Of a stretch of DNA of 60,775 nt, positions 1 through 60,775 are shown in pieces. Position numbers and translations under genes: made by a program. Below the pieces are notes generated by a model. The model did not search any database, had not been told where the DNA came from, and saw only the letters and a list, made by a program, of their open reading frames with translations. Each line of letters opens with the position of its first letter. Positions within the stretch are counted from its first letter, which is position 1. Origin of the DNA: Dermatophilaceae bacterium (GTDB taxonomy: Bacteria > Actinomycetota > Actinomycetes > Actinomycetales > Dermatophilaceae); contig JABFXB010000019.1 of NCBI GenBank assembly GCA_013361975.1, positions 73,731-134,505 of the forward strand. Reading direction: 5' to 3'.

Positions 1-361
1 GGCCCTGGATTTGCTCCCACGCCGCCTGAAGCTCGGGCGCCTCCGTGATGCAGGGCGGGCACCAGGAACCCCACACGTTCACCACCAGGACCGTGCCGGT
101 GAGGGCGGCGTTGGACCAGGGCTGCCCTTCCAGCGTCGTCCCGGAGAGCTGGACCGCGGCGGCTCGGCTCTCGGCGGGGATCTGCTCGATGGTGCCGTCG
201 CCGGAGACGTAGCCCTTCCGGTCGCCGGCTCGGGCCTGCTCGGCGGCCGCGGCACCGCCCTGGCTGCAGCCGCCGAGCGCCACCCCGGTCAGCAGGGCCC
301 CGGCGGCCGCGATCAGGTCGCGCCGGCGGACATCGACCCGCTCCGCCCTTCGGGCGGTCAT
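1..361 (-). CDS. TlpA/ResA-like thioredoxin-fold lipoprotein, C-terminus outside window
   Basis: Reverse translation MTARRAERVDVRRRDLIAAAGALLTGVALGGCSQGG...GTVLVVNVWGSWCPPCITEAPELQAAWEQIQG; lipobox-like LGGC and WCPPC active site. Confidence 0.8.
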   Translation of the reverse strand, partial: MTARRAERVDVRRRDLIAAAGALLTGVALGGCSQGGAAAAEQARAGDRKGYVSGDGTIEQIPAESRAAAVQLSGTTLEGQPWSNAALTGTVLVVNVWGSWCPPCITEAPELQAAWEQIQG

Positions 362-481
362 CGGACGTCCGCCCGGATGCTGACGGGGGTGCGGCCGGGG
401 TCGCCGTGGGGCCCGGACCAGAACCCGTCACCGCTGCGCAGCCGCAGTTCGTGATGCTGCTGATCCCGTGTCATGCCCAGG

Positions 482-1411
482 TCACCACGACGTCTGGGCG
501 CACGCGGTCGACCCGGCGGGTTCGACCTGCAGGGTGGCGTGCTCGATGCCGAACCGGTCGCGCATGACGGCCGCGGCCGCCGCGAGGATGGTGCTCCCGT
601 CGACCTGCTGCCCAGCGGCATCGTCCCCAGCAGGAGCGGCGACGAGGTGGGCGGTCGCGACGTTCATCCCGGAGGTGAGCGTCCACAGGTGCAGGTCATG
701 GACCTCGAGCACGCCGGCGATCTCGGACAGGGCCTTCTCCGCCTCGTCCGGATGGATCCCCTCCGGGGCGTGCTGACCGAGCACCGCCAGCACCTCGCGT
801 CCGAGGAAGACCGCGCGCACGCCGACGAACAGGGCGATAGCCAGCGCGATGGCGGTGTCCCACCACACCGACCCGGTGAGCCCGACGAGGACGCCGGCGA
901 CGATCACCCCGACCGAGCCGAGCGTGTCCGCGACGACCTCGAGGTAGGCGCCCTTGACGTTGAGGCTCTCCGCGGCGCCGGCGCGCAGCAGCGCCATGCT
1001 GATCAGGTTGATGACCAGACCGATGACCCCGACGACCAGCATCGGGCGTGAGGAGACCTCGGGCGCGGACCCGATCCGGCCGACGGCCTCGATGACGATG
1101 TACACCGCGACGCCGAGCATGAGCAGCACCGCGAGACCGGAGGCGAACACCTCGGCGCGGTACGACCCGAAGGTGCGTCGCCCGGTGGTGTCCTTGCGTG
1201 TGGCGATCCGGGTCGCGACGAGCGCGGCGCCCAACGCGACGACGTCGGCAGCCATATGACCGGCGTCGCTGATCAGCGCCAGCGACTTCGAGCTGAGGCC
1301 GACGACCAGCTCGACGACGAAGAAGCCGGCGACGAGGACGAAGGCGACCTGCAGCCGCCAGCGGTGCCCGGTGGCGGCCGAACCGTGACTGTGGCCGTGA
1401 CCGTGGCTCAT
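482..1411 (-). CDS. CDF family cation efflux transporter (CzcD-like)
   Basis: MSHGHGHSHG N-terminus, SLALISDAGHMAADVVALGAAL, VHDLHLWTLTSG. Confidence 0.9.
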   Translation of the reverse strand: MSHGHGHSHGSAATGHRWRLQVAFVLVAGFFVVELVVGLSSKSLALISDAGHMAADVVALGAALVATRIATRKDTTGRRTFGSYRAEVFASGLAVLLMLGVAVYIVIEAVGRIGSAPEVSSRPMLVVGVIGLVINLISMALLRAGAAESLNVKGAYLEVVADTLGSVGVIVAGVLVGLTGSVWWDTAIALAIALFVGVRAVFLGREVLAVLGQHAPEGIHPDEAEKALSEIAGVLEVHDLHLWTLTSGMNVATAHLVAAPAGDDAAGQQVDGSTILAAAAAVMRDRFGIEHATLQVEPAGSTACAQTSW

Positions 1412-2040
1412 GCGTCTGCTCCGGTGGTGGGCCGGGCGGCCCGGCTCCGTCGATGGCCCGCAATGACCAGGTCGGCTGACATGCCGGCGCCGTGTCGCGC
1501 ACGGGCGCTGGGGGTCCTTCGGCCGCTCGGGGCCATGACTGACGTCGAGGCCGCCGGGTCAGTCCCGGCCGCGTCGCGACCGGCCACCTCCGGCGCGGCA
1601 CCCGACGCCGTCCCGGACGCGGCGGCACGCGGGGCAGAGCTGACAGTCCCGCCGGCTTCGTGTTCGTGCGTGATGTGCTCCCGGGTGAGGTCGAGCAGCA
1701 TCCGGACGTGCGCGTCGGCGAGCCGGTAGTACATGAGGCGCCCATCGCGGCGGGCCACGACGACCTTCGACGCGCGGAGCAGCCGCAGCGACTGTGACAC
1801 CGTCGCCTCAAGGACACCCGTCGACGCAGCGAGGTCGCAGACGCACAGCTCGCCCGCCTCAAGCATCGCGTAGAGCAGCTTCGCGCGGGTCGGGTCCCCG
1901 AGCAGCTTGAACACGGACGCGACCTGGGTCAGGTCGTCCTCGGGCAGGGCGACTGACCGGACGTGGCGGACGGTCTCCGGGTGCACGCAGTGCTCGACGC
2001 ACTGGTCGATGCCAACCACGGGCGCTTCATCTGATCGCAT
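1408..2040 (-). CDS. ArsR/SmtB family metal-responsive repressor
   Basis: VFKLLGDPTRAKLLYAMLEAGELCVCDLAASTGVLEATVSQSLRLLRASKVV; stop overlaps the CDF start. Confidence 0.9.
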   Translation of the reverse strand: MRSDEAPVVGIDQCVEHCVHPETVRHVRSVALPEDDLTQVASVFKLLGDPTRAKLLYAMLEAGELCVCDLAASTGVLEATVSQSLRLLRASKVVVARRDGRLMYYRLADAHVRMLLDLTREHITHEHEAGGTVSSAPRAAASGTASGAAPEVAGRDAAGTDPAASTSVMAPSGRRTPSARARHGAGMSADLVIAGHRRSRAARPTTGADA

Positions 2041-2167
2041 GGTCAGATGTTACGGTCTTGGCGGGCGATGTCCAACCGCGATGACACCCAGGCCCGTCCG
2101 AACCGGGCCGTCACGCTCAAGGCAGCGCCCCAACCTCACGCACAGCACTCACCCGGCCAGGAGAACC

Positions 2168-2908
2168 ATGACTGCCAGGAAGACCGACCGGAACGATGCC
2201 CGCTCGAGCGCCCCGAACCCCGGACAAAGACAGAGACAGCAACTGAAACCAGACCCGACCTCGACCTCGACGACGAGCCGCGAGGATCGGCGCCAGCGAG
2301 CGGCGGCCATGCAGTCCGCGCAGCGAGCCAAGGACCGGCGTCGCGGCGTGGCGTTGTGGGTGTCCGTCGCGGCAGTCGTCGTCGCACTCGCAGTAGCGGT
2401 GACCGTGGTCATCGTTCGAGAGCAGGCGAACCGGCCCACGCTGGAGGCGGTGCGGTCATACCAGGTCAGCCAGGGGCATGTGAGCACGCCGGTGTCATAC
2501 GAGCAGGAACCGCCCGCCGGGGGAGAGCACGCGCCCGTATGGCTCAACTGCGGCACGTACACCGAGCCGGTGCGCAAGGAGAACGCGGTCCACTCGATGG
2601 AGCACGGGGCGGTGTGGGTCACCTACCGTCCTGACCTGCCGGCCGCTCAGGTGCGGGCACTGACCGCCGCGATGCCCGACACGTACGCGGTCCTGTCCCC
2701 GTACGCCGGCCTCAAGGCACCCGTGGTGGCCTCGGCGTGGGGCAAGCAGCTCGAGCTGTCAGGGCCCGAGGACCGCAGGCTCGCCGCCTTCATCAAGGCC
2801 TACCGCCAAGGCCCGCAGTCGCCCGAGCCGGGCGCGTCCTGCACCGGCGGCGTGGACGCGACGGGCGCCGCCGAAGGCGGCGCCGGCATGCCGAACCCGG
2901 GAGCGTGA
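2168..2908 (+). CDS. DUF3105 domain membrane-anchored protein
   Basis: MTARKTDRN... single TM then VNCGTY-like/HSMEHGAVWVTYRPDL; start trimmed from ORF 1907. Confidence 0.75.
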   Translation: MTARKTDRNDARSSAPNPGQRQRQQLKPDPTSTSTTSREDRRQRAAAMQSAQRAKDRRRGVALWVSVAAVVVALAVAVTVVIVREQANRPTLEAVRSYQVSQGHVSTPVSYEQEPPAGGEHAPVWLNCGTYTEPVRKENAVHSMEHGAVWVTYRPDLPAAQVRALTAAMPDTYAVLSPYAGLKAPVVASAWGKQLELSGPEDRRLAAFIKAYRQGPQSPEPGASCTGGVDATGAAEGGAGMPNPGA

Positions 2909-2913
2909 ACGGC

Positions 2914-3891
2914 ATGTCACGCGAAACGGGACAGCGGCCCGGCGACCCGAAGCGCCCAGGGCGGCCGGTACCGGAGCCAGCGCACGACCCCGGCATGCGG
3001 CAACGACACGACGAACCCGATGCCACGGGCAGGCCCGTGGCGTCGGGCGATCGTGAGCGAGCTGACGAGTCGCAGTCCTCGCGGCACGTCCCGACATCAG
3101 ACGGACCGACGGCCAACCCGACTCACAGCGAGGCGGAGAACTCGTCGTCCCGGGCCAGCGGTGCGGTGCGTCCTGACGTCTTCCGGTGGATCTCGGCCGC
3201 GTTCCTCGTGTTCGTCGCGCTAGCCGGCTTCGCTGGATACCAGCTCGGGCGGGCTGGGGACGTCCCGGCTGAGGACGGCGCCGATGTCGGTTTCGCCCGG
3301 GACATGCAGACCCACCACAACCAGGCCGTGCAGATGGCCCTGATCATCAGGGACAAGACCACCGACCCCACCTTGCGCGCCGTCGCCTACGACATCGCCA
3401 CCAGCCAGCAGCAGCAGTCGGGGCAGATGTACGGCTGGCTCGCCCACTGGGGGATGCCTATGACGTCGTCACAGCCGTCCATGGCCTGGATGTCCGCCGG
3501 GGACCACCAGCTCGAGTCCCCAGCGGATCGCCAGCCTCCGGCGACGGGACCGACCACGGCCGGGACGGCGACCTCCGCCGCCAGCGGCGGGCACGACGGC
3601 ATGGTCATGGGAGCGCCCGTCCAGTCCTCCGACGCCGGAGGCAACCAGTCGGGATCCATGGGGATGGCCACTGCCGCCCAGATCCGGGCACTTCAGGGCG
3701 CGACCGGAATCGAGGCCGAACGTTCCTTTCTGCGCCTCATGATTGCCCACCACCGCGGCGGGGTCACCATGGCCCAGGCGGCGCTGCGGTTGGCCGACCA
3801 GCCCGAGGTGCTCACCCTCGCCCGCTCCATCGAGGCCGCGCAGACCGCCGAGCTCACGCAGCTGCAGCAGCTGCTCAAGGACCGCTCGTGA
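2914..3891 (+). CDS. DUF305 domain protein
   Basis: FARDMQTHHNQAVQMALIIRDKT ... FLRLMIAHHRGGVTMAQAAL; follows DUF3105 closely. Confidence 0.85.
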   Translation: MSRETGQRPGDPKRPGRPVPEPAHDPGMRQRHDEPDATGRPVASGDRERADESQSSRHVPTSDGPTANPTHSEAENSSSRASGAVRPDVFRWISAAFLVFVALAGFAGYQLGRAGDVPAEDGADVGFARDMQTHHNQAVQMALIIRDKTTDPTLRAVAYDIATSQQQQSGQMYGWLAHWGMPMTSSQPSMAWMSAGDHQLESPADRQPPATGPTTAGTATSAASGGHDGMVMGAPVQSSDAGGNQSGSMGMATAAQIRALQGATGIEAERSFLRLMIAHHRGGVTMAQAALRLADQPEVLTLARSIEAAQTAELTQLQQLLKDRS

Positions 3892-4592
3892 TCTCGGAAC
3901 CCAGTCCGACGGCCCGCGCGACCGTCCGCGCCGTGTCCCTGCTGCTCGCCGCTCTCGGTGCTGCAGCGTTCATTGTGGTGATGGGCGCGAGCGGCGCCAG
4001 CGCCCACAGTGAGCTCGTCGCGAGCACTCCGGCCGATGGCGCCGAGATGGCCGAACTGCCTCACGACATCGCACTCAGCTTCAACCAGGACATCGTCGCC
4101 ACGTTCGCACAAGCCACACTTACCGACCCCTACGGCCAAGTCTCTCCTCTGAGCCCGGTCACCTCGGGTCGGACGGTGACGGTGCCCGTCCCGGCCGAGG
4201 CAGCGACCCGGCCCGCGGGCCGATGGACGCTCACCTACCGCGTCACCTCCGCAGACGGGCACCCCATCAGCGGCACGATCGCCGTCGTCACGAAGATGAG
4301 GGGCGCGACGCCCGGTGCGACCCCGGCCGCGGGGAACCCTCGACCGGGGGCGGCGGCCGTGGCCGGAGTCGATGACGGGGCTCCCTCGTCGACTCCGGCC
4401 CCGCGCCGGGCGGCGGGGGCGGGGGCCGACTACAGCGGGCTGTTCTACGCGGGCGGTGGATTCTTGCTCGCCGCGCTGGTCGTGGTCGCCTACGAGCTGC
4501 GACACCGACTACGCACCCGACCGGCTGCTGCGCCACCGGGCCCGTCCGACAGCGGAACCACGGACCCGGACGCGCCAAGCGCCGGACGGTAG
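3888..4592 (+). CDS. copC: CopC domain copper-resistance protein
   Basis: SAHSELVASTPADGAEMAELPHDIALSFNQDI ... TLTYRVTSADGHPISGTIAV, C-terminal TM. Confidence 0.85.
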   Translation: MISEPSPTARATVRAVSLLLAALGAAAFIVVMGASGASAHSELVASTPADGAEMAELPHDIALSFNQDIVATFAQATLTDPYGQVSPLSPVTSGRTVTVPVPAEAATRPAGRWTLTYRVTSADGHPISGTIAVVTKMRGATPGATPAAGNPRPGAAAVAGVDDGAPSSTPAPRRAAGAGADYSGLFYAGGGFLLAALVVVAYELRHRLRTRPAAAPPGPSDSGTTDPDAPSAGR

Positions 4593-4977
4593 CGGACGCG
4601 GTTCGGCCTGCCGGGGCCACCGGGGCGAGCCTGTCGCTGCCTATGCGCAGTGCCGCAGCGACAAGCACCCTCGCCCGCACGACCCCGCAGCCGCGGGTTG
4701 TGCGGGAACGAGCCCCGCGCTATGTGACGCCGCCTCGACGAGCCTGCCCCGCACGCTGAGGTGGCGCCGAACCCTGTGGCCCGCCGGTCCGCGGGTGAGT
4801 GGATCAGCGGACCTGGTCCTCGGGTTCCACCGAGCAAACCGAGACGCTGGCACGCAGTCGCTCCTGGGCCTGATGTGAGCCCGACGCGCGGGGCCGATCA
4901 GCAGCGCGCAGCTTGGACAGGGATGTGCACTGGCGAACCACTGCAGCAGGCCGAGCCGCGTATGCTGGTTCGATCCA

Positions 4978-5724
4978 GTGCAGGTTCTCCTTAGAGGCGT
5001 CGAAATGACCGTGCAGGGTGAAGAAATCACGCGGGCCTGGTTCGACTGTTGCGGCCTGACCCGGACCGACGCGGCCGAGGATGCGCTCAAGGCCATCTGG
5101 GAACTGAGCGGCGACGGGATACCGCCGGCCACTGGAGCCCTTGCCCAGTTCCTTGACGTCACGCCGCCGACCGTCTCCGCGATGCTGAAGCGCCTGGCCG
5201 AGCATGGTCTGCTCGACCGCGAGGACGGCCGCGCTGTCGTGCTGACGAGCCACGGCGCCGCGCACGCCCGGTTCATCGTGCGCCGGCACCGGCTCATCGA
5301 GACCTTCCTGTCGAGCGTGCTTCTCGTTCCCTGGGATGAGCTGTACGGCGAGGCCGAGCTGCTCGAGCACGCCGTCTCCGACTCGCTGCTCGCCCGGATC
5401 GACGACCTGCTGGGTCACCCGAGCACCGACCCGCACGGAGATCCGATTCCGCAGGGCCATGAAGGCGCGACGGTGAGCCCTGATGAGTCGATCGCGGAAG
5501 CGCAGGTGGGGGGCCAGTTCCGAGTCGAACGCCTGCACAACCGCAACGCTGAGGCGCTGCGCTACCTGGCCGAGCTGGGCCTGCGCCCGGGCGTCACGGT
5601 CGACGTGCTCGAGCGGAGCCCGTTCGACGGTCCGCTGTGGATCGGTGTCGACGGACAGCGGATCCCGCTCGGCCCCACACTCGCCCAACTCGTTCACGGC
5701 CGCCCGATCGAGGCTGACGCGTGA
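4978..5724 (+). CDS. DtxR/MntR family metalloregulator
   Basis: ALAQFLDVTPPTVSAMLKRLAEHGLLDREDGRAVVLTSHGAAHARFIVRRHRLIETFL; FeoA-like C-terminus. Start may be ATG 5005. Confidence 0.88.
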   Translation: MQVLLRGVEMTVQGEEITRAWFDCCGLTRTDAAEDALKAIWELSGDGIPPATGALAQFLDVTPPTVSAMLKRLAEHGLLDREDGRAVVLTSHGAAHARFIVRRHRLIETFLSSVLLVPWDELYGEAELLEHAVSDSLLARIDDLLGHPSTDPHGDPIPQGHEGATVSPDESIAEAQVGGQFRVERLHNRNAEALRYLAELGLRPGVTVDVLERSPFDGPLWIGVDGQRIPLGPTLAQLVHGRPIEADA

Positions 5725-7025
5725 CGCCCGGTCTGGAGGAGCCCATCCCGCCAGAGACTGAGCTCCACGACGACACCAGCCCCTTCAACGGCACCCTCGG
5801 TGACAACTTCGATGGAAACCTCGATGGCAGCCTCGACGGCGATGCCGACGGGCATGTTGACGGGCAGGGCACCCGTCGCGGGCCGACCTCGCGACGAGCG
5901 GTTCTGGCCGGTGCGGCGGGCGCGGCCGGCGCGGCCGGACTGGGCGCGCTGCTGCTGCGCTCGGCCATTGGTGATGCTCCCGTCTCTGCGTTCGCCACGA
6001 GCGGCGCCGCACATCCCGCCGGTCACGCCGCAGTGTCCGGGGCGGGTAGGGCCCTCGACCCGGGAGGTGCCGGCACCGCGACGCCCGTGCCGGACGCGCG
6101 CATGCTGTCACCGGCCACGGGTCACGGCGCGGGTGTCAACGGCGCGACCTTCAGGACCGGCCAAGTGGTCGACCATCGCGCCAACGGTTTCGACCCGACC
6201 GCGGTGCTGCGCGACTTCGACTGGGGAACGACGTCGCGCCTGTCGGACGGTCGCACGCTGCGCGAGTGGGACGTCGTCGCCGGCGAGCGTGAGATCGAGG
6301 TTGCGCCCGGATTGCGCTTCCCGGCCTGGACGTTCAACGCCAGGGTTCCCGGCCCGACCCTGCGGTGCCGCGAGGGCGACCGCCTCCGGGTGCGCTTCGT
6401 CAACGCCTCGCCGCACCAGCACACGATGCACTTCCACGGCATCCACCCGGCCGAGATGGACGGCGTGCCCATGGTCGGGCGCGGCACCATCGCGCCGGGT
6501 GAGGAGTTCGTCTACGAGTTCGACGCCGAACCCTTCGGGCTGCACCTCTACCACTGCCACGTCGGCCCGCTCGCCGAGCACATCTCCCGCGGCATGTACG
6601 GCACCTTCATCATCGACCCGGCCCAGGGGCGCCCCCGCGCCGACGAGATGGTCATGGTCCAGCACGGCTGGAACACCACCTTCGACGGCCAGGGCAACCA
6701 GCTGTATGCCGTGAACGGCATCCCCTTCCACTACATGCACGAGCCGATCAGGGTGAAGCGCGGCGAGCTGGTCCGGATCCACCTCGTCAACATCCTCGAG
6801 TACGACCCGATCAACAGCTTCCACGTGCACGGCAACTTCTTCGACTACTACCCGACGGGCACGCGACTCGAGCCGTCGGAGTACACCGACACGATCGTGC
6901 AGGGCCAGGGGCAGCGCGGGATCTGCGAGATGCGCTTCCCGCATGTGGGTCGCTACATGTTCCACGCCCACAAGACGGAGTTCGCCGACCTCGGCTGGAT
7001 GGGCTTCTTCGAGGTCGTGGACTGA
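5721..7025 (+). CDS. Multicopper oxidase
   Basis: HQHTMHFHGIHPAEMDGV, HLYHCHVGPLAEHISRGMYG, FHVHGNFFDYYPTG, MFHAHKTEFADLGWMG; overlaps DtxR stop. Confidence 0.9.
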   Translation: MTPGLEEPIPPETELHDDTSPFNGTLGDNFDGNLDGSLDGDADGHVDGQGTRRGPTSRRAVLAGAAGAAGAAGLGALLLRSAIGDAPVSAFATSGAAHPAGHAAVSGAGRALDPGGAGTATPVPDARMLSPATGHGAGVNGATFRTGQVVDHRANGFDPTAVLRDFDWGTTSRLSDGRTLREWDVVAGEREIEVAPGLRFPAWTFNARVPGPTLRCREGDRLRVRFVNASPHQHTMHFHGIHPAEMDGVPMVGRGTIAPGEEFVYEFDAEPFGLHLYHCHVGPLAEHISRGMYGTFIIDPAQGRPRADEMVMVQHGWNTTFDGQGNQLYAVNGIPFHYMHEPIRVKRGELVRIHLVNILEYDPINSFHVHGNFFDYYPTGTRLEPSEYTDTIVQGQGQRGICEMRFPHVGRYMFHAHKTEFADLGWMGFFEVVD

Positions 7026-8212
7026 TGGCCGAGCCGCTGCTCTCCCGCGTCCCCCGGTCCGCGCTCGCCGCGGGCATCGTGGCGCTCATCGCGACCGGCC
7101 TCGCCGTGCTCGCGGCCCTCGCCGGCTCGGTCCTGCCCGACCGTACCGGACCGCCGGTCGAGTCCCTCGTCGTCGAGCGCACCGTGCTGTCGGCGCCGGG
7201 AACGATCGAGCTGGTGGTGCGCAACGCCGGGCCGGACCCGGTGACCGTGGCCCAGGTGTCGGTCAACGACGCCTTCGTCGCCGTGACGGGCGGCGAGCAG
7301 CCGATCGGGCGGCTCGCGAGCGAGACCCTCCGCCTCGACTACCCGTGGGAGAACGGGCTGCCCTACACCGTGTCGCTGCTGACCTCGACCGGCGCGGTCA
7401 TCGAGCACGCCATCCCCATGGCGGCCGCGACGCCGGCTGCGACGTCGGCGTCGCTGCTGCAGGTCGCCCTGCTCGGCGTGATGATCGGCGTCGTGCCTGT
7501 TCTGCTGGGCATGACGACGCTGCCCTTGCTGCGCCGGGCCGGGCCCACGGCCTCACGCGTCCTGATGGCTCTCACCGTGGGACTGCTCGCGTTCCTTGCC
7601 GTCGACGCAGGCATCGAGGGCCTCGAGGTCGGGGCAGCCGGCGCGGCCGCGTTCGGCGGCAGCATGCTCTTCGTCCTCGGGGCAGCGCTCGCGTTCCTCT
7701 TGCTCGCCGGCACACAGCGGCTCATCCCTGACACAACGCGCGCGGGACGGGTCGCGCTCCTCGTCGCCATCGGGATCGGCGTGCACAACCTCGGCGAGGG
7801 GCTCGCGGTCGGGTCGGCCCTGGCGGTGGGCGAGCTCGCCCTCGGCACCTCGCTCGTCGTCGGCTTCGCCTTGCACAACACGACCGAGGGCATGGCTGTG
7901 GTCGCACCGCTCACGGCGCTCCCCCCGGTTCCGGCGCAACCCGACCGGACGGTGCGTCCGGGCCGGCTGCTCCTGCTCGCGATCGTCGCCGGTGGCCCGG
8001 CCGTCGTCGGGACAGTCCTTGGTGCGACACTCACCACCGAGAGCCACGCCACCTTCCTGCTCGGTCTCGGCGTTGGCGCCATCGTCCAGGTGATCGTGCT
8101 GCTCGTGCCGCAGCTACGCCGGCCAGAAGGCGGCCTTGACCTGCCCGTGGCGGCCGGACTCGGGGCCGGCGTCGTGCTCATGTACGTCACCGGTCTGCTC
8201 GTCGCTGCATGA
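7025..8212 (+). CDS. ZIP family metal transporter with N-terminal extracytoplasmic domain
   Basis: GIGVHNLGEGLAVGSALAVGE ... GFALHNTTEGMAVVAPL; starts on the MCO stop codon. Confidence 0.85.
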   Translation: MAEPLLSRVPRSALAAGIVALIATGLAVLAALAGSVLPDRTGPPVESLVVERTVLSAPGTIELVVRNAGPDPVTVAQVSVNDAFVAVTGGEQPIGRLASETLRLDYPWENGLPYTVSLLTSTGAVIEHAIPMAAATPAATSASLLQVALLGVMIGVVPVLLGMTTLPLLRRAGPTASRVLMALTVGLLAFLAVDAGIEGLEVGAAGAAAFGGSMLFVLGAALAFLLLAGTQRLIPDTTRAGRVALLVAIGIGVHNLGEGLAVGSALAVGELALGTSLVVGFALHNTTEGMAVVAPLTALPPVPAQPDRTVRPGRLLLLAIVAGGPAVVGTVLGATLTTESHATFLLGLGVGAIVQVIVLLVPQLRRPEGGLDLPVAAGLGAGVVLMYVTGLLVAA

Positions 8213-8259
8213 CCGGGCTGGTCCGCGCTCGGGGGGATGACCTGCTGCGGTGCGCCGGT

Positions 8260-9275
8260 TCAGCCGGCGTCCACGCGGGCCTGGGAGGAGCGTGGTTCCG
8301 ACGACACGCCGATTGCTGACGTGTCCGGGAGCAGCGGTAGGGGGTCGGTTCGCACCCGGGCAGCGCGTCGCCCGTTGGCGATGACGACGACCTCGGCCCG
8401 CTCGTGCACGAGGATCACCTGGGCCAGCCCGAGTACGCCGAAGAGCGCCAACGGCAGGAGCACGACGATGGTCACCAGGGCGAGGCCGATGTCCGGATCA
8501 TGATCGTGCGGCCGCGTCGGCCGTGTAGGGCGTGCCGCACGGCGCGGGTGAGCAGGCGAAGGTCGTGGCCGGTGAACGCGACATCGGCCGCCTCGACGGC
8601 GGCCGCAGACCCGGTCGCGCCCATCGCGATCCCGACGGTCGCGGCAGCAAGGGGCGGGTGCGTCGTTGACGCCGTCGCCGAACATCGCGGTGGGCTGCTG
8701 CGCGCCGAGCTGGGTGACTGCTTCGGCCTTGTCCGGGGGCACAGACCGGCGCGGACGTCGGTGATGCCGACCGGGTGCGCGAGAGCGTGAGCCGTCTGAG
8801 GGCTGTCGCCCGTCAACGTGACGGTTCGCACCCCGGCCTCATGCAGCTCGCGCAGCGCGGGCGGCGCGTCGGGAGGCAGTTCGTCCCGGACCCCGATCAC
8901 GGCGACGGTCTTGGCCTCGGCCTGGACCACGATGAGGCCCGTCCTGGCCGCCACCATGGCGTCCGCCTTCGGCTGCGGGGGCCCGGGCTCGAGCCCGCGG
9001 GGGCCGTCTACCCGGACTGGCTGCTCGTCGACCACGCCGGTCAGGCCGTGGCCCGGATCCTGGTTGTCATCGGTGACGGGCAGGTCTCGGTCGATGCCGG
9101 TTGCCGCGGGGGCTTCTATCGCCGCTGCAGCCACGGCGGCCGCGAGCGGGTGGGTGCTCGTGCGTTCGAGCGCTGCCGCGATCGTCAGGACGCGCGCTTT
9201 CCGCGTCGCCTTCGACGTGTCGGCGAGTGTGTCGTCGGATGCACCGGTGGCGGGTAGAGGCGGCAAGATCCCGTC
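8260..9275 (-). pseudogene. Decayed heavy-metal P-type ATPase fragment
   Basis: Motifs spread over two frames: AAALERTSTHPLAAAV, VRTVTLTGDSPQTAHAL, AMFGDGVNDAPAP, GIAMGATGSAAAVEAADVAF, DIGLALVTIVVLLPLALFGVLGLAQVILVHERAEVVVIANGRR. No DKTGT or N-terminal TMs. Confidence 0.85.
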
Positions 9276-9909
9276 AGCCTCGAGCGACGCCTGGAGAGAA
9301 TCTGGTCGGGGGCCGTTCGGTGCGCGCCGCGGACTGGGTCGTGCTGCGGTGCGGCCAGAGGCGCAGGAGCACTCGGCCCACGACGTCATCCTCGGCCACG
9401 ACTCCGAAGGTGCGTGAGTCAACTGAGCCGGCACGGGCATCTCCGAGGACGAAGACGTGGCCCGCGGGGACGTGCACCGGTCCGAAGTACGCGCCGTCGA
9501 CCGAGCCGAGGTCGAGGTAGGGCTCGTTTACCGGTTCGCCGTTCACGATCAGTAGCCCGTCCTCGATGCCCAGCTCGTCGCCGCCGACGGCGGCCACTCG
9601 TTTGAGGGTCAGGGTGCCGGTGTGGGGCTCGTGGAACACCACCACGTCGCCGCGTTGTGGGGTCCCGGCCAGCTGCGCGAGCTTGCCGACCAGCACTTCA
9701 TCGCCGAGTTCGTAGGTCGGCGACATCGACGCCGACGCCACGCGCATCGGCTCAGCGACCGAGAACCCCGCGACAACGACTGCAAGGACGAGAAGCATCA
9801 GTGCAGTGGTCCATCGGCGGCGACGTCGGTGCGCACCCTCCGTCGGTGCCACCGCTGATGCCCCCTGAGGCACCGGCGTCGTCACCGGCGACCTCACCGG
9901 CTCTGTCAT
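9274..9909 (-). CDS. lepB: Signal peptidase I
   Basis: SASMSPTYELGDEVLVGKL ... RGDVVVFHEP ... TLKRVAAVGGDEL ... VFVLGDARAGSVDSRTFG. Confidence 0.88.
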   Translation of the reverse strand: MTEPVRSPVTTPVPQGASAVAPTEGAHRRRRRWTTALMLLVLAVVVAGFSVAEPMRVASASMSPTYELGDEVLVGKLAQLAGTPQRGDVVVFHEPHTGTLTLKRVAAVGGDELGIEDGLLIVNGEPVNEPYLDLGSVDGAYFGPVHVPAGHVFVLGDARAGSVDSRTFGVVAEDDVVGRVLLRLWPHRSTTQSAARTERPPTRFSPGVARG

Positions 9910-10514
9910 GCCAGGAGGCCGGTGCCTCGAGCTACGAAGGCCACGACGCCGAGTCCCAGCATCACGCTGGTGACAGTGCCACGGACCATCCGGGGAAGCA
10001 CGGCCACGAGGACCCCCACCAGCACCAGCTCGGCCAGCAGACAGGTGAAGTCCAGCGCGCCGACCGGTTCGATGTCGGCGCCGGGCAGGACAGGGATCCC
10101 GTTGCCAACTCCGCCCGCGACCGGGAGGTGCTCGCCGCCGGCGTGCTCTTCGACGGGAAGGAACGGCAGGCCGGTCGTGCGGCTGGTGACGTACGTCGCC
10201 ACGATCGCGAGGTTCGCGGCGATGGCGAGCAGGACCGCTGGCGTCCGCAGGGCCGCGCCGCGGGCCAGCGCGACGGCGAGGGCGAGCTGGCCCGCGGCGA
10301 CCGCCACGAAGAACCCGCCGACGTACCAGGCCAGCTCGAAGTGCTCCGGGGCGACGAGGGCGTGGATGACACCGGCGACGCCGGCTGCCGAGGCCGCCAG
10401 AGCACGGTAGGTCCGACTGGCTCGACCAGTTCGTCGGGCGGGGGTCGCGAGCGGCCAGGTGGTTGAGGTCGTGTCCGTCATGGCGACTCCTAGAGCGGTC
10501 CTTCGGGGAGCCAT
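9906..10514 (-). CDS. Hypothetical multi-pass membrane protein
   Basis: Several hydrophobic helices, coupled with the neighbouring lepB. Confidence 0.65.
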   Translation of the reverse strand: MAPRRTALGVAMTDTTSTTWPLATPARRTGRASRTYRALAASAAGVAGVIHALVAPEHFELAWYVGGFFVAVAAGQLALAVALARGAALRTPAVLLAIAANLAIVATYVTSRTTGLPFLPVEEHAGGEHLPVAGGVGNGIPVLPGADIEPVGALDFTCLLAELVLVGVLVAVLPRMVRGTVTSVMLGLGVVAFVARGTGLLA

Positions 10515-12067
10515 CGGGCGGGGTCGCTGAACGGGTCGTCCGCCGGGGTGGTGTCGTCGCGGATCTCGAACTGGGTCATCATGTCGTGGTCCTCGTGGAC
10601 GAGGTTGTGGCAGTGAACCATGTACTTGCCGCGGCCTTGGTCGAACTTGATCAGCAGGCGCACGGACTCGTTCTCACCGAGGAACACCACGTCCTTGGCG
10701 CCGAGCTCATGCGGGAGGGCGGGGCGCCCGTTGCGGCTCAGGACGCGGAAGTCGATGAAGTGGATGTGTGCCGGGTGGTGCCAGCCGCCGGAGGGGTTGC
10801 GCAGCTCCCAGATCTCGACGTCATCGATCTTCGGTCCGGCGATCACCTTCGTGAACCCGCTGCGGACGATGTCCTCCCACGTGGTGCCGTTGATGGTCCA
10901 CTGGCCGTGTTCCCGGATGAAGTTGAGCGTTCGGGTCTTCACCGCGTCGCTCTCCTTCAGCAGCATCGTGGCCTGGCCCGGGTTGAGGCTCGCCGGGACC
11001 GCGTTGTCGACCGTGCTGAACGCGTCGGCGACGACGTCGAAGGCCATGATCTTGTTCGTGTTCGTGAAGTTGATGTTGTTCTTCGGGCTGGCGTTGCGCA
11101 GCACGATGCGCTGCCCCGGGCGGTACTTCGCGAAGTCGATGACGACCTCGTACCGTTCGGCGACTCCGTGCCGGAAGCTCCGGACGTACTGGGGTGTGGG
11201 CATCAGGCCGGCGTCGGTGGCGATCACCGCCATCGTGTCGCCGCTGTCGAGGGACCAGTTGTAGGACCGTGACGGGGACGCGTTCAGGATCCGGAAGCGG
11301 TACTTGCGGCGCTTCACCTTCATGACGGGCCAGGGGCGCCCGTTCACGAGGATGACGTCGCCGTAGAAGCCGGCGTTGTCGTTCGTGCTGAACAGCAGCG
11401 AGCCGTCGCTGTTGAACATCTTGTCGCTGACGATGAGCGGCACGTCGTACTCACCGTGCGGGATCGGGAGGCTGCGTTCGAGCGGGTCGGTGAGCTGGTA
11501 CTGCCCGGCCAGGCCCATGAAGACGTTCTCGGCCGTGTGGTGGACCCCGTGGTCGTGGTACCAGAGCGTTCTGGCCGGCTGCCAGTTCGGGTAGTGGTAG
11601 TCCTTGTACTGGCCGGGGTTGGTGATGTCGCTCGCGTACCCGTCGTACTCCGGGAGCGACGCGGACCCGTGCAGGTGCACCGAGGTCCACGGCGTGTACT
11701 GCAGGACGGGATGGACCGCCGGGAGGTTGTTGATCTGCCGGACCACCGTGCGGCGTCCCTGCGCGATCTGGAACGTCGGGCCGGGCACCAACCCGTTGTA
11801 GCCCCACATCTCGGTCCGAAGACCGGGGATGACCTCCACGGTGGTCGGCTCCATGGACACCCGCTAGTAGTCGGTGGTCGCGTCCGACCGGACCGGACGG
11901 ATCACCGGGGGTTTCGTGAAGGCCGTCGTGAACGGCCTAGGCAGGGCGCTCTCGGCGATCCGTGACGCGAGTGCCGACGAGGCGTTCACGGACCGTTCGA
12001 GCGGCAGCGTCACCGCGGCCGCACCGAGCACCGACATTTTCAACAGGTCTTTACGGGTCAGTTCCAT
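10490..12067 (-). pseudogene. CotA/bilirubin-oxidase-type multicopper oxidase interrupted by an in-frame TAG at 11864-11866
   Basis: Downstream part 10490-11860 (VHLHGSASLPEYDGYASD, LWYHDHGVHHTAENVFMGL, HHPAHIHFIDFRVL, HCHNLVHEDHDMM). Upstream in-frame MELTRKDLLKMSVLGAAAVTLPLERSVNASSALA... signal-like segment 11864-12067. Confidence 0.85.
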
Positions 12068-12475
12068 GGTTCTCCTCCAGCCAAACCAAGCCTGCGCGCC
12101 TGACCTTCGAACTACCTTGAGGTCCCGCAGCTCCGTCAAGGCTTCCGACCGGACCGCACATGGGGGACGCCCGAGATGGTTGCGCCATCGGGCGAGGCCT
12201 CCTCGATGTCGTCCCCAGCGGACGCACCGGCCGGGGGCACGACTCCGACCTGCGCGGGCTGGCCGGGCACCTGGGGGCCGCGAGCGTGTTCGTTCGTCGG
12301 CTGACGCCGAAAGTCGCGGTATCCGGCCAGGTCTGCCGAGGCGTTCCTTCCCACCGTCCGCGATCCCGCGCATCGGGGCGAGTGGCCCTCAAACGTGCTT
12401 GCGGATGGCCCACTGGTGCGCGAACGCCTTGCGGGCGTACCTGGTGTACTTGCCGATGATGCGGCTAGCCCCGCA

Positions 12476-12507
12476 GATCGGCGGATCGGCGGATCGGCGG
12501 ATCGGCG
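12476..12507. repeat. Tandem repeat, 4 x GATCGGCG
   Basis: gatcggcg gatcggcg gatcggcg gatcggcg read directly. Confidence 0.95.
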
Positions 12508-12692
12508 GTAGGACACGCCGGGCATCACCGCGGTGATGACGGCGAGGGCCGGGCCGGAGTCGTAGCCGGGGCCGGTCGCTCTTCCTCACGGCGATGAGCC
12601 AAAGTGCATTGCGGCCGCAAGTGGGGGGTCTGGTGCCGGCCGGTTGGTGATGGCCCTGATGATGCATCTGGGCGAGGCGCTATCATCGGGGT

Positions 12693-13052
12693 ATGACGAT
12701 GATGCATGAGGAGCGGGAGACGCTCGCCCCGGCGACGGCGCTCTTTCGCGGGCTGGCGGATCCGGTGCGGCTGGCGATCCTGCGGCAGTTGGCCACGGGT
12801 GAGGCGCGGGTGGTGGACCTGGAGGACCGTCTCGGCCTGGCCCAGTCCACGGTGTCGTCGCACCTTGGCTGTCTGCGTGACTGTGGCCTGGTGGACTACC
12901 GGGCGATGGGGCGGCAGTCGTTCTACTCGCTGGCACGCCCGGAGCTGATGGACCTGCTCGCTTCCGCGGAGGCGGTACTGGCGGCGACTGGGCAGGCTGT
13001 GGCGCTGTGTCCCACCTACGGCGTTGCGATGACCGAGGGGGAGACCCGATGA
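12693..13052 (+). CDS. ArsR/SmtB family repressor (CadC/CmtR-like)
   Basis: ALFRGLADPVRLAILRQLATGEARVVDLEDRLGLAQSTVSSHLGCLRDCGLV. Confidence 0.9.
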   Translation: MTMMHEERETLAPATALFRGLADPVRLAILRQLATGEARVVDLEDRLGLAQSTVSSHLGCLRDCGLVDYRAMGRQSFYSLARPELMDLLASAEAVLAATGQAVALCPTYGVAMTEGETR

Positions 13053-15016
13053 GCGCGGCGTGCGGCTGCGGGGACGACGAGCCCCGCCAGGGCGACGGCG
13101 AGCTGGAGGAGCACGCGCCCGAGCGGTTGTGGGAGGTCAGCGAACTGCGGTTCGCCGCGGCTGCGGGCCTCATCCTGCTGGCCGGGTTCGTCGCGGACCG
13201 TCTCGACGCGACGGGCACGGTGGTGACGGGACTGAACGCCGTCGCGCTGGCGCTGGGCGCGTGGACGTTCGTCCCCAACACGCTCAAGCGGCTCGTCAAG
13301 GGCAAGATCGGCGTCGGCACGCTGATGACGATCGCCGCCGTCGGCGCGGTGATCCTCGGTGAGGTCGCTGAGGCCGCAGCGCTGGCGTTCCTGTACTCCA
13401 TCAGCGAGGGTCTTGAGGAGTACGCGGTCGCCCGCACCCGCCACGGTCTGCGCGCGCTGCTCTCCCTCGTTCCGGCCGAGGCCACCATCCTGCGGGACGG
13501 CACCCAGGTCACCCTCGCCCCGGCCGAGCTCGCGATCGGCGACCTGCTGCTGGTCCGGCCCGGCGAACGGGTCGCCACCGACGGCGTCATCCGCGACGGT
13601 CGCACCGCCCTGGACGTCTCCGCCCTGACCGGCGAGTCCGTGCCGGTCGAGGCCGGCGCGGGCGACACCGTCTACGCCGGCTCCATCAACGGCACCGGCG
13701 CCCTCGAGGTCGAGGTCACGGCCACCGCCAAGGACAACTCGCTGGCCCGCATCGTGCACATCGTCGAGGCCGAGCAGTCCCGCAAGGGCAATGCCCAGCG
13801 CCTGGCCGACCGCATCGCGCAACCCCTGGTGCCCGGGATCATGGTCCTGGCCGCGGTCATCGCGATCGCGGGCAGCCTGCTCGGCGACCCCAAGACGTGG
13901 ATCGAGCGCGCCCTGGTCGTCCTGGTCGCCGCCTCGCCCTGCGCCCTGGCGATCGCCGTGCCGGTCACCGTGGTCGCCGCCATCGGTGCCGCCAGCCGGA
14001 TCGGCGCCCTGGTCAAGGGCGGTGCCGCCCTCGAGGCGCTCGGCCGGATCCGCGCGGTCGCCCTGGACAAGACCGGCACCCTGACCCGCAACCAGCCGGC
14101 CGTCGTCGGGGTCGCCACCACGGCCGGTCACAGCCGGGAAGACGTCCTCGACGTCGCCGCCGCGCTGGAGTCCCGCAGCGAGCACCCCTTGGCGCGCGCG
14201 ATCCTCGCCGCGGCCCCCGACCACCGGGACGCCGACGGGGTCCAGGCGGTCACCGGCGCCGGCCTGACTGGAACCATCGAGGGGCGGATGGCCCGACTGG
14301 GCCGACCTGGCTGGATCCCGGCCGGCGACCTGGCCGACTCCGTGGCAGCCATGCAGGAGGCAGGCGCCACCGCGGTGCTCGTCGAGTACGACGGGGACGT
14401 GGTCGGCGCCGTCGCGGTCCGCGACGAACTACGCACCGAGGCCGCCGAGGTGGTCGCGCGGCTCCGCGCCGACGGCCTGCAGGTCGCCATGCTGACTGGA
14501 GACAACCAGCGCACCGCTGCCGCGCTGGCCGCCCAGGCGGGCATCACCGACGTCCACGCCGAGCTGCTCCCCGAGGACAAGTCGACGATCATCCGACATC
14601 TCCGCGAGTCCGCGCCGACCGCGATGGTGGGCGACGGCGTCAACGACGCACCCGCCCTGGCCACCGCCGATGTCGGAATCGCGATGGGTGCGATGGGCAG
14701 CGACGTGGCCATCGAGACCGCGGACGTCGCCCTCATGGGCGAGGACCTGCGCCACCTGCCGCACGCCCTGGCCCATGCCCGACGCGCCCGGTCGATCATG
14801 CTGCAGAACGTCGGCCTTTCCCTCGCCCTGATCACGATCCTGATCCCGCTCGCCGCGTTCGGCGTGCTCGGCCTCGCGGCCGTCGTCCTGGTCCACGAGG
14901 TCGCCGAGATCTTCGTCATCGGCAACGGGGTGCGCGCCGGCCGCGTCCGACCAATGCCACCCACACCCGCGACACGGTCGACGGCAGCTTCGGCTGCGGA
15001 AGTCAGGGCTTCGTGA
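13049..15016 (+). CDS. Heavy-metal translocating P-type ATPase (Cd/Zn/Co/Pb type)
   Basis: DVSALTGESVPVEAGAGD, AASPCALAIAVP, ALDKTGTLTRNQP, MVGDGVNDAPALATADVGIAMG, VLVHEVAEIFVIGNGVRAGR; coupled to the ArsR stop. Confidence 0.93.
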   Translation: MSAACGCGDDEPRQGDGELEEHAPERLWEVSELRFAAAAGLILLAGFVADRLDATGTVVTGLNAVALALGAWTFVPNTLKRLVKGKIGVGTLMTIAAVGAVILGEVAEAAALAFLYSISEGLEEYAVARTRHGLRALLSLVPAEATILRDGTQVTLAPAELAIGDLLLVRPGERVATDGVIRDGRTALDVSALTGESVPVEAGAGDTVYAGSINGTGALEVEVTATAKDNSLARIVHIVEAEQSRKGNAQRLADRIAQPLVPGIMVLAAVIAIAGSLLGDPKTWIERALVVLVAASPCALAIAVPVTVVAAIGAASRIGALVKGGAALEALGRIRAVALDKTGTLTRNQPAVVGVATTAGHSREDVLDVAAALESRSEHPLARAILAAAPDHRDADGVQAVTGAGLTGTIEGRMARLGRPGWIPAGDLADSVAAMQEAGATAVLVEYDGDVVGAVAVRDELRTEAAEVVARLRADGLQVAMLTGDNQRTAAALAAQAGITDVHAELLPEDKSTIIRHLRESAPTAMVGDGVNDAPALATADVGIAMGAMGSDVAIETADVALMGEDLRHLPHALAHARRARSIMLQNVGLSLALITILIPLAAFGVLGLAAVVLVHEVAEIFVIGNGVRAGRVRPMPPTPATRSTAASAAEVRAS

Positions 15017-15133
15017 ACTGATAGCCCACGGGCGGCCGACGAACGTCGCATCGAGCGGGCGCGACATCGGTTCGGCCAGGCGGCCACCCGAGATGTGCAA
15101 GGGACGCGGTCAGCGTCGGGTTGGTAAGCTCAA

Positions 15134-15455
15134 GTGACGTCGAGTTCGGTCGACATGCCCGCGGCGTAGTGACCAGGCAGGTTGCACACCAACTCATAGC
15201 GGCCGGACCTCAGCGTCCGCCTTCACCGTCTGCGGGCTGACGTGCATCATCGTCCACCGCCCCTGCATCTTCGAGGGGCCGCCCCACGCCCGTCCGCGGT
15301 TGGCCTCCCATCATCACCGGGCCCATGTCGGCGAGCATCACCCTCACGTTCGTCCCCTGCAGCCCCGCCGGCGCCTGGCAGGCGGCCGCAGCCATCGGTG
15401 CTCGCACCGGCACGGGTCGAAAGCCAGAAATGGGGACGCGAAGAGGTCTACGCAC
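15134..15455 (-). pseudogene. Frameshifted cupredoxin-domain remnant
   Basis: Reverse strand GTNVRVMLADMGPVMMGG... in one frame and GRYELVCNLPGHYAAGMSTELDVT* in another; CNLPGHYAAGM is a cupredoxin Cu-ligand motif. Confidence 0.7.
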
Positions 15456-15653
15456 GCCCCTGCAGTCCGAGTCGCCGACGCGCGGCCGAGGACCGCAGAA
15501 GCATCCTTGCTGTCACCGTCTGGCGATGCCGGAGAGGCGGCGCCACGCCATGCCAGCCACTTCGCAGGCGCAGCCGCTCGAGGAGTGCGAGACCGTCCGG
15601 CTTGCGCGCTGAGGGGTCTCCACTGCTGGCCGGAACTGTCGAGCCAAGCTAAC

Positions 15654-15679
15654 CTACTGTCTACGTACGGAGATAGTAG
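15654..15679. promoter_or_regulatory. BlaI/CopY-type palindromic operator, copy 1
   Basis: CTACTGTCTACGTACGGAGATAGTAG; 26 bp, matches copy at 20186-20211 except for 2 bases. Confidence 0.8.
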
Positions 15680-15692
15680 GAAGTTGGGGACC

Positions 15693-15824
15693 ATGGAGTC
15701 GTTGTTCATTGGAGTCGCCGCCTTGGCGTGCCCTGTCGGGATGGGCATGATGATGCGGGGGCAGCCGCGCGGGAAGGGACCGAGGCGCAGGTGCAGCAGC
15801 TCCGAGCCGAAGTTGAGCAACTGA
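15693..15824 (+). CDS. Small membrane protein; a -1 frame continuation to 15877 encodes a coiled coil
   Basis: MESLFIGVAALACPVGMGMMMRGQPRG..., 14 bp after operator; -1 frame reads EGTEAQVQQLRAEVEQLKADRAVSRG...*. Confidence 0.5.
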   Translation: MESLFIGVAALACPVGMGMMMRGQPRGKGPRRRCSSSEPKLSN

Positions 15825-15876
15825 AGGCAGACCGAGCAGTGTCGCGGGGCAGCAGAAGTCCCGGGGATGTGCCCTG

Positions 15877-16056
15877 ATGGGCCAATGGACTGCGGGCGCC
15901 TTAGCGGTCGCCGCGGTCGTCGCGACGTATTTCGGCTGCGTCCGTCCACACCTCCACGGTTCAATGCGCTGCAGACGTCGTGTCGCCTCGAGCGCAGTCG
16001 ATCTCGACCGTCAGCTAGCCGAACTTCGGGAAGAGGTGCGCAGACTCGGGAAGTGA
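15877..16056 (+). CDS. Small membrane protein with coiled-coil C-terminus
   Basis: MGQWTAGALAVAAVVATYFGCVRPHLHGSMRCRRRVASSAVDLDRQLAELREEVRRLGK*; ATG overlaps the preceding frame's TGA. Below the ORF-track length cutoff. Confidence 0.5.
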   Translation: MGQWTAGALAVAAVVATYFGCVRPHLHGSMRCRRRVASSAVDLDRQLAELREEVRRLGK

Positions 16057-16127
16057 TCCCCGGGCCACCCGTCCGCGGCGCGCCGTTCAGTTGCGCACCG
16101 TTCAGTCGTACGTGCCTGGCCTGTGCG

Positions 16128-18066
16128 CTAGTCGGTCTCTGGATAGACGAAGCGGCGGTGGATCAGGTGCGTGGCGTCGGTGAGGGTTTCTTCGCTGATC
16201 CGGCCCGCGGCGTCGAGAGTGAGGGTCACTGAGATGTGCGCGGCCGGGTAGCCAAGAGCTAGCCGGACCGGCTCGCCTGGCTGTGAGATCTGTGTCGACA
16301 CTGGCGCGGACCCGTCCGCGTATGGCTCTTGGCTGACGAAGAAGCGTCCGGTCATCCGCAGCCGCTGATGCTCGGGGAGCCCCGCGCTGGCGTCGCTCGT
16401 GACCGCCTCGTACACCGTGAGGTTGCCGACGCTGCGCAGGGCGGACACGGCGCGTTCGAGATGTGCTGCCCCTGGCGTGCCGGGCCACGGGACGAGCACG
16501 TTCGCCGTGCCCCCGCGCCAGGTGGCTGAGCTCGCGCGGAGGCCGAGGATGTTGTCACCGGATCGCCAGTCCACCGGACCGGTGAAGCATCCCGCCCCGC
16601 ACGCTGTCAGCTCCACCGGGCTGACGCTCTGCCCGGGCCCTGCGACCTGCGCCGACAGGGTCAGGTCATCCTGGGGTTCGTCACCCGAGTAGTAGTCGCC
16701 GGTTCGGGGGGGAGGTCAGCCGCACGACGAGCGTCTGCTCGCCGGCCTGGACCGTGACACCGATCTGCCCTGCCATCGTGCCGACTTGGACGACCTGGCC
16801 GCCCAGCACGGGAGCGGCGGCCGGCTGGCTGGACGCCGGCGGCGTGGACGAAAGCGTCGCCGACATGGCTAGAACCACGGCCAGGGCGGCAATCTCGACG
16901 CGGGTCGCGACCAGCACGGCGCGCGTGTTGCGGCGCCGGACCCATCGACGGGCCCCGAGCGCGAGTACAGCTGCGGCCGCGACCCCGCCCAGCTTGACCA
17001 GCAGGAGCAGTCCGTAGCGGGTGCCGGTCCACGCCGCGAACGGCACCAGCAGCAGCGCGCTGACGGCCCCGGTCGATACGACGGTCGCGAAGACCCACGC
17101 GGCCACGCGTGCGTACCCGAGATAGAGCAGGTGCACAGGAGCTCGGCTCGATCGCCATGCAAGGGCGATCACGACGACCTGGGTCAGGGCCCCGACCCAC
17201 AGGGCCGCAGCGGCAACATGCACGCCGGTGAGCAGCGCGCCCCAGCCGGGCGCCGCCGTATTGGCGTGTGACCGCACCCCTTCGGCCACGACGACGGCCG
17301 CGAGCGGAACCAGGGTCAGAATCCGCGCTGATGCGCGTAGCAGGCGCCAGGCCACGTAACCGACGCCGAAGCCTGCAGCCTCGACCAGCAGGACGATACC
17401 CGCCTGCCCGTTCCACAACGACGCCAGCGAGCCGGTCTGGACCACGAACAGGACACCCAGCGTCACCACAGCCACCAGTCCGGTGAGCGCACCGACTGGC
17501 GCCAACGGGTGGGGCGACGGTAGGCCGGGCCTGCCCTCCCGCGCTCGCCGTGCGATCAGGTCGGCGACCACCCCGCCGAGCGCGAGTGCGAGCCCGGCAA
17601 ACAGCAGCCATCGTACGACCGCGTCAGGCCAGGACGTGCCCGTGGCTGTCGTCGCCTCGGCAGCGCCGAGGACCCCTGACCCGACGGCGAAGCGGTACTC
17701 GTCTCCCATCAGGTCACCGTCGGAGCCGGTGACCTGCCACCGGACCCGGTAGACGCCAAGCCCGAGCCGCTCTGGCACCGCCGCGGTGATCGCCCGGCCG
17801 GCCCGGGCTGTGGCCGTGGGTCCGACCGGTACCACCTTGCCTGCGCTGTCGAGCACGACGAGGGCGTCCGGGCCGGCCGTGACCGCCTCGTTGAAGACGA
17901 GGGTGATGGCCCCCGGAGAGTCCCCGGTCGCGACCTCGGCCGCAGGGTCGCTGAACAGCAGCGTGGGGTGCGCGATGGCAGGCGGCGCACCTGCCAGCAA
18001 GGCCACGAGCGCTGCCAGCAGGACAGCCCAGGCGCGACCTGTTCTGCGGCGGGTTGTTCGCGTCAT
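16128..18066 (-). pseudogene. CopC-CopD fusion copper protein, reading frame broken at a G7/C7 tract (16706-16712)
   Basis: N-terminal part MTRTTRRRTG...AIAHPTLLFSDPAAEVATGDSPGAITLVFNEAV plus CopD TMs ends at 16681. C-terminal part DEPQDDLTLSAQVAGPGQSVSPVELTACGAGCFTGPVDWRSGDNI continues in another frame to 16128. Confidence 0.85.
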
Positions 18067-18386
18067 CCTTGCGGGCGCTGAGCCAGCGCGCGTCGAAGCC
18101 GCCGCTCGGAGAGGCGCCCGAACGAGAACGGGCGACCGTCGATGAGCACGCCCGGCGCAAAGATCACGTGAGACTCGGAGGCCAGCCGCTGGCCCGTCGG
18201 TGTGGCGAGGTCGACCTCGGTGACCTCGAGGGGTAGGTCCTTGTTCACGCGTGCCAGGACCTGCTTGGCATGATCGCAGAGGACGCAGTCCGACTGGGTC
18301 AGCAGCGTCACGGCGGCCGGGACGGTGAGGGCGGACCGGGCCTCTGGACCCGGTCTGGTGACCCGCCCGGATCCGGGTCTACTCAT
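18063..18386 (-). CDS. Glutaredoxin-like thioredoxin-fold protein
   Basis: VTLLTQSDCVLCDHAKQVLARV ... FAPGVLIDGRPFSFGRLSERRLRRAL. Confidence 0.8.
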   Translation of the reverse strand: MSRPGSGRVTRPGPEARSALTVPAAVTLLTQSDCVLCDHAKQVLARVNKDLPLEVTEVDLATPTGQRLASESHVIFAPGVLIDGRPFSFGRLSERRLRRALAQRPQG

Positions 18387-19117
18387 CGGCGGCGCTCGCG
18401 AGTCAGGTCCGAAAGGATCTTGGCCGTCGGTACGAACATGACGTAGTCCGGCTCGCCGCCGTAGTCGGCCCGCCAGTCGATGGTGCCCTGGGGGCCTACG
18501 AGCAGGAAGCTGTGGCCGTCACGCATGTCACCCATCATCCCGTACGTATTGGCGTCGTACGCGCGGGAGACCTTCAGGTCGGGGTCGGAGAGCACCGCAG
18601 TAGAGAGGCCCTCGTCAGCCACCTTCCGCGCGAGCAGCGGGGCCGGGTCGGTGGTCAACGACACGACGGCGTCGATCCCCGCGCTCTTCAGGTCCTTCCG
18701 GTTGCGCTCAAGATCCTTGATCTGGTCCCAGCACGGCTGGCAGGACAGCCCCTCCTGGAAGTACAGCAGCACCGTCTTGCCCCGGTAGTCGGACAGGGAC
18801 ACCGACCCTCCGCCGCTCGAGGCGAGCGTGAAGCCTGGTGCCGCCGCGCCTGCACCGGGCTGCCCGGCGACATGGTGGTAGCCGCTTCCCGCGGACGTCG
18901 TCCCGGTTTGGACAGTGCTGGCCTGCGATCCCTGAAAGATCAGGTACAGGGCCACGATCGCCGCGGCGATGACCGCCGCCGCTGCGAGCACGGCTCGCCG
19001 CTGCCGGGAGGTGGACGCGGTCCGCGGGTCAGACCCTGCTGTGCTGGCCGGGGTGCGGTTGCGGCCTGGCCGACCGGCTGGCCGCCGGGAGGTGGTGGTG
19101 CCGCGCGTGTCGCTCAC
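18383..19117 (-). CDS. AhpC/TSA-like redoxin, membrane anchored
   Basis: GTG start; FTLASSGGGSVSLSDYRGKTVLLYFQEGLSCQPCWDQIKDLE. Confidence 0.85.
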   Translation of the reverse strand: MSDTRGTTTSRRPAGRPGRNRTPASTAGSDPRTASTSRQRRAVLAAAAVIAAAIVALYLIFQGSQASTVQTGTTSAGSGYHHVAGQPGAGAAAPGFTLASSGGGSVSLSDYRGKTVLLYFQEGLSCQPCWDQIKDLERNRKDLKSAGIDAVVSLTTDPAPLLARKVADEGLSTAVLSDPDLKVSRAYDANTYGMMGDMRDGHSFLLVGPQGTIDWRADYGGEPDYVMFVPTAKILSDLTRERRR

Positions 19118-20127
19118 TGTGGGATCTCCTTGGGGGTGCTGGCTGGCTCGGCACGGGCGGCACGGGTGACAGGAGGACCGCAGGTGTCGGCGCGCAAGCC
19201 GGCGCCGGCGGCGTCGAGCTCCGGCGGCCAAACCGGTGGCTCCTGCAGCGCCCCGGGTCCGTCGGTCGCGGAGGCGGCCCCACGTCCGCGGACACCTCGC
19301 CGGACCAGGAGCGCGATGCCCAGCGCGAGGGCGAGGAACACTGCCCAGCCGGGGAGCCACGACAGTGCGCCGACGGCGGTGCTCGACAGGTGCTGCAGCC
19401 ATGCGCTCAGCTCCGTCTGCCATCCACCGCTCGGCATACCCGGTCCGGCCACGGCGAGCACCATCGCCAACACGCCCATCACGACCATCAGGAGTCCACC
19501 GGCGAGGCTGCCCAGGGCCGCCTGTCTCTGCCAGCGCCCGAGCCGCAGCCGGATGGAGCGGTCGGTCAGCAGGGCGGTGGCGCGTTGCCGGCGCGTGTCC
19601 CACACCAGCGCCACGACTGCCAACGGCATGACCATGCCGACGACGTACGCGCCGCCGATGGACAGGGCGGCCGGGAACGAGGCGGCAGCCCCGGCCAGTA
19701 CGGCGACCCCGGCCAGGACGGGCGCGCAGCAGGCGCTGGCCGCGCCCGAAAACGCCCCGAGCGTGTACGCCGAGGTGAGCCGCCCCTCCCGACCCGCGCG
19801 GGCGCCCGGCATCGGCAGGTTCGGCTTCCAGCCGGTCAGCACCGCAGCTCCGGCGACGATCATGAGCGCGCCCCCTGTCAGGAAGATCCACAGGTGCTGG
19901 GTGACCAGGACCCGGCTCAACGCGGTCGCGCCGAGACCAATCGGCAGGATGACCGTCGCGACCCCGGACCCGAAGACCAACGTTGCGAGCAGGACCCCGC
20001 GACGGTGCCGGAACCCGGTGGCGAGGTAGGCCGGCAGCATGACGGACACGCAGCACGGCGCGAACAGGGCCACGACGCCGCCGAGGAAGGACGCGAGCAG
20101 CGTCGTTCCGAACATCAGCTCAGTCAT
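19114..20127 (-). CDS. CcdA/DsbD-like thiol-redox membrane protein
   Basis: LASFLGGVVALFAPCCVSVMLPAYLATGF ... GAFSGAASACCAPVLAGVAVLAG. Confidence 0.85.
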   Translation of the reverse strand: MTELMFGTTLLASFLGGVVALFAPCCVSVMLPAYLATGFRHRRGVLLATLVFGSGVATVILPIGLGATALSRVLVTQHLWIFLTGGALMIVAGAAVLTGWKPNLPMPGARAGREGRLTSAYTLGAFSGAASACCAPVLAGVAVLAGAAASFPAALSIGGAYVVGMVMPLAVVALVWDTRRQRATALLTDRSIRLRLGRWQRQAALGSLAGGLLMVVMGVLAMVLAVAGPGMPSGGWQTELSAWLQHLSSTAVGALSWLPGWAVFLALALGIALLVRRGVRGRGAASATDGPGALQEPPVWPPELDAAGAGLRADTCGPPVTRAARAEPASTPKEIPQ

Positions 20128-20185
20128 GAGCCCCGCCTGATTGGGGATGTGCGCACTGTCTTCTCCTGCCGGTCGACCAGATCAT

Positions 20186-20211
20186 CTACTATCTGCGTAC
20201 GGAGATAGTAG
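20186..20211. promoter_or_regulatory. BlaI/CopY-type palindromic operator, copy 2
   Basis: CTACTATCTGCGTACGGAGATAGTAG just upstream of the BlaI-like ORF. Confidence 0.85.
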
Positions 20212-20217
20212 GTCAAC

Positions 20218-20685
20218 ATGGCTGGGGTAGGGTTCGGCCGCAGTCGTAGTGGTAGTCGTAGTCGCAGGGGCAGCCGCGGCAGCAGCCGTATGGCGTGGAG
20301 TGGACGGGAGGTTGGCGTGCGCGGATTCGGCGAGCTGGAAGCAGTGGTGATGGGCCACTTGTGGGACCGTGGCACGCCATGCACGGTGCGCGAGGTGTTC
20401 GAACGGCTAGGGCAGGACCGGCAGATCGCATACACCACGGCCATGTCGACGATGGACAACCTGCACCGCAAGGGCTGGCTGTCCCGTGAGCGTCAGGGCA
20501 AGGCCTTCCTCTACTGGCCCATTCTGACCCGCGAGCAGTACGGGGCCCGGCTGATGCGTGATGCGCTGAATGTCGGTGGGGACCCGAGTCTCGTCCTGAG
20601 CCATTTCATCGAGCAGATGAGCGGTGAGGAGTCCGCAGCGCTGCGGCGCCTGGCGGCCACAGCGGATGAGCAGGGGCTGGCGTGA
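20218..20685 (+). CDS. BlaI/MecI/CopY family repressor
   Basis: FGELEAVVMGHLWDRGTPCTVREVFERLGQDRQIAYTTAMSTMDNLHRKGWLSRERQGKAFLY; start could be internal. Confidence 0.88.
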   Translation: MAGVGFGRSRSGSRSRRGSRGSSRMAWSGREVGVRGFGELEAVVMGHLWDRGTPCTVREVFERLGQDRQIAYTTAMSTMDNLHRKGWLSRERQGKAFLYWPILTREQYGARLMRDALNVGGDPSLVLSHFIEQMSGEESAALRRLAATADEQGLA

Positions 20686-21638
20686 GTGCCGCGTTCTGCC
20701 TGTTGCTCTATAGCGGGACGCTCGCGGTACTGGCGCCACCGCTGCTGGCTCGGCTCACCCGGCGCGGCGTTGCTCCCCGGCTGGGGGTCGCCCTCTGGCT
20801 GGTGGCGATCGGTTCCGTCACCGGTTCGGTTGCCACCGCGGCAGGCCTGCTGGCCGTTGAGCTGGCCCGTGACTGGTCCGGGCCGCCCACGACCCTGATG
20901 GGCTCGTGCCTGGCGGGGCTTAGGGCTGCGGCCACTGGCGTCCACGGTTCGATGGTGCGCAGCATCGTGTTCTCGGCCGCGGGAGGCCTCATGCTCGCGG
21001 TGGGCGTGGTGCTGCTGCGGCTCGGGCGAACGTGGGCGCGGGCCCGAGACGCCACTCGGGCGCATGCGCGGATGGTCAGGCTTGCCGGGGCCGCGCGGCC
21101 GAGCCTTGGCGCGGTCGTGCTCGATGTGCCTGAGAGGGCCGTCTACTGCGTGCCCGGACGTCCGAGCACGGTCGTGTTCACGACTGGGGCGTTGGCCGTG
21201 CTCGACCCTGGGCAGGTCGGCGCAGTCCTGGCGCACGAGCGTGCGCACCTGACGGGTCGACACCACCTGGTCATCGCGCTCACCCGTGGCCTGTGCCTCT
21301 GCCTTCCTCGGGTCGAGCTGTTCAGCTGCGGCGCCGAGGAGGTGGCGCGGCTGTTGGAAATGTCTGCCGACGATGCTGCGGCCCGGACCCACGGGTCCGG
21401 CACTGTCCTGAAGGCTCTCGTGGAGCTTTCTTCGCCCTCCGTCCCCAGCGGGGTTCCTGCCGGTGCCTTGGCAGCGCACGGCGTGGGCGTGCTGGCCCGC
21501 GCCGAGCGGCTGGCCGTGCCGGCCACGGCACGCGCGCGGCGGCGGGCCACACTGCAGCTGGCGACCACGATGACCGCGGTTGCGCTCGCGCCCTTGGTCC
21601 TCGGCGTGCTCGCGGTCTGCGGGCCGCTGTGGGGCTGA
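20682..21638 (+). CDS. M56 (BlaR1/MecR1-like) membrane metallopeptidase
   Basis: VFTTGALAVLDPGQVGAVLAHERAHLTGRHHLVIAL; coupled to BlaI. Confidence 0.85.
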   Translation: MSAAFCLLLYSGTLAVLAPPLLARLTRRGVAPRLGVALWLVAIGSVTGSVATAAGLLAVELARDWSGPPTTLMGSCLAGLRAAATGVHGSMVRSIVFSAAGGLMLAVGVVLLRLGRTWARARDATRAHARMVRLAGAARPSLGAVVLDVPERAVYCVPGRPSTVVFTTGALAVLDPGQVGAVLAHERAHLTGRHHLVIALTRGLCLCLPRVELFSCGAEEVARLLEMSADDAAARTHGSGTVLKALVELSSPSVPSGVPAGALAAHGVGVLARAERLAVPATARARRRATLQLATTMTAVALAPLVLGVLAVCGPLWG

Positions 21639-21726
21639 CACCGACTCGACATGATCGGGTGAGCCGGACGCCGTACGGATCGACGGCGACAGCGCGCCGA
21701 CGTGCCCGACGTGGGAGGGAAGAAGG

Positions 21727-22470
21727 GTGAACGCTGACCTTGGCGCCGGTCCTGTCGCTGTGGCCGCGGTGATCGCGGTCGTGGCAGGGTTTGTCTCCTT
21801 CGCCTCGCCGTGCTGCCTGCCCTTGGTTCCCGGGTTCCTCGGCTATGTCACCGGACTGTCCGAGGAGTCCCTGGAGAGCCGGTCCCGCGGGCGTCTCGTG
21901 CTGGGCGCCCTGCTTTTCGTGCTCGGGTTTACCGTCGTCTTCCTTGTCGCCGCGGCGGCCGTGTCCACGGCCGGGCTCGCCTTCCAGGAGTACCGCGGGC
22001 TTCTACTGAGGGTCGCAGGCGTCATCGTCATCGTCATGGGTGTGGTCTTCCTCGGACTCGGCAAGTCGTACGCGATAACCCCCTCATGGCGCCCGCGAGC
22101 GGGCCTCGCCGGGGCGCCGCTGCTCGGGGCCTCGTTCGCGATCGGATGGTCGCCGTGCCTGGGGCCCACTCTCGCTGCCATCCAGGTGATGGCGGCCCCG
22201 CTGTCCGCCCAGTCCGGCACGATTGGGCGCGGACTCATGCTCGCCGGCTTCTACTCGCTGGGGCTCGGCCTGCCGTTCATCCTGATGGCCGCACTGTGGG
22301 AGAAGGCCTCGGCCATGAGCGCGTGGCTGCGGGCACACCGCCGCGGCATCCGCGCCTTCGGGGGACTCATGCTGGTGGTCGTCGGCGGCCTCATGGTCTC
22401 CGGCCTGTGGGAGTCGCTGGTGGTCTGGCTCCAGATCAACCTCATCTCGACCTTCCGCGTCGCGATCTGA
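21727..22470 (+). CDS. CcdA cytochrome c biogenesis / thiol-redox membrane protein
   Basis: AGFVSFASPCCLPLVPGFLGYVTGLS ... FAIGWSPCLGPTLAAI. Confidence 0.9.
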   Translation: MNADLGAGPVAVAAVIAVVAGFVSFASPCCLPLVPGFLGYVTGLSEESLESRSRGRLVLGALLFVLGFTVVFLVAAAAVSTAGLAFQEYRGLLLRVAGVIVIVMGVVFLGLGKSYAITPSWRPRAGLAGAPLLGASFAIGWSPCLGPTLAAIQVMAAPLSAQSGTIGRGLMLAGFYSLGLGLPFILMAALWEKASAMSAWLRAHRRGIRAFGGLMLVVVGGLMVSGLWESLVVWLQINLISTFRVAI

Positions 22471-22756
22471 GCGCGTCACCGAGCGAGCCGCCCGGCGGCG
22501 TGACGTGCCGTCACACGCGTCGGTTGTCACAGCCCCGGTCCCTGCCGAACCTTCGGCGCAGGCGCCACCGACCGACATCCAGGGACGCGGGGGTCAGACC
22601 ACCGCCTGGGGCCCGCCGGGTGTGCGTGATGCGCGGGTGGCGCGCTCACGCAGAACCCGGGACGCGGGCAGGAGCGCTGCAACGTACTCGTTGGGCGGCC
22701 CTCGCAGCTCGTCTCCGCGTGACCGACGGGGCACTGGCGGGGCTCGGAGCGGAAGG

Positions 22757-23992
22757 TCAGAGGGCGGAGCCTGCGGTCCAACTGGCAGGCGTCAGGTTCC
22801 AGTCGGCGTACCCGTTGCCCATCGTCATCGGTCGGCTGGTGCCAACGGTCTCGACGACATCACCGATGGTCACGTTGGAGTAGAACCAGCCGGCGTTCGC
22901 CTCGCTCATCCCGGTACACCCGTGGCTGACGTTGCGGTGGCCCTGGTCCTTGACCGACCACGGCGCCGAGTGGAGGAACTCGCCGGAGTTCGTGACGCGC
23001 ATCGCGTACTTCACCTTGGTGTCGGGGTAGTAGTTCGGGTCGTCCTTCTTCAGGCCGATCGTTTCGGCGCGCAGCGTGATGTTCGTCTGCTTGTCCATGA
23101 TCACCTTGACTCCGGAGCGGGTCGCGAAGCCCGCCCGCCCACCCGTGACCGGGATGCGCTTGGTGAACTTGCCGTTGATGAAGACGTCCATCTGGTGCGT
23201 CTGCAGGTTGACCTTGGCGACGAGGGCGCGGCCGATCGTGAAGTCGGAGGTGCGCGACTGCTCGCCGAAGCGCCCGCCTCCGGCGGGGACGCCGTTGAGG
23301 GTCGCCTCGACGTGGACCTTGGTGCCGGGCTTCCAGTACGTCCTGGGCCGCCAGTGGGCCTCGGTGGAGGACAGCCAGTACCAGGAGCCGGCCTGCGCGG
23401 GGGAGGCGGTGACCTTCATGTGCTTCTCGAAGCTCGCCTTGTCCTTGACCGGCAGGTCGAAGCGCATGACGACCGGCATGCCGATGCCGACGGTGCCGCC
23501 GTCGCGCGGGGACACGGAGGTGTAGATCTGGTCGTCGAGCGAGAGGTTCGCGGTGCGGAACGTGCGCGTGCTCTCGTCGGTGCGGCCCTCGGAGTCCTCG
23601 GCCTCGAGCGTCAGGGTGTACTTGACGCCCGGCTCGAGCAGGTCACCGGCGGTCCACGTGCCGTCCTTGAGCGAGCCGTCGACCGTGATGCGGTTGCCCT
23701 TCTTGCTCACGTACGACAGCGAGGCCTTCTTGAGCGTGCCCTGCTGGGCGGACGCCGTGACCCGGGTGTCGACCGCGACGTCGGCGGCGTCGGCTGCCGG
23801 CGTCGTCGTGTACGCGACCGGGCCTTTGGTGGGGGTGGGCGTCGACGTCTCTGTCTTGCCGGGAGCGGCGGACGAGGAGCCAGAGGGCTTCGCGTCCTTG
23901 TCGGCCGTGGCGGTCGCGTTGCAGGCGGACACACCCAGCAAGGCCATGACGGCCATCCCCGAGACTGCGGCGGTACGGATGCTCGACTTCAC
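22757..23992 (-). CDS. L,D-transpeptidase (YkuD) lipoprotein with Ig-like domains
   Basis: MALLGVSACNATATADKDA lipobox; VMRFDLPVKDKASFEKHM; HSAPWSVKDQGHRNVSHGCTGMSEANAGWFY. Confidence 0.92.
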   Translation of the reverse strand: MKSSIRTAAVSGMAVMALLGVSACNATATADKDAKPSGSSSAAPGKTETSTPTPTKGPVAYTTTPAADAADVAVDTRVTASAQQGTLKKASLSYVSKKGNRITVDGSLKDGTWTAGDLLEPGVKYTLTLEAEDSEGRTDESTRTFRTANLSLDDQIYTSVSPRDGGTVGIGMPVVMRFDLPVKDKASFEKHMKVTASPAQAGSWYWLSSTEAHWRPRTYWKPGTKVHVEATLNGVPAGGGRFGEQSRTSDFTIGRALVAKVNLQTHQMDVFINGKFTKRIPVTGGRAGFATRSGVKVIMDKQTNITLRAETIGLKKDDPNYYPDTKVKYAMRVTNSGEFLHSAPWSVKDQGHRNVSHGCTGMSEANAGWFYSNVTIGDVVETVGTSRPMTMGNGYADWNLTPASWTAGSAL

Positions 23993-24557
23993 GCTGTAGA
24001 AACCCTTCGCGGACGCGGCGCCGGGCGCTCCAGGGCGGAACGGGGTGCGGCGCGTCGATAGTGACCTCGACCTCCAGTGTCACCGGTCGCCCTCCCGTGC
24101 TCCAAACCACCGGCGAGTCCTGAACGACTCCCATGCCACCGTGGGCACGCTGCCGGCCCTGGGGGACGGCCGGCGCGCGGCGCCGGGGTGTGTCGCGGGC
24201 CGGACCGGAGGGACGGCGTCCGGCCGGTGCTGCGGCACCCTCCTCGAGGGCCAACGTCGGAAGGGCGAGTGCTCGCGGGATCACCGTCGAGTCGTCGCCC
24301 ACGAGGTCTCCGCGGGATGCGAGGCTGACCCGAGCCGGGAAGCCTGAGTCCGGCGGTCCCGCGAGAGAAGCCTCTCGGGGTGTCAACGTGGGCGCGCGCA
24401 CAGCCAGCGCCCCGCGCGCGGCACCCTCCATGCGACCCCCGTGGGACTGCCAAGCCGTATCGCGCCCGTCGGTCGTGGTCCTGCGGGGTGCCCCGATCTC
24501 GCTGCCTGTCACGCGGATCCGGCACCGCCGGCGTTGCGACGATGGGAGACCACGATG

Positions 24558-24998
24558 GCCTGGCTCTGACTGTGGGACTGCTCGCCTTCCTGGCCCTCGA
24601 CGCCGGCATCGAGGGCCTTGAGGTCGGGGCCGCGGGCGCAGCCGCGTTCGGCGGCAGCATGCGCTTCGTCCTCGGGGAAGCGCTCGCGTTCCTGCTGCTC
24701 GCCCGGGACGCAGCGGCTCATCCCTGACCCGGCGGGCGCCGGACGGGTCGCGCTCCTCGTCGCCGTCGGGATCGGGGTGCACAACCTCGGCGAGGGGCTT
24801 GCGGTCGGGTCGGCCCTGGCGGTGGGTGAGCTCGCCCTCGGCACCTCGCTTGTCGTCGGCTTCGCTCTGCACAACACGACCGAGGGCATGGCTGTGGTCG
24901 CACCGCTCACGGCGCTCCCGCCGGTCCCGGCGCAACCCGACCGGACGGTGGCTCCGGGACGGCTGCTCCTGCTCGCGATCGTCGCCGGCGGCCTGGCC
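24558..24998 (+). pseudogene. Truncated, frameshifted ZIP transporter copy
   Basis: LTVGLLAFLALDAGIEGLEVGAAGAAAFGGSMRFVLGEALAFLLLA then frame change to TQRLIPDPAGAGRVALLVAVGIGVHNLGEGLAVGSALAVGE; near copy of 7570-8000. Confidence 0.85.
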
Positions 24999-25174
24999 CG
25001 GCATGGCTGTCGGCGTGGTCGAGCACAGAGGCCCTCCGCCGGAGCGGACCGACAGCCGTTCGCGTGCCTCCTCCAACAGTCGGTCGACGACCGGCCGTGC
25101 GGATCCGTGGTCTCTCGGGGCACCGAGGATGCTGTCGGGCCCAACCTGTTGCGACATGCTCCGTCTCCTCGCTG

Positions 25175-25483
<309 letters not shown>

Positions 25484-25525
25484 CTATGGGGTGGGCCGCG
25501 CGAGGTGACTGCCCGCCGGGTGCTG

Positions 25526-25924
25526 TCAGGCGGGACTTGCGAGCGCCTTGAGCGCGCGGCTGAGGCGCTCGCGTGCGTCGGCAGCGACGTCGGCGAGCCG
25601 GTCGTTGCCGGTGAGCTCGACCATGGTGGCCGGGTCCATCGCCTCGACGATGGTGCGCCCTGCCTCGAGGGTGCGGACGACGACGTTGCAGGGCAGAAGG
25701 ACGCCGATGGAAGGCTCGGCCTGGAGTGCGGCGTGAGCCAGTGGTGGCCGGCAGGCGCCGAGGATCACCTGGGGGGCGATGTCCACGTCGAGCTTCGTCT
25801 TGAGGGTCGCCGCCAGGTCGATCTCAGTGAGCACCCCGAAGCCCACCTCGGCCAGCTGGGCACGGGTCGCGATGAGCGTCGCGTCGAAGTCGGCGTCGAC
25901 CGTGGTCGTCAGCGTGTAGTCCAT
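25526..25924 (-). CDS. DUF302 domain protein
   Basis: MDYTLTTTVDADFDATLIATRAQLAEVGFGVLTEIDLAATLKTKLDVDIAPQVILGACRPPLAHAALQAEPSIGVLLPCNVVV. Confidence 0.88.
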   Translation of the reverse strand: MDYTLTTTVDADFDATLIATRAQLAEVGFGVLTEIDLAATLKTKLDVDIAPQVILGACRPPLAHAALQAEPSIGVLLPCNVVVRTLEAGRTIVEAMDPATMVELTGNDRLADVAADARERLSRALKALASPA

Positions 25925-25990
25925 GTTCTCTCCTGGTGGTTGCGGATGGCGAGTGGGGGAGGGGTGCGCCTGGGACGGCCCGGTCCGGTC

Positions 25991-26362
25991 TCAGGCGTCG
26001 GCGGGCTGCGCTGTTGCGACCTTGGCCCGGACGTCGTCCATGTCGAGACCGCGAACGGCCGTGATGACCTGCTCCAAGGCGGCTGCGGGCAGGGCGCCGG
26101 GCTGGCTGAAGACGAGGATGCCGTCCCGGAAGGCCATGAGGGTCGGGATCGAGGTGATCCCGGCGGCGGCGCTGAGCTGCTGCTCGGCCTCGGTGTCGAT
26201 CTTGCCGAAGACGATGTCGGGGTGCTTCTCGGATGCGGCCTCGTAGACGGGCGCGAACATGCGGCACGGTCCGCACCACGATGCCCAGAAGTCGACGAGT
26301 GTGATCCCCTCGCCGGTGATCGTCGACTCGAAGTCCGCGGCGGTCAGGTTCTGCGTAGACAT
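25991..26362 (-). CDS. trxA: Thioredoxin
   Basis: MSTQNLTAADFESTITGEGITLVDFWASWCGPCRMFAPVYE ... TSIPTLMAFRDG. Confidence 0.92.
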   Translation of the reverse strand: MSTQNLTAADFESTITGEGITLVDFWASWCGPCRMFAPVYEAASEKHPDIVFGKIDTEAEQQLSAAAGITSIPTLMAFRDGILVFSQPGALPAAALEQVITAVRGLDMDDVRAKVATAQPADA

Positions 26363-26402
26363 TGGATCTCCTTGTTTGGGAACGGTTCGCTTGGGTATGA
26401 GT

Positions 26403-26418
26403 ATACCCACCGGGGTAT
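26403..26418. promoter_or_regulatory. CsoR/CstR-type operator 1
   Basis: ATACCCACCGGGGTAT. Confidence 0.75.
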
Positions 26419-26459
26419 GCAACCTCGACACGGGGAAGATCATTCCCAGGCTCCGGCGC

Positions 26460-26475
26460 ATACGGGCTGGGGTAT
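26460..26475. promoter_or_regulatory. CsoR/CstR-type operator, degenerate
   Basis: ATACGGGCTGGGGTAT. Confidence 0.45.
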
Positions 26476-26537
26476 GTGTGGGACAGCCCGTCGGTTCGAC
26501 GGAATGCCGTGTCTCGGGTTACGGTTCTGTCTGTGCG

Positions 26538-26553
26538 ATACCCCCCTGGGTAT
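26538..26553. promoter_or_regulatory. CsoR/CstR-type operator 2
   Basis: ATACCCCCCTGGGTAT, upstream of the rhodanese start at 26579. Confidence 0.8.
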
Positions 26554-26578
26554 CAACTTTCTACCTCAGGAGTGTCAC

Positions 26579-26902
26579 ATGACCACCATTGCCACCATCG
26601 ACGAGCTCGCGGCTGCAACTGCTGACGGCGCCGCCGTCGTCGACGTGCGTGAGCCCGGTGAGTACGTCGGCGGGCACGTGCCCGGCGCCGTGCTGATGCC
26701 GATGGGTCAGCTGCCGTCACGCGTTGGCGAGCTCGACCGTCACCGCCCCGTCTACGTCATCTGCGCGAGCGGCAACCGCAGCCGCGCCATGAGCGACTAC
26801 CTCGCACGTTCCGGCTTCGATGCCCGGTCCGTCGACGGTGGGACGGCGGCCTGGGCCGCCGCAGGCCGCCCGGTGGTGGCCGGCGCGAAGCCCTCCGCCT
26901 GA
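26579..26902 (+). CDS. Single-domain rhodanese
   Basis: AAVVDVREPGEYVGGHVPGAVLMPMGQL ... VYVICASGNRSRAMSDYL. Confidence 0.92.
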   Translation: MTTIATIDELAAATADGAAVVDVREPGEYVGGHVPGAVLMPMGQLPSRVGELDRHRPVYVICASGNRSRAMSDYLARSGFDARSVDGGTAAWAAAGRPVVAGAKPSA

Positions 26903-26980
26903 CCCGGCTTCTCACCCTGCCGCGCCGCCCCGGCCCCACAGCTGACCGTGTCCCGGTCCGTACCCGAAAGGACCCGCCCC

Positions 26981-28363
26981 ATGGCGATCATCATCCCCAT
27001 CGACACCCCGACCCTCGGTGACCGCAGCTACCTCGCCCATGACGGGCAGGTCGCGATCGTCATCGATCCCCAGCGCGACATCGACCGCGTGCTCGACCTT
27101 GCGAACGACGCCGGCGTCTCCATCACCCACGTCTTCGAGACACACATCCACAACGACTACGTCACCGGCGGCTACGCCCTGGCCCAGGCCACCGGCGCCG
27201 CGTACCACGTCAACGCTGCCGACGAGGTCTCCTACGAGCGCGTCCCGGTCGGCGACGGCGACCTCCTCGACGTCTCACCGCAGCTGCGCGTACGCGTCAT
27301 CGCCACTCCCGGACACACGTACACCCATCTCTCGTACGCCCTCGACGCCTTGGACGACGAGACCGGCAAGCTCGAGCCGGTCGGCGTGTTCACCGGAGGC
27401 TCACTGCTCTTCGGGGCGACCGGTCGACCCGACCTGCTCGGGCACGAGCACACCCACGACCTCGTCCACCACCAGTACGCCTCGGCCCACCGGCTCGCCG
27501 ACGAGCTGCCCGAGCACACCCACGTGCTGCCGACCCACGGCTTCGGCAGCTTCTGCTCCGCCGGCTCCACCGGCGACACGACCGCCTCCACGATCGGTCG
27601 CGAGAAGAAAGCCAACCCGGCCCTGACCCAGGACGAGGCGGGGTGGGTCGCCGACACGCTCGCCGGGCTCGACGCGTACCCCGCCTACTACGCCCACATG
27701 GGCGCGGCCAACAGCGCTGGCCCGCAGGCCGCCGACCTGTCGGCCCCGGAACGCGCCGACAAGTCCGTGCTCGCCCGGCGCATCACCGAGGGCGAGTGGG
27801 TCGTCGACCTGCGCAACAGGACCGCGTATGCCGCGGGCCACGTCACCGGCACGCTGAACTTCGGCGTCGACGGCCAGTTCGCCACCTACCTCGGCTGGCT
27901 CATCCCGTGGGGCACCCCCTTGACGCTGCTGGGCGACACCCCGGGGCAGGTCGCCGAGGCCCAGCGCGAGCTCGTCCGGATCGGCATCGACCACCTCGAG
28001 GGCGCCGCCACCGGCGCCCCCGAGGACTGGACCGACTCCCCCCTCGGCTCCTTCGAGTGCGCCACCTTCGCCGACCTCGCCCAGGTGCGACACCACCGCC
28101 GCGTCACCGTTCTCGACGTGCGCCGCGCCTCGGAGTTCACCGAGTCGCACATCGACGACGCCGTCAACATCCCCCTGCACGAGCTCCTCGAGCGCCTCGC
28201 CGAGGCTCCCAGCGGCGAGGTCTGGGTGCACTGCGCCGGCGGCTACCGCGCCTCCATCGCCGCATCCGTCCTCGCCGCCCACGGACACCACGTCGTCGCC
28301 GTCGACGACAGCTACGGGGAGCAAGCAGCCGCCGCCGGCCTTCCACTGACATCGGCCGCCTGA
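26981..28363 (+). CDS. MBL-fold persulfide dioxygenase fused to rhodanese domains (CstB-like)
   Basis: FETHIHNDYVTGGYALAQATGAAYHV, HTYTHLSYAL, LPTHGFGSFC; C-terminal DVRRASEFTESHIDDAVNIPLHEL ... VHCAGGYRASIAASVL. Confidence 0.92.
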   Translation: MAIIIPIDTPTLGDRSYLAHDGQVAIVIDPQRDIDRVLDLANDAGVSITHVFETHIHNDYVTGGYALAQATGAAYHVNAADEVSYERVPVGDGDLLDVSPQLRVRVIATPGHTYTHLSYALDALDDETGKLEPVGVFTGGSLLFGATGRPDLLGHEHTHDLVHHQYASAHRLADELPEHTHVLPTHGFGSFCSAGSTGDTTASTIGREKKANPALTQDEAGWVADTLAGLDAYPAYYAHMGAANSAGPQAADLSAPERADKSVLARRITEGEWVVDLRNRTAYAAGHVTGTLNFGVDGQFATYLGWLIPWGTPLTLLGDTPGQVAEAQRELVRIGIDHLEGAATGAPEDWTDSPLGSFECATFADLAQVRHHRRVTVLDVRRASEFTESHIDDAVNIPLHELLERLAEAPSGEVWVHCAGGYRASIAASVLAAHGHHVVAVDDSYGEQAAAAGLPLTSAA

Positions 28364-28449
28364 CCCTGCCGCCCGAACGCCACAGCACTCACCACCACCA
28401 CCACCACCCCCCACCGCCGACCATCGACGGCAAGACAAGGAGATCCATC

Positions 28450-28623
28450 ATGTGTCGTCCCGCCACCTGCAAGACCTGCGGCAAGACCACCTGGGCCGGA
28501 TGCGGCCAGCACGTCGACCAGGTCATGCGCAACGTCCCCACCGGCCAGCGCTGCCCCGGCCACGTCTCCGCCTCCACCGGTGGCACCGGCGGCAGCTTCC
28601 TCAGCCGCATCTTCGGCCGCTGA
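28450..28623 (+). CDS. Small Cys-rich protein
   Basis: MCRPATCKTCGKTTWAGCGQHVDQVMRNVPTGQRCPGHVSASTGGTGGSFLSRIFGR*; AAGGAGA RBS. Confidence 0.7.
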   Translation: MCRPATCKTCGKTTWAGCGQHVDQVMRNVPTGQRCPGHVSASTGGTGGSFLSRIFGR

Positions 28624-28926
28624 CAACCTCGGCCGGGGCGGCGAGTGAACCTGCAGCCCGGCCCGTAGCCGCCCACCCGGTCTGTGCCCCGGGTGGGTAC
28701 CGCCCGGGAGTCCGCCCCCCTCGGACCTCCCGGAACCGATCCCGAGCCCGGCGCGCCCTGTCCGCCGAGCCGTCGCCGTCTCACCTTCCCCCAGGAGAGG
28801 CCGACGCGCCCGAGACCGGGCTCGGACGGCGCCGTCGGGGGCCGGGACCATCCCCGTACCGGCCCCCGATGCAGCGCCAACACAGGACGTCCGACACCAC
28901 CAGTAGCTTCGAAGGAGCTCTATCCC

Positions 28927-29736
28927 ATGCCCCTGCTGGCCATACCGCTCGGCGTGCTGATCGGCCTCGCCCTCGGGGCTTTGGGAGGAGGCGGCTCCAT
29001 CCTCACCGTCCCCGCCCTGGTCTACGTGCTCGGGCAGGACCCGCGCGACGCCACGACCAGCTCGCTCATCATCGTCGGGGTCACCTCGCTCATCGCACTC
29101 GTACCGCACGCCCGCGCCGGGCGCGTCAGGTTCGCTCAAGGGCTCCTCTTCGGCGCCCTCGGCACCGCAGGCTCGTTCGCCGGGACTGCCCTGTCACGTT
29201 CCGTCGCCCCGAACGCCCTGCTGCTTGCGTTCGCAGCCCTCATGCTTCTGGTCGCAGCGCTCATGCTGCGCCGCGTCCTCAACCCTGCTGAGCGCTCGAC
29301 GTTGCTGGATCCGACGGTCGAGCCGATGATCACCCTGCACCCGTTCAGCTGCGCCTGCCCACGCGTCGCCAAGGTCGTCGTGACCGCCACCCTCGTCGGG
29401 CTGCTGACCGGGTTCTTCGGCGTCGGAGGGGGATTCGCCCTCGTGCCCGCCCTCGTCCTCGCCCTCGGCTTCCCGATGCCCACCGCGGTCGGGACATCCC
29501 TGCTCGTCATCGCCGTCAACAGCGCGACCGCGCTGACCGCGCGGATCACCCACACGAGCAGCAACCTCGACTGGGCGCTCATCGCGACCTTCGCGGCCGC
29601 CGCCGTCGTCGGCAGCCTCATCGGCGGGCGCATCGCCTCCGGTGCCAACCCGCGACACCTCACCCTCGCCTTCGCCGTCCTGCTCATCGGCGTCGCCCTG
29701 TACACCGCCGCGCGCAGCCTCTCCCTCCTCGGCTGA
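28927..29736 (+). CDS. TauE/SafE family sulfite exporter
   Basis: MPLLAIPLGVLIGLALGALGGGGSILTVPALVYVLGQDPRDATTSSLIIVG ... FGVGGGFALVPALVLALGFPM. Confidence 0.9.
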   Translation: MPLLAIPLGVLIGLALGALGGGGSILTVPALVYVLGQDPRDATTSSLIIVGVTSLIALVPHARAGRVRFAQGLLFGALGTAGSFAGTALSRSVAPNALLLAFAALMLLVAALMLRRVLNPAERSTLLDPTVEPMITLHPFSCACPRVAKVVVTATLVGLLTGFFGVGGGFALVPALVLALGFPMPTAVGTSLLVIAVNSATALTARITHTSSNLDWALIATFAAAAVVGSLIGGRIASGANPRHLTLAFAVLLIGVALYTAARSLSLLG

Positions 29737-29828
29737 CGCCGGTCACCTACCTCCGGCGCGGTGGCCGATCCGTCGCGCTTTCCCGCAGAACCCGCACGCC
29801 TCCCCGCGTGCGGAACCTGAAAGGAACC

Positions 29829-30455
29829 ATGAGCACCAACCCCTCCGTCCACCTCGACCCGACCACCACCCGCGCCACGCCGCGCCGGCCCGCAGCGCTC
29901 GACCCTCTGGCCCTGCAGGAGTGGATGGCGGCCGACGACCGGCCCCGTCTGCTCGACGTGCGCACCCCCGCCGAGTTCACGACCGCCCACATCCCCGGGT
30001 CCTACAACGTGCCGCTGCCGCTGCTGCGCGAGCACCGCGACGAGCTGCGCACCCACCTCGACGACGACGTCGTCCTCGTCTGCCGCTCCGGCGCCCGGGC
30101 CACCCAGGCCGAGACGCTGCTCGGCTCGACGGGACTGGACAACCTCCACGTCCTCACCGGCGGAGTGTCCGCCTGGGAGGTCGCCGGCGGCCCGCTCAAC
30201 CGCGGCGCCCAGACTTGGGAACTCGAGCGCCAGGTTCGGCTCGTGGCCGGCGGCATCGTCCTGGCCGGCGTGCTGGCCAGCACGAAGGTGCCCGCCCTCA
30301 AGTGGGTGTCGGCGGCGATCGGCGCCGGGCTGACGGGAGCCGCGATGACCAACAGTTGCGCCATGGGCAAGGCCCTGTCCATGCTGCCCTACAACCGCCG
30401 CACCGGACCCAGCCTCGATGCCGTGGTGCGTGAGCTGGGCGGGGCGGCAGCCTGA
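29829..30455 (+). CDS. Rhodanese with C-terminal DUF2892-like TM region
   Basis: LLDVRTPAEFTTAHIPGSYNVPLPLLREH ... VLVCRSGARATQAETLL, then two TM helices. Confidence 0.88.
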   Translation: MSTNPSVHLDPTTTRATPRRPAALDPLALQEWMAADDRPRLLDVRTPAEFTTAHIPGSYNVPLPLLREHRDELRTHLDDDVVLVCRSGARATQAETLLGSTGLDNLHVLTGGVSAWEVAGGPLNRGAQTWELERQVRLVAGGIVLAGVLASTKVPALKWVSAAIGAGLTGAAMTNSCAMGKALSMLPYNRRTGPSLDAVVRELGGAAA

Positions 30456-30468
30456 GTCGATCGGTGGA

Positions 30469-30510
30469 CGAGGGCTCTGGACACCGCAGACGTGGTTTCC
30501 AGAGCCCTCG
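30469..30510. terminator. Hairpin between convergent genes, likely bidirectional terminator
   Basis: CGAGGGCTCTGGA ... TCCAGAGCCCTCG, perfect 13-bp arms with 16-nt loop. Confidence 0.8.
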
Positions 30511-30657
30511 CCGATGAGGTGGTGTAGAGCAAGCACCTGCCCATGACTCACCCGTGCGTTCGGCCGGGCTCGGTCAGTTGGGTACGGCTACAGCCGCTGG
30601 TGGCGCAGAAGCAGGGCGCTGCTGATCTCGCTGGCCCGGTACATGGCTGCCTGCGGC

Positions 30658-31011
30658 TCATGCGAGGAACTGACGAATGTCCTCCAACGCGAGCGGCTCC
30701 AGGCGGAACCATGCCCAGCTCCCGCGACGCTCGCGGGTGAGGATTCCGGCGTCGACGAGGGTCTTGAGGTGGTGGCTGACGGTCGGCTGTGAGACCTGGA
30801 CGGCCTCCGTCATGTCGCAGACGCACGACTCGCGATCCGGGGAGGCGCTGATGATGCTGAGCAGCTGCAGACGGACGGGATCAGCTAGCGCCTTGAGGAG
30901 CCCAGCCCGGCGCTCTGCCTCGGTGCGTTCAAGGACTGGCACCGGGGTTGAGCCGCACTCCGAGACGTGGGGAACCTGCTGCGGAGTGGCTGTCAGTGTC
31001 GTGATGCTCAC
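30658..31011 (-). CDS. arsR: ArsR arsenic-responsive repressor
   Basis: LLKALADPVRLQLLSIISASPDRESCVCDMTEAVQVSQPTVSHHLKTLVDAG. Confidence 0.92.
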   Translation of the reverse strand: MSITTLTATPQQVPHVSECGSTPVPVLERTEAERRAGLLKALADPVRLQLLSIISASPDRESCVCDMTEAVQVSQPTVSHHLKTLVDAGILTRERRGSWAWFRLEPLALEDIRQFLA

Positions 31012-31051
31012 TCGTTCACCTTCCGTTCGCCTTCATCGACCATGGTCAATG

Positions 31052-31102
31052 TTGACACATGTCGATGCGACTGCCAACGTTGGAGTATCGACCAGTGTCG
31101 AT
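31052..31102. promoter_or_regulatory. ArsR operator repeats in the arsR/acr3 intergenic region
   Basis: TTGACACATGTCGATG (31052-31067) and ATCGACcagtGTCGAT (31087-31102). Confidence 0.65.
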
Positions 31103-31142
31103 GTAGCAGTGCAGGATTTGAGACCAGCCTCGAAGGATCCCG

Positions 31143-32291
31143 GTGACCAACCCGCCCAGCCCCACCGCCCCCACGAAGAGCGCACCAGCACCCCATGACC
31201 CGGTGGTGGCGAAGCTCTCGACGCTCGACCGGTTCCTGCCCGTGTGGATCGGCCTGGCGATGGTGGCCGGCCTGCTCCTCGGGCGAGTGGTACCGGGACT
31301 CGGCGACGGCCTCGCGCGCGTCGAGGTCGACGGCGTCTCGCTCCCGATCGCGCTCGGTCTGCTCGTCATGATGTACCCCGTCCTGGCCAAGGTCCGATAC
31401 GACCGGCTCGACTCGGTGACCGGCGACAAGCGCCTCTTGCTGAGCTCACTGTTCCTCAACTGGGTCCTCGGGCCGGCCCTGATGTTCGCCCTCGCGTGGA
31501 TCTTCCTGCCGGACCTGCCGGCCTACCGCACCGGCTTGATCGTCGTCGGGCTGGCCCGCTGCATCGCCATGGTCATCATCTGGAACGACCTCGCGTGCGG
31601 TGACCGCGAGGCCGCCGCGGTGCTCGTCGCGCTCAACTCGGTCTTCCAGGTCGTCGCCTTCGCCGGGCTCGGCTGGTTCTACCTCTCCGTGCTGCCCGGG
31701 TGGCTCGGCCTCGAGCAGACTGGCATCGACGCCTCCACGTGGGACATCGCCCGATCGGTCCTCATCTTCCTCGGCATCCCGCTGCTGGCGGGCTTCCTGT
31801 CCCGCCGCATCGGCGAGAAGCGGCGCGGGCGGGACTGGTACGAGACGAAGTTCATCCCGAGGATCGGCCCGTGGGCGCTGTACGGCCTGCTGTTCACCAT
31901 CGTCATCCTGTTCGCGCTCCAAGGTGAGGCCATCACGTCGCGCCCGCTCGACGTCGTGCGCATCGCACTGCCGCTGCTCGTCTACTTCGCCCTCATGTGG
32001 GGCGGCGGGTTCGGTCTCGGCGCGGGCCTCGGGCTCGGCTACGAGCGCACGACGACGCTCGCCTTCACCGCGGCGGGCAACAACTTCGAGCTCGCGATCG
32101 CCGTCGCCATCGCGACGTTCGGCGCGGCGTCGGGCCAGGCCCTCGCCGGCGTCGTCGGGCCCCTCATCGAGGTGCCGGCGCTCGTCGCCCTCGTCTACGT
32201 CAGCCTTGCCCTGCGCAAGCGCTTCACCGCCCGACCCGGCAGCCAGGGCGTGCCGCTCACGTCAGCTGGTGCGGTGTCCCGCAATGGCTGA
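31143..32291 (+). CDS. acr3: Arsenite efflux transporter, Acr3 type
   Basis: LSTLDRFLPVWIGLAMVAGLLLGRVVPGL ... LARCIAMVIIWNDLACGD ... FTAAGNNFELAIAVAIATFG. Confidence 0.93.
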   Translation: MTNPPSPTAPTKSAPAPHDPVVAKLSTLDRFLPVWIGLAMVAGLLLGRVVPGLGDGLARVEVDGVSLPIALGLLVMMYPVLAKVRYDRLDSVTGDKRLLLSSLFLNWVLGPALMFALAWIFLPDLPAYRTGLIVVGLARCIAMVIIWNDLACGDREAAAVLVALNSVFQVVAFAGLGWFYLSVLPGWLGLEQTGIDASTWDIARSVLIFLGIPLLAGFLSRRIGEKRRGRDWYETKFIPRIGPWALYGLLFTIVILFALQGEAITSRPLDVVRIALPLLVYFALMWGGGFGLGAGLGLGYERTTTLAFTAAGNNFELAIAVAIATFGAASGQALAGVVGPLIEVPALVALVYVSLALRKRFTARPGSQGVPLTSAGAVSRNG

Positions 32292-32715
32292 GGTCCACGT
32301 CTACGAGCCGGCCCTCTGCTGCAACACCGGCGTGTGCGGCCCGGAACTCGACGAGCGTCTGGTCGCGTTCACGGCGGACCTGGCCCACGTCAACGCCGCC
32401 GGCGGACACGTGCAGCGACACAACCTCGCCAATGACCCGGCAGCCTTCGTCGCCGAGGACACGGTGCGCTTCTTCATGCACCTGGCTGGTTCGGCAGGGC
32501 TGCCGCTGACCGTTGTCGACGGGGTCACCGTGCTCACCGGCGCGTACCCGAGCCGCGAGCAGCTGACGCGGTACGCCGCCCTCCCGGATGTTGCAGACTC
32601 CACCTCGGCGCGCCGTCCCGCACTGACCTTGACCCTCACCGCGACGGGCGCTGACTGCTGCCCCTCGGACAGCGCAGCCGCCCCTGCGGCCGATGCCCCG
32701 AAGGGCTGCTGCTGA
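32284..32715 (+). CDS. arsD: ArsD arsenic metallochaperone
   Basis: MAEVHVYEPALCCNTGVCGPELDERLVAFTADL; C-terminal CC motifs. Confidence 0.92.
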   Translation: MAEVHVYEPALCCNTGVCGPELDERLVAFTADLAHVNAAGGHVQRHNLANDPAAFVAEDTVRFFMHLAGSAGLPLTVVDGVTVLTGAYPSREQLTRYAALPDVADSTSARRPALTLTLTATGADCCPSDSAAAPAADAPKGCC

Positions 32716-34517
32716 TGCTCACCCTGCCCTTCCTGGACGCCCTGCCGCGGTTCCTCTTCTTCACCGGCAAGGGCGGCGTCGGCAAGACCACGCTGGCCTG
32801 CGCGACCGCGGTACGCCTCGCGGGGCAGGGCAAGCGGATCCTGCTGACGAGCACCGACCCCGCCTCGAACGTCGGACAGGTCTTCGGCGTCACCGTCGGC
32901 AACACCATCACGCCGGTTCCGACCGTCCCCGGCCTCGACGCCCTCGAGATCGACCCGCAGCAGGCAGCTGACGCCTACCGCGCCACGATCATCGACCCCG
33001 TGCGGGACCTCCTCCCGGCGGCAGAGATCTCCGCGATGACCGAGCAGCTGTCCGGGGCGTGCACGACCGAGATCGCCTCCTTCAACGAGTTCACCTCGCT
33101 GCTGGCCGACGAGTCCGCGACCGCGGCCTACGACCACGTCCTGTTCGACACCGCACCCACGGGCCACACCGTGCGCCTGCTTCAGCTTCCGGGGGAGTGG
33201 ACCTCCTACCTCTCCGACGGCAAGGGCGACGTGTCGTGCCTCGGACCGGTCGCGGGCCTCGACCGGCTGCGTCACGACTACGCCGGCGCCCTGGCCGCGC
33301 TGACCGACCCAACGCGCACCCGCCTCGTCCTGGTCACCCGTCCGCAGGGGTCCTCCCTCCGTGAGGCCGCGAGAACGTACGGCGAGCTGCACGAGCTGGG
33401 CATGACGAACGCCCACCTCGTCGTCAACGGCGTCATGCCGTCGTATGCCGTCACCAGCACTCCCAGGGACGAGCTGGCCCACGCGGTCCGCGCGCGCGAG
33501 GATGCCGCCCTCGACGCCGTCCCCGACGCCGTGGCCGGGCTGCCCCGCACCACCTTGCCGCTGCTCGCCGTCAACACCGTCGGCGTGCCTGCCCTCCGTG
33601 CCCTGCTCGAGCCCCAGGCCGCGTCCCCGCCCGAGGCCCCCGCTGAGATCGCCACCCTCCCGGACGGGCTCACGGATCTGCGTAGCCTCGTCGACGAGCT
33701 CGAGGCAGACGGGCACGGGCTCGTCATGTGCATGGGCAAGGGCGGGGTCGGCAAGACGACGGTCGCTGCCGCTGTCGCCCTGGAGCTCGCCTCGCGAGGT
33801 CATGAGGTGCTGCTGACGACGACCGACCCGGCGGCCCACCTGAACGAGACCCTGCAGGCAGAGACCCCGCACCTCACCGTCGAGCGGATCGACCCCCAGG
33901 TGGCGATCGAGGGGTACCGCGAGCGGGTCATGGCAGGCAAGGGGAAGGCCCTGGACGACGCCGGCCGCGCCGTTCTGGCCGAAGACCTCAAGTCGCCGTG
34001 CACCGACGAGGTTGCCGTCTTCCAGCAGTTCTCCCACGTCGTGTTCCGGGCCCGGAAGCAGTTCGTCGTGCTGGACACGGCGCCGACCGGGCACACCCTG
34101 CTCCTGCTCGACGCGACCGGCTCCTATCACCGTGAGATCACCCGACAGATGAGCGAGGGCGCACACTTCGTGACCCCGCTGATGCGGCTTCAGGACCCGG
34201 CCCAGACCAAGGTCGTCATCGTCACCCTCCCCGAGACGACCCCCGTGCTCGAGGCCCAGGAGCTGCAGAACGACCTCGCCCGGGCCAGCATCACGCCCTG
34301 GGCCTGGGTCGTCAACGGCAGCCTGACCGCAGCAGCCCCGATCTCGCCGTTCCTGCGCGCCCGCGCCCACGCCGAGGCTGAGCCGCTCACCAGCGTCCGG
34401 GGGCTGTGCCAGCGCGTGGCGGTCCTGCCGCTGCTGGCCCGCGAACCCGTCGGCGCCGCAGCGCTGTCCGAGCTCACCCGTCCCCTCACGGAAGGCACGT
34501 TGATCGATGCGCACTGA
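32715..34517 (+). CDS. arsA: ArsA arsenite-stimulated ATPase, two-domain
   Basis: Two P-loops: FFTGKGGVGKTTLACATA and CMGKGGVGKTTVAAAVA; two DTAPTGHT motifs. Confidence 0.94.
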   Translation: MLTLPFLDALPRFLFFTGKGGVGKTTLACATAVRLAGQGKRILLTSTDPASNVGQVFGVTVGNTITPVPTVPGLDALEIDPQQAADAYRATIIDPVRDLLPAAEISAMTEQLSGACTTEIASFNEFTSLLADESATAAYDHVLFDTAPTGHTVRLLQLPGEWTSYLSDGKGDVSCLGPVAGLDRLRHDYAGALAALTDPTRTRLVLVTRPQGSSLREAARTYGELHELGMTNAHLVVNGVMPSYAVTSTPRDELAHAVRAREDAALDAVPDAVAGLPRTTLPLLAVNTVGVPALRALLEPQAASPPEAPAEIATLPDGLTDLRSLVDELEADGHGLVMCMGKGGVGKTTVAAAVALELASRGHEVLLTTTDPAAHLNETLQAETPHLTVERIDPQVAIEGYRERVMAGKGKALDDAGRAVLAEDLKSPCTDEVAVFQQFSHVVFRARKQFVVLDTAPTGHTLLLLDATGSYHREITRQMSEGAHFVTPLMRLQDPAQTKVVIVTLPETTPVLEAQELQNDLARASITPWAWVVNGSLTAAAPISPFLRARAHAEAEPLTSVRGLCQRVAVLPLLAREPVGAAALSELTRPLTEGTLIDAH

Positions 34518-35133
34518 CACGACCGCCGGTGGACCCGACTACGACCGGATCGTCGAGGACCTGACGTACACGTACGACGGGGTCTTCTCCAAGGAGTCGG
34601 TAGCGCAGGCCGTCGCCGACGCACGGGCCGCGCTCGAGCCGGTGTCCAGGATCCCCACCTACCTGCCGATCCTCACCGCGAGGTACGCGACCACCCAGCT
34701 GACGGCGGCCGCTCAGGCCGAGGGCCGGATCACCAAGCAGGTCCCCGAGTTGCTCTTCGTCTGCGTCCATAACGCCGGCCGGTCCCAGATCGCCGCGGCA
34801 CTGGCCCAGCACCTGTCCGGCGGTCGCGTCCACGTCCGCTCGGCCGGCTCAGCCCCCGTCGGTGAGGTCAACGCCACCGCCATCGAGGTCCTCAAGGAGC
34901 GCGGGATCGACCTCACCGAGGCCTACCCGAAGCCGCTGACGGACGACGTCGTGCGCGCCGCCGACGTCGTCATCACCATGGGCTGCGGCGACGCCTGCCC
35001 GATCCTGCCCGGAAAGCGCTACGAGGACTGGGACGTCGCCGATCCCGCCGGGCAGCCACTCGAGACCGTCCGCGACATCCGGGACGACATCCAAGGCCGG
35101 ATTACCCGGCTGCTGCGCGACCTCGGCATCTGA
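34507..35133 (+). CDS. arsC: LMW-PTP-family arsenate reductase with N-terminal three-helix domain
   Basis: YDRIVEDLTYTYDGVFSKESVAQAV ... LLFVCVHNAGRSQIAAALAQHLSGG ... MGCGDACPILPGKRYEDWDVADPAG. Confidence 0.9.
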   Translation: MRTDTTAGGPDYDRIVEDLTYTYDGVFSKESVAQAVADARAALEPVSRIPTYLPILTARYATTQLTAAAQAEGRITKQVPELLFVCVHNAGRSQIAAALAQHLSGGRVHVRSAGSAPVGEVNATAIEVLKERGIDLTEAYPKPLTDDVVRAADVVITMGCGDACPILPGKRYEDWDVADPAGQPLETVRDIRDDIQGRITRLLRDLGI

Positions 35134-35163
35134 TCCGCCCCAACCACCGACCCAGGAGTACCC

Positions 35164-35580
35164 ATGACCGACAAGCCCTCCGTCCTCTTCGTCTGCATCC
35201 ACAACGCCGGGCGCTCCCAGATGGCCGCCGCCTACCTCGCACACCTCTCCGGCGGCGCCGTCGAGGTCCGCTCTGCTGGATCCGCGCCCGCCGACCAGGT
35301 CAACCCCTCCGCCGTCGCCGCCATGGCCGAAGAGGGCATCGACATCACCGCCGAGACCCCCAAGATCCTCACGACCGAGGCGGTCAAGGAATCCGACGTC
35401 GTCATCACCATGGGCTGCGGCGACACGTGCCCGATCTTCCCCGGCAAGCGCTACGAGGACTGGGAGCTCGCAGACCCCGCCGGCAAGGGCGTCGAGGCCG
35501 TGCGACCCATCCGCGACGAGATCAAGCAGCGCATCCTGGGCCTGCTCGAGTCGCTCGACGTCACCCCCGTCACCGCCTGA
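35164..35580 (+). CDS. arsC: Arsenate reductase, LMW-PTP family
   Basis: VLFVCIHNAGRSQMAAAYLAHLSGG ... MGCGDTCPIFPGKRYEDWELADPAG. Confidence 0.93.
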   Translation: MTDKPSVLFVCIHNAGRSQMAAAYLAHLSGGAVEVRSAGSAPADQVNPSAVAAMAEEGIDITAETPKILTTEAVKESDVVITMGCGDTCPIFPGKRYEDWELADPAGKGVEAVRPIRDEIKQRILGLLESLDVTPVTA

Positions 35581-35700
35581 CGCTCCCCGCGACGCCCCTT
35601 CCGGGACGGCCAATGGGAGAGGGGACGCCTGGCTGCAGCAACCTCTCGCTCGTGGGGGCACCTTCACCGCGCCTGCACCGACGGCGGCGTGTCCGAACGT

Positions 35701-36036
35701 TCAGTCGGGGCGCGGGCCGTACATGATGATCGAAACCCCGAGCAGGCAGATGAGTGCACCGATGACGTCGTAGCGGTCCGGTTTGAAGCCGTCGGCCACC
35801 ACGCCCCAGGCCAGTGAGCCGGCGACGAAGACACCCCCATAGGCGGCGAGGATGCGGCCGAAGTTGGCGTCCGGCTGCAGGGTGGCGACGAAGCCATAGA
35901 TGCCGAGGGCGATGACGCCGGCGCCGATCCACGTCCATCCCCGATGCTCACGCACTCCCTGCCAGACCAGCCAGGCGCCGCCGATCTCGGCGATCGCCGC
36001 GGCGACGAAGAGCACGATGCTGCGCAGGGTGTCCAT
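35701..36036 (-). CDS. YnfA/UPF0060 family membrane protein
   Basis: [70 protein letters not shown]. Confidence 0.9.
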
Positions 36037-36054
36037 GGATGTGAAGGTAGTCGG

Positions 36055-36324
36055 CTACCGCGGCGGGCCGATGCTCACGTCCACGGGGCCGGCCGCGCCG
36101 CGAGGGCAGTGCTGCGCGCGTTCGGCGCGGCGGCGTGCAAGCGTGAGTGCGATCCCGGTGCCAGCGACGACGATCGCGAAGGTGAGGCCTGCGAGGGTGA
36201 AGACGACGGCGGTGGCGGCTGCTCCTGCCAGTCCGAGCATGGCGACGAGGGGTGCGGCGCAGCAGAGGGTGCAGGCTGCGGCGCCCACGCCGTCCACGTG
36301 GCGGTCCTTCAGCGGCGTCTTCAT
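36055..36324 (-). CDS. Small MerC/MerT-like membrane protein
   Basis: MKTPLKDRHVDGVGAAACTLCCAAPLVAMLGLAGAAATAVVFTLAG; CxxCC near TM1. Confidence 0.6.
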   Translation of the reverse strand: MKTPLKDRHVDGVGAAACTLCCAAPLVAMLGLAGAAATAVVFTLAGLTFAIVVAGTGIALTLARRRAERAQHCPRGAAGPVDVSIGPPR

Positions 36325-36749
36325 CGGTGACTCACTTCGGGTCGGGTGGTGATCTGGACGAACGGGATCGGGCAGCACTCCGATCCGGCGCAGGTGACGA
36401 GGTCGTCGCAGCCAGCATCACGTGCCGCGACCAGGCTGTCTCGGATCACCTCGAGGTCGGCGATCTTGCGCTCGACCTCTGCGAGCTTCGCCTCGGTCTT
36501 GGACTGCAGTCCGCTGCCGTGCTGGTGCCGACCGGCCTCGAGCAGCTCGGCAACCTCGTCCAGGGTGAAGCCGAGGTTCTGCGCAGCCTTGATGACGCGC
36601 ACGGTGGTGACGGTGTCTTCGGTGTACATCCGGTGGCCGCCGAGAGATCGGTCCGGTTCGGCGAGGATGCCGCGCCGCTCGTAGTAGCGCAGGGTCTCGA
36701 CGCTGACGCCCACCAGGTCCGCCACCTGTCCGGACCGCAGGCCTGTCAT
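36321..36749 (-). CDS. merR: MerR family regulator (mercury-type)
   Basis: MTGLRSGQVADLVGVSVETLRYYERRGILAEPDRSLGGHRMYTEDTVTTVRVIKAAQNLGFTLDEVAELLE; C-terminal CDDLVTCAGSECCPIPF. Confidence 0.85.
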   Translation of the reverse strand: MTGLRSGQVADLVGVSVETLRYYERRGILAEPDRSLGGHRMYTEDTVTTVRVIKAAQNLGFTLDEVAELLEAGRHQHGSGLQSKTEAKLAEVERKIADLEVIRDSLVAARDAGCDDLVTCAGSECCPIPFVQITTRPEVSHR

Positions 36750-37105
36750 CTCGTGGCTCCTGCAATCAGGCGCTCGGCTCGGGCGCCGAGCGCCGCGAGG
36801 ACGGTTGCGTGGGTCTCTGCCGTGCTCACGACCAGGTCGACGGCGCCTGCGGAGATGGTCAGCGCGAACGTGAAGAACGAGCAGCACCCGGCCTCCCTGA
36901 CGGCGAGGCTGGCCGCACGGCTGGCGGCGGCTGGATCAGCGCGGACGTCGATGCGCAGCTGATTGGGCGACACCCAGCTCAAGCTCACCGCGTCATGTGA
37001 GAAGAAACTGTCGAACTCGACGACACGCAGCGGCTGGTCTTCGGTCGGCAACGTGCAGGAGGAGGGCGCCCACGCGTTGCCGTCATCGATCAGGTTGATG
37101 CTCAT
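36746..37105 (-). CDS. Hypothetical protein in mer-like cluster
   Basis: SCTLPTEDQPLRVVEFDSFFSHDAVSLSW ... VREAGCCSFFTFALTI; overlaps merR start. Confidence 0.7.
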   Translation of the reverse strand: MSINLIDDGNAWAPSSCTLPTEDQPLRVVEFDSFFSHDAVSLSWVSPNQLRIDVRADPAAASRAASLAVREAGCCSFFTFALTISAGAVDLVVSTAETHATVLAALGARAERLIAGATR

Positions 37106-37119
37106 GTGATGACGGTAAA

Positions 37120-37137
37120 CCCGTACCTGAGTACGGG
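37120..37137. promoter_or_regulatory. MerR-type operator
   Basis: CCCGTACCTGAGTACGGG; reverse strand TTGCATCCCGTACTCAGGTACGGGTTTACC resembles the classic mer promoter. Confidence 0.8.
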
Positions 37138-37361
37138 ATGCAAGTGGCTGGTGGCGCATCCCTCTTCTCATCGGAGGAGTGCTCAGCTCCTGGCGCCTGA
37201 GGGTAGGCGGCCGAGTTCTGGGCGCCGACGATGCCTGTCCCGACCAGGGCGCGCAGCGACGCGGTTCGACCGCGTCGTCAACTCGTCAGCCACTCTCCAT
37301 GGCCGCACGACCTGACGCGGCCGGATCATGCTGGCAGTCAGCTCCGAGAGATGATGGAGCC

Positions 37362-38030
37362 ATGAGCGTGGACGTGACGGTGTTGTACTTCGACGGCTGC
37401 CCGAGCTGGCGGACGGCCCTTGAGCGCGTTGAGGTTGCCTCCGCCCGCGCCGGTGTGCCGGTCCGAGTGAGCACCGTGGACGTGACATCGGACGCGGACG
37501 CGGACCGGCTCGGGTTCACCGGATCCCCGACCATCCTGTTGGACGGGGCCGACCCGTTCGCGCAGCCCGGCGCGAGCCCGGCCTTGGCCTGCCGGCTCTA
37601 TGCCACCCCAGGCGGCATGACTGGCTCACCCACGGTCGACCAGCTCGCCGCGGCGCTGACCAAGCAGGCGGACAGACCCGCTCACTGGCCTCTGGCCACC
37701 AGGGCAGCCGAAGGCGAGGATGGGTTCATGGCAGCCATTGCGCAGGAGCACGGGCAGATGCAGAGCCTGAGCTGCTGGTGTTGCGGGAACCCGTTCGACG
37801 AGAAGGACCTGACTCGACTCGGGTCGCACCCGGAGGTAGCCGTGTGCGCAGGGTGCGCCTCGTGGCTGTCCCGGCGCGCCAGATCCGCAGCAGAGGCGGG
37901 CCTCCGAACCCCGGGCGCCCAGCTGCGGCGGACGGTTGCTTCCACCAGAGATGCGGTCACGCGCGCGGGGCTACAGGACTGGCCAGTCCTTGGCCCACTG
38001 CTGCGACGGCTTGACCGTCACCTTCCCTGA
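37362..38030 (+). CDS. Thioredoxin-fold protein with C-terminal Cys-rich/zinc-ribbon-like region (mer-associated)
   Basis: VDVTVLYFDGCPSWRTALERVEVASARAGVPVRV ... CWCCGNPFDEKDLTRLGSHPEVAVCAGCASWL. Confidence 0.7.
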   Translation: MSVDVTVLYFDGCPSWRTALERVEVASARAGVPVRVSTVDVTSDADADRLGFTGSPTILLDGADPFAQPGASPALACRLYATPGGMTGSPTVDQLAAALTKQADRPAHWPLATRAAEGEDGFMAAIAQEHGQMQSLSCWCCGNPFDEKDLTRLGSHPEVAVCAGCASWLSRRARSAAEAGLRTPGAQLRRTVASTRDAVTRAGLQDWPVLGPLLRRLDRHLP

Positions 38031-38050
38031 AGCCCCCGAAGCCCGCGGCC

Positions 38051-38584
38051 ATGGTCACCTCTGCACCCATCGACCGGCAACGCCTCCACGATGATCTGGA
38101 ACGAGTCCGCTACGACCTTCACCAGATCGTCGCCGCTGCGGGCGCCCGGGAGCTCCGCCGGCGCAGCAACGGGACCCGCTGGACCAACGGGCAACTGTTG
38201 TGGCACATGGCCTTCGGCTTCCTCATCGTGTCTCGGCTGCTCCCGCTGGTCAGGATGTTCGGGCGGCTCCCGGACGCCTTCAGCCGCACCTTCGCAGCGG
38301 CGCTGGACGCTGGGACCCGCCCGTTCCACTACATCAACTACCTCGGGTCTGTCGGTGGCGCCCTCGTCTTCCACGGGCCACGGCTGACCCACCGACTCGA
38401 CCACACCATCGCGCGGCTGCACCGCCGACTCGACGCCGAGTCAGCCGAAGCCCTGGGTAGGCGGATGCACTTCCCGCTCGGATGGGATCCCTTCTTCCGG
38501 GACACGATGACGCTGGCCGACGTGTACGCGTACGGCATGCAGCACTACGACTTCCACCGGAAGCAGCTCACGATCGAGGTGTAG
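38051..38584 (+). CDS. DinB-like family protein
   Basis: RQRLHDDLERVRYDLHQIVAAAGARELRRRSNGTRWTNGQLLWHMAFGFLIV ... YAYGMQHYDFHRKQLTIEV. Confidence 0.65.
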   Translation: MVTSAPIDRQRLHDDLERVRYDLHQIVAAAGARELRRRSNGTRWTNGQLLWHMAFGFLIVSRLLPLVRMFGRLPDAFSRTFAAALDAGTRPFHYINYLGSVGGALVFHGPRLTHRLDHTIARLHRRLDAESAEALGRRMHFPLGWDPFFRDTMTLADVYAYGMQHYDFHRKQLTIEV

Positions 38585-38640
38585 CGGCAGCCCTCCATGT
38601 CCGAGCCCGACGGCGTCGTGAGCCGCCGCTGCGCGCCGGA

Positions 38641-38994
38641 TCAGGTGCCGACCGGCGCGAGCAGCCCGGCCATGACGGCGAGCACGCCGGGATCAACCCG
38701 GTAGTACACCCAGCTGCCACGTCGTTCCGACTCGAGCAGGCCCACCTCACGCAGCTTCTTGAGGTGGTGGGAGACGGTCGGCTGGGAGACGCCGACGTCC
38801 TGGATGTCGCAGACGCAGGCCTCGCCGCCCTCGGCGGAGGCGATGTTGGAGAAGAGCCTCAGTCGCACTGGGTCACCCAGCGCCTTGAACATCGCGGCCA
38901 CGCGCTCCGCATCCGTCTCGCCGATCGGGGAGCGGGTCAGCGGTGCGCAGCAGGGTGTCGCATTGACGTCGAGGAGCGGCAGCGGGTTTGACAT
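38641..38994 (-). CDS. arsR: ArsR family arsenic-type repressor, second copy
   Basis: MFKALGDPVRLRLFSNIASAEGGEACVCDIQDVGVSQPTVSHHLKKLREVGLL. Confidence 0.9.
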   Translation of the reverse strand: MSNPLPLLDVNATPCCAPLTRSPIGETDAERVAAMFKALGDPVRLRLFSNIASAEGGEACVCDIQDVGVSQPTVSHHLKKLREVGLLESERRGSWVYYRVDPGVLAVMAGLLAPVGT

Positions 38995-39019
38995 GTGTCT
39001 ATGTTGACATCTGTCTATG
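38988..39019. promoter_or_regulatory. Two abutting 16-bp ArsR-type operators
   Basis: TTGACATGTGTCTATG directly followed by TTGACATCTGTCTATG. Confidence 0.8.
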
Positions 39020-39115
39020 CCGGTTGCAAGATGGGTGATGTCGACATCGACAACCATCGAAACAGCGTGGGTTCCGCCGAGCCGGGACTCCACCGACCGA
39101 ACCGGAGGCCGTCTC

Positions 39116-40555
39116 GTGACCAGCACGACCCACGCACTCACCGACACCACCACCGACACCGCCACGAGCGCGTCGCGACGGACCGGCGCGGCCGTTGCGG
39201 TCATCGGCGCCGGCCCGATCGGTCTGGCCGCCGCAGTGCACCTCCTCGAGCGGGGGCTCGAGCCGATCGTGCTCGAGCGCGGTGACCGCGCCGGCGTCTC
39301 CGTGGCGTCATGGGGTCACGTGCGGCTCTTCTCCCGCTGGTCCGAGCTCATCGACCCAGCCGCCCGGCGACTGCTCAGCAGCCGAGGCTGGGTCGAGCCC
39401 GAGGCGAACCACTACCCGACCGGTGCTGAATGGGCGGATGAGTACCTCCGGCCCCTGGCCGACGCCCTCGGGGACCGCGTCCACTACGAGACCACGGTGA
39501 CCGGGGTCGCCCGGCAGGGCCGGGACCGCGTTGTCGACTCCGGCCGCGAGGAGCAGCCGTTCACTGTCCACGTGCGCCACGCCGACGGGCGCGCTGGGCG
39601 GGTCACCGCCGCAGCCGTCGTCGACGCCTCCGGTACGTGGACGCGCCCGAACCCGCTCGGCAGCGACGGCTATCCGGCAGACGGAGAGCGGGAGCCCGAC
39701 GTCGCAGCCCACGTCTCGTACCGCGTCCCCGACGTCGGGACCGCGGACGATGTAGCCCGCTTCGGCGGCAGGCGCACGGCTGTCGTCGGGTCGGGCCATT
39801 CCGCCCTGGCGGCTCTGGTCGCCCTCGCTACGCTCGCCGAGAAGGTGGCGGGCACGAAGGCAGTCTGGGTGCTGCGCCGAGGGGTTGTCGGCAGCGCCTA
39901 CGGCGGCGGCGACGCGGACCAGCTGCCGGCCCGCGGAGCCCTCGGCCTGCGCGCGCGCGACGCCGTCGCGGCCGGGCACATCGAGGTCGTGACGGGGTTC
40001 CGGACGCTGGCTGTCGAGCCCGTCGCCGACGGGACCCTGGCCCTGGTCGGCGAGGACGGGCGCCGCGTCGATGGTCTCGATGAGGTCGTCGGCCTCACGG
40101 GGTTCCGCCCGGACCACTCGATCATGTCGGAGCTGCGCCTGCGCCTCGACGACCGGCTCGAGGCCCCCGTCGGGCTCGCGCCGCTCATCGACCCCAACGT
40201 CCACTCGTGCGGCACCGTCTACCCGCACGGTGCGGGCGAGCTGGCCCACGACGAGCAGGGGGTCTTCGTCGTCGGGATGAAGGCGTACGGCCGCGCGCCG
40301 ACGTTCCTGGCGCTCACCGGTTACGAGCAGGTCCGCTCTGTCGCGGCCGCCCTGGCGGGCGACCACGAGGCAGCCTCCCGGGTCGAGCTCACACTCCCAG
40401 AGACCGGGGTCTGTGGCGGGGCAGGCCTGTTCGACGCCCCGGACGCCACCAAGGCGGAAGCCGTCGGGGGCTGCTGTGCACCGGCCGCCCCGCAGCTCGT
40501 CCAGATCGGCGCCCCGTCGGACAGCGTGGGAGCGTGCGGAACCACCGGGTGTTGA
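39116..40555 (+). CDS. FAD-dependent oxidoreductase (ArsO-like flavoprotein)
   Basis: VAVIGAGPIGLAAAVHLLERGLEPIVLERGDRAG ... TAVVGSGHSALAALVAL; start uncertain. Confidence 0.85.
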   Translation: MTSTTHALTDTTTDTATSASRRTGAAVAVIGAGPIGLAAAVHLLERGLEPIVLERGDRAGVSVASWGHVRLFSRWSELIDPAARRLLSSRGWVEPEANHYPTGAEWADEYLRPLADALGDRVHYETTVTGVARQGRDRVVDSGREEQPFTVHVRHADGRAGRVTAAAVVDASGTWTRPNPLGSDGYPADGEREPDVAAHVSYRVPDVGTADDVARFGGRRTAVVGSGHSALAALVALATLAEKVAGTKAVWVLRRGVVGSAYGGGDADQLPARGALGLRARDAVAAGHIEVVTGFRTLAVEPVADGTLALVGEDGRRVDGLDEVVGLTGFRPDHSIMSELRLRLDDRLEAPVGLAPLIDPNVHSCGTVYPHGAGELAHDEQGVFVVGMKAYGRAPTFLALTGYEQVRSVAAALAGDHEAASRVELTLPETGVCGGAGLFDAPDATKAEAVGGCCAPAAPQLVQIGAPSDSVGACGTTGC

Positions 40556-40626
40556 CACCTCGCGCCCGCGACCACGGCGCGGTGGACCCGTCGACGCCGC
40601 AGCCCTGCCCCGGCGTCGACGTCGCC

Positions 40627-41820
40627 ATGTCCTCGAGCCCTCCGCGCCGTCCCCGCCGGGCACTCCCGGCCCTCTGCGTCACCCAGATCGTCGGCTGGGG
40701 TGTCCTCTACTACGCCTTCCCCGTCATGCTGCCCGCCCTCACCCGTGACACCGGGTGGCCGGCCACCTCCACGACCGCGGCGTTCTCCGCAGCACTCGTG
40801 GTCTCGGCCCTCGTCGGGATCCCGGTCGGACGTCTCATCGACACGGCCGGGCCCCGCTGGACCATGACGGCCGGCTCGTTGCTCGGCGCCGCTGCGTTCG
40901 CCCTTGTCGCCGTCGCCCAGAACCTGCTCGTCTTCACCATCGGATGGGTGCTGACTGGTGCCGCGATGGCCGCGACCTTCTACCAGCCCGCTTTCGCCGC
41001 ACTCACGCGCTGGTACGGCCGTGACCGGGTCCGGGCACTGACCACCCTCACCCTGGCCGGTGGCCTCGCCAGCACCGTGTTCGCCCCAGTCACGGCGACG
41101 CTCACCGACCACCTCGGGTGGCGTCACGCCACCCTCACGCTCGCCGGCGTCGTCCTGGTCATCGCGGCACCGCTGCACGCCGTGGGTCTCCGAGGCCCGT
41201 GGCCACGGCACTCTCCCGAGCACGCGGCGGGATCGGTCAAGGCCGCCGCGCTCAGTGCTCACGCCATCACCACGAGCAGACCCTTCCGTCAGCTGGCCGT
41301 CGCCCTCACGCTGTCCGGGTTCGCCATGTACGCCGTCGTCTTCGGGCTCATCCCACTCCTCACCGGACGCGGTGCCTCTACGTCCGAGGCTGCGTGGGCG
41401 CTCGGGCTCGGAGGCCTCGGTCAGACCCTGGGCCGCCTGCTCTACGCGCCCGTTGCCGCGCGCACCAGCCCCCGAACACGCACCGCCGTCCTCACCTTCG
41501 CCGGCGGCGCGACGACCGCGCTCCTCGCGTTCCTCGCCGGGCCGATCTGGTTGCTTACCGTCGTTGCGATGGCCGCCGGGATGGTCCGCGGCAACCTCAC
41601 CCTCCTGCAGGCGACCGCCGTCACCGACCGATGGGGAACCAGCTCCTATGGGCGCCTGACCGCAGTCCTTGCCGCGCCCGTCACCATCGCGGGAGCGCTG
41701 GCACCGTGGGCTGTCGCATCCCTCAGTGGCCCGCTGGGGGGATACGCGAACGCGTTCTGGCTGCTCGCGGTCCTGTCGCTGTCGGCCGCTGCCATCGCCG
41801 CGCGCGTGCCGACTGTGTGA
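40627..41820 (+). CDS. MFS transporter
   Basis: IVGWGVLYYAFPVMLPALTRDTGW ... GIPVGRLIDTAGPRWTMTAGSLLG; 12-TM pattern. Confidence 0.9.
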   Translation: MSSSPPRRPRRALPALCVTQIVGWGVLYYAFPVMLPALTRDTGWPATSTTAAFSAALVVSALVGIPVGRLIDTAGPRWTMTAGSLLGAAAFALVAVAQNLLVFTIGWVLTGAAMAATFYQPAFAALTRWYGRDRVRALTTLTLAGGLASTVFAPVTATLTDHLGWRHATLTLAGVVLVIAAPLHAVGLRGPWPRHSPEHAAGSVKAAALSAHAITTSRPFRQLAVALTLSGFAMYAVVFGLIPLLTGRGASTSEAAWALGLGGLGQTLGRLLYAPVAARTSPRTRTAVLTFAGGATTALLAFLAGPIWLLTVVAMAAGMVRGNLTLLQATAVTDRWGTSSYGRLTAVLAAPVTIAGALAPWAVASLSGPLGGYANAFWLLAVLSLSAAAIAARVPTV

Positions 41821-41968
41821 GCGGAGCGGTGCCGCGCGGCGACGGCGTCCGGCAGGGCCCTGATCCCGCGCGCCCAGACCGGCTCACGCCACGCCGCTGG
41901 TGCATTTCGCCCCGGCTTCGGCTGTTGTGCTGGCAGCATGAGCGCACCACCACCGGACGCACAGGGGA

Positions 41969-43669
41969 GTGAGCGTGGGGTTCTTCCGACGATTGCTGGG
42001 CACACGCGGTACGCAGACCCGCTCCGTCCTGGAGAGCGTGCCCGGAACGACGGCTCGAGCGCCCGGGGAGATCTGGCAGCGACCGCGGTTCGCCGTGCTG
42101 GATGTCGAGACCACCGGGCTGCGCGCTAACGAGCACCGGGTCGTCGAGATCGCAGTGGTCACGAACGACCTGCGTGGCGTCGTGCTCGACGAGTGGTCGA
42201 CGCGCGTCAACCCTCAAGGGCCGGTCGGCGCAACCCACATCCACGGCATCACGCAGGCCGATGTCGCGGACGCTCCGGTGTTCGCTGAGGTCCTCCCAGA
42301 GCTGAACCGGCGCCTCGCCAAGGCTGCCGTTGCCGCACACAACGCGAGGTTCGACCTGGCCTTCGTCCGGAGGGAGTACCAACGGGCCGGCTGGGACCTA
42401 CCGTTCGTCCCGGCTCTGTGCACACTGCAGGCGTCCGAGTACCACCTGCCGTCTCTGGACCGTCGGCGCCTCGCAGACTGCTGCTGGGCCGTCGGGGTAC
42501 CGGTGAACGGCGCTCACTCGGCTCTGGGTGATGCGCGCGCGACCGCGTCGCTCCTCGCGGCGTTCATGCACCCCGCGACCGGATACCCACCGCTGCCGGA
42601 GCACGCGCACCTCATTGAGCAGGCGTTCTCTATCGAATGGCCGACGAGCGCGACGTCCCGGTCTACCCCGGACTCGCCCACGACACGGTGGACCTCACCA
42701 GGGACTCCAGCGACCTCACGGCCGCTCAGTGCCCGGGCGCAGCAGGTGATCGCCCGGGAGTCGGCAGCGCCGCCCGCCGCCAGCCTTCTCGACCTCATCG
42801 AGCGGTTCTCCCTCGTCGACGCCCTCGATGAGGGCGCGCCGCAAGGGACGCTGGCGTACTTGGAGAAACTGGCTGAAGCTCTCGAGGATGGCGAGATCAC
42901 GGACGACGAGGCGGCAGACCTGCGCGCAGTGTCGGGCGTGATGTCGCTGATGCCCGAGGACGTCGCCGCCGCGAACCGGGCCTTCGTCTTGGCACTGGCC
43001 CACGGGGCTCTAGCCGACGGCAAGGTCTCGAGGGCGGAACGCGCGGAGTTGGGCACCGTCGCGGCCATGCTCGCCGTCGACGCGAGGATCATCCCGGCAC
43101 TTCTGGATCGAGCTGAACAGGCTCGGCATGCTCGCCTCAGTGAGGGCCTGAAGCCGTTGCCTGAGACGTGGGAACACGGGGCGCCTCTGCGTGTCGGAGA
43201 CAAGGTCGTTTTCACCGGCTGCGACGAAGACCTTCGGGCCCTGCTCGAGGCTGAGTCGGAGCGCCTAGGAGTGCGCGTCCTGGGAACGGTCTCGGCCAAG
43301 GTGGCGGCTCTGGTCAGCGACGGGTCCATGGACGGGGGTAAGGCGGCACGGGCCCGCGAGCTCGGCACCCGCATCGTGCACCCTCGCGTCTACCGGGTCA
43401 TGCTGTCGCATCTGCAGCCGTCGCTGTCCAGGGTGGCCGGCGCCGTCCTGGAGGTTCCCCGGGCCGCTGAGCCCGGCATGGTGGCTCTCGCCGAGTCTGT
43501 CTCCCCGTTGCCCGACGTCGTGGGCCCCCGTGCCGTGGACAACCCTCCTGCGCCGAGTCCGGCGGAGGTGCGCACATGGGCCCGAGCGAACGGGCTCGAG
43601 GTCGGGGTGCGAGGAAGGCTCCCGAGGGAAGTGCTGCAGGCCTACACGAGCGCCCAGACGGGCCCGTAG
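41969..43669 (+). CDS. DEDDh exonuclease (DnaQ-like) with TerB-like, BRCT and Lsr2-like C-terminal segments
   Basis: FAVLDVETTGLRANEHRVVEIAVV, HNARFDLAFVRREY, HSALGDARATASLL; LRVGDKVVFTGCDEDLRALLEAESERLGVRVLGTVSAKVAALVSD; PAEVRTWARANGLEVGVRGRLPREVLQAYTSA. Confidence 0.85.
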   Translation: MSVGFFRRLLGTRGTQTRSVLESVPGTTARAPGEIWQRPRFAVLDVETTGLRANEHRVVEIAVVTNDLRGVVLDEWSTRVNPQGPVGATHIHGITQADVADAPVFAEVLPELNRRLAKAAVAAHNARFDLAFVRREYQRAGWDLPFVPALCTLQASEYHLPSLDRRRLADCCWAVGVPVNGAHSALGDARATASLLAAFMHPATGYPPLPEHAHLIEQAFSIEWPTSATSRSTPDSPTTRWTSPGTPATSRPLSARAQQVIARESAAPPAASLLDLIERFSLVDALDEGAPQGTLAYLEKLAEALEDGEITDDEAADLRAVSGVMSLMPEDVAAANRAFVLALAHGALADGKVSRAERAELGTVAAMLAVDARIIPALLDRAEQARHARLSEGLKPLPETWEHGAPLRVGDKVVFTGCDEDLRALLEAESERLGVRVLGTVSAKVAALVSDGSMDGGKAARARELGTRIVHPRVYRVMLSHLQPSLSRVAGAVLEVPRAAEPGMVALAESVSPLPDVVGPRAVDNPPAPSPAEVRTWARANGLEVGVRGRLPREVLQAYTSAQTGP

Positions 43670-44490
43670 CTCGCTTCACAGCCCAGCGCGTGGTGAGCTC
43701 GGACAGTCTTCCGTCCGTCGGACGAGCATCGTCTGACCGATGACATCTGGCGCGGCCCGCGGTCCCGACCAGGTCCGGGACGGTCCTGGGTGCGGTCGGG
43801 GGCGCAGCGTCGCTTTCGGCGGCCCCTGCAGCGTCACCCTCAGCATCACTCTCAGCACCACCGCCGACCGGGCCGGTCGCGCAGACCGGGTCCACGCCGG
43901 CACGCCGGCAATGCAGGAGGTGGCCGCGTCCTGCAGGTGGCTGGGGCGACCCCGCCGGTTCTCTTGCCCTCGCACCTCGGGCGCGGCCGACGGCGATGCT
44001 CCCCTCAATAGGAACCCGGACCTGGCGCACACCAGGGGGTGGGATGCGGTCTCCGCCCAAGCCAGTCGGGCGAGGACGCGACCACGCCCGCATGGCTGGC
44101 CGCGAGTGATCCCACGTCCGAGACGTGTCACGTCACGGCGCCTTGGCGGGCGCCACCGCGAACGAGGCAGAGAAGGAGAAGGGAGCAGGCGGCGTTTGCC
44201 CAGATCAGAGGCCTGTACGAGGTGCGGTCGGGACACGTCACCGTGCCGGGTTGAGCACGCTCTCCCCGCTACTCGCAGGCCAACTGTCGCGCGGGGGCGG
44301 TGATGCGGTTGTGCGCTCGCTGCTGCGGACTCCAGGTCGTCATCCGCACCTCGGGCGCAGACGGTCGGCACGTTGGTCTGGCCCGAAAGGGTCCGGGGCG
44401 ACTGCCGTCGTCTGCGGTATCCGGACCGTGACCGCTCCACCACCGAACGAGGGCCGCCACTGGCGCTTTCGTCCACCTCAGGAGCGCACC

Positions 44491-45180
44491 ATGCTGACCA
44501 CCACCCCCGTCACCCCTGCATCACCGGGCACCTCGTCCGCGGCCGTCCAGATGGCCTCGACAGCGGACGGCTGCTCGCGACCCGTCGAGGGCGCGCAGCC
44601 ACCCCCTCGTCGCACCACGACCGCCCGGACGTCACAGGCGGCACCGACCTCAGCCTCTGGAGCGCCTACACGTGGACGCGTCACATCGGCGCGCACCCGA
44701 GCCAAGGAGGTGGTCGAGCTCGAGACCGGCGAGGTGCGCATGGTCGAGATGGCCGAGCCGCCCCCACGTCACGGCGACCCGTTCACGATGTCGTTCAACG
44801 GCGACATGATGCTGTTCGCCTCCTCGCCCGCGGCCCGGAGTCTAACCGGCGTGCACTGGCACGTGTGGACGGCCCTGTGCAACATGATGGACTACAACAA
44901 CGTCCTGCACCTGAACATCGCCCACCTCGCGCGTCAGCTCGGGCGGGACCGCCCCACCGTCAGTCGAGCGATCTCCCACCTGGAAACGACCGGTCTGGTT
45001 CGGCGAGCGGCCGACCCGCGCGACCCCTCCCGCACCGTGCTCGCCGTGAACGCGCACCTGGCGTACCGAGGCCGCGTCGGTGACCGTCGACGCACCGTTC
45101 AAGAGCAGACATGGGCCGCGTCCGGCGCGCAGCTGTCTGTGGCGACGCCGAAGCGTTCTTCCAGGCACGAAGCCGCCTAG
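44491..45180 (+). CDS. Winged-helix protein, RepL/replication-initiator-like
   Basis: FTMSFNGDMMLFASSPAARSLTGVHWHVWTALCNMMDYNNVLHLNIAHLARQLGRDRPTVSRAISHLETTGLVRRAADP. Confidence 0.65.
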   Translation: MLTTTPVTPASPGTSSAAVQMASTADGCSRPVEGAQPPPRRTTTARTSQAAPTSASGAPTRGRVTSARTRAKEVVELETGEVRMVEMAEPPPRHGDPFTMSFNGDMMLFASSPAARSLTGVHWHVWTALCNMMDYNNVLHLNIAHLARQLGRDRPTVSRAISHLETTGLVRRAADPRDPSRTVLAVNAHLAYRGRVGDRRRTVQEQTWAASGAQLSVATPKRSSRHEAA

Positions 45181-45200
45181 GCTCAACGGCCGTTGACGTG

Positions 45201-45221
45201 AAGAGGTCTACACTTCAGGGC
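45201..45221 (+). promoter_or_regulatory. Leaderless promoter/operator box 1
   Basis: AAGAGGTCTACACTTCAGGGC then ATG at 45222; -10 TACACT, 7-nt spacing. Confidence 0.7.
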
Positions 45222-45791
45222 ATGGTGAGCGCTCACCAGCCGGGTCGGGGTCGTGCCCAGCGCGCCCCAGGTCCCACTTTCGACGTACGCGTCCTGGAAC
45301 AAGGACGCGCTTGGGTCGACCGCGACGGAAGACGCCGTTCGTTGGCCGGGATGACGGTGACCGAGCTCGAGGACGTCATCGCGTTCCTGCGCACGCACCG
45401 TGACGTCTTCTACCTGCTCGTCCTGCGTCGGGAGGTCGGCCTGCGCCTGCTGGCAGTCGGTGCGGGCCAGACCGAGCAGATGCCACGAACCTCGTCCGAA
45501 CGTGATGACCAGGATCGCCCGACGGCCACGACGCCGGTACCCCCGACGGCGTCGAGGGTGGCTGCGTCGAGCGTGGCTGCGTCGCGGGGCGAGGTGCCGA
45601 GCAGGGCGCAGGCTGTGGAGTTCGTCCACGCCTCCGCTCTTAGGCGCGGTCCTGGCCCGCACCACGGGAACCGTCGCCGCGACCATCTGTGGTCCTCGCT
45701 CGGTCAAGGGCCAGACGTCTGGCTCCAGGCCACTGCGCTCATGCGTGCCTTGCAACGTCGCGCCAAGACGGGGGCCGGTGCGGAACCGTAG
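45222..45791 (+). CDS. Unknown family A, copy 1
   Basis: FDVRVLEQGRAWVDRDGRRRSLAGMTVTELEDVIAFLRTHRDVFYLLVLRREVGLRLL ... WLQATALMRALQRR; paralogous to 50730-51425. Confidence 0.75.
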   Translation: MVSAHQPGRGRAQRAPGPTFDVRVLEQGRAWVDRDGRRRSLAGMTVTELEDVIAFLRTHRDVFYLLVLRREVGLRLLAVGAGQTEQMPRTSSERDDQDRPTATTPVPPTASRVAASSVAASRGEVPSRAQAVEFVHASALRRGPGPHHGNRRRDHLWSSLGQGPDVWLQATALMRALQRRAKTGAGAEP

Positions 45792-45908
45792 GCCAGGCCG
45801 GCCCGGCCGCAGCGTCGGAGTTGCTGGCCCCTAGCTCCCGCTGGGGCTGTCTGCATGGACGCGCAGAGCGCTGTCGAGGACGTCCCGATCGCAATGAGCC
45901 TCGACATG

Positions 45909-45929
45909 TAGAGGTCTACACTTCACGGT
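45909..45929 (+). promoter_or_regulatory. Leaderless promoter/operator box 2
   Basis: TAGAGGTCTACACTTCACGGT then GTG at 45930; -10 TACACT, 7-nt spacing. Confidence 0.75.
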
Positions 45930-46904
45930 GTGGGCCACGAGACGCGTAGGACGCGGCGGAGCAGGGGCGGCGCTGGGGGCGGTGCTATGTCCGTCGAGTC
46001 CGTCGAGTCCGTCGAGTCCGTCGAGTCCGTCGAGTCCGTCGAGTCCGTCGAGTCCGTCGAGTCCGTCGGGGATGTCGGGGACGTCGGGGACGTCGGGGAC
46101 GTCGGGGACGTCGAGGAGCGCGGTGGGCTGTACCTTGCCCGGAGCCGGGGTTCTCTGCATCTTTTCGACCTGGACGCTGGGGCGTACCTGCGTCTGCCGG
46201 GTGAGCGCTCCAACGCGTTTCCTCACGACGTGTCCGTGCTCCGGCTGACGAGCGTGGAGCGTTGGCCACGCGTCGGTGACACGTTCTTCATCTGGGTCGA
46301 CTCGCCAGCTGAGTACGCGGTCTGGGACTACTGGCGTCAGTCGTCATCCATCGCGGCGCTGTACCGCGTCAGGCGTGCCGGTCGGCACGTGGGGCGAGCT
46401 GGCGTGGACCACGGGCGGGTCAGGGGCCGCGCGGGCGCTGCAGGTTGTGCCGCCGACGCGGCGTTCGGGCCGGGCTCCTCGGGCTCTCCGGGCTCCCCGG
46501 GGCCCCCACCCGCCCCGGGGTCCCCACCCGCCGCGGGGTCGGGGGAGCCGCAGACGCCTACAAGCGACACGTGGGGCGGAGCCCCGGCTCGGCCCGGACT
46601 GGCCGAGGTCCTCCCGGGCCTGGAGGTTGCCGTCGACGGTGTCTGGCAGGTGGTCACCTCTGCGGAGACTCCGCTCGAGGTTCGCGGGTCGCGTCTGCGG
46701 CCCAGGCCCGTGCTCGAGTGGCCGCTGACGAGCGACGAGGAGTGGGTGACCCTACTCGTCCTCTACCAGCTCGAGGAGGGGGAACTGATGCAGGCGCACC
46801 TTGAGGTCCGGCCCGCTGGTGGCTCGTCGAAACTGCGGTCGACGAGCCCGCTCACCGGGATGCGGTTGGTCGTTCCCGAGCAGCCGGCGTGGCCAACGCA
46901 TTGA
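45930..46904 (+). CDS. Unknown family B, copy 1, with (VES)8(VGD)5 repeat
   Basis: GLYLARSRGSLHLFDLDAGAYLRLPGE ... VSVLRLTSVERWPRVGDTFFIWVDSPAEYAVWDYWRQSSSIAALYRVRR; similar to 50266-50733. Confidence 0.75.
   Translation: MGHETRRTRRSRGGAGGGAMSVESVESVESVESVESVESVESVESVGDVGDVGDVGDVGDVEERGGLYLARSRGSLHLFDLDAGAYLRLPGERSNAFPHDVSVLRLTSVERWPRVGDTFFIWVDSPAEYAVWDYWRQSSSIAALYRVRRAGRHVGRAGVDHGRVRGRAGAAGCAADAAFGPGSSGSPGSPGPPPAPGSPPAAGSGEPQTPTSDTWGGAPARPGLAEVLPGLEVAVDGVWQVVTSAETPLEVRGSRLRPRPVLEWPLTSDEEWVTLLVLYQLEEGELMQAHLEVRPAGGSSKLRSTSPLTGMRLVVPEQPAWPTH
45993..46109 (+). repeat. 9-bp coding tandem repeats, (GTCGAGTCC)8 then (GTCGGGGAY)5
   Basis: Read directly; encodes (Val-Glu-Ser)8(Val-Gly-Asp)5. Confidence 0.97.
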
Positions 46905-47066
46905 CTAGATCCCTGGCCCAGGGCCTGAGCGGGGCCCGAAGCGTTGGCTGACTCACGACCGAGATGAGCTTCGCTGGGCCGTCTGCCGGGGGCGGGCTTG
47001 GCGAGTCTCTGAAGGCGCGCAGGTGGTGACGTTCGAACAGGGCGGGGAGGCGCCGGGGCGGTGTGC

Positions 47067-47345
47067 TCAGGCGCCGGCGGCGGCGGTGCGCTGCTGCGTC
47101 ATCATCCCGACGGCGCGGGCCGCCATGTCCTTCATCTGCTCGAAGTAGCGTGCATGCGTGGTGCGCAGCGCCTCCTTCGACCGCGCGCCGAGTACGACGA
47201 TCTCAATCTCGGGATGTCCCCGGTGAAGCGACTCAGCTCGGAACCGGGCCTTCATGGCCTCACGGGATGACGCGCACTCCTCGAGGGAGAGCAGCCGGGA
47301 CTCGGAGCGGTCGAACACGATGAGGTAGTGGTTCACGTTGCTCAC
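47067..47345 (-). CDS. Small protein downstream of RelA/SpoT gene, candidate antitoxin
   Basis: NHYLIVFDRSESRLLSLEECASSREAMKARFRAESLHRGHPEIEIVVLGARSKEALRTTHARYF; 4-bp overlap with upstream gene. Confidence 0.75.
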   Translation of the reverse strand: MSNVNHYLIVFDRSESRLLSLEECASSREAMKARFRAESLHRGHPEIEIVVLGARSKEALRTTHARYFEQMKDMAARAVGMMTQQRTAAAGA

Positions 47346-48124
47346 CCTCCTTCGAGCTTTCTCACCAGGCGCATGATGTCTTCCATCGTCCTGCGCAGAG
47401 TATCTTCTGTCTCGTCCAACGGAGGCGTTACGCCTGTTTGTTCCGTCACCCTGATGACGATCTCGTCCTGCTCCTGGTATCGCCGCATCTGCATCTGTTC
47501 GACGCGGTCGATCTCCTCGGACGTAGCCAGCAGCATATCCACGAAGTTCTCACGGGTGAAAACCGGTGCGGTCATCCCTAGCACGACGGGCTGGTTCGGC
47601 GGGACGAGCGGTTCCCCGTAGCGCAACTCCCGCCCCCAGAGGTCACCGAGTCGTTCGGTGATCTGGGCCCACAGGTCTTGGAGGGGAGTGCGGACCTGCA
47701 CCTCGAGCGGCAGCCCTTGGTGGATGAGTATGAGATGGACGGCGCGGTACCCGTGGTTGGGGGAGGCGCGACGGTCCAGGATCTTGACGGTGGTGCCGAC
47801 CGCGGTGAAGGCCTTCGCGATCCGCGCGACCGCACGGTCTTGGTCGACGCGGCCACCGTTGACGACGACGCGTGCGCCGGCGACGTCCTGGACGGACTTG
47901 AACGACGTGCCGCGGGACAGCTTCTCGACCAGCGTGCCGGTGGACTTCACCCGGGTGGTCGGTTCGAACCCGGCCGCCTCGAGGATGCCTTGGGCGTCAT
48001 CGAGGGTCGCTTGGTACGCGTCCAGGACGGTCTCGAAGGTGCCCCAGTCGGCCGTCGAGACGGTCTCGGCGGCCAACCGTTTGCCGAGGCGGTCCAGCGC
48101 GCTGCGCGAGAGGGGAAGGGGCAT
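47342..48124 (-). CDS. RelA/SpoT-domain nucleotide pyrophosphokinase-like protein (candidate ToxSAS)
   Basis: RVKSTGTLVEKLSRG, VQDVAGARVVV, HGYRAVHLILIHQGLPLEVQVRTPLQDLWAQITERLGD. Confidence 0.9.
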   Translation of the reverse strand: MPLPLSRSALDRLGKRLAAETVSTADWGTFETVLDAYQATLDDAQGILEAAGFEPTTRVKSTGTLVEKLSRGTSFKSVQDVAGARVVVNGGRVDQDRAVARIAKAFTAVGTTVKILDRRASPNHGYRAVHLILIHQGLPLEVQVRTPLQDLWAQITERLGDLWGRELRYGEPLVPPNQPVVLGMTAPVFTRENFVDMLLATSEEIDRVEQMQMRRYQEQDEIVIRVTEQTGVTPPLDETEDTLRRTMEDIMRLVRKLEGG

Positions 48125-48268
48125 GCGGGCAGGGTACCCGCGGGCCCAAGCGTGCGGGCTGCCGTTGACGCGGCGCCGGGCGGCGCCACGTCAACGACAA
48201 CGAGCGGGTGTGAGGGGCAGATCGGTGTCACCGCCCGCCTGCGCCGTCGTCCTTAGTGGGCTCGGGTG

Positions 48269-49693
48269 TCAGTACACCGTCCCGGCCGGGACGGTGTTTT
48301 CGACCCGGACCACCTCGCGCGCGCTGGAGAGCGTGACCGTTTGGTCGGGTGCGGCGGGGACACCGCCGACCGTGGCCACCTCCCGCAGCGTGTACGTGCC
48401 GAGGGCGACGTCATCGGACAGGGCGTGGCCGAGGCCGTCCGTGGTGAAGGAGGCCCCGACCGGCGCGCTCGTGGTCGGGTCGAGCAGCGCGAACGTGAAC
48501 CCGGACAGCTCGCCGCGGTGAGCCCCGCCGGTCGCAGCGTCACGCAGCGTCTTGCGGATGGCGACCTTGCCCGTCTTGGGCTTGCGTGTCGCGGGCTCGG
48601 GCATGAACATCACCGCGCCGAGCGGGTGGTCGGTCACCTCCGGTGGGATGAAGAAGAACCCGTGCCGGCGCACCGTGACCACGCTCAGGAGCCGGTCCGG
48701 ACCGGTCGGCACGCCCGGGGGGAAGCTCGGGTTGGTCATCCACCGGTTGAAGACGACGTCGAACGCGTCGAGGCTCGCTTGGAACGACGCGAACTGCAGT
48801 CCCTGGGCCAGTCGCCCGTCAGCCCCGACCTCAAAGTAGGGCAGGCCGCGGCGGAAGATGCGCACCGTGTCCTGCGCCGCGCCGCGTGGGCCGGTCTTTC
48901 GCACGTGCGAGTCCACGGGAGGGACGAGCGGATCCGTGAACGCTCCTTCGGCGCGGACGGTGGGCTCTGACCCCGCTGCGTGGTCCAGACGGCGACCGTG
49001 CCGGTCGCGGCCGATGACGGCGTCCTGTTCGGCGGCGGGCTTGGCCGCCATCGCGGTCACGTCCTGCTCGACCTTGAGGTAGGCCAGGTAGGTGCCGTCG
49101 TGGGCCCACCACGGCTCTTCCGGCAGTGTGTCCCGGTCGATGAACACGACCTCGCGCCGGTCCTTCTTCTCCTCGATGTTGCGCACCCCGTCGCGGTAGC
49201 CGAACGGCTCGTCCCGGTCGAGGCGCTGGTAGCCGCGCTCGAGGTCGACCGCCGCGACGGCGGGGTGCGTGCTGATGCTTGCGATGAACCGGGCGGCGCA
49301 CCCTTCCGACGTCGACACGACGTAGACGACCAGGTCGGCCGGGACGCTCTCGGAGGCGGCGACGACGGGCGGCATCCTCAGGCCGGCGGGGACCTGCCCG
49401 ATCCCATCGAACCGCGCGGTGCCGTCGGTGCGGGTGAAGAACGTGCCGGAGAACCCGGTGGCCACGGTCGCGACCCGGTCCGGGCCGCTCTTCTGCTCCC
49501 GTAGCTGCTGGGTGGCCTGCTCGACGGACGTCAGGAAGTCTCGCACCCCGGTGACGTCGAGGTCCGGGCGCAGGGTCACGAACAGGAACTGGCCGGTCGC
49601 GTTCGGGTTGGGCAGGACCGGGTCCTTGGTTCGGTAGGGCAGCACGCCCCGGGCCTGCTTGAGATGGTCACGGTTCACGAGCTGGTCCGTCAT
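48269..49693 (-). CDS. DyP-type peroxidase with C-terminal Cna-B/SpaA-like domain
   Basis: FGYRDGVRN (GxxDG), DSHVRKTGPRG, RIFRRGLPYFEVG; C-terminal SGFTFALLDPTTSAPVGASFTTDGLGHALSDDVALGTYTLREVATVGGVPAAPDQTVTL. Confidence 0.85.
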   Translation of the reverse strand: MTDQLVNRDHLKQARGVLPYRTKDPVLPNPNATGQFLFVTLRPDLDVTGVRDFLTSVEQATQQLREQKSGPDRVATVATGFSGTFFTRTDGTARFDGIGQVPAGLRMPPVVAASESVPADLVVYVVSTSEGCAARFIASISTHPAVAAVDLERGYQRLDRDEPFGYRDGVRNIEEKKDRREVVFIDRDTLPEEPWWAHDGTYLAYLKVEQDVTAMAAKPAAEQDAVIGRDRHGRRLDHAAGSEPTVRAEGAFTDPLVPPVDSHVRKTGPRGAAQDTVRIFRRGLPYFEVGADGRLAQGLQFASFQASLDAFDVVFNRWMTNPSFPPGVPTGPDRLLSVVTVRRHGFFFIPPEVTDHPLGAVMFMPEPATRKPKTGKVAIRKTLRDAATGGAHRGELSGFTFALLDPTTSAPVGASFTTDGLGHALSDDVALGTYTLREVATVGGVPAAPDQTVTLSSAREVVRVENTVPAGTVY

Positions 49694-49892
49694 GAGTTCC
49701 CCTTCGTCGGTTGCCGTCGCGTGCATCCGGCACGTGACCCCTCGGCTGCTCGCAGGCTACGGCCCGGCGCCGACAGTGGCGGGTTCGTCGAGCTCGCTGC
49801 GGGTACCGACCCTTCGGCGCCGCCGTCATCGGCCTGTGGGTCGTGACTGGCCGCGGCGGCGGTGACCCCGTCTGTGGGGCAGGTCCGGGGGA

Positions 49893-50225
49893 TTAGGTGG
49901 ATGTGCGGCCAGCGGCGCGGACCGAGGCCGGTTGGCGGTCGTCCTTGACCAGCTGGGCCACTCGGCCCTTCGACAGCCCGGTCGCGGCGGCGATGCGGTC
50001 GTAGGACCAGCCGCCGCGTCGCAGCTCGCGCACCGCTTTCAGGCGCACCTTGGCGACCCTGTCGAGCTCACGGTCGATGGCCGCGAAGAGGTCACCGACC
50101 GCCTTCGTCGTGAGCACCGGGTCCGGCATGGCCGCGAGCCGCTCCGCCTCGGCCCGGATCGCCGACTGCAGCTCCGGGGAGATGGACCCACGCCGAGCCC
50201 CTGCACGGCGCGGGCGAGGAGGCAT
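49893..50225 (-). CDS. Small HTH DNA-binding protein, copy 1
   Basis: ELDRVAKVRLKAVRELRRGGWSYDRIAAATGLSKGRVAQLVKDD. Confidence 0.8.
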   Translation of the reverse strand: MPPRPRRAGARRGSISPELQSAIRAEAERLAAMPDPVLTTKAVGDLFAAIDRELDRVAKVRLKAVRELRRGGWSYDRIAAATGLSKGRVAQLVKDDRQPASVRAAGRTST

Positions 50226-50244
50226 GCCCCCATGCCACAGCGTG

Positions 50245-50265
50245 TAGAGGTCTATACTCACGGAG
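50245..50265 (+). promoter_or_regulatory. Leaderless promoter/operator box 3
   Basis: TAGAGGTCTATACTCACGGAG then GTG at 50266; -10 TATACT, 7-nt spacing. Confidence 0.7.
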
Positions 50266-50733
50266 GTGGGCTGGTACGGCGCGCCCGCGGTCCCGCTGAC
50301 GTGTACGCCGGACAGGTCGGATACCGAATCCGTCCTTCGGTTCGAGACCGAGCCCCGGGAGGGGTGGCACATGGATGACGCGGAATCCCGCACAGGTGGG
50401 CCAGGGGGGCCTGTTCACGCTCACCCCGGGGAGGTGTCCGGCGAGGTGTCCGGCGGCGGTCCCGAGGCTGAAGGCATGTGGTGGCAGGTGACGACCGAGG
50501 GCTCCGAGTACACGCTCGATCTGACGGGCGGCAGGGTGCGACGCACCCCGGTGGCTGCGCCTGGGCTCCGCGGGGATGGGGCGTGGGTGCCGCTGCGTAG
50601 CGTGGTCGACCTGCGAGTCGGGCACCCGATGGTGCTCATCCTCCTCCTCCGGGACGACGGTATCTCGACGATCCGCTACAGCTCGCGAGTCCTGCGGGTA
50701 CGACGGCTCACATCACCGCCTGAGACACCATGA
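50266..50733 (+). CDS. Unknown family B, copy 2
   Basis: MWWQVTTEGSEYTLDLTGGRVRRTPV ... WVPLRSVVDLRVGHPMVLILLLRDDGISTIRYSSRVLRVRRL. Confidence 0.7.
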   Translation: MGWYGAPAVPLTCTPDRSDTESVLRFETEPREGWHMDDAESRTGGPGGPVHAHPGEVSGEVSGGGPEAEGMWWQVTTEGSEYTLDLTGGRVRRTPVAAPGLRGDGAWVPLRSVVDLRVGHPMVLILLLRDDGISTIRYSSRVLRVRRLTSPPETP

Positions 50734-51425
50734 GTGTCCGCAAGGTCGGAGACTGCTCGCGAGGTTCAGGGTCACCTCCGGGGCTGGGCTGGTCGCGGGT
50801 GGATGCCCGCTTCGCCGTGACGGCATCGGCGTTCGGCGCTGCCTGGGCGCTCGGCGTCAGCCGTCGCGTCCGTCGAAGGCTGCGCCATGTCGCCAAGGTG
50901 GTCGGCGGGAGGCGGGAGCTGCGGGCCTGGAACGGGTCGCTGGACCGTGACGGTGCCGGCCGAGATGGGCGGCAAACGTTCACGGCGACCCCGGTCGAGG
51001 ACCAGCCTGTCGGCGATCCGGTCCGCAGCCCGGTGCCTTCGGACGCCGACCTGTGGCCTGGAGAGCTGCCCTTCACGGCCTGGAGGCAGCACGAAGCGGG
51101 GATCCTCGACCTTCGAGTCTTCGACCAGGATCAGTGGTGGGTGGACCGGAATCAGACCCCGCACATGCTGACCGACATGAGCGCCCTGTACGTGGAGCGC
51201 GTCATCGACATGCTCGAGTCTCTTGCCGAGTACTACTACCTGATGACGGTGCGCCGCGACCTTCTGCAGCGTATCGGCGACGAGATGCTTGGTCGTCTCT
51301 CTACAGACAACGTGGCCGAGTCTGCGGGGGCGACGCCGTTGCGAGATCTAACGCCTCAGGCCTGGCTTGAAGGGTCACCGCTCATGCGTGCGCTGCGCCG
51401 CCGGCTGTCCGGCCCGGGGGGCTAG
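50730..51425 (+). CDS. Unknown family A, copy 2
   Basis: LDLRVFDQDQWWVDRNQTPHMLTDMSALYVERVIDMLESLAEYYYLMTVRRDLLQRI ... WLEGSPLMRALRRR; ATGA overlap with family B copy 2. Confidence 0.75.
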   Translation: MSVRKVGDCSRGSGSPPGLGWSRVDARFAVTASAFGAAWALGVSRRVRRRLRHVAKVVGGRRELRAWNGSLDRDGAGRDGRQTFTATPVEDQPVGDPVRSPVPSDADLWPGELPFTAWRQHEAGILDLRVFDQDQWWVDRNQTPHMLTDMSALYVERVIDMLESLAEYYYLMTVRRDLLQRIGDEMLGRLSTDNVAESAGATPLRDLTPQAWLEGSPLMRALRRRLSGPGG

Positions 51426-51601
51426 GCTCCCGGGCCGTGCGCGGCGCGCCGACATCGTCGCAGAGACGGTGGTGTGCGGGTACGCACGCGTGGCACGCCC
51501 CTTCACGCGCCCGGGAAGCCTACGCGTACTCGGATCAGACCTGCTCGTCGGGAGCGCCAATCGCCTCTGCGAGACGCCACGGCGAGGTCCTCGGCGCCCC
51601 G

Positions 51602-51940
51602 TCAGGAACTGGTGGGCCGGCTGGGGCGTGGTGAACGGGGGAGTGTGGGCGGCTGGCTGGGCCACAAGGTGACGCTGAGTGCCTGTTCGAGCTTGGCGAG
51701 CGTCACCATGTCCGGCCATGTGTTGCCGGCCAGGATGTCGTAGAGCGTGCTGCGCTCAATGCCGGCCGACTGTGCAACGTGTGAGCGCACCTGGCCCTCG
51801 AGCGCCTCATCGAGGGCCCGGGCGATCTGGACGGCGTATGCGACCACCTCGGGGGCGTCCGCTTTGAAGTCGCCGTCGGGCCATTCCCCATCCGCCAGCC
51901 AGTCGCTGGGTGACCCCGGTGGGCCCGATCGGCGCGGCAT
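51602..51940 (-). CDS. XRE-family HTH regulator
   Basis: VRSHVAQSAGIERSTLYDILAGNTWPDMVTLAKLEQALSVTLWP. Confidence 0.8.
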   Translation of the reverse strand: MPRRSGPPGSPSDWLADGEWPDGDFKADAPEVVAYAVQIARALDEALEGQVRSHVAQSAGIERSTLYDILAGNTWPDMVTLAKLEQALSVTLWPSQPPTLPRSPRPSRPTSS

Positions 51941-52017
51941 GGTGGTGATCGTACGCGCACGGCCGCTCGTGTCTGCTGATCGCTCGGTCGGTTGGCGGTT
52001 CGGCCCGGACGCCTCCT

Positions 52018-52040
52018 TGCGCGACTCGACATGTCGCGCA
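52018..52040. promoter_or_regulatory. Inverted repeat upstream of XRE gene
   Basis: TGCGCGAC tcgacat GTCGCGCA. Confidence 0.6.
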
Positions 52041-52120
52041 CCGTGCGCCTCGGTGGATGAGGAGGTGAGCGTTGCTCATCACATGCACACACCCGAGTGA
52101 GTAGGAAAGAGCACCTTGCT

Positions 52121-52144
52121 AAGTGTAGGTAAAAACCTACACTT
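52121..52144. promoter_or_regulatory. Perfect palindrome/operator upstream of recombinase-like genes
   Basis: AAGTGTAGGT AAAA ACCTACACTT; contains -10-like TACACT 6 nt before ATG 52150. Confidence 0.75.
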
Positions 52145-52294
52145 GGGAGATGCAGGACTCGCCTCGAGCAACAGTGCGCCCCGTCAGCACAAGCCGATCC
52201 TTCGGCCAGCTGGTCGCCCGGTCCTGGGCCCTCCTCGCTTCACCGTCGACCCATCAGAAGCCGGCCGCCCGGCCGGCACGACCGAGGAAGAACC

Positions 52295-53785
52295 ATGACA
52301 ACGACAACCGCCAACCGCGCACACCAGGCCGCGTTCGCTAGCCCGGTCAGCCCCCTCGCATTCCGAGCAACGGCCCTCGTCGTCGTCCGCGAGTCCGACG
52401 AGCACCAAGTCGTCTTCTTCGACGGAATGCGCGAGCAGACATACCAGATGATCCACATCCCCGAGATCGACGCGGTCCGCGCTCTCGGCCTCAGCCCGAT
52501 GTACGCCAAGGACACCATCGACGTCACGACACACGAGCCGGACGGACGCGCCCGAGTCGTCACCATCAAAATCGAGCGCATCCAAGAGGGGGCCACCAAG
52601 GCCCTGCTGTTCGAGTTCGGCGGCTACTGGCACCTGTGGTCCATGGCGTCCGCCACCCGCCTGAGCGACTCCCGCGAGAACGAGTTCACGACGATCCTGA
52701 CGGACACCATCCGACGTCTGTGCCCCCACACGATCTACGTCGCAAACATCGGCCGCCTCGTCCGCTCGACCAGCCAGCAGGCCAAGATCCAGGACGCCCT
52801 CATCGACCGTGTCGACCGGATCGTCACCAAGCAGGTCGAGTTCAAGTTCGACGGCGCCAACCGCCCCTTCGGCCTCATGATGTTCATGATGATGGCGATC
52901 TCAGCCTCCATGGAACGAGACTGGATCGTGCAGCGCACCGCAGCCGGACGCGTCGCCCAGTGGCGGCGAGACGCATGGCCCTTCGGCGCGGAGGCCGTCC
53001 CCTACGGGTACCGCTTCGGCAAGGGGCGCCGGGTCGTCATCGACCCGGAACAGCGCGAGCTCATCCGCAACATGCTGAACATCCTCGCCATGGAGCTGCC
53101 GCCCGCCGAGCGCGTCCGCCGCCTCGGCGAAGCCGGGCTGATGAGCAAGAAGGTCATCAAGCGCTTCGGCCAGCGCGTCTCCGTGGACGGGCTCTCCCGA
53201 CCCGAAGTGCTCGTCGGGCGCCTCTACGCACTGACCCCGGTCTGGACCCGGGGCGAGTTCCTCCACCGGACCACGAACCCGTTCCATGACGCCCAAGAAG
53301 TCGCCGGCGTTCCCGTCATGCGCGCCTCTGCCGATGACCCGGGCGAGCTGCAGTTGCTCTACCGGCTCGACCTGCCCGACGGGGGCTGGGCCGACGAGGA
53401 GGTCCTGCGCATGGTGGAGGAGCAGGCCGTGCTCAACCATGCCAGTGTCGCGGCCGGGCGCTCAGCGCGCCGCCCGCTGTCCGTCCACGTCCGTACCGCC
53501 AGCGGGGCGCCGCACCTGCACGAGGACCTGTTCGGCAACTCGCACCTGCACGGCAAGGACGTCGCGACGAAGCGGCGCCGGGCCGGCGCCTACGCCAAGC
53601 GTCTCGTCGCCGCCCTGGGCGGACGCAGCTGGGGCGATGACGCCTACCGCTACGAGATGCGCGTCCACGGCGATCACTACAACGTGCTCCGTTGGCCGAC
53701 GGGCACCCTGCCCCAAGGCAGCACGCACATCGGGTCGGCCGTGCCGCTGTCCCTGCGCAGCCAGTCCCGCGCCGAGGAGCGATGA
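52295..53785 (+). CDS. Divergent serine-recombinase-like protein (catalytic plus recombinase domain)
   Basis: SDSRENEFTTILTDTIRRL...IYVANIGRLVRSTSQQ, MMAISASMERDWIVQRTAAGRVAQWRRDAWPFGAEAVPYGYRFGKG. Confidence 0.7.
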   Translation: MTTTTANRAHQAAFASPVSPLAFRATALVVVRESDEHQVVFFDGMREQTYQMIHIPEIDAVRALGLSPMYAKDTIDVTTHEPDGRARVVTIKIERIQEGATKALLFEFGGYWHLWSMASATRLSDSRENEFTTILTDTIRRLCPHTIYVANIGRLVRSTSQQAKIQDALIDRVDRIVTKQVEFKFDGANRPFGLMMFMMMAISASMERDWIVQRTAAGRVAQWRRDAWPFGAEAVPYGYRFGKGRRVVIDPEQRELIRNMLNILAMELPPAERVRRLGEAGLMSKKVIKRFGQRVSVDGLSRPEVLVGRLYALTPVWTRGEFLHRTTNPFHDAQEVAGVPVMRASADDPGELQLLYRLDLPDGGWADEEVLRMVEEQAVLNHASVAAGRSARRPLSVHVRTASGAPHLHEDLFGNSHLHGKDVATKRRRAGAYAKRLVAALGGRSWGDDAYRYEMRVHGDHYNVLRWPTGTLPQGSTHIGSAVPLSLRSQSRAEER

Positions 53786-55458
53786 TGACCGCCAGCCGGC
53801 TGGCCGCACCGACCGCCCTTGAGCCCGTGCTCCTCCCGGCGTCATCCGTCCGGAGCCGAAGAGTGCACGCGGGCGGCGGCGCAGAAGGTGGATCAGGCGG
53901 GGAGAATGAAGATGCCCCGCTGCCCACGGTCCACTCCGGCACCAAGGTCGCCTCGTTCACGAAGAAGTCGCTCATGACGGGCATGCTGCAGGCGCTCATC
54001 AGCGCGTGCCGCTCGGGCGTGCCCCTCAGCATCCTGCAGGGCACCGTCGAGGCCAACCCGGCTGGGACGAGCCTCTACTCCACACCGGCCCACCATCGGG
54101 CCGAGCTGCTCCGGCTCCAGCTCGCCGACGCCGAACGCCGCATCAAGGTGGCCGTCCACATGGTCATGTCCGCCATGAATGAGGGGCAGCTGGCCGAGTA
54201 CCGGGATCAGGAGAACCAGGCGCGTGAGGACGCCGAGCACGTGCAGCAGCAGCTCGCGTCGCTCGAAGCGCACGCCGAGGCGCCGAGCGAGGTTCCCGCG
54301 CAGGTCCCGACCCTGCTGCGCACCCTCGAGCTCGCGTTCCAACAGCTGAACAGCAGCGAGCTCGTGACCCAGGAGCAGTTCCAGGCGCTCAGGACGGTCA
54401 TGCCCCACTTCATCCTGCGTGAGAGCCCAGGTGGCGGATGGGAGGCGGAGGCCAGCCTGCGCCTGCCCACCCCCGAGGGAGCCGTCGTCGAGATCGGTCC
54501 CGTCCGGTGGCCGGTCGGGGGTCGAGCCCGCAGCACGAGCACGCGCGTGTCGGACCGCTCGCGCAACGCCGTTCCGGTCGAGCTGATCCAGGAGGCCGGG
54601 CTCCTCGGCGGGGCCGCGCTGTACTCGCTGCGCGGCAGCCTGCTCGCCGAGACCCCGTGGGTCGTGCTGAACGGGCTGACTGGCCACCCGTTTCCCGAGT
54701 GGGTCGGCCCGCAGTGGCGCGAGAAGCCCCTCGTCGATTGGCTCACCCGCACGTACCGTTCGCCGGACCTGATCGACCGGCGCTACATCAGGTACAGCGT
54801 GAAACGCCAGTTCCTGCTGCACGCATGCCCCGACGAGGGCGACCTCTGCCTGACCGAGCTCCGACGGCTCGCACCGGTGCGCGACCCGGCCTCATGGACG
54901 ACGCTGGCGCAGACCATCCCACCGGGGCGAGGGGACCGCCGCACGGAGAAGGCGCCGAGCCTGACCGTGTCGCACCTCCCATGTCCAGACGCGCTCGGTG
55001 AACGCGCCCGGCTCGTGCCGCACTTCAGACCTCTTCAGTGCCAGTGCGGCCGGCAGATCCGCTCCGTGGTCCTCGTCCCCGAGGTGCCCCGCGGCCTCGT
55101 GTGCGCATGCGGACGGATGCCCGACGCGAACCAGTACGGCATGCCGGACGACGTCCGGCTCCCAGCGGAGTACGTGCAGGTCCTGACGATGTCCCGGCAG
55201 GCGTGCGAGATGGAACTGCGCTACGAGCTCGACCGGCACCCGTACACGCCCACGCCGCAGGCTCGGGAGATCATGGACCTGCCCATCTGGCGGCCCGGGG
55301 CGGAGCTCACCCTGGCCGATGTGAAGACCGCCTGCCGGCCGCACATGCTGCTGCACATCCTCCACCGGATGCAGGCCTACGGCCTCATCGAACGTCGGCC
55401 GGACACCAGAGACGCCTGGGTGGTGCGTGACGAGCCCGAGCCCTTGCGAACCCCGTGA
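53782..55458 (+). CDS. Partner protein with coiled coil and CxC...CxC zinc-ribbon-like segment
   Basis: ATG overlaps the previous stop; RLQLADAERRIKVAVHMVMSAMNEGQLAEYRDQENQAREDAEHVQQQLASLEAHAE; CQCGRQIRSVVLVPEVPRGLVCACGR. Confidence 0.75.
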   Translation: MMTASRLAAPTALEPVLLPASSVRSRRVHAGGGAEGGSGGENEDAPLPTVHSGTKVASFTKKSLMTGMLQALISACRSGVPLSILQGTVEANPAGTSLYSTPAHHRAELLRLQLADAERRIKVAVHMVMSAMNEGQLAEYRDQENQAREDAEHVQQQLASLEAHAEAPSEVPAQVPTLLRTLELAFQQLNSSELVTQEQFQALRTVMPHFILRESPGGGWEAEASLRLPTPEGAVVEIGPVRWPVGGRARSTSTRVSDRSRNAVPVELIQEAGLLGGAALYSLRGSLLAETPWVVLNGLTGHPFPEWVGPQWREKPLVDWLTRTYRSPDLIDRRYIRYSVKRQFLLHACPDEGDLCLTELRRLAPVRDPASWTTLAQTIPPGRGDRRTEKAPSLTVSHLPCPDALGERARLVPHFRPLQCQCGRQIRSVVLVPEVPRGLVCACGRMPDANQYGMPDDVRLPAEYVQVLTMSRQACEMELRYELDRHPYTPTPQAREIMDLPIWRPGAELTLADVKTACRPHMLLHILHRMQAYGLIERRPDTRDAWVVRDEPEPLRTP

Positions 55459-56264
55459 CTCTGCGAGACGGCACGTCGCGCCACCACGGCCTCGTCACCC
55501 GGGCCGCGAACTGACCCTCGGCCGCCGGCAGGGGCAGGGGACCCCCTGCGTCCCTGCCGGCGGCCGCGACGGTGCCGCTCGATGGTGCGGGTCCCGCTGC
55601 GAGACAACGACACTGCGACGTCGCCGCTAGGGCGTCCAGCCGTCCAGCGGGTTCTCCCGGAGTCGGCCGAAGGGATGTCGCTGACCGGACACCGAGGACG
55701 GGGCAGAGGCCCCAGCGGCTGAACCCTCATGACAGGTCGTCGCCGGTCTGCACGGTCTCCTGCATGACCACACCGCAGAGCACACCCACACGGCAGGGAC
55801 GAACACGAGAGAACCACGAGCAGGACGTGACCCGCGAGCTCACACCGCAGGCGAGAGACGACGTGCACGTGTACCGCTGCCCCGAGCTGGCAGATCGGCT
55901 TGCCGAATGGTCGAACCGCACGTCGCCCGCCACGCCCGACCCCGCCGTCGACCTCACCGTGACGTGGGTGCGGATCGCCCCCAGGCACTGACGTCGCCAG
56001 AGCCGCGGAGACCCCACCCCGGGGCGGCCGGGTCCAGGCGGCCAACGCACAGCTTGCCGGACATCGGCGCTGACACACCACAGCGCCGGCAGGGGCGGAA
56101 GATCTCACCTGAGACGCCGCAGGTCTGACCAACCGCGTCGCGGCGTCCGGGGGCGGCGCCAACGTGCGAAGAACGGCTGACTCTTGGGCCGACGCACAGC
56201 GCCGTCACCCGGCACCGGCATTCGTGCCTGCCGACAGCGCACGAGCCGTAGGCCCCCACTGCGG

Positions 56265-56735
56265 TTACGGGTTCCCGGGTGACGCGGACGACCCGGGTGA
56301 CCCGGGCGGACGCGGGCGGACCAGGTCCGGGCCGCACGGGAGGGCAGCCCCGGCGTCTCTCACGAGCTGAGCCACTCGCGCCTTGGACAGGCCGCTGGCC
56401 CGGGCAATCCGGTCGTACGACCAGCCTTCGTCGCGCAGGGTGCTCAGGGCCCGGAGGCGAACGTCGGCGACCCGCTCGAGCTCGCCGAGCAGAACGGCGA
56501 AGAAGTCACCCACCTGTCGTGTCACGGTCAGGGGGTCGCCGCTCGACGCGAGGTGCGCAGCCTCCATCTGGACGAACTCACGGAGTCGCTCACGGTGGGT
56601 CGCGAGAACCGCTGGCCGGTGACGCGGCTCGCCGGCGGGCGCGTCTGCCGCACGAGCCTCGCGGGAGTCAGCATGCGCGGGACGATCGCATCCGCGGGCA
56701 CTGCCGCGCCTCCCGCCACCCGACAGCTCACCCAT
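56265..56735 (-). CDS. Small HTH DNA-binding protein, copy 2
   Basis: ELERVADVRLRALSTLRDEGWSYDRIARASGLSKARVAQLVRDA; paralog of 49893-50225. Confidence 0.75.
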   Translation of the reverse strand: MGELSGGGRRGSARGCDRPAHADSREARAADAPAGEPRHRPAVLATHRERLREFVQMEAAHLASSGDPLTVTRQVGDFFAVLLGELERVADVRLRALSTLRDEGWSYDRIARASGLSKARVAQLVRDAGAALPCGPDLVRPRPPGSPGSSASPGNP

Positions 56736-56736
56736 A

Positions 56737-56751
56737 GTGTCACTGTGACAC
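56737..56751. promoter_or_regulatory. Perfect palindrome one base upstream of HTH copy 2 start
   Basis: GTGTCACTGTGACAC. Confidence 0.65.
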
Positions 56752-56973
56752 CAAGGTGCCGTTGTTGCGCCGCCGATGGCCGTGATCGCTTCAGTGCCGG
56801 CTCCAACTGCCCGTCGGCCATCAGCCGTCGGCAGCGCCTCACCGCGACGCCGTGAGCCGGGCGACCTTGGCGGCGCACGAGAGCATCCGGCGCGCCGAGG
56901 GGCGCGCCGGATGCGTGGTCCAGCGGGTGGCGACCCTCGGCGGCGGACCCGTCCGGAGGTGTCGCTCGCGGCG

Positions 56974-58320
56974 TCACAGGGCAGCGATGACCGACTCGAG
57001 GTGCTCGCGCCCGCTGCGGTAGTAGCGCTCGTTGACGACGTTCGTGTCCTCCCAGCCGCCCACCGCCGTGAGCTGGCCCGGCTGCAGGTTATGCACGTCG
57101 ACGCAGGTCCGGGCGAAACGATGCCTCATGGAGTGCCACACGAGGTCGAACTGCACGCACTCCCGCGAGACCCTCTCGTAGCGGCGGGTGTCGCTGTTCC
57201 ACTCGTCGCACGTCTCGACCCACGTCTGCGTGGGCCACCCGGCTGCGAGCGCCGCCGGCGTGAAGTACTGCTCATGGAACGGGCTGTGGTGGAACATCCC
57301 GCCCCGCGGCGCCGGGAAGAGCAGAGCCTCCGGGTTGGTCCCGGCGGCCTGTTCGACCCGGGCTTGCTCGCATCGCGCGCGAAGCTCCTTCAGGAGCTTG
57401 TAGCCGGTGATGGAGCGCTTGTGCGCGACGGTGCGGCGGGTCTTCTCACCCTTGGGGAGCTTGCGCCGGTTGTCGCCCTCGCGGACGCTGGCGGAGGCGT
57501 CGATCTGCCAGTTGATCGCGATCACTGCTCCTCGCTTGACGAAGGTGACGTCGTCGGCGGTCAGCTGGAAGAGCTCGCCCCATCGGGGCCCGGCGTCGCA
57601 CGCCAGCTCGACCGCGAGACGTCCCCACGCCGGGAAGATCTTGTCGAACTCCGTCGCCAGCGCCACGACGCGGGCGATGCTCGGAGCGTCCTCGTCCCGG
57701 ATGAAGTTCGGGTTCTCGCTGACATCGCGGGCGCGGCTGGCGCGCTTGGGAGCGGCGGTACCTTTCAGGGCGGGAACGACACGGACTGCTCCGGGGGGCA
57801 GCATCTCGGCCTGCTCTGCAGTGAAGTACTTGTGACGGTGACCCCAGATCAGCAGGCCTCGTAGCGCGGACGTGTTGTGGTCGACGCTGTTTCGGGTGCC
57901 GCCCTGGGAGCGCAGGATGTCAGCAAGGTCGCGGTCCAGCTGCATCGCCTGCACGTGTTCGCGGCCCCGGATCATCCGGTTGAGACGTCGTTGCACCTGG
58001 GTGAGGTGGTTGCCGCTCCACGGGGCGCCTTCTTCGCGCTGGTTCTGGTCGTCGGCGTTGATGTACTCCGTGACGAGGTCTCGCAGGGGCGTGAGCCCGC
58101 GCGGACCCATGGCGCGGGCAAGGCTCGCGTCGATCGGAGCAGCTTTGCTCATCGCGCCGTCAAGCGTCCGGCCGCCGCTCGTGCCACCGCGCCTGCCGTC
58201 CGGCTTGCGCCAGGTGAGTCGGTAGTAGGGGTCGGAGCCTGCGGGCGCGAGGACGCTCACGCGTCCGACGTATGCGACCGGGTCGTTCCTGACCAAGGTG
58301 GTCGTGGTCCGGGCGGTCAT
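56974..58320 (-). CDS. Tyrosine recombinase/integrase
   Basis: AVELACDAGPRWGELFQLTADDV ... WHSMRHRFARTCVDVHNLQPGQLTAVGGWEDTNVVNERYYRSGREH. Confidence 0.9.
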   Translation of the reverse strand: MTARTTTTLVRNDPVAYVGRVSVLAPAGSDPYYRLTWRKPDGRRGGTSGGRTLDGAMSKAAPIDASLARAMGPRGLTPLRDLVTEYINADDQNQREEGAPWSGNHLTQVQRRLNRMIRGREHVQAMQLDRDLADILRSQGGTRNSVDHNTSALRGLLIWGHRHKYFTAEQAEMLPPGAVRVVPALKGTAAPKRASRARDVSENPNFIRDEDAPSIARVVALATEFDKIFPAWGRLAVELACDAGPRWGELFQLTADDVTFVKRGAVIAINWQIDASASVREGDNRRKLPKGEKTRRTVAHKRSITGYKLLKELRARCEQARVEQAAGTNPEALLFPAPRGGMFHHSPFHEQYFTPAALAAGWPTQTWVETCDEWNSDTRRYERVSRECVQFDLVWHSMRHRFARTCVDVHNLQPGQLTAVGGWEDTNVVNERYYRSGREHLESVIAAL

Positions 58321-58730
58321 CGCGACACGCTCCTTCCGGCGCGGGGCGAGTAGTCCTTGATGGGGCGGGGCAGCGGCATGCTCTCGACATCGGCCGAAGG
58401 CGTCGCCGGCACGGCCGTCGTGCCGGTCCCGGTGCCGGTGCCGGTGCCGGTGCCGGTCACGGTGTCGCCTTCGGTGTGATGGCCGTTGGCTGGCGTCGAA
58501 GACGCCTCGCCCTGCTGGGTGCGGGTCCGACGAGGCAGGCTGCGGACCCAGTCGAGGATTTCCTGACGGTCCCAGAGGTGGCGTGCCCCGAGGATGAACG
58601 GTGCCGGGAAGGCATCCTGGTAGGTGTACTCGCGGGCGCGGTCGACGCTCACGTGCAGGAGTCGGGCGACATGCTCGATCGTGTAGATCGGGTCGGCGAT
58701 GTCGGGCTGGACGGTGTCATGGGTTGATGT
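58317..58730 (-). CDS. Excisionase/AlpA-like HTH protein
   Basis: DPIYTIEHVARLLHVSVDRAREYTYQDAFPAPFILGARHLWDRQEILDWVRSLP; overlaps integrase start; contains a (GT)n tract. Confidence 0.8.
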   Translation of the reverse strand, partial: TSTHDTVQPDIADPIYTIEHVARLLHVSVDRAREYTYQDAFPAPFILGARHLWDRQEILDWVRSLPRRTRTQQGEASSTPANGHHTEGDTVTGTGTGTGTGTGTTAVPATPSADVESMPLPRPIKDYSPRAGRSVSR

Positions 58731-58911
58731 CATGACTACGTCCGTCCGGACCGGCGGGATGAGCGCAGTCAGGTGCCGAGGCACATCCGTGTGACGTGGG
58801 TCACACTCGCCGGCAACGCCAATCTCATGCGGTGGCTGTCGCGGGTGCGCGCCTAGCGGGGCCCTTGCCGGGGCTTCGAGCGTGTGCGGCGATCGGTTCG
58901 CGCATCCTCAA

Positions 58912-58927
58912 AGTGTAGTGCTCTACA
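58912..58927 (-). promoter_or_regulatory. Palindromic promoter box upstream of excisionase/integrase
   Basis: GTGTAG TGCT CTACAC; reverse strand TACACT 6 nt before ATG 58905. Confidence 0.55.
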
Positions 58928-59233
58928 CACCAGGTGTGAAGGTTTGAAACGACGCGCCGGGTGGCCGGTGATCGGCTCGGAGCCCCGGGCCTCCGCCGGC
59001 GGAAGGTCGTCGGTCGTCCCTGCCGAGATCGCCACCGACAGGGGCTGCGTCCGGGGGGGGCGTCGATGAGCTGGCCAGAGAACTCGGGGCAGACGTCACA
59101 CCGACTGGCCGGCCCGGATGGCCCGGTCGGGGCGGCATCGACAGTGTCGTTCAGCCGCCCGGCGCCGAATCCTGGTGGGAAGCCGTTCAGCCGTTACGAT
59201 TGTCACCAGAGGCGAACTGGAAGGAGGTGCCGC

Positions 59234-59389
59234 GTGACCAAGCGAGTCGTTTCCAAGGAGGCCGTGAAGCGCGCAGCATCACGGTCCACCAAGTCGTCGG
59301 CAGCGCTCGAGCGGCGTTCTGTTCCCGCGGGCTTCCAGCGTTCCGAACGCGTCTCCCAGTTCCTGGCAGCTCGGTCACCACGCGGCTGA
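59234..59389 (+). CDS. Small basic protein upstream of Fic, candidate antitoxin
   Basis: VTKRVVSKEAVKRAASRSTKSSAALERRSVPAGFQRSERVSQFLAARSPRG*; AAGGAGG RBS; TGATG overlap with Fic. Confidence 0.65.
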   Translation: MTKRVVSKEAVKRAASRSTKSSAALERRSVPAGFQRSERVSQFLAARSPRG

Positions 59390-60093
59390 TGTCGCTTCCT
59401 CCCGGGTACGGCGAGACACCGGTTCCCGGAGACGAGCTTCAGTGGTTGCTTCCTGAGGTGCGTGAGGTGCTCGGCGAACCGGTGCTCAAGGCTGCCGTCT
59501 ACGACCTCGAACAGGCGGAGCAGGAGGCCGCCGCCGTCGAGCTGCTCACCGTGATCCTCGTGGGCGTCGACGCCGTGACGGAGTCAGGAAACTACCGCCT
59601 CGACGACACGTATACCGTCCGAGGGGCTCTCGAGGTGGCCGAGCTGCTCACCGACCACTTCCTCCGTGCTTTGCACCACCGGCTCTTCGAGCGCATCTGG
59701 GCGTGGGCGGGGACCTACCGCGCCGTCGAGCTGAACATCGGCGTGCCGCCCCCCATGGTCGCCGTCGACATCCGTGCGTCACTCGAGTCGCTGCGCTACC
59801 GCTGGGAGCACACCTCGGACTGGACCGGACGCCAGCTCGGGATCGCCGCGCATGCAGAGCTGGTGCGTATCCACCCGTTCACCGACGGCAACGGCCGCAC
59901 CACCCGGCTGCTGGCTGACCTGGTGTTCGCTGCCGCCCAGCAGGCCCACCTCGCGCTGACGGAGGAGCCGGTGTGGGAGTACGACTGGGACCTGGACAAG
60001 GCTGACTACATCCGTCTGCTGCGCGAGTACGACCGACATCGCAACCCGAGCGATCTCGCAGCCTTCGTCCCGGTCGTCCGGCTGGGGGAGTAG
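59389..60093 (+). CDS. Fic/DOC domain protein
   Basis: HAELVRIHPFTDGNGRTTRLLADLVF (HPFxDGNGRxxR). Confidence 0.92.
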   Translation: MSLPPGYGETPVPGDELQWLLPEVREVLGEPVLKAAVYDLEQAEQEAAAVELLTVILVGVDAVTESGNYRLDDTYTVRGALEVAELLTDHFLRALHHRLFERIWAWAGTYRAVELNIGVPPPMVAVDIRASLESLRYRWEHTSDWTGRQLGIAAHAELVRIHPFTDGNGRTTRLLADLVFAAAQQAHLALTEEPVWEYDWDLDKADYIRLLREYDRHRNPSDLAAFVPVVRLGE

Positions 60094-60688
60094 GCCGACG
60101 ACCCTGACGGCGCGCCAGGTGGCCGCGCAGTGGCCCGCGGACGGCGCGAGGAGGCCGGCTACCTGCTGCCCGCAGCGTTGAGGACCGAGCCGCCGCCCCG
60201 GGCGCCCCCGACGAGGAGCCGCGGGTGGCGCGGGCCGAATCCCCTGGAGTCTGGCAACGGGTCGCGTCCAGGCCCGCCAGCCACGTCGTCGTCCGTCCGG
60301 GGCAGCCAGGCCACCCCCGACCCCGACCCCGACCCGGGCGACGAGTTCGCGCGCACGATCCTCGAGCCGGCGTACGCCGTCGCACGGGAGGGCCCACCTG
60401 GACGCGTCCCTGCAGCGCCGGAACCTCTGGCGCCGGACCAGCTGGGCAGGAGCCGCGCGGCAGGACGCTCCGTCCGCTCGCGCTCCTCGCGCTCCTCGCG
60501 CGGGTCGAGCGGCCGGCGAGACCGTCGAGATCGTCGTCACCCCTCGAGGACCGTGCAGGACAGGCCGCCCGGCCCACCCAGGACCGACCTGCGTGCGAAA
60601 GTGGTGCGAAAACCGGATACTGGCCACTCCGGACCGGAGTATCTGTGCAGGTCGGAGCCGGTCTCGGCCCTGACCCGCACCGTGAAGA

Positions 60689-60775
60689 TCAGATGTCGCG
60701 GAAGACCTCGATGGTGGCTCCGAGCGCGTTGAGCCGCTCGGCGAGGTCCTCGTAGCCGCGGTTGATGACGTAGAC
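60689..60775 (-). CDS. murA: UDP-N-acetylglucosamine 1-carboxyvinyltransferase, C-terminus (truncated by window)
   Basis: Reverse translation VYVINRGYEDLAERLNALGATIEVFRDI*. Confidence 0.75.
   Translation of the reverse strand, partial: VYVINRGYEDLAERLNALGATIEVFRDI

Follow-up and report, generated by a model that had tools for sequence, protein, structure and literature searches.

The DNA analysed here (the window, 60,775 nt) forms the right end of the 134,505-base contig C293 of a Dermatophilaceae bacterium, the assembly of which amounts to 3.26 Mb and is 75% complete. The region of interest contains repeated copies of an 18-bp dyad, YGTGTAGNNNNCTACACR (hereafter the box), which precede several ORFs; two genes for helix-turn-helix (HTH) proteins and an excisionase–integrase gene pair also lie there (Table 1).

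The boxes and the genes behind them

In the preliminary description of this sequence three near-identical palindromic boxes had been reported, in which the last base of a TACACT or TATACT hexamer lies 7 nt before the start codons at 45222 (ATG), 45930 (GTG), and 50266 (GTG). The sequences and spacing of these three agreed exactly with the coordinates of that account, but the set proved to be larger: a fourth, weaker copy was found at 58912 and a fifth on the same contig outside the window (C293:48504). Searching the window with the 16-mer TGTAGAGGTCTAYACT at ≤3 mismatches gave five matches versus 0.06 expected from shuffled sequences, two of the five being the two strands of the single site at 58912–58929. 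In the genome-wide search of the 3.26-Mb assembly, all copies at ≤2 mismatches were on C293, where the five boxes span 84 kb. Among 189 genomes of the family, any copy at ≤1 mismatch occurred in three and was absent from 186; only the window's own genome had more than one copy, and the two others had one single-mismatch copy each. No paper contained the literal TGTAGAGGTCTACA in the literature search.

Table 1. Boxes, ORFs and mobile-element genes of the window and of contig C293 (positions are those of the window unless the contig is named)
Feature	Position	Strand	Remarks
Box 1, CGTGAAGAGGTCTACACT	45197..45214	+	End of TACACT to ATG at 45222, 7 nt
ORF, 189 aa	45222..45791	+	Behind box 1; paralogue at C293:48530; homologues in Aeromicrobium
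Box 2, CATGTAGAGGTCTACACT	45905..45922	+	End of TACACT to GTG at 45930, 7 nt
ORF, 324 aa	45930..46904	+	Behind box 2; residues 65–147 conserved in relatives
HTH protein, 110 aa	49893..50225	−	Candidate repressor of the boxes and of its own gene
Box 3, CGTGTAGAGGTCTATACT	50241..50258		7 nt to GTG at 50266; 15 nt to HTH start at 50225
ORF, 155 aa	50266..50733	+	Residues 73–154 homologous to a Phycicoccus jejuensis gene near its HTH gene
ORF	50730..51425	+	C-terminal part of the 45222/48530 family; overlap with the end of ORF 50266
Second HTH protein, same family	56265..56735	−	57% identity over 77 aa to the 49893 HTH protein
Tyrosine integrase	56974..58320	−	PHROG 1
Excisionase-like protein	58317..58784	−	HTH_17 just under cut-off; PHROG 66; ~130 nt downstream of the box at 58912
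Fourth, weaker box, TGTGTAGAGCACTACACT	58912..58929	− (strand of the sequence given)	Upstream of xis-int
Fifth box, perfect 18-mer, AGTGTAGAGGTCTACACT	C293:48504 (outside the window)		8 nt before the paralogue of ORF 45222

None of the box-controlled ORFs matched a family above cut-off in Pfam, NCBIfam, or PHROG. The products of ORF 45222 and of its paralogue are 59% identical over the first 85 residues in an alignment that begins at both first methionines, and a third relative is the C-terminal part of ORF 50730, which lies just downstream of ORF 50266 and is probably on the same transcript with it. Two Aeromicrobium homologues of this family (L079:10538 and L081:10690) each have a box directly in front. 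No match to the 45222 protein was obtained in a plasmid search, and the AlphaFold prediction for the family (mean pLDDT 66) lacked the confidence needed for fold comparison. For ORFs 45930 and 50266, similarity to relatives is seen only from residues 65 and 73 onward, respectively, which leaves their real starts uncertain. Genes homologous to the conserved part of ORF 45930 lie close to the HTH gene in P. jejuensis, G150, and G140; the G150 homologue shows the arrangement box-N7-GTG, although an in-frame upstream ATG would place the box inside the gene. ORF 50266 contains a further ATG at 50371, preceded by GGGAGGGG, but codons 1–35 of this ORF are coding-like (GC3 0.89). Homologues of two box-controlled gene families thus bear the box in other genera as well. 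Two repeat arrays were seen at the 45930 family: within ORF 45930 itself (46000–46110) tandem 9-bp repeats of GTCGAGTCC are followed by those of GGGGACGTC, encoding SVESVE... and GDVGDV... tracts, and upstream of the G140 homologue (G140:C1, ~1795660–1795720; L072) direct repeats of the TTGCTAGA type replace the dyad.

An integrated element probably has its right end in the segment 56974–60775. Besides the integrase and excisionase genes, a Fic-domain-like ORF (HPFTDGNGR) and then an apparent murA end at the window edge were recognized there by eye. Looking for direct repeats marking the element ends gave no convincing att pair, the longest shared words being 15–18 nt, and Rfam had no match in 44000–60775. 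Several further genes lie around the boxes. The segment 47342–49726 (− strand) encodes a RelA/SpoT-domain protein and, next to it, a DyP-type peroxidase whose C-terminal domain is SpaA-like (prealbumin fold), and two large ORFs occupy 52295–55458, the first giving only a partial serine-resolvase match and the second no family. At 51605–51940 (− strand) an XRE-like protein is encoded, which is ~60% identical to copies in two Aeromicrobium elements; in those elements the XRE-like gene adjoins a 45222-family gene, with a box in front, and none was found at 51605–51940. Farther to the left, at 26948–35580, there is an anion/arsenic-type block with rhodanese/lactamase-B, an SBF transporter, a two-domain ArsA ATPase, and low-MW phosphatases. 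That the boxes mediate a response to copper or arsenic was considered and rejected, since the neighbouring ORFs read in the Aeromicrobium and Nocardioides relatives having both box and HTH gene included no obvious metal genes.

The HTH gene adjoining box 3

The 110-aa HTH protein is encoded divergently from ORF 50266, with box 3 between the two genes. At eight loci, namely in the window and at seven homologues (P. jejuensis NRRL B-24460 (G159), G150, G140, three Aeromicrobium, and one Nocardioides), exactly 15 nt separate the end of the dyad from the HTH start codon; two more homologues, L077 and L080, had no dyad at the expected position. Mean pairwise identity among the eight loci was 0.83 for the arms of the dyad and 0.47 for its four central bases, compared with 0.43 for the spacer and 0.39 for the sequence upstream. 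In most of the homologue-bearing genomes examined, additional box copies lay grouped near the HTH gene: three of four sites (≤1 mismatch) fell within 11 kb of it in G140, three of four within 2.7 kb in Aeromicrobium 9AM, and all four within 43 kb in Nocardioides. The dyad at a fixed distance from the HTH orthologues, the clustering of further copies, and the boxed target homologues elsewhere make co-regulation of the box genes well supported computationally, as had been proposed when the boxes were first described as one set bound by a repressor. The five boxes of C293 place one candidate operator at several genes of a single element, and the eight orthologous loci place it before the gene of its putative regulator.

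The AlphaFold model of the HTH protein (mean pLDDT 82) predicts long N-terminal helices followed by a C-terminal HTH. A fold search with this model against PDB found no match at E ≤ 0.001, a plasmid search with the protein gave one weak Nocardia match and nothing else, and scanning viral contigs with the HTH alignment detected no relative.

Position of the boxes relative to the start codons

In leaderless genes of actinobacteria the first T of a TANNNT lies ~12 bp ahead of the start (PMC3160421), and −10 motifs are centred 7–12 bp upstream of the TSSs (PMC3898074). The four target genes of C293 resemble them in carrying TACACT/TATACT-N7/8-ATG/GTG, that is, TANNNT 7–8 nt from ATG or GTG, in a high-GC actinobacterium. 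At three of the four (45222, 45930, and 48530) the first T lies ~12–13 nt before the start and there is no Shine–Dalgarno (SD) sequence; at 50266 the start is immediately preceded by GGAG. They differ from the published genes in that the candidate −10 is an arm of the putative operator dyad and is not kept in the Aeromicrobium relatives. An RTG codon 6–8 nt downstream that opens an ORF of ≥150 codons was present at four of the five C293 boxes, and the same pattern occurred by chance at 2% of random positions and after 7% of all TANNNT in the contig. Many box sides have no start at 6–8 nt, and the boxes of relatives at G145, G140 1796474, and G159 1371 are without a nearby one. When box sides scoring ≥18 were compared, an RTG at 6–8 nt that opens an ORF of ≥60 codons followed 5 of 13 TANNNT sides versus 3 of 45 others (Fisher p = 0.010), which is indicative only, as the scoring matrix was built on these same sites and the test assumes independence of the two sides of each box and of related loci, which does not hold.

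Leaderless promoters, which had been read into all three boxes, are thus plausible for this genome but are not a general property of the box: in the Aeromicrobium homologues of 45222 the box is followed by GGAGG and the start is 11 nt away, so the leaderless spacing is not conserved. For 45222 and 48530 we consider leaderless transcription rather likely, and for 45930 and 50266 the chances seem about even, the lower estimate reflecting their less certain start codons. Alternatively, the promoters may lie upstream of the dyad, a short leader would contain the box, the repressor would act as a block within the first transcribed stretch, and TACACT would be merely an arm of the palindrome. This arrangement has a considerable chance of being correct, albeit short of even. 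The 15 nt separating box and start at the HTH gene and the GGAGG lying between them at the Aeromicrobium targets imply that mRNA begins within or upstream of the box there, and no −35 consensus was found to pair with the proposed −10. It is countered by the failure to find a sigma-70-type promoter upstream, by the missing SD sequences of 45222, 45930, and 48530, and by the gene-proximal arm, the last base of which is T at the four C293 target genes, making TANNNT, but G in the dyad consensus. If leaderless transcription does apply, the box would be a compact natural repressor site that also serves as the −10 of a leaderless promoter, and would offer a useful case for how leaderless genes are switched.

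A candidate repressor–operator system and its known counterparts

Considering these results, the boxes are best explained as the operators of an autoregulated mobile-element repressor, one arm of the operator doubling as the −10 box at the target genes; judged from the sequences, we assign this reading a probability of about 0.78. The HTH protein encoded at 49893–50225, probably as a dimer, would bind the dyad and repress its own gene via box 3, which it shares with 50266–50730. From four further sites it would repress the small accessory genes 45222, 45930, and C293:48530, and probably xis/int. The proximal arm, TACACT or TATACT, would serve as a TANNNT −10 ending 7–8 nt before the start codon, so that a bound repressor would cover the −10, and upon its departure the transcript would begin at the start codon or no more than a few bases away from it and so be leaderless. 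Binding, dimerisation, repression as opposed to activation, a derepression signal, and leaderless transcription are what we infer from this arrangement, and the HTH protein may activate the genes instead. More tentatively, the proteins may constitute a new repressor family whose half-site is the −10 of leaderless promoters, with operator, promoter, and start fused in ~25 bp and the targets toggling between leaderless (TACACT-N7-ATG) and SD-led (box-GGAGG-N4-GTG) forms, the operator being kept.

The preliminary description had named both HTH proteins, 49893 and 56265, as candidates for binding the boxes. The main binder could be the second one or another regulator of the element, 49893 being a mere neighbour of the box. 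The recognition-helix type of 56265 (LSKARVAQL) accompanies the same box in Aeromicrobium homologues, but its own gene has no box upstream, in contrast to the 49893 orthologues with their fixed box at eight loci, which leaves 49893 as the favoured candidate and makes the exchange of roles unlikely; 56265 may nevertheless also read the same operator. A function of the dyads as recombination, partition, or replication sites instead of transcription control appears very improbable: the element does bear integrase and serine-recombinase-like genes, but the boxes are spread over 84 kb, mostly 7–15 nt from start codons, and sites for recombination or partition would not need such a fixed geometry. 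That the boxes are chance repeats, or belong to a recently duplicated promoter–gene module without regulation, is scarcely credible: the paralogy of 45222 and 48530 may mean that two of the boxes share one origin, but the genes behind the other boxes have no detected mutual relation, the motif recurs beside the HTH gene in unrelated flanks in other genera, and its number in the window far exceeds the shuffled expectation.

A mobile-element repressor with several operators, as proposed here for the 49893 protein, is of a known type; the sources searched contain no description of this regulator family, of the operator, or of the families to which the targets belong. The nearest counterparts are the KorA/ArdK repressors of conjugative plasmids, such as RP4 KorA and the 102-aa ArdK of R388, which represses five promoters (PMC9723621). 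The likeness consists in the small size of the HTH protein (~100 aa), the location of its gene on a mobile element, the repetition of one operator at several promoters and, for KorA, the binding of an inverted repeat, the candidate operator of the window being a dyad. In sequence, the likeness to KorA is weak and confined to the HTH region (Pfam KORA E 0.008, with 16.7 bits against a gathering cut-off of 26.7; PDB 7bbq E 0.034). In KorA the HTH comes first, followed by the dimerisation part. The modelled 49893 protein, in contrast, would have its HTH after the long helices, and its putative operator differs from that of KorA. The MarR-type regulator CrtR of Corynebacterium glutamicum also has a palindromic operator overlapping promoter elements, and its own gene was reported to be leaderless (PMC5401885); it differs in protein family, in operator, and in controlling a chromosomal pathway gene. 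The pair described here would provide a testable regulator and operator for one group of actinobacterial mobile elements, with a precise consensus for finding targets in other genomes. The wider HTH family may pair with other operators, as the genes of two distant relatives (L090 and L101, with the motif WSYAQIA..LGLHRNRVQQI) are closely preceded by another palindrome, TGTATTG-N5-CAATACA.

Follow-up and report, generated by a model that had tools for sequence, protein, structure and literature searches.

Comparison with described serine recombinases

Large serine recombinases, such as Bxb1, phiC31, A118/LI and SPbeta, share a catalytic domain with the equivalents of S10, R8, R68 and R71, a long E helix, a recombinase domain, and a coiled coil inserted in a zinc-type domain. 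The catalytic fold is common to the Tn3/gamma-delta resolvases and the DNA invertases, which comprise ~180–200 residues with a simple helix-turn-helix. CcrA and CcrB of SCC elements are encoded by two adjacent genes, and each of them is a complete recombinase. In known integrases, the half of the chain containing the coiled coil decides what DNA sites can be joined to each other. The zinc domain of LI integrase begins with a three-strand ribbon with four cysteines (β10–12), continues through helix J, the coiled coil and helix M, and ends in a hairpin (β13–14) that extends the sheet; the enzyme without its coiled coil is promiscuous in intramolecular assays and its integration is abolished (PMC3783163). 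Arginines R8, R68 and R71 are positioned on the scissile phosphate (PMC4499144). No natural split serine integrase was found in a literature search.

The window analysed here, a stretch of 60,775 nucleotides from a metagenome-assembled genome (MAG), contains two adjacent genes on the forward strand, ORF1 (52295–53785, 496 aa) and ORF2 (53782–55458, 558 aa, with the start at 53782 or 53785), that together resemble one large serine recombinase. They share with such enzymes the catalytic domain with its S10, R8, R68 and R71 equivalents, the long E helix and the recombinase domain, and have a predicted coiled coil in an apparently corresponding place, but differ from them in being two genes, in the lack of cysteines in the zinc-type domain, and in the absence of R45. 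The family to which they belong also adds a four-strand β insert in the catalytic domain (residues 74–117 of ORF1), as well as a C-terminal zinc ribbon and a winged helix, with fused members reaching ~1,050 aa. On balance, we favour the reading that this is a divergent enzyme similar to large serine recombinases, present here as two translationally coupled subunits that would assemble in trans and work in the manner of a serine integrase. If a natural system does carry its coiled-coil module on a chain of its own, directionality could be studied and tuned by dosage, and the family as a whole tests the dispensability of R45 in the active site of serine recombinases and of the cysteines in their zinc domain.

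The putative catalytic protein and its active site

ORF1 holds a serine recombinase catalytic domain, a long E helix, a recombinase domain, and a Cys-less β-ribbon, the remnant of the zinc-type domain. The original prediction of a resolvase-like core followed by PYGY as in large serine recombinases agrees with the results of Pfam, PHROG, profile comparison and Foldseek, and the motifs on which it was based (IGRLVRS, ISASMERDWIVQRTAAGR, PYGY and VRESDEHQ) are all present in the sequence. The Resolvase family (PF00239) matches ORF1 with an E value of 5e-7 (30.3 bits, cut-off 23.3), and phrog_95, an integrase, matches it with an E value of 8e-13, whereas the score for XisF (NF041201 in NCBIfam) is 12.9 bits, far under the equivalog cut-off of 375. 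With a seven-row family profile as the query, the best match in the PDB is an integrase of 500 residues of the Bxb1 type (E 8e-9), with an alignment that starts at the R-L-x-R-S motif, passes P-x-G-Y and extends into the recombinase domain. The AlphaFold2 model of ORF1 is confident over residues 23–382, and its three significant Foldseek matches in the PDB are all serine integrase–att complexes (E 1.2e-5 to 6e-5). When the family is aligned with 16 canonical large serine recombinases (hhalign), residues 147–402 of ORF1 are covered with a probability of 99.4 and an E value of 3e-21. In its last stretch, this alignment reaches the beginning of the zinc-type domain, in which VRTASG takes the place of the usual CxxC.

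Ser34 had been put forward as a possible catalytic serine, and it indeed occupies the position of the nucleophile. Residues R32-E33-S34 (52388–52396, forward strand) include the equivalents of R8 and of the catalytic S10 of Tn3/gamma-delta resolvase, are invariant in all seven N termini available, and lie at the end of β1 in the AlphaFold2 model. Alignment with canonical recombinases identifies Arg154 and Arg157 (52754–52765, forward strand) as the equivalents of R68 and R71, and both are invariant in all six family sequences that cover them. R45 is an arginine in 15 of the 15 canonical recombinases covering that position and is absent from all family members. The canonical motif consisting of an acidic residue followed by R-P-x-L becomes [E/D/T]-N-x-[F/W/Y] in all seven family members, with the Asn invariant, and one member is missing the E-R of the E helix.

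The zinc-type domain is the second region of divergence. A CxxC before the coiled coil is present in 13 of 16 canonical sequences, the remaining three being short fragments, and in none of the family members; the canonical position of the zinc ribbon is occupied in all of them by a Cys-less β-ribbon, located on the ORF1 side. The prediction had correctly described ORF1 as devoid of a Cys zinc ribbon and as containing a His-rich segment, PHLHEDLFGNSHLHGKD, but a role of this segment as a replacement metal site is rejected, as the relatives do not conserve it. Since the zinc cysteines and R45 were sought and are lacking, the family is not filed as a standard large serine recombinase. It is a genuine divergent branch near these enzymes and would most likely work like one of them.

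The coiled-coil protein

No profile library searched (Pfam, NCBIfam, PHROG) contains a family matching ORF2, and no resolvase domain was found in it. The order of elements is a helix (residues 61–78), a coiled-coil hairpin, helices at 175–206, strands at 209–229 forming a β-hairpin, an extra helical region, the ribbon, and a tail resembling a winged helix. The coiled-coil hairpin (54082–54270, forward strand, residues 101–163) is composed of helices 101–129 and 134–163, with pLDDT mostly 73–89, and corresponds in position and order to the coiled coil of the fused relatives, but is located on a separate chain here, in a model of low overall confidence (pLDDT 53). In a Foldseek search with this low-confidence model, phiC31 integrase is the second match (probability 0.96), at a non-significant E value of 0.15. 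The C-terminal zinc ribbon, CQC-x18-CAC (55039–55110, forward strand, residues 420–443), has CxxC pairs in most relatives.

As claimed, a long coiled coil is predicted and the CxC-x18-CxC motif is present. Their proposed identity with the C-terminal features of a single large integrase stands insofar as ORF2 is the C-terminal half of its single-chain relatives, but not in regard to the ribbon. The CxC ribbon does not represent the canonical one moved elsewhere, because the canonical position is filled by the Cys-less β-ribbon of ORF1, making the C-terminal ribbon an extra element. Together with the winged helix, this CxC/CxxC ribbon is an addition specific to the family that follows the coiled coil near the C terminus.

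Fused relatives and their distribution

A search of about 1,800 genomes and of GTDB contigs yielded five more members of the family and one partial sequence. The nearest relative, L012, is a fused protein encoded in the complete 3.5-Mb genome G431, which aligns first with ORF1 (37% identity, E 2e-79) and then, in the same order, with ORF2 (28%, E 2e-26). The other members come from an Actinomycetes MAG (L004), from G687 (L013), and from G1024, where one gene is cut by a contig end (L037) and another is spread over two overlapping contigs (L038 and L039); the N-terminal piece is from G827 (L050). Four of these pieces (L037, L038, L039 and L050) lie at contig ends, as if assemblies tended to break inside the gene. 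Identities within the family range from 19 to 37%, and in the tree its members form a monophyletic clade with a local support of 0.999 and a long stem.

In every relative long enough to tell, the halves similar to ORF1 and ORF2 form a single chain, and therefore the two proteins are the halves of one protein placed on two genes. The conserved two-gene locus envisaged earlier was not encountered; the split occurs only here, and no free-standing ORF2 was present in the four relative genomes searched. Neither ORF1 nor ORF2 had a tblastn match in phages or plasmids (E 0.01), the fused relatives from G431 and G1024 had none in plasmids (E 0.001), and scans of IMG/VR gave no match. The 188 genomes of the same taxonomic family gave weak matches alone, the best of which (L002) is an ordinary integrase; further weak genome matches (L003 and L006–L010) were not counted as members. 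The sparse, scattered distribution fits mobile elements, as expected.

The upstream palindrome and the neighbouring XRE gene

The perfect 10-bp palindrome predicted upstream of ORF1 is located at positions 52121–52144, where two arms flank a 4-nt centre (AAGTGTAGGT-AAAA-ACCTACACTT) and a possible −10 element, TACACT, is overlapped. Its expectation by chance, allowing up to three mismatches, is 0.00, and the region is identical at 27 of 31 positions to the corresponding upstream site of the G431 gene. The sequence GTAGGTNNNAACCTACACTTGGG occurs once in the complete 3.5-Mb G431 genome and, in the source genome, solely at the palindrome. Divergently from ORF1 lies a gene for an XRE-like helix-turn-helix protein of 112 aa (51602–51940, reverse strand; HTH_3 with E 9e-5, marginally below the cut-off), which is 56% identical over 97 residues (E 5e-34) to the product of the gene directly downstream of the G431 recombinase gene (L012:11728–12036).

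With a −10-like element inside the palindrome and a conserved XRE neighbour, an operator is its most likely role. The XRE protein would then probably repress the operon from this site. That the palindrome instead serves as the recombinase's own crossover site, similar to res or att, seems to us fairly unlikely. A dyad upstream of the gene is indeed found in the res and regulatory regions of Tn3/gamma-delta resolvases and invertases, and the conservation of this one between two distant loci, as well as its uniqueness in a complete genome, would agree with such a function. An integrated att site, however, combines host and element sequence, so that a full palindrome would hardly persist in two unrelated insertions, and the overlap with a plausible promoter next to a repressor-like gene speaks for the operator. 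A second copy, considered as the other att site, was absent from the contig, the source genome and the complete G431 genome.

A possible leader ORF of 63 aa (52150–52341, forward strand) starts just past the palindrome and overlaps ORF1; its similarity to a 67-aa counterpart in G431 is marginal (E 0.004–0.005). After the stop codon of ORF2, a perfect inverted repeat of 15 bp (55519–55566, forward strand) with a folding z-score of −5.4 is likely to be the transcription terminator.

The junction between the two genes

The predicted ATGATGA overlap is borne out by the sequence. ORF2 lies in the −1 frame, with its ATG at 53782 or 53785, and the stop codon TGA of ORF1 at 53783–53785 is the second of two in tandem. 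ORF1 stops after the β-ribbon of the zinc-type domain, and ORF2 starts with a helix and the coiled coil, in the same order as in LI integrase. As mapped from a modest-quality model (pLDDT 53), the break between the genes would accordingly appear to fall within the domain to which the coiled coil belongs in canonical integrases.

The source MAG is 75% complete and consists of 564 contigs, and a single indel between about 53680 and 53785 could in principle have broken a fused gene. We regard it as unlikely that a single fused recombinase gene has been split here by a frameshift, through either an assembly error or a recent inactivating mutation. Such a frameshift would be in keeping with the fused state of all relatives long enough to tell and with a split known from a MAG assembly, and the codon bias is weak at the start of ORF2: a GC3 plot follows the frame of ORF1, is uninformative for ~130 nt, and only then follows the frame of ORF2, with no bias across its first ~45 codons. 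Against it, the bias in the ORF1 frame continues to that gene's own stop, the tandem TGA TGA is accompanied by a good Shine–Dalgarno sequence (GAGGAG, 5 nt ahead of the second ATG), and both reading frames are otherwise intact, with the junction placed in a linker. The split, seen in one MAG, is probably real, and the Shine–Dalgarno sequence and the overlap support translational coupling.

A possible mechanism and the remaining alternatives

For two coupled subunits acting as one recombinase, the following division of labour can be proposed. ORF1 would perform catalysis, with Ser34 attacking the scissile phosphate and Arg32, Arg154 and Arg157 binding it, and would also provide most of the DNA binding through the recombinase domain and the Cys-less β-ribbon. 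From the zinc-type domain, ORF2 would supply helices J and M, with the coiled coil between them, and the last β-hairpin; it would also provide the new zinc ribbon and the winged helix. In known integrases this hairpin completes a sheet, the other strands of which correspond to the part found in ORF1, and the two proteins would therefore come together to complete a single domain in trans. Synapsis via the coiled coils would be followed by double-strand cleavage, subunit rotation and ligation, by which a genomic island would be moved or rearranged. It is a tentative extension of this scheme that the pair is a naturally split serine integrase in which the C-terminal subunit with the coiled coil would govern synapsis and directionality, and in which its ratio to the catalytic subunit could switch the enzyme between modes.

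A loss of recombinase activity, leaving a protein with a DNA-binding or regulatory role, such as one within a defence or plasmid-maintenance island, appears quite improbable. It would account for the loss of R45 in all members and of the E-R of the E helix in one of them, and for the company that the genes keep, as the G431 member lies beside a helicase and a type IIG enzyme and that of G1024 near apparent cas3/cse1 genes (by eye). Yet invariance of the nucleophile and the three phosphate-binding arginines at such low identities is hard to explain without catalysis, and PADLOC gave no match for the recombinase protein itself. Two complete serine recombinases, as in the CcrA/CcrB pair with its adjacent genes, can practically be dismissed, as ORF2 lacks a catalytic domain and matches the single-chain relatives in their C-terminal half.

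Genomic setting

The window makes up the last part of a 134.5-kb contig that carries metal-resistance genes and is partly similar to actinobacterial plasmid cargo; positions 1–44000 contain a large copper, cadmium and arsenic resistance cargo. The contigs of this MAG have an average length of 5.8 kb, and this one possibly represents a plasmid or an island. No terminal overlap that would suggest circularity was detected in the contig, nor were att sites, an empty site or an excised form of the element found. In G431, the recombinase gene lies within an island of lower GC content, roughly 28 kb in length, with restriction-type genes; an HKD/PLD-SNF2 helicase and a type IIG restriction-methyltransferase (L012:12230–18252) adjoin it.

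Directly downstream of the cassette, on the reverse strand, are genes for a tyrosine integrase-like protein, with no match among PLSDB plasmids, and for an excisionase-like HTH_17 protein (56974–58784). The cassette is flanked by paralogous HTH proteins (49893–50393 and 56265–56735, both on the reverse strand) that are 57% identical over 77 residues. Short in-frame tandem repeats at the start of another ORF (45985–46065) encode SVESVES...GDVGDV. A Fic/DOC protein is encoded at 59467–60093 (forward strand), and its possible small upstream partner resembles, by eye, a 47-aa ORF of the G431 island.
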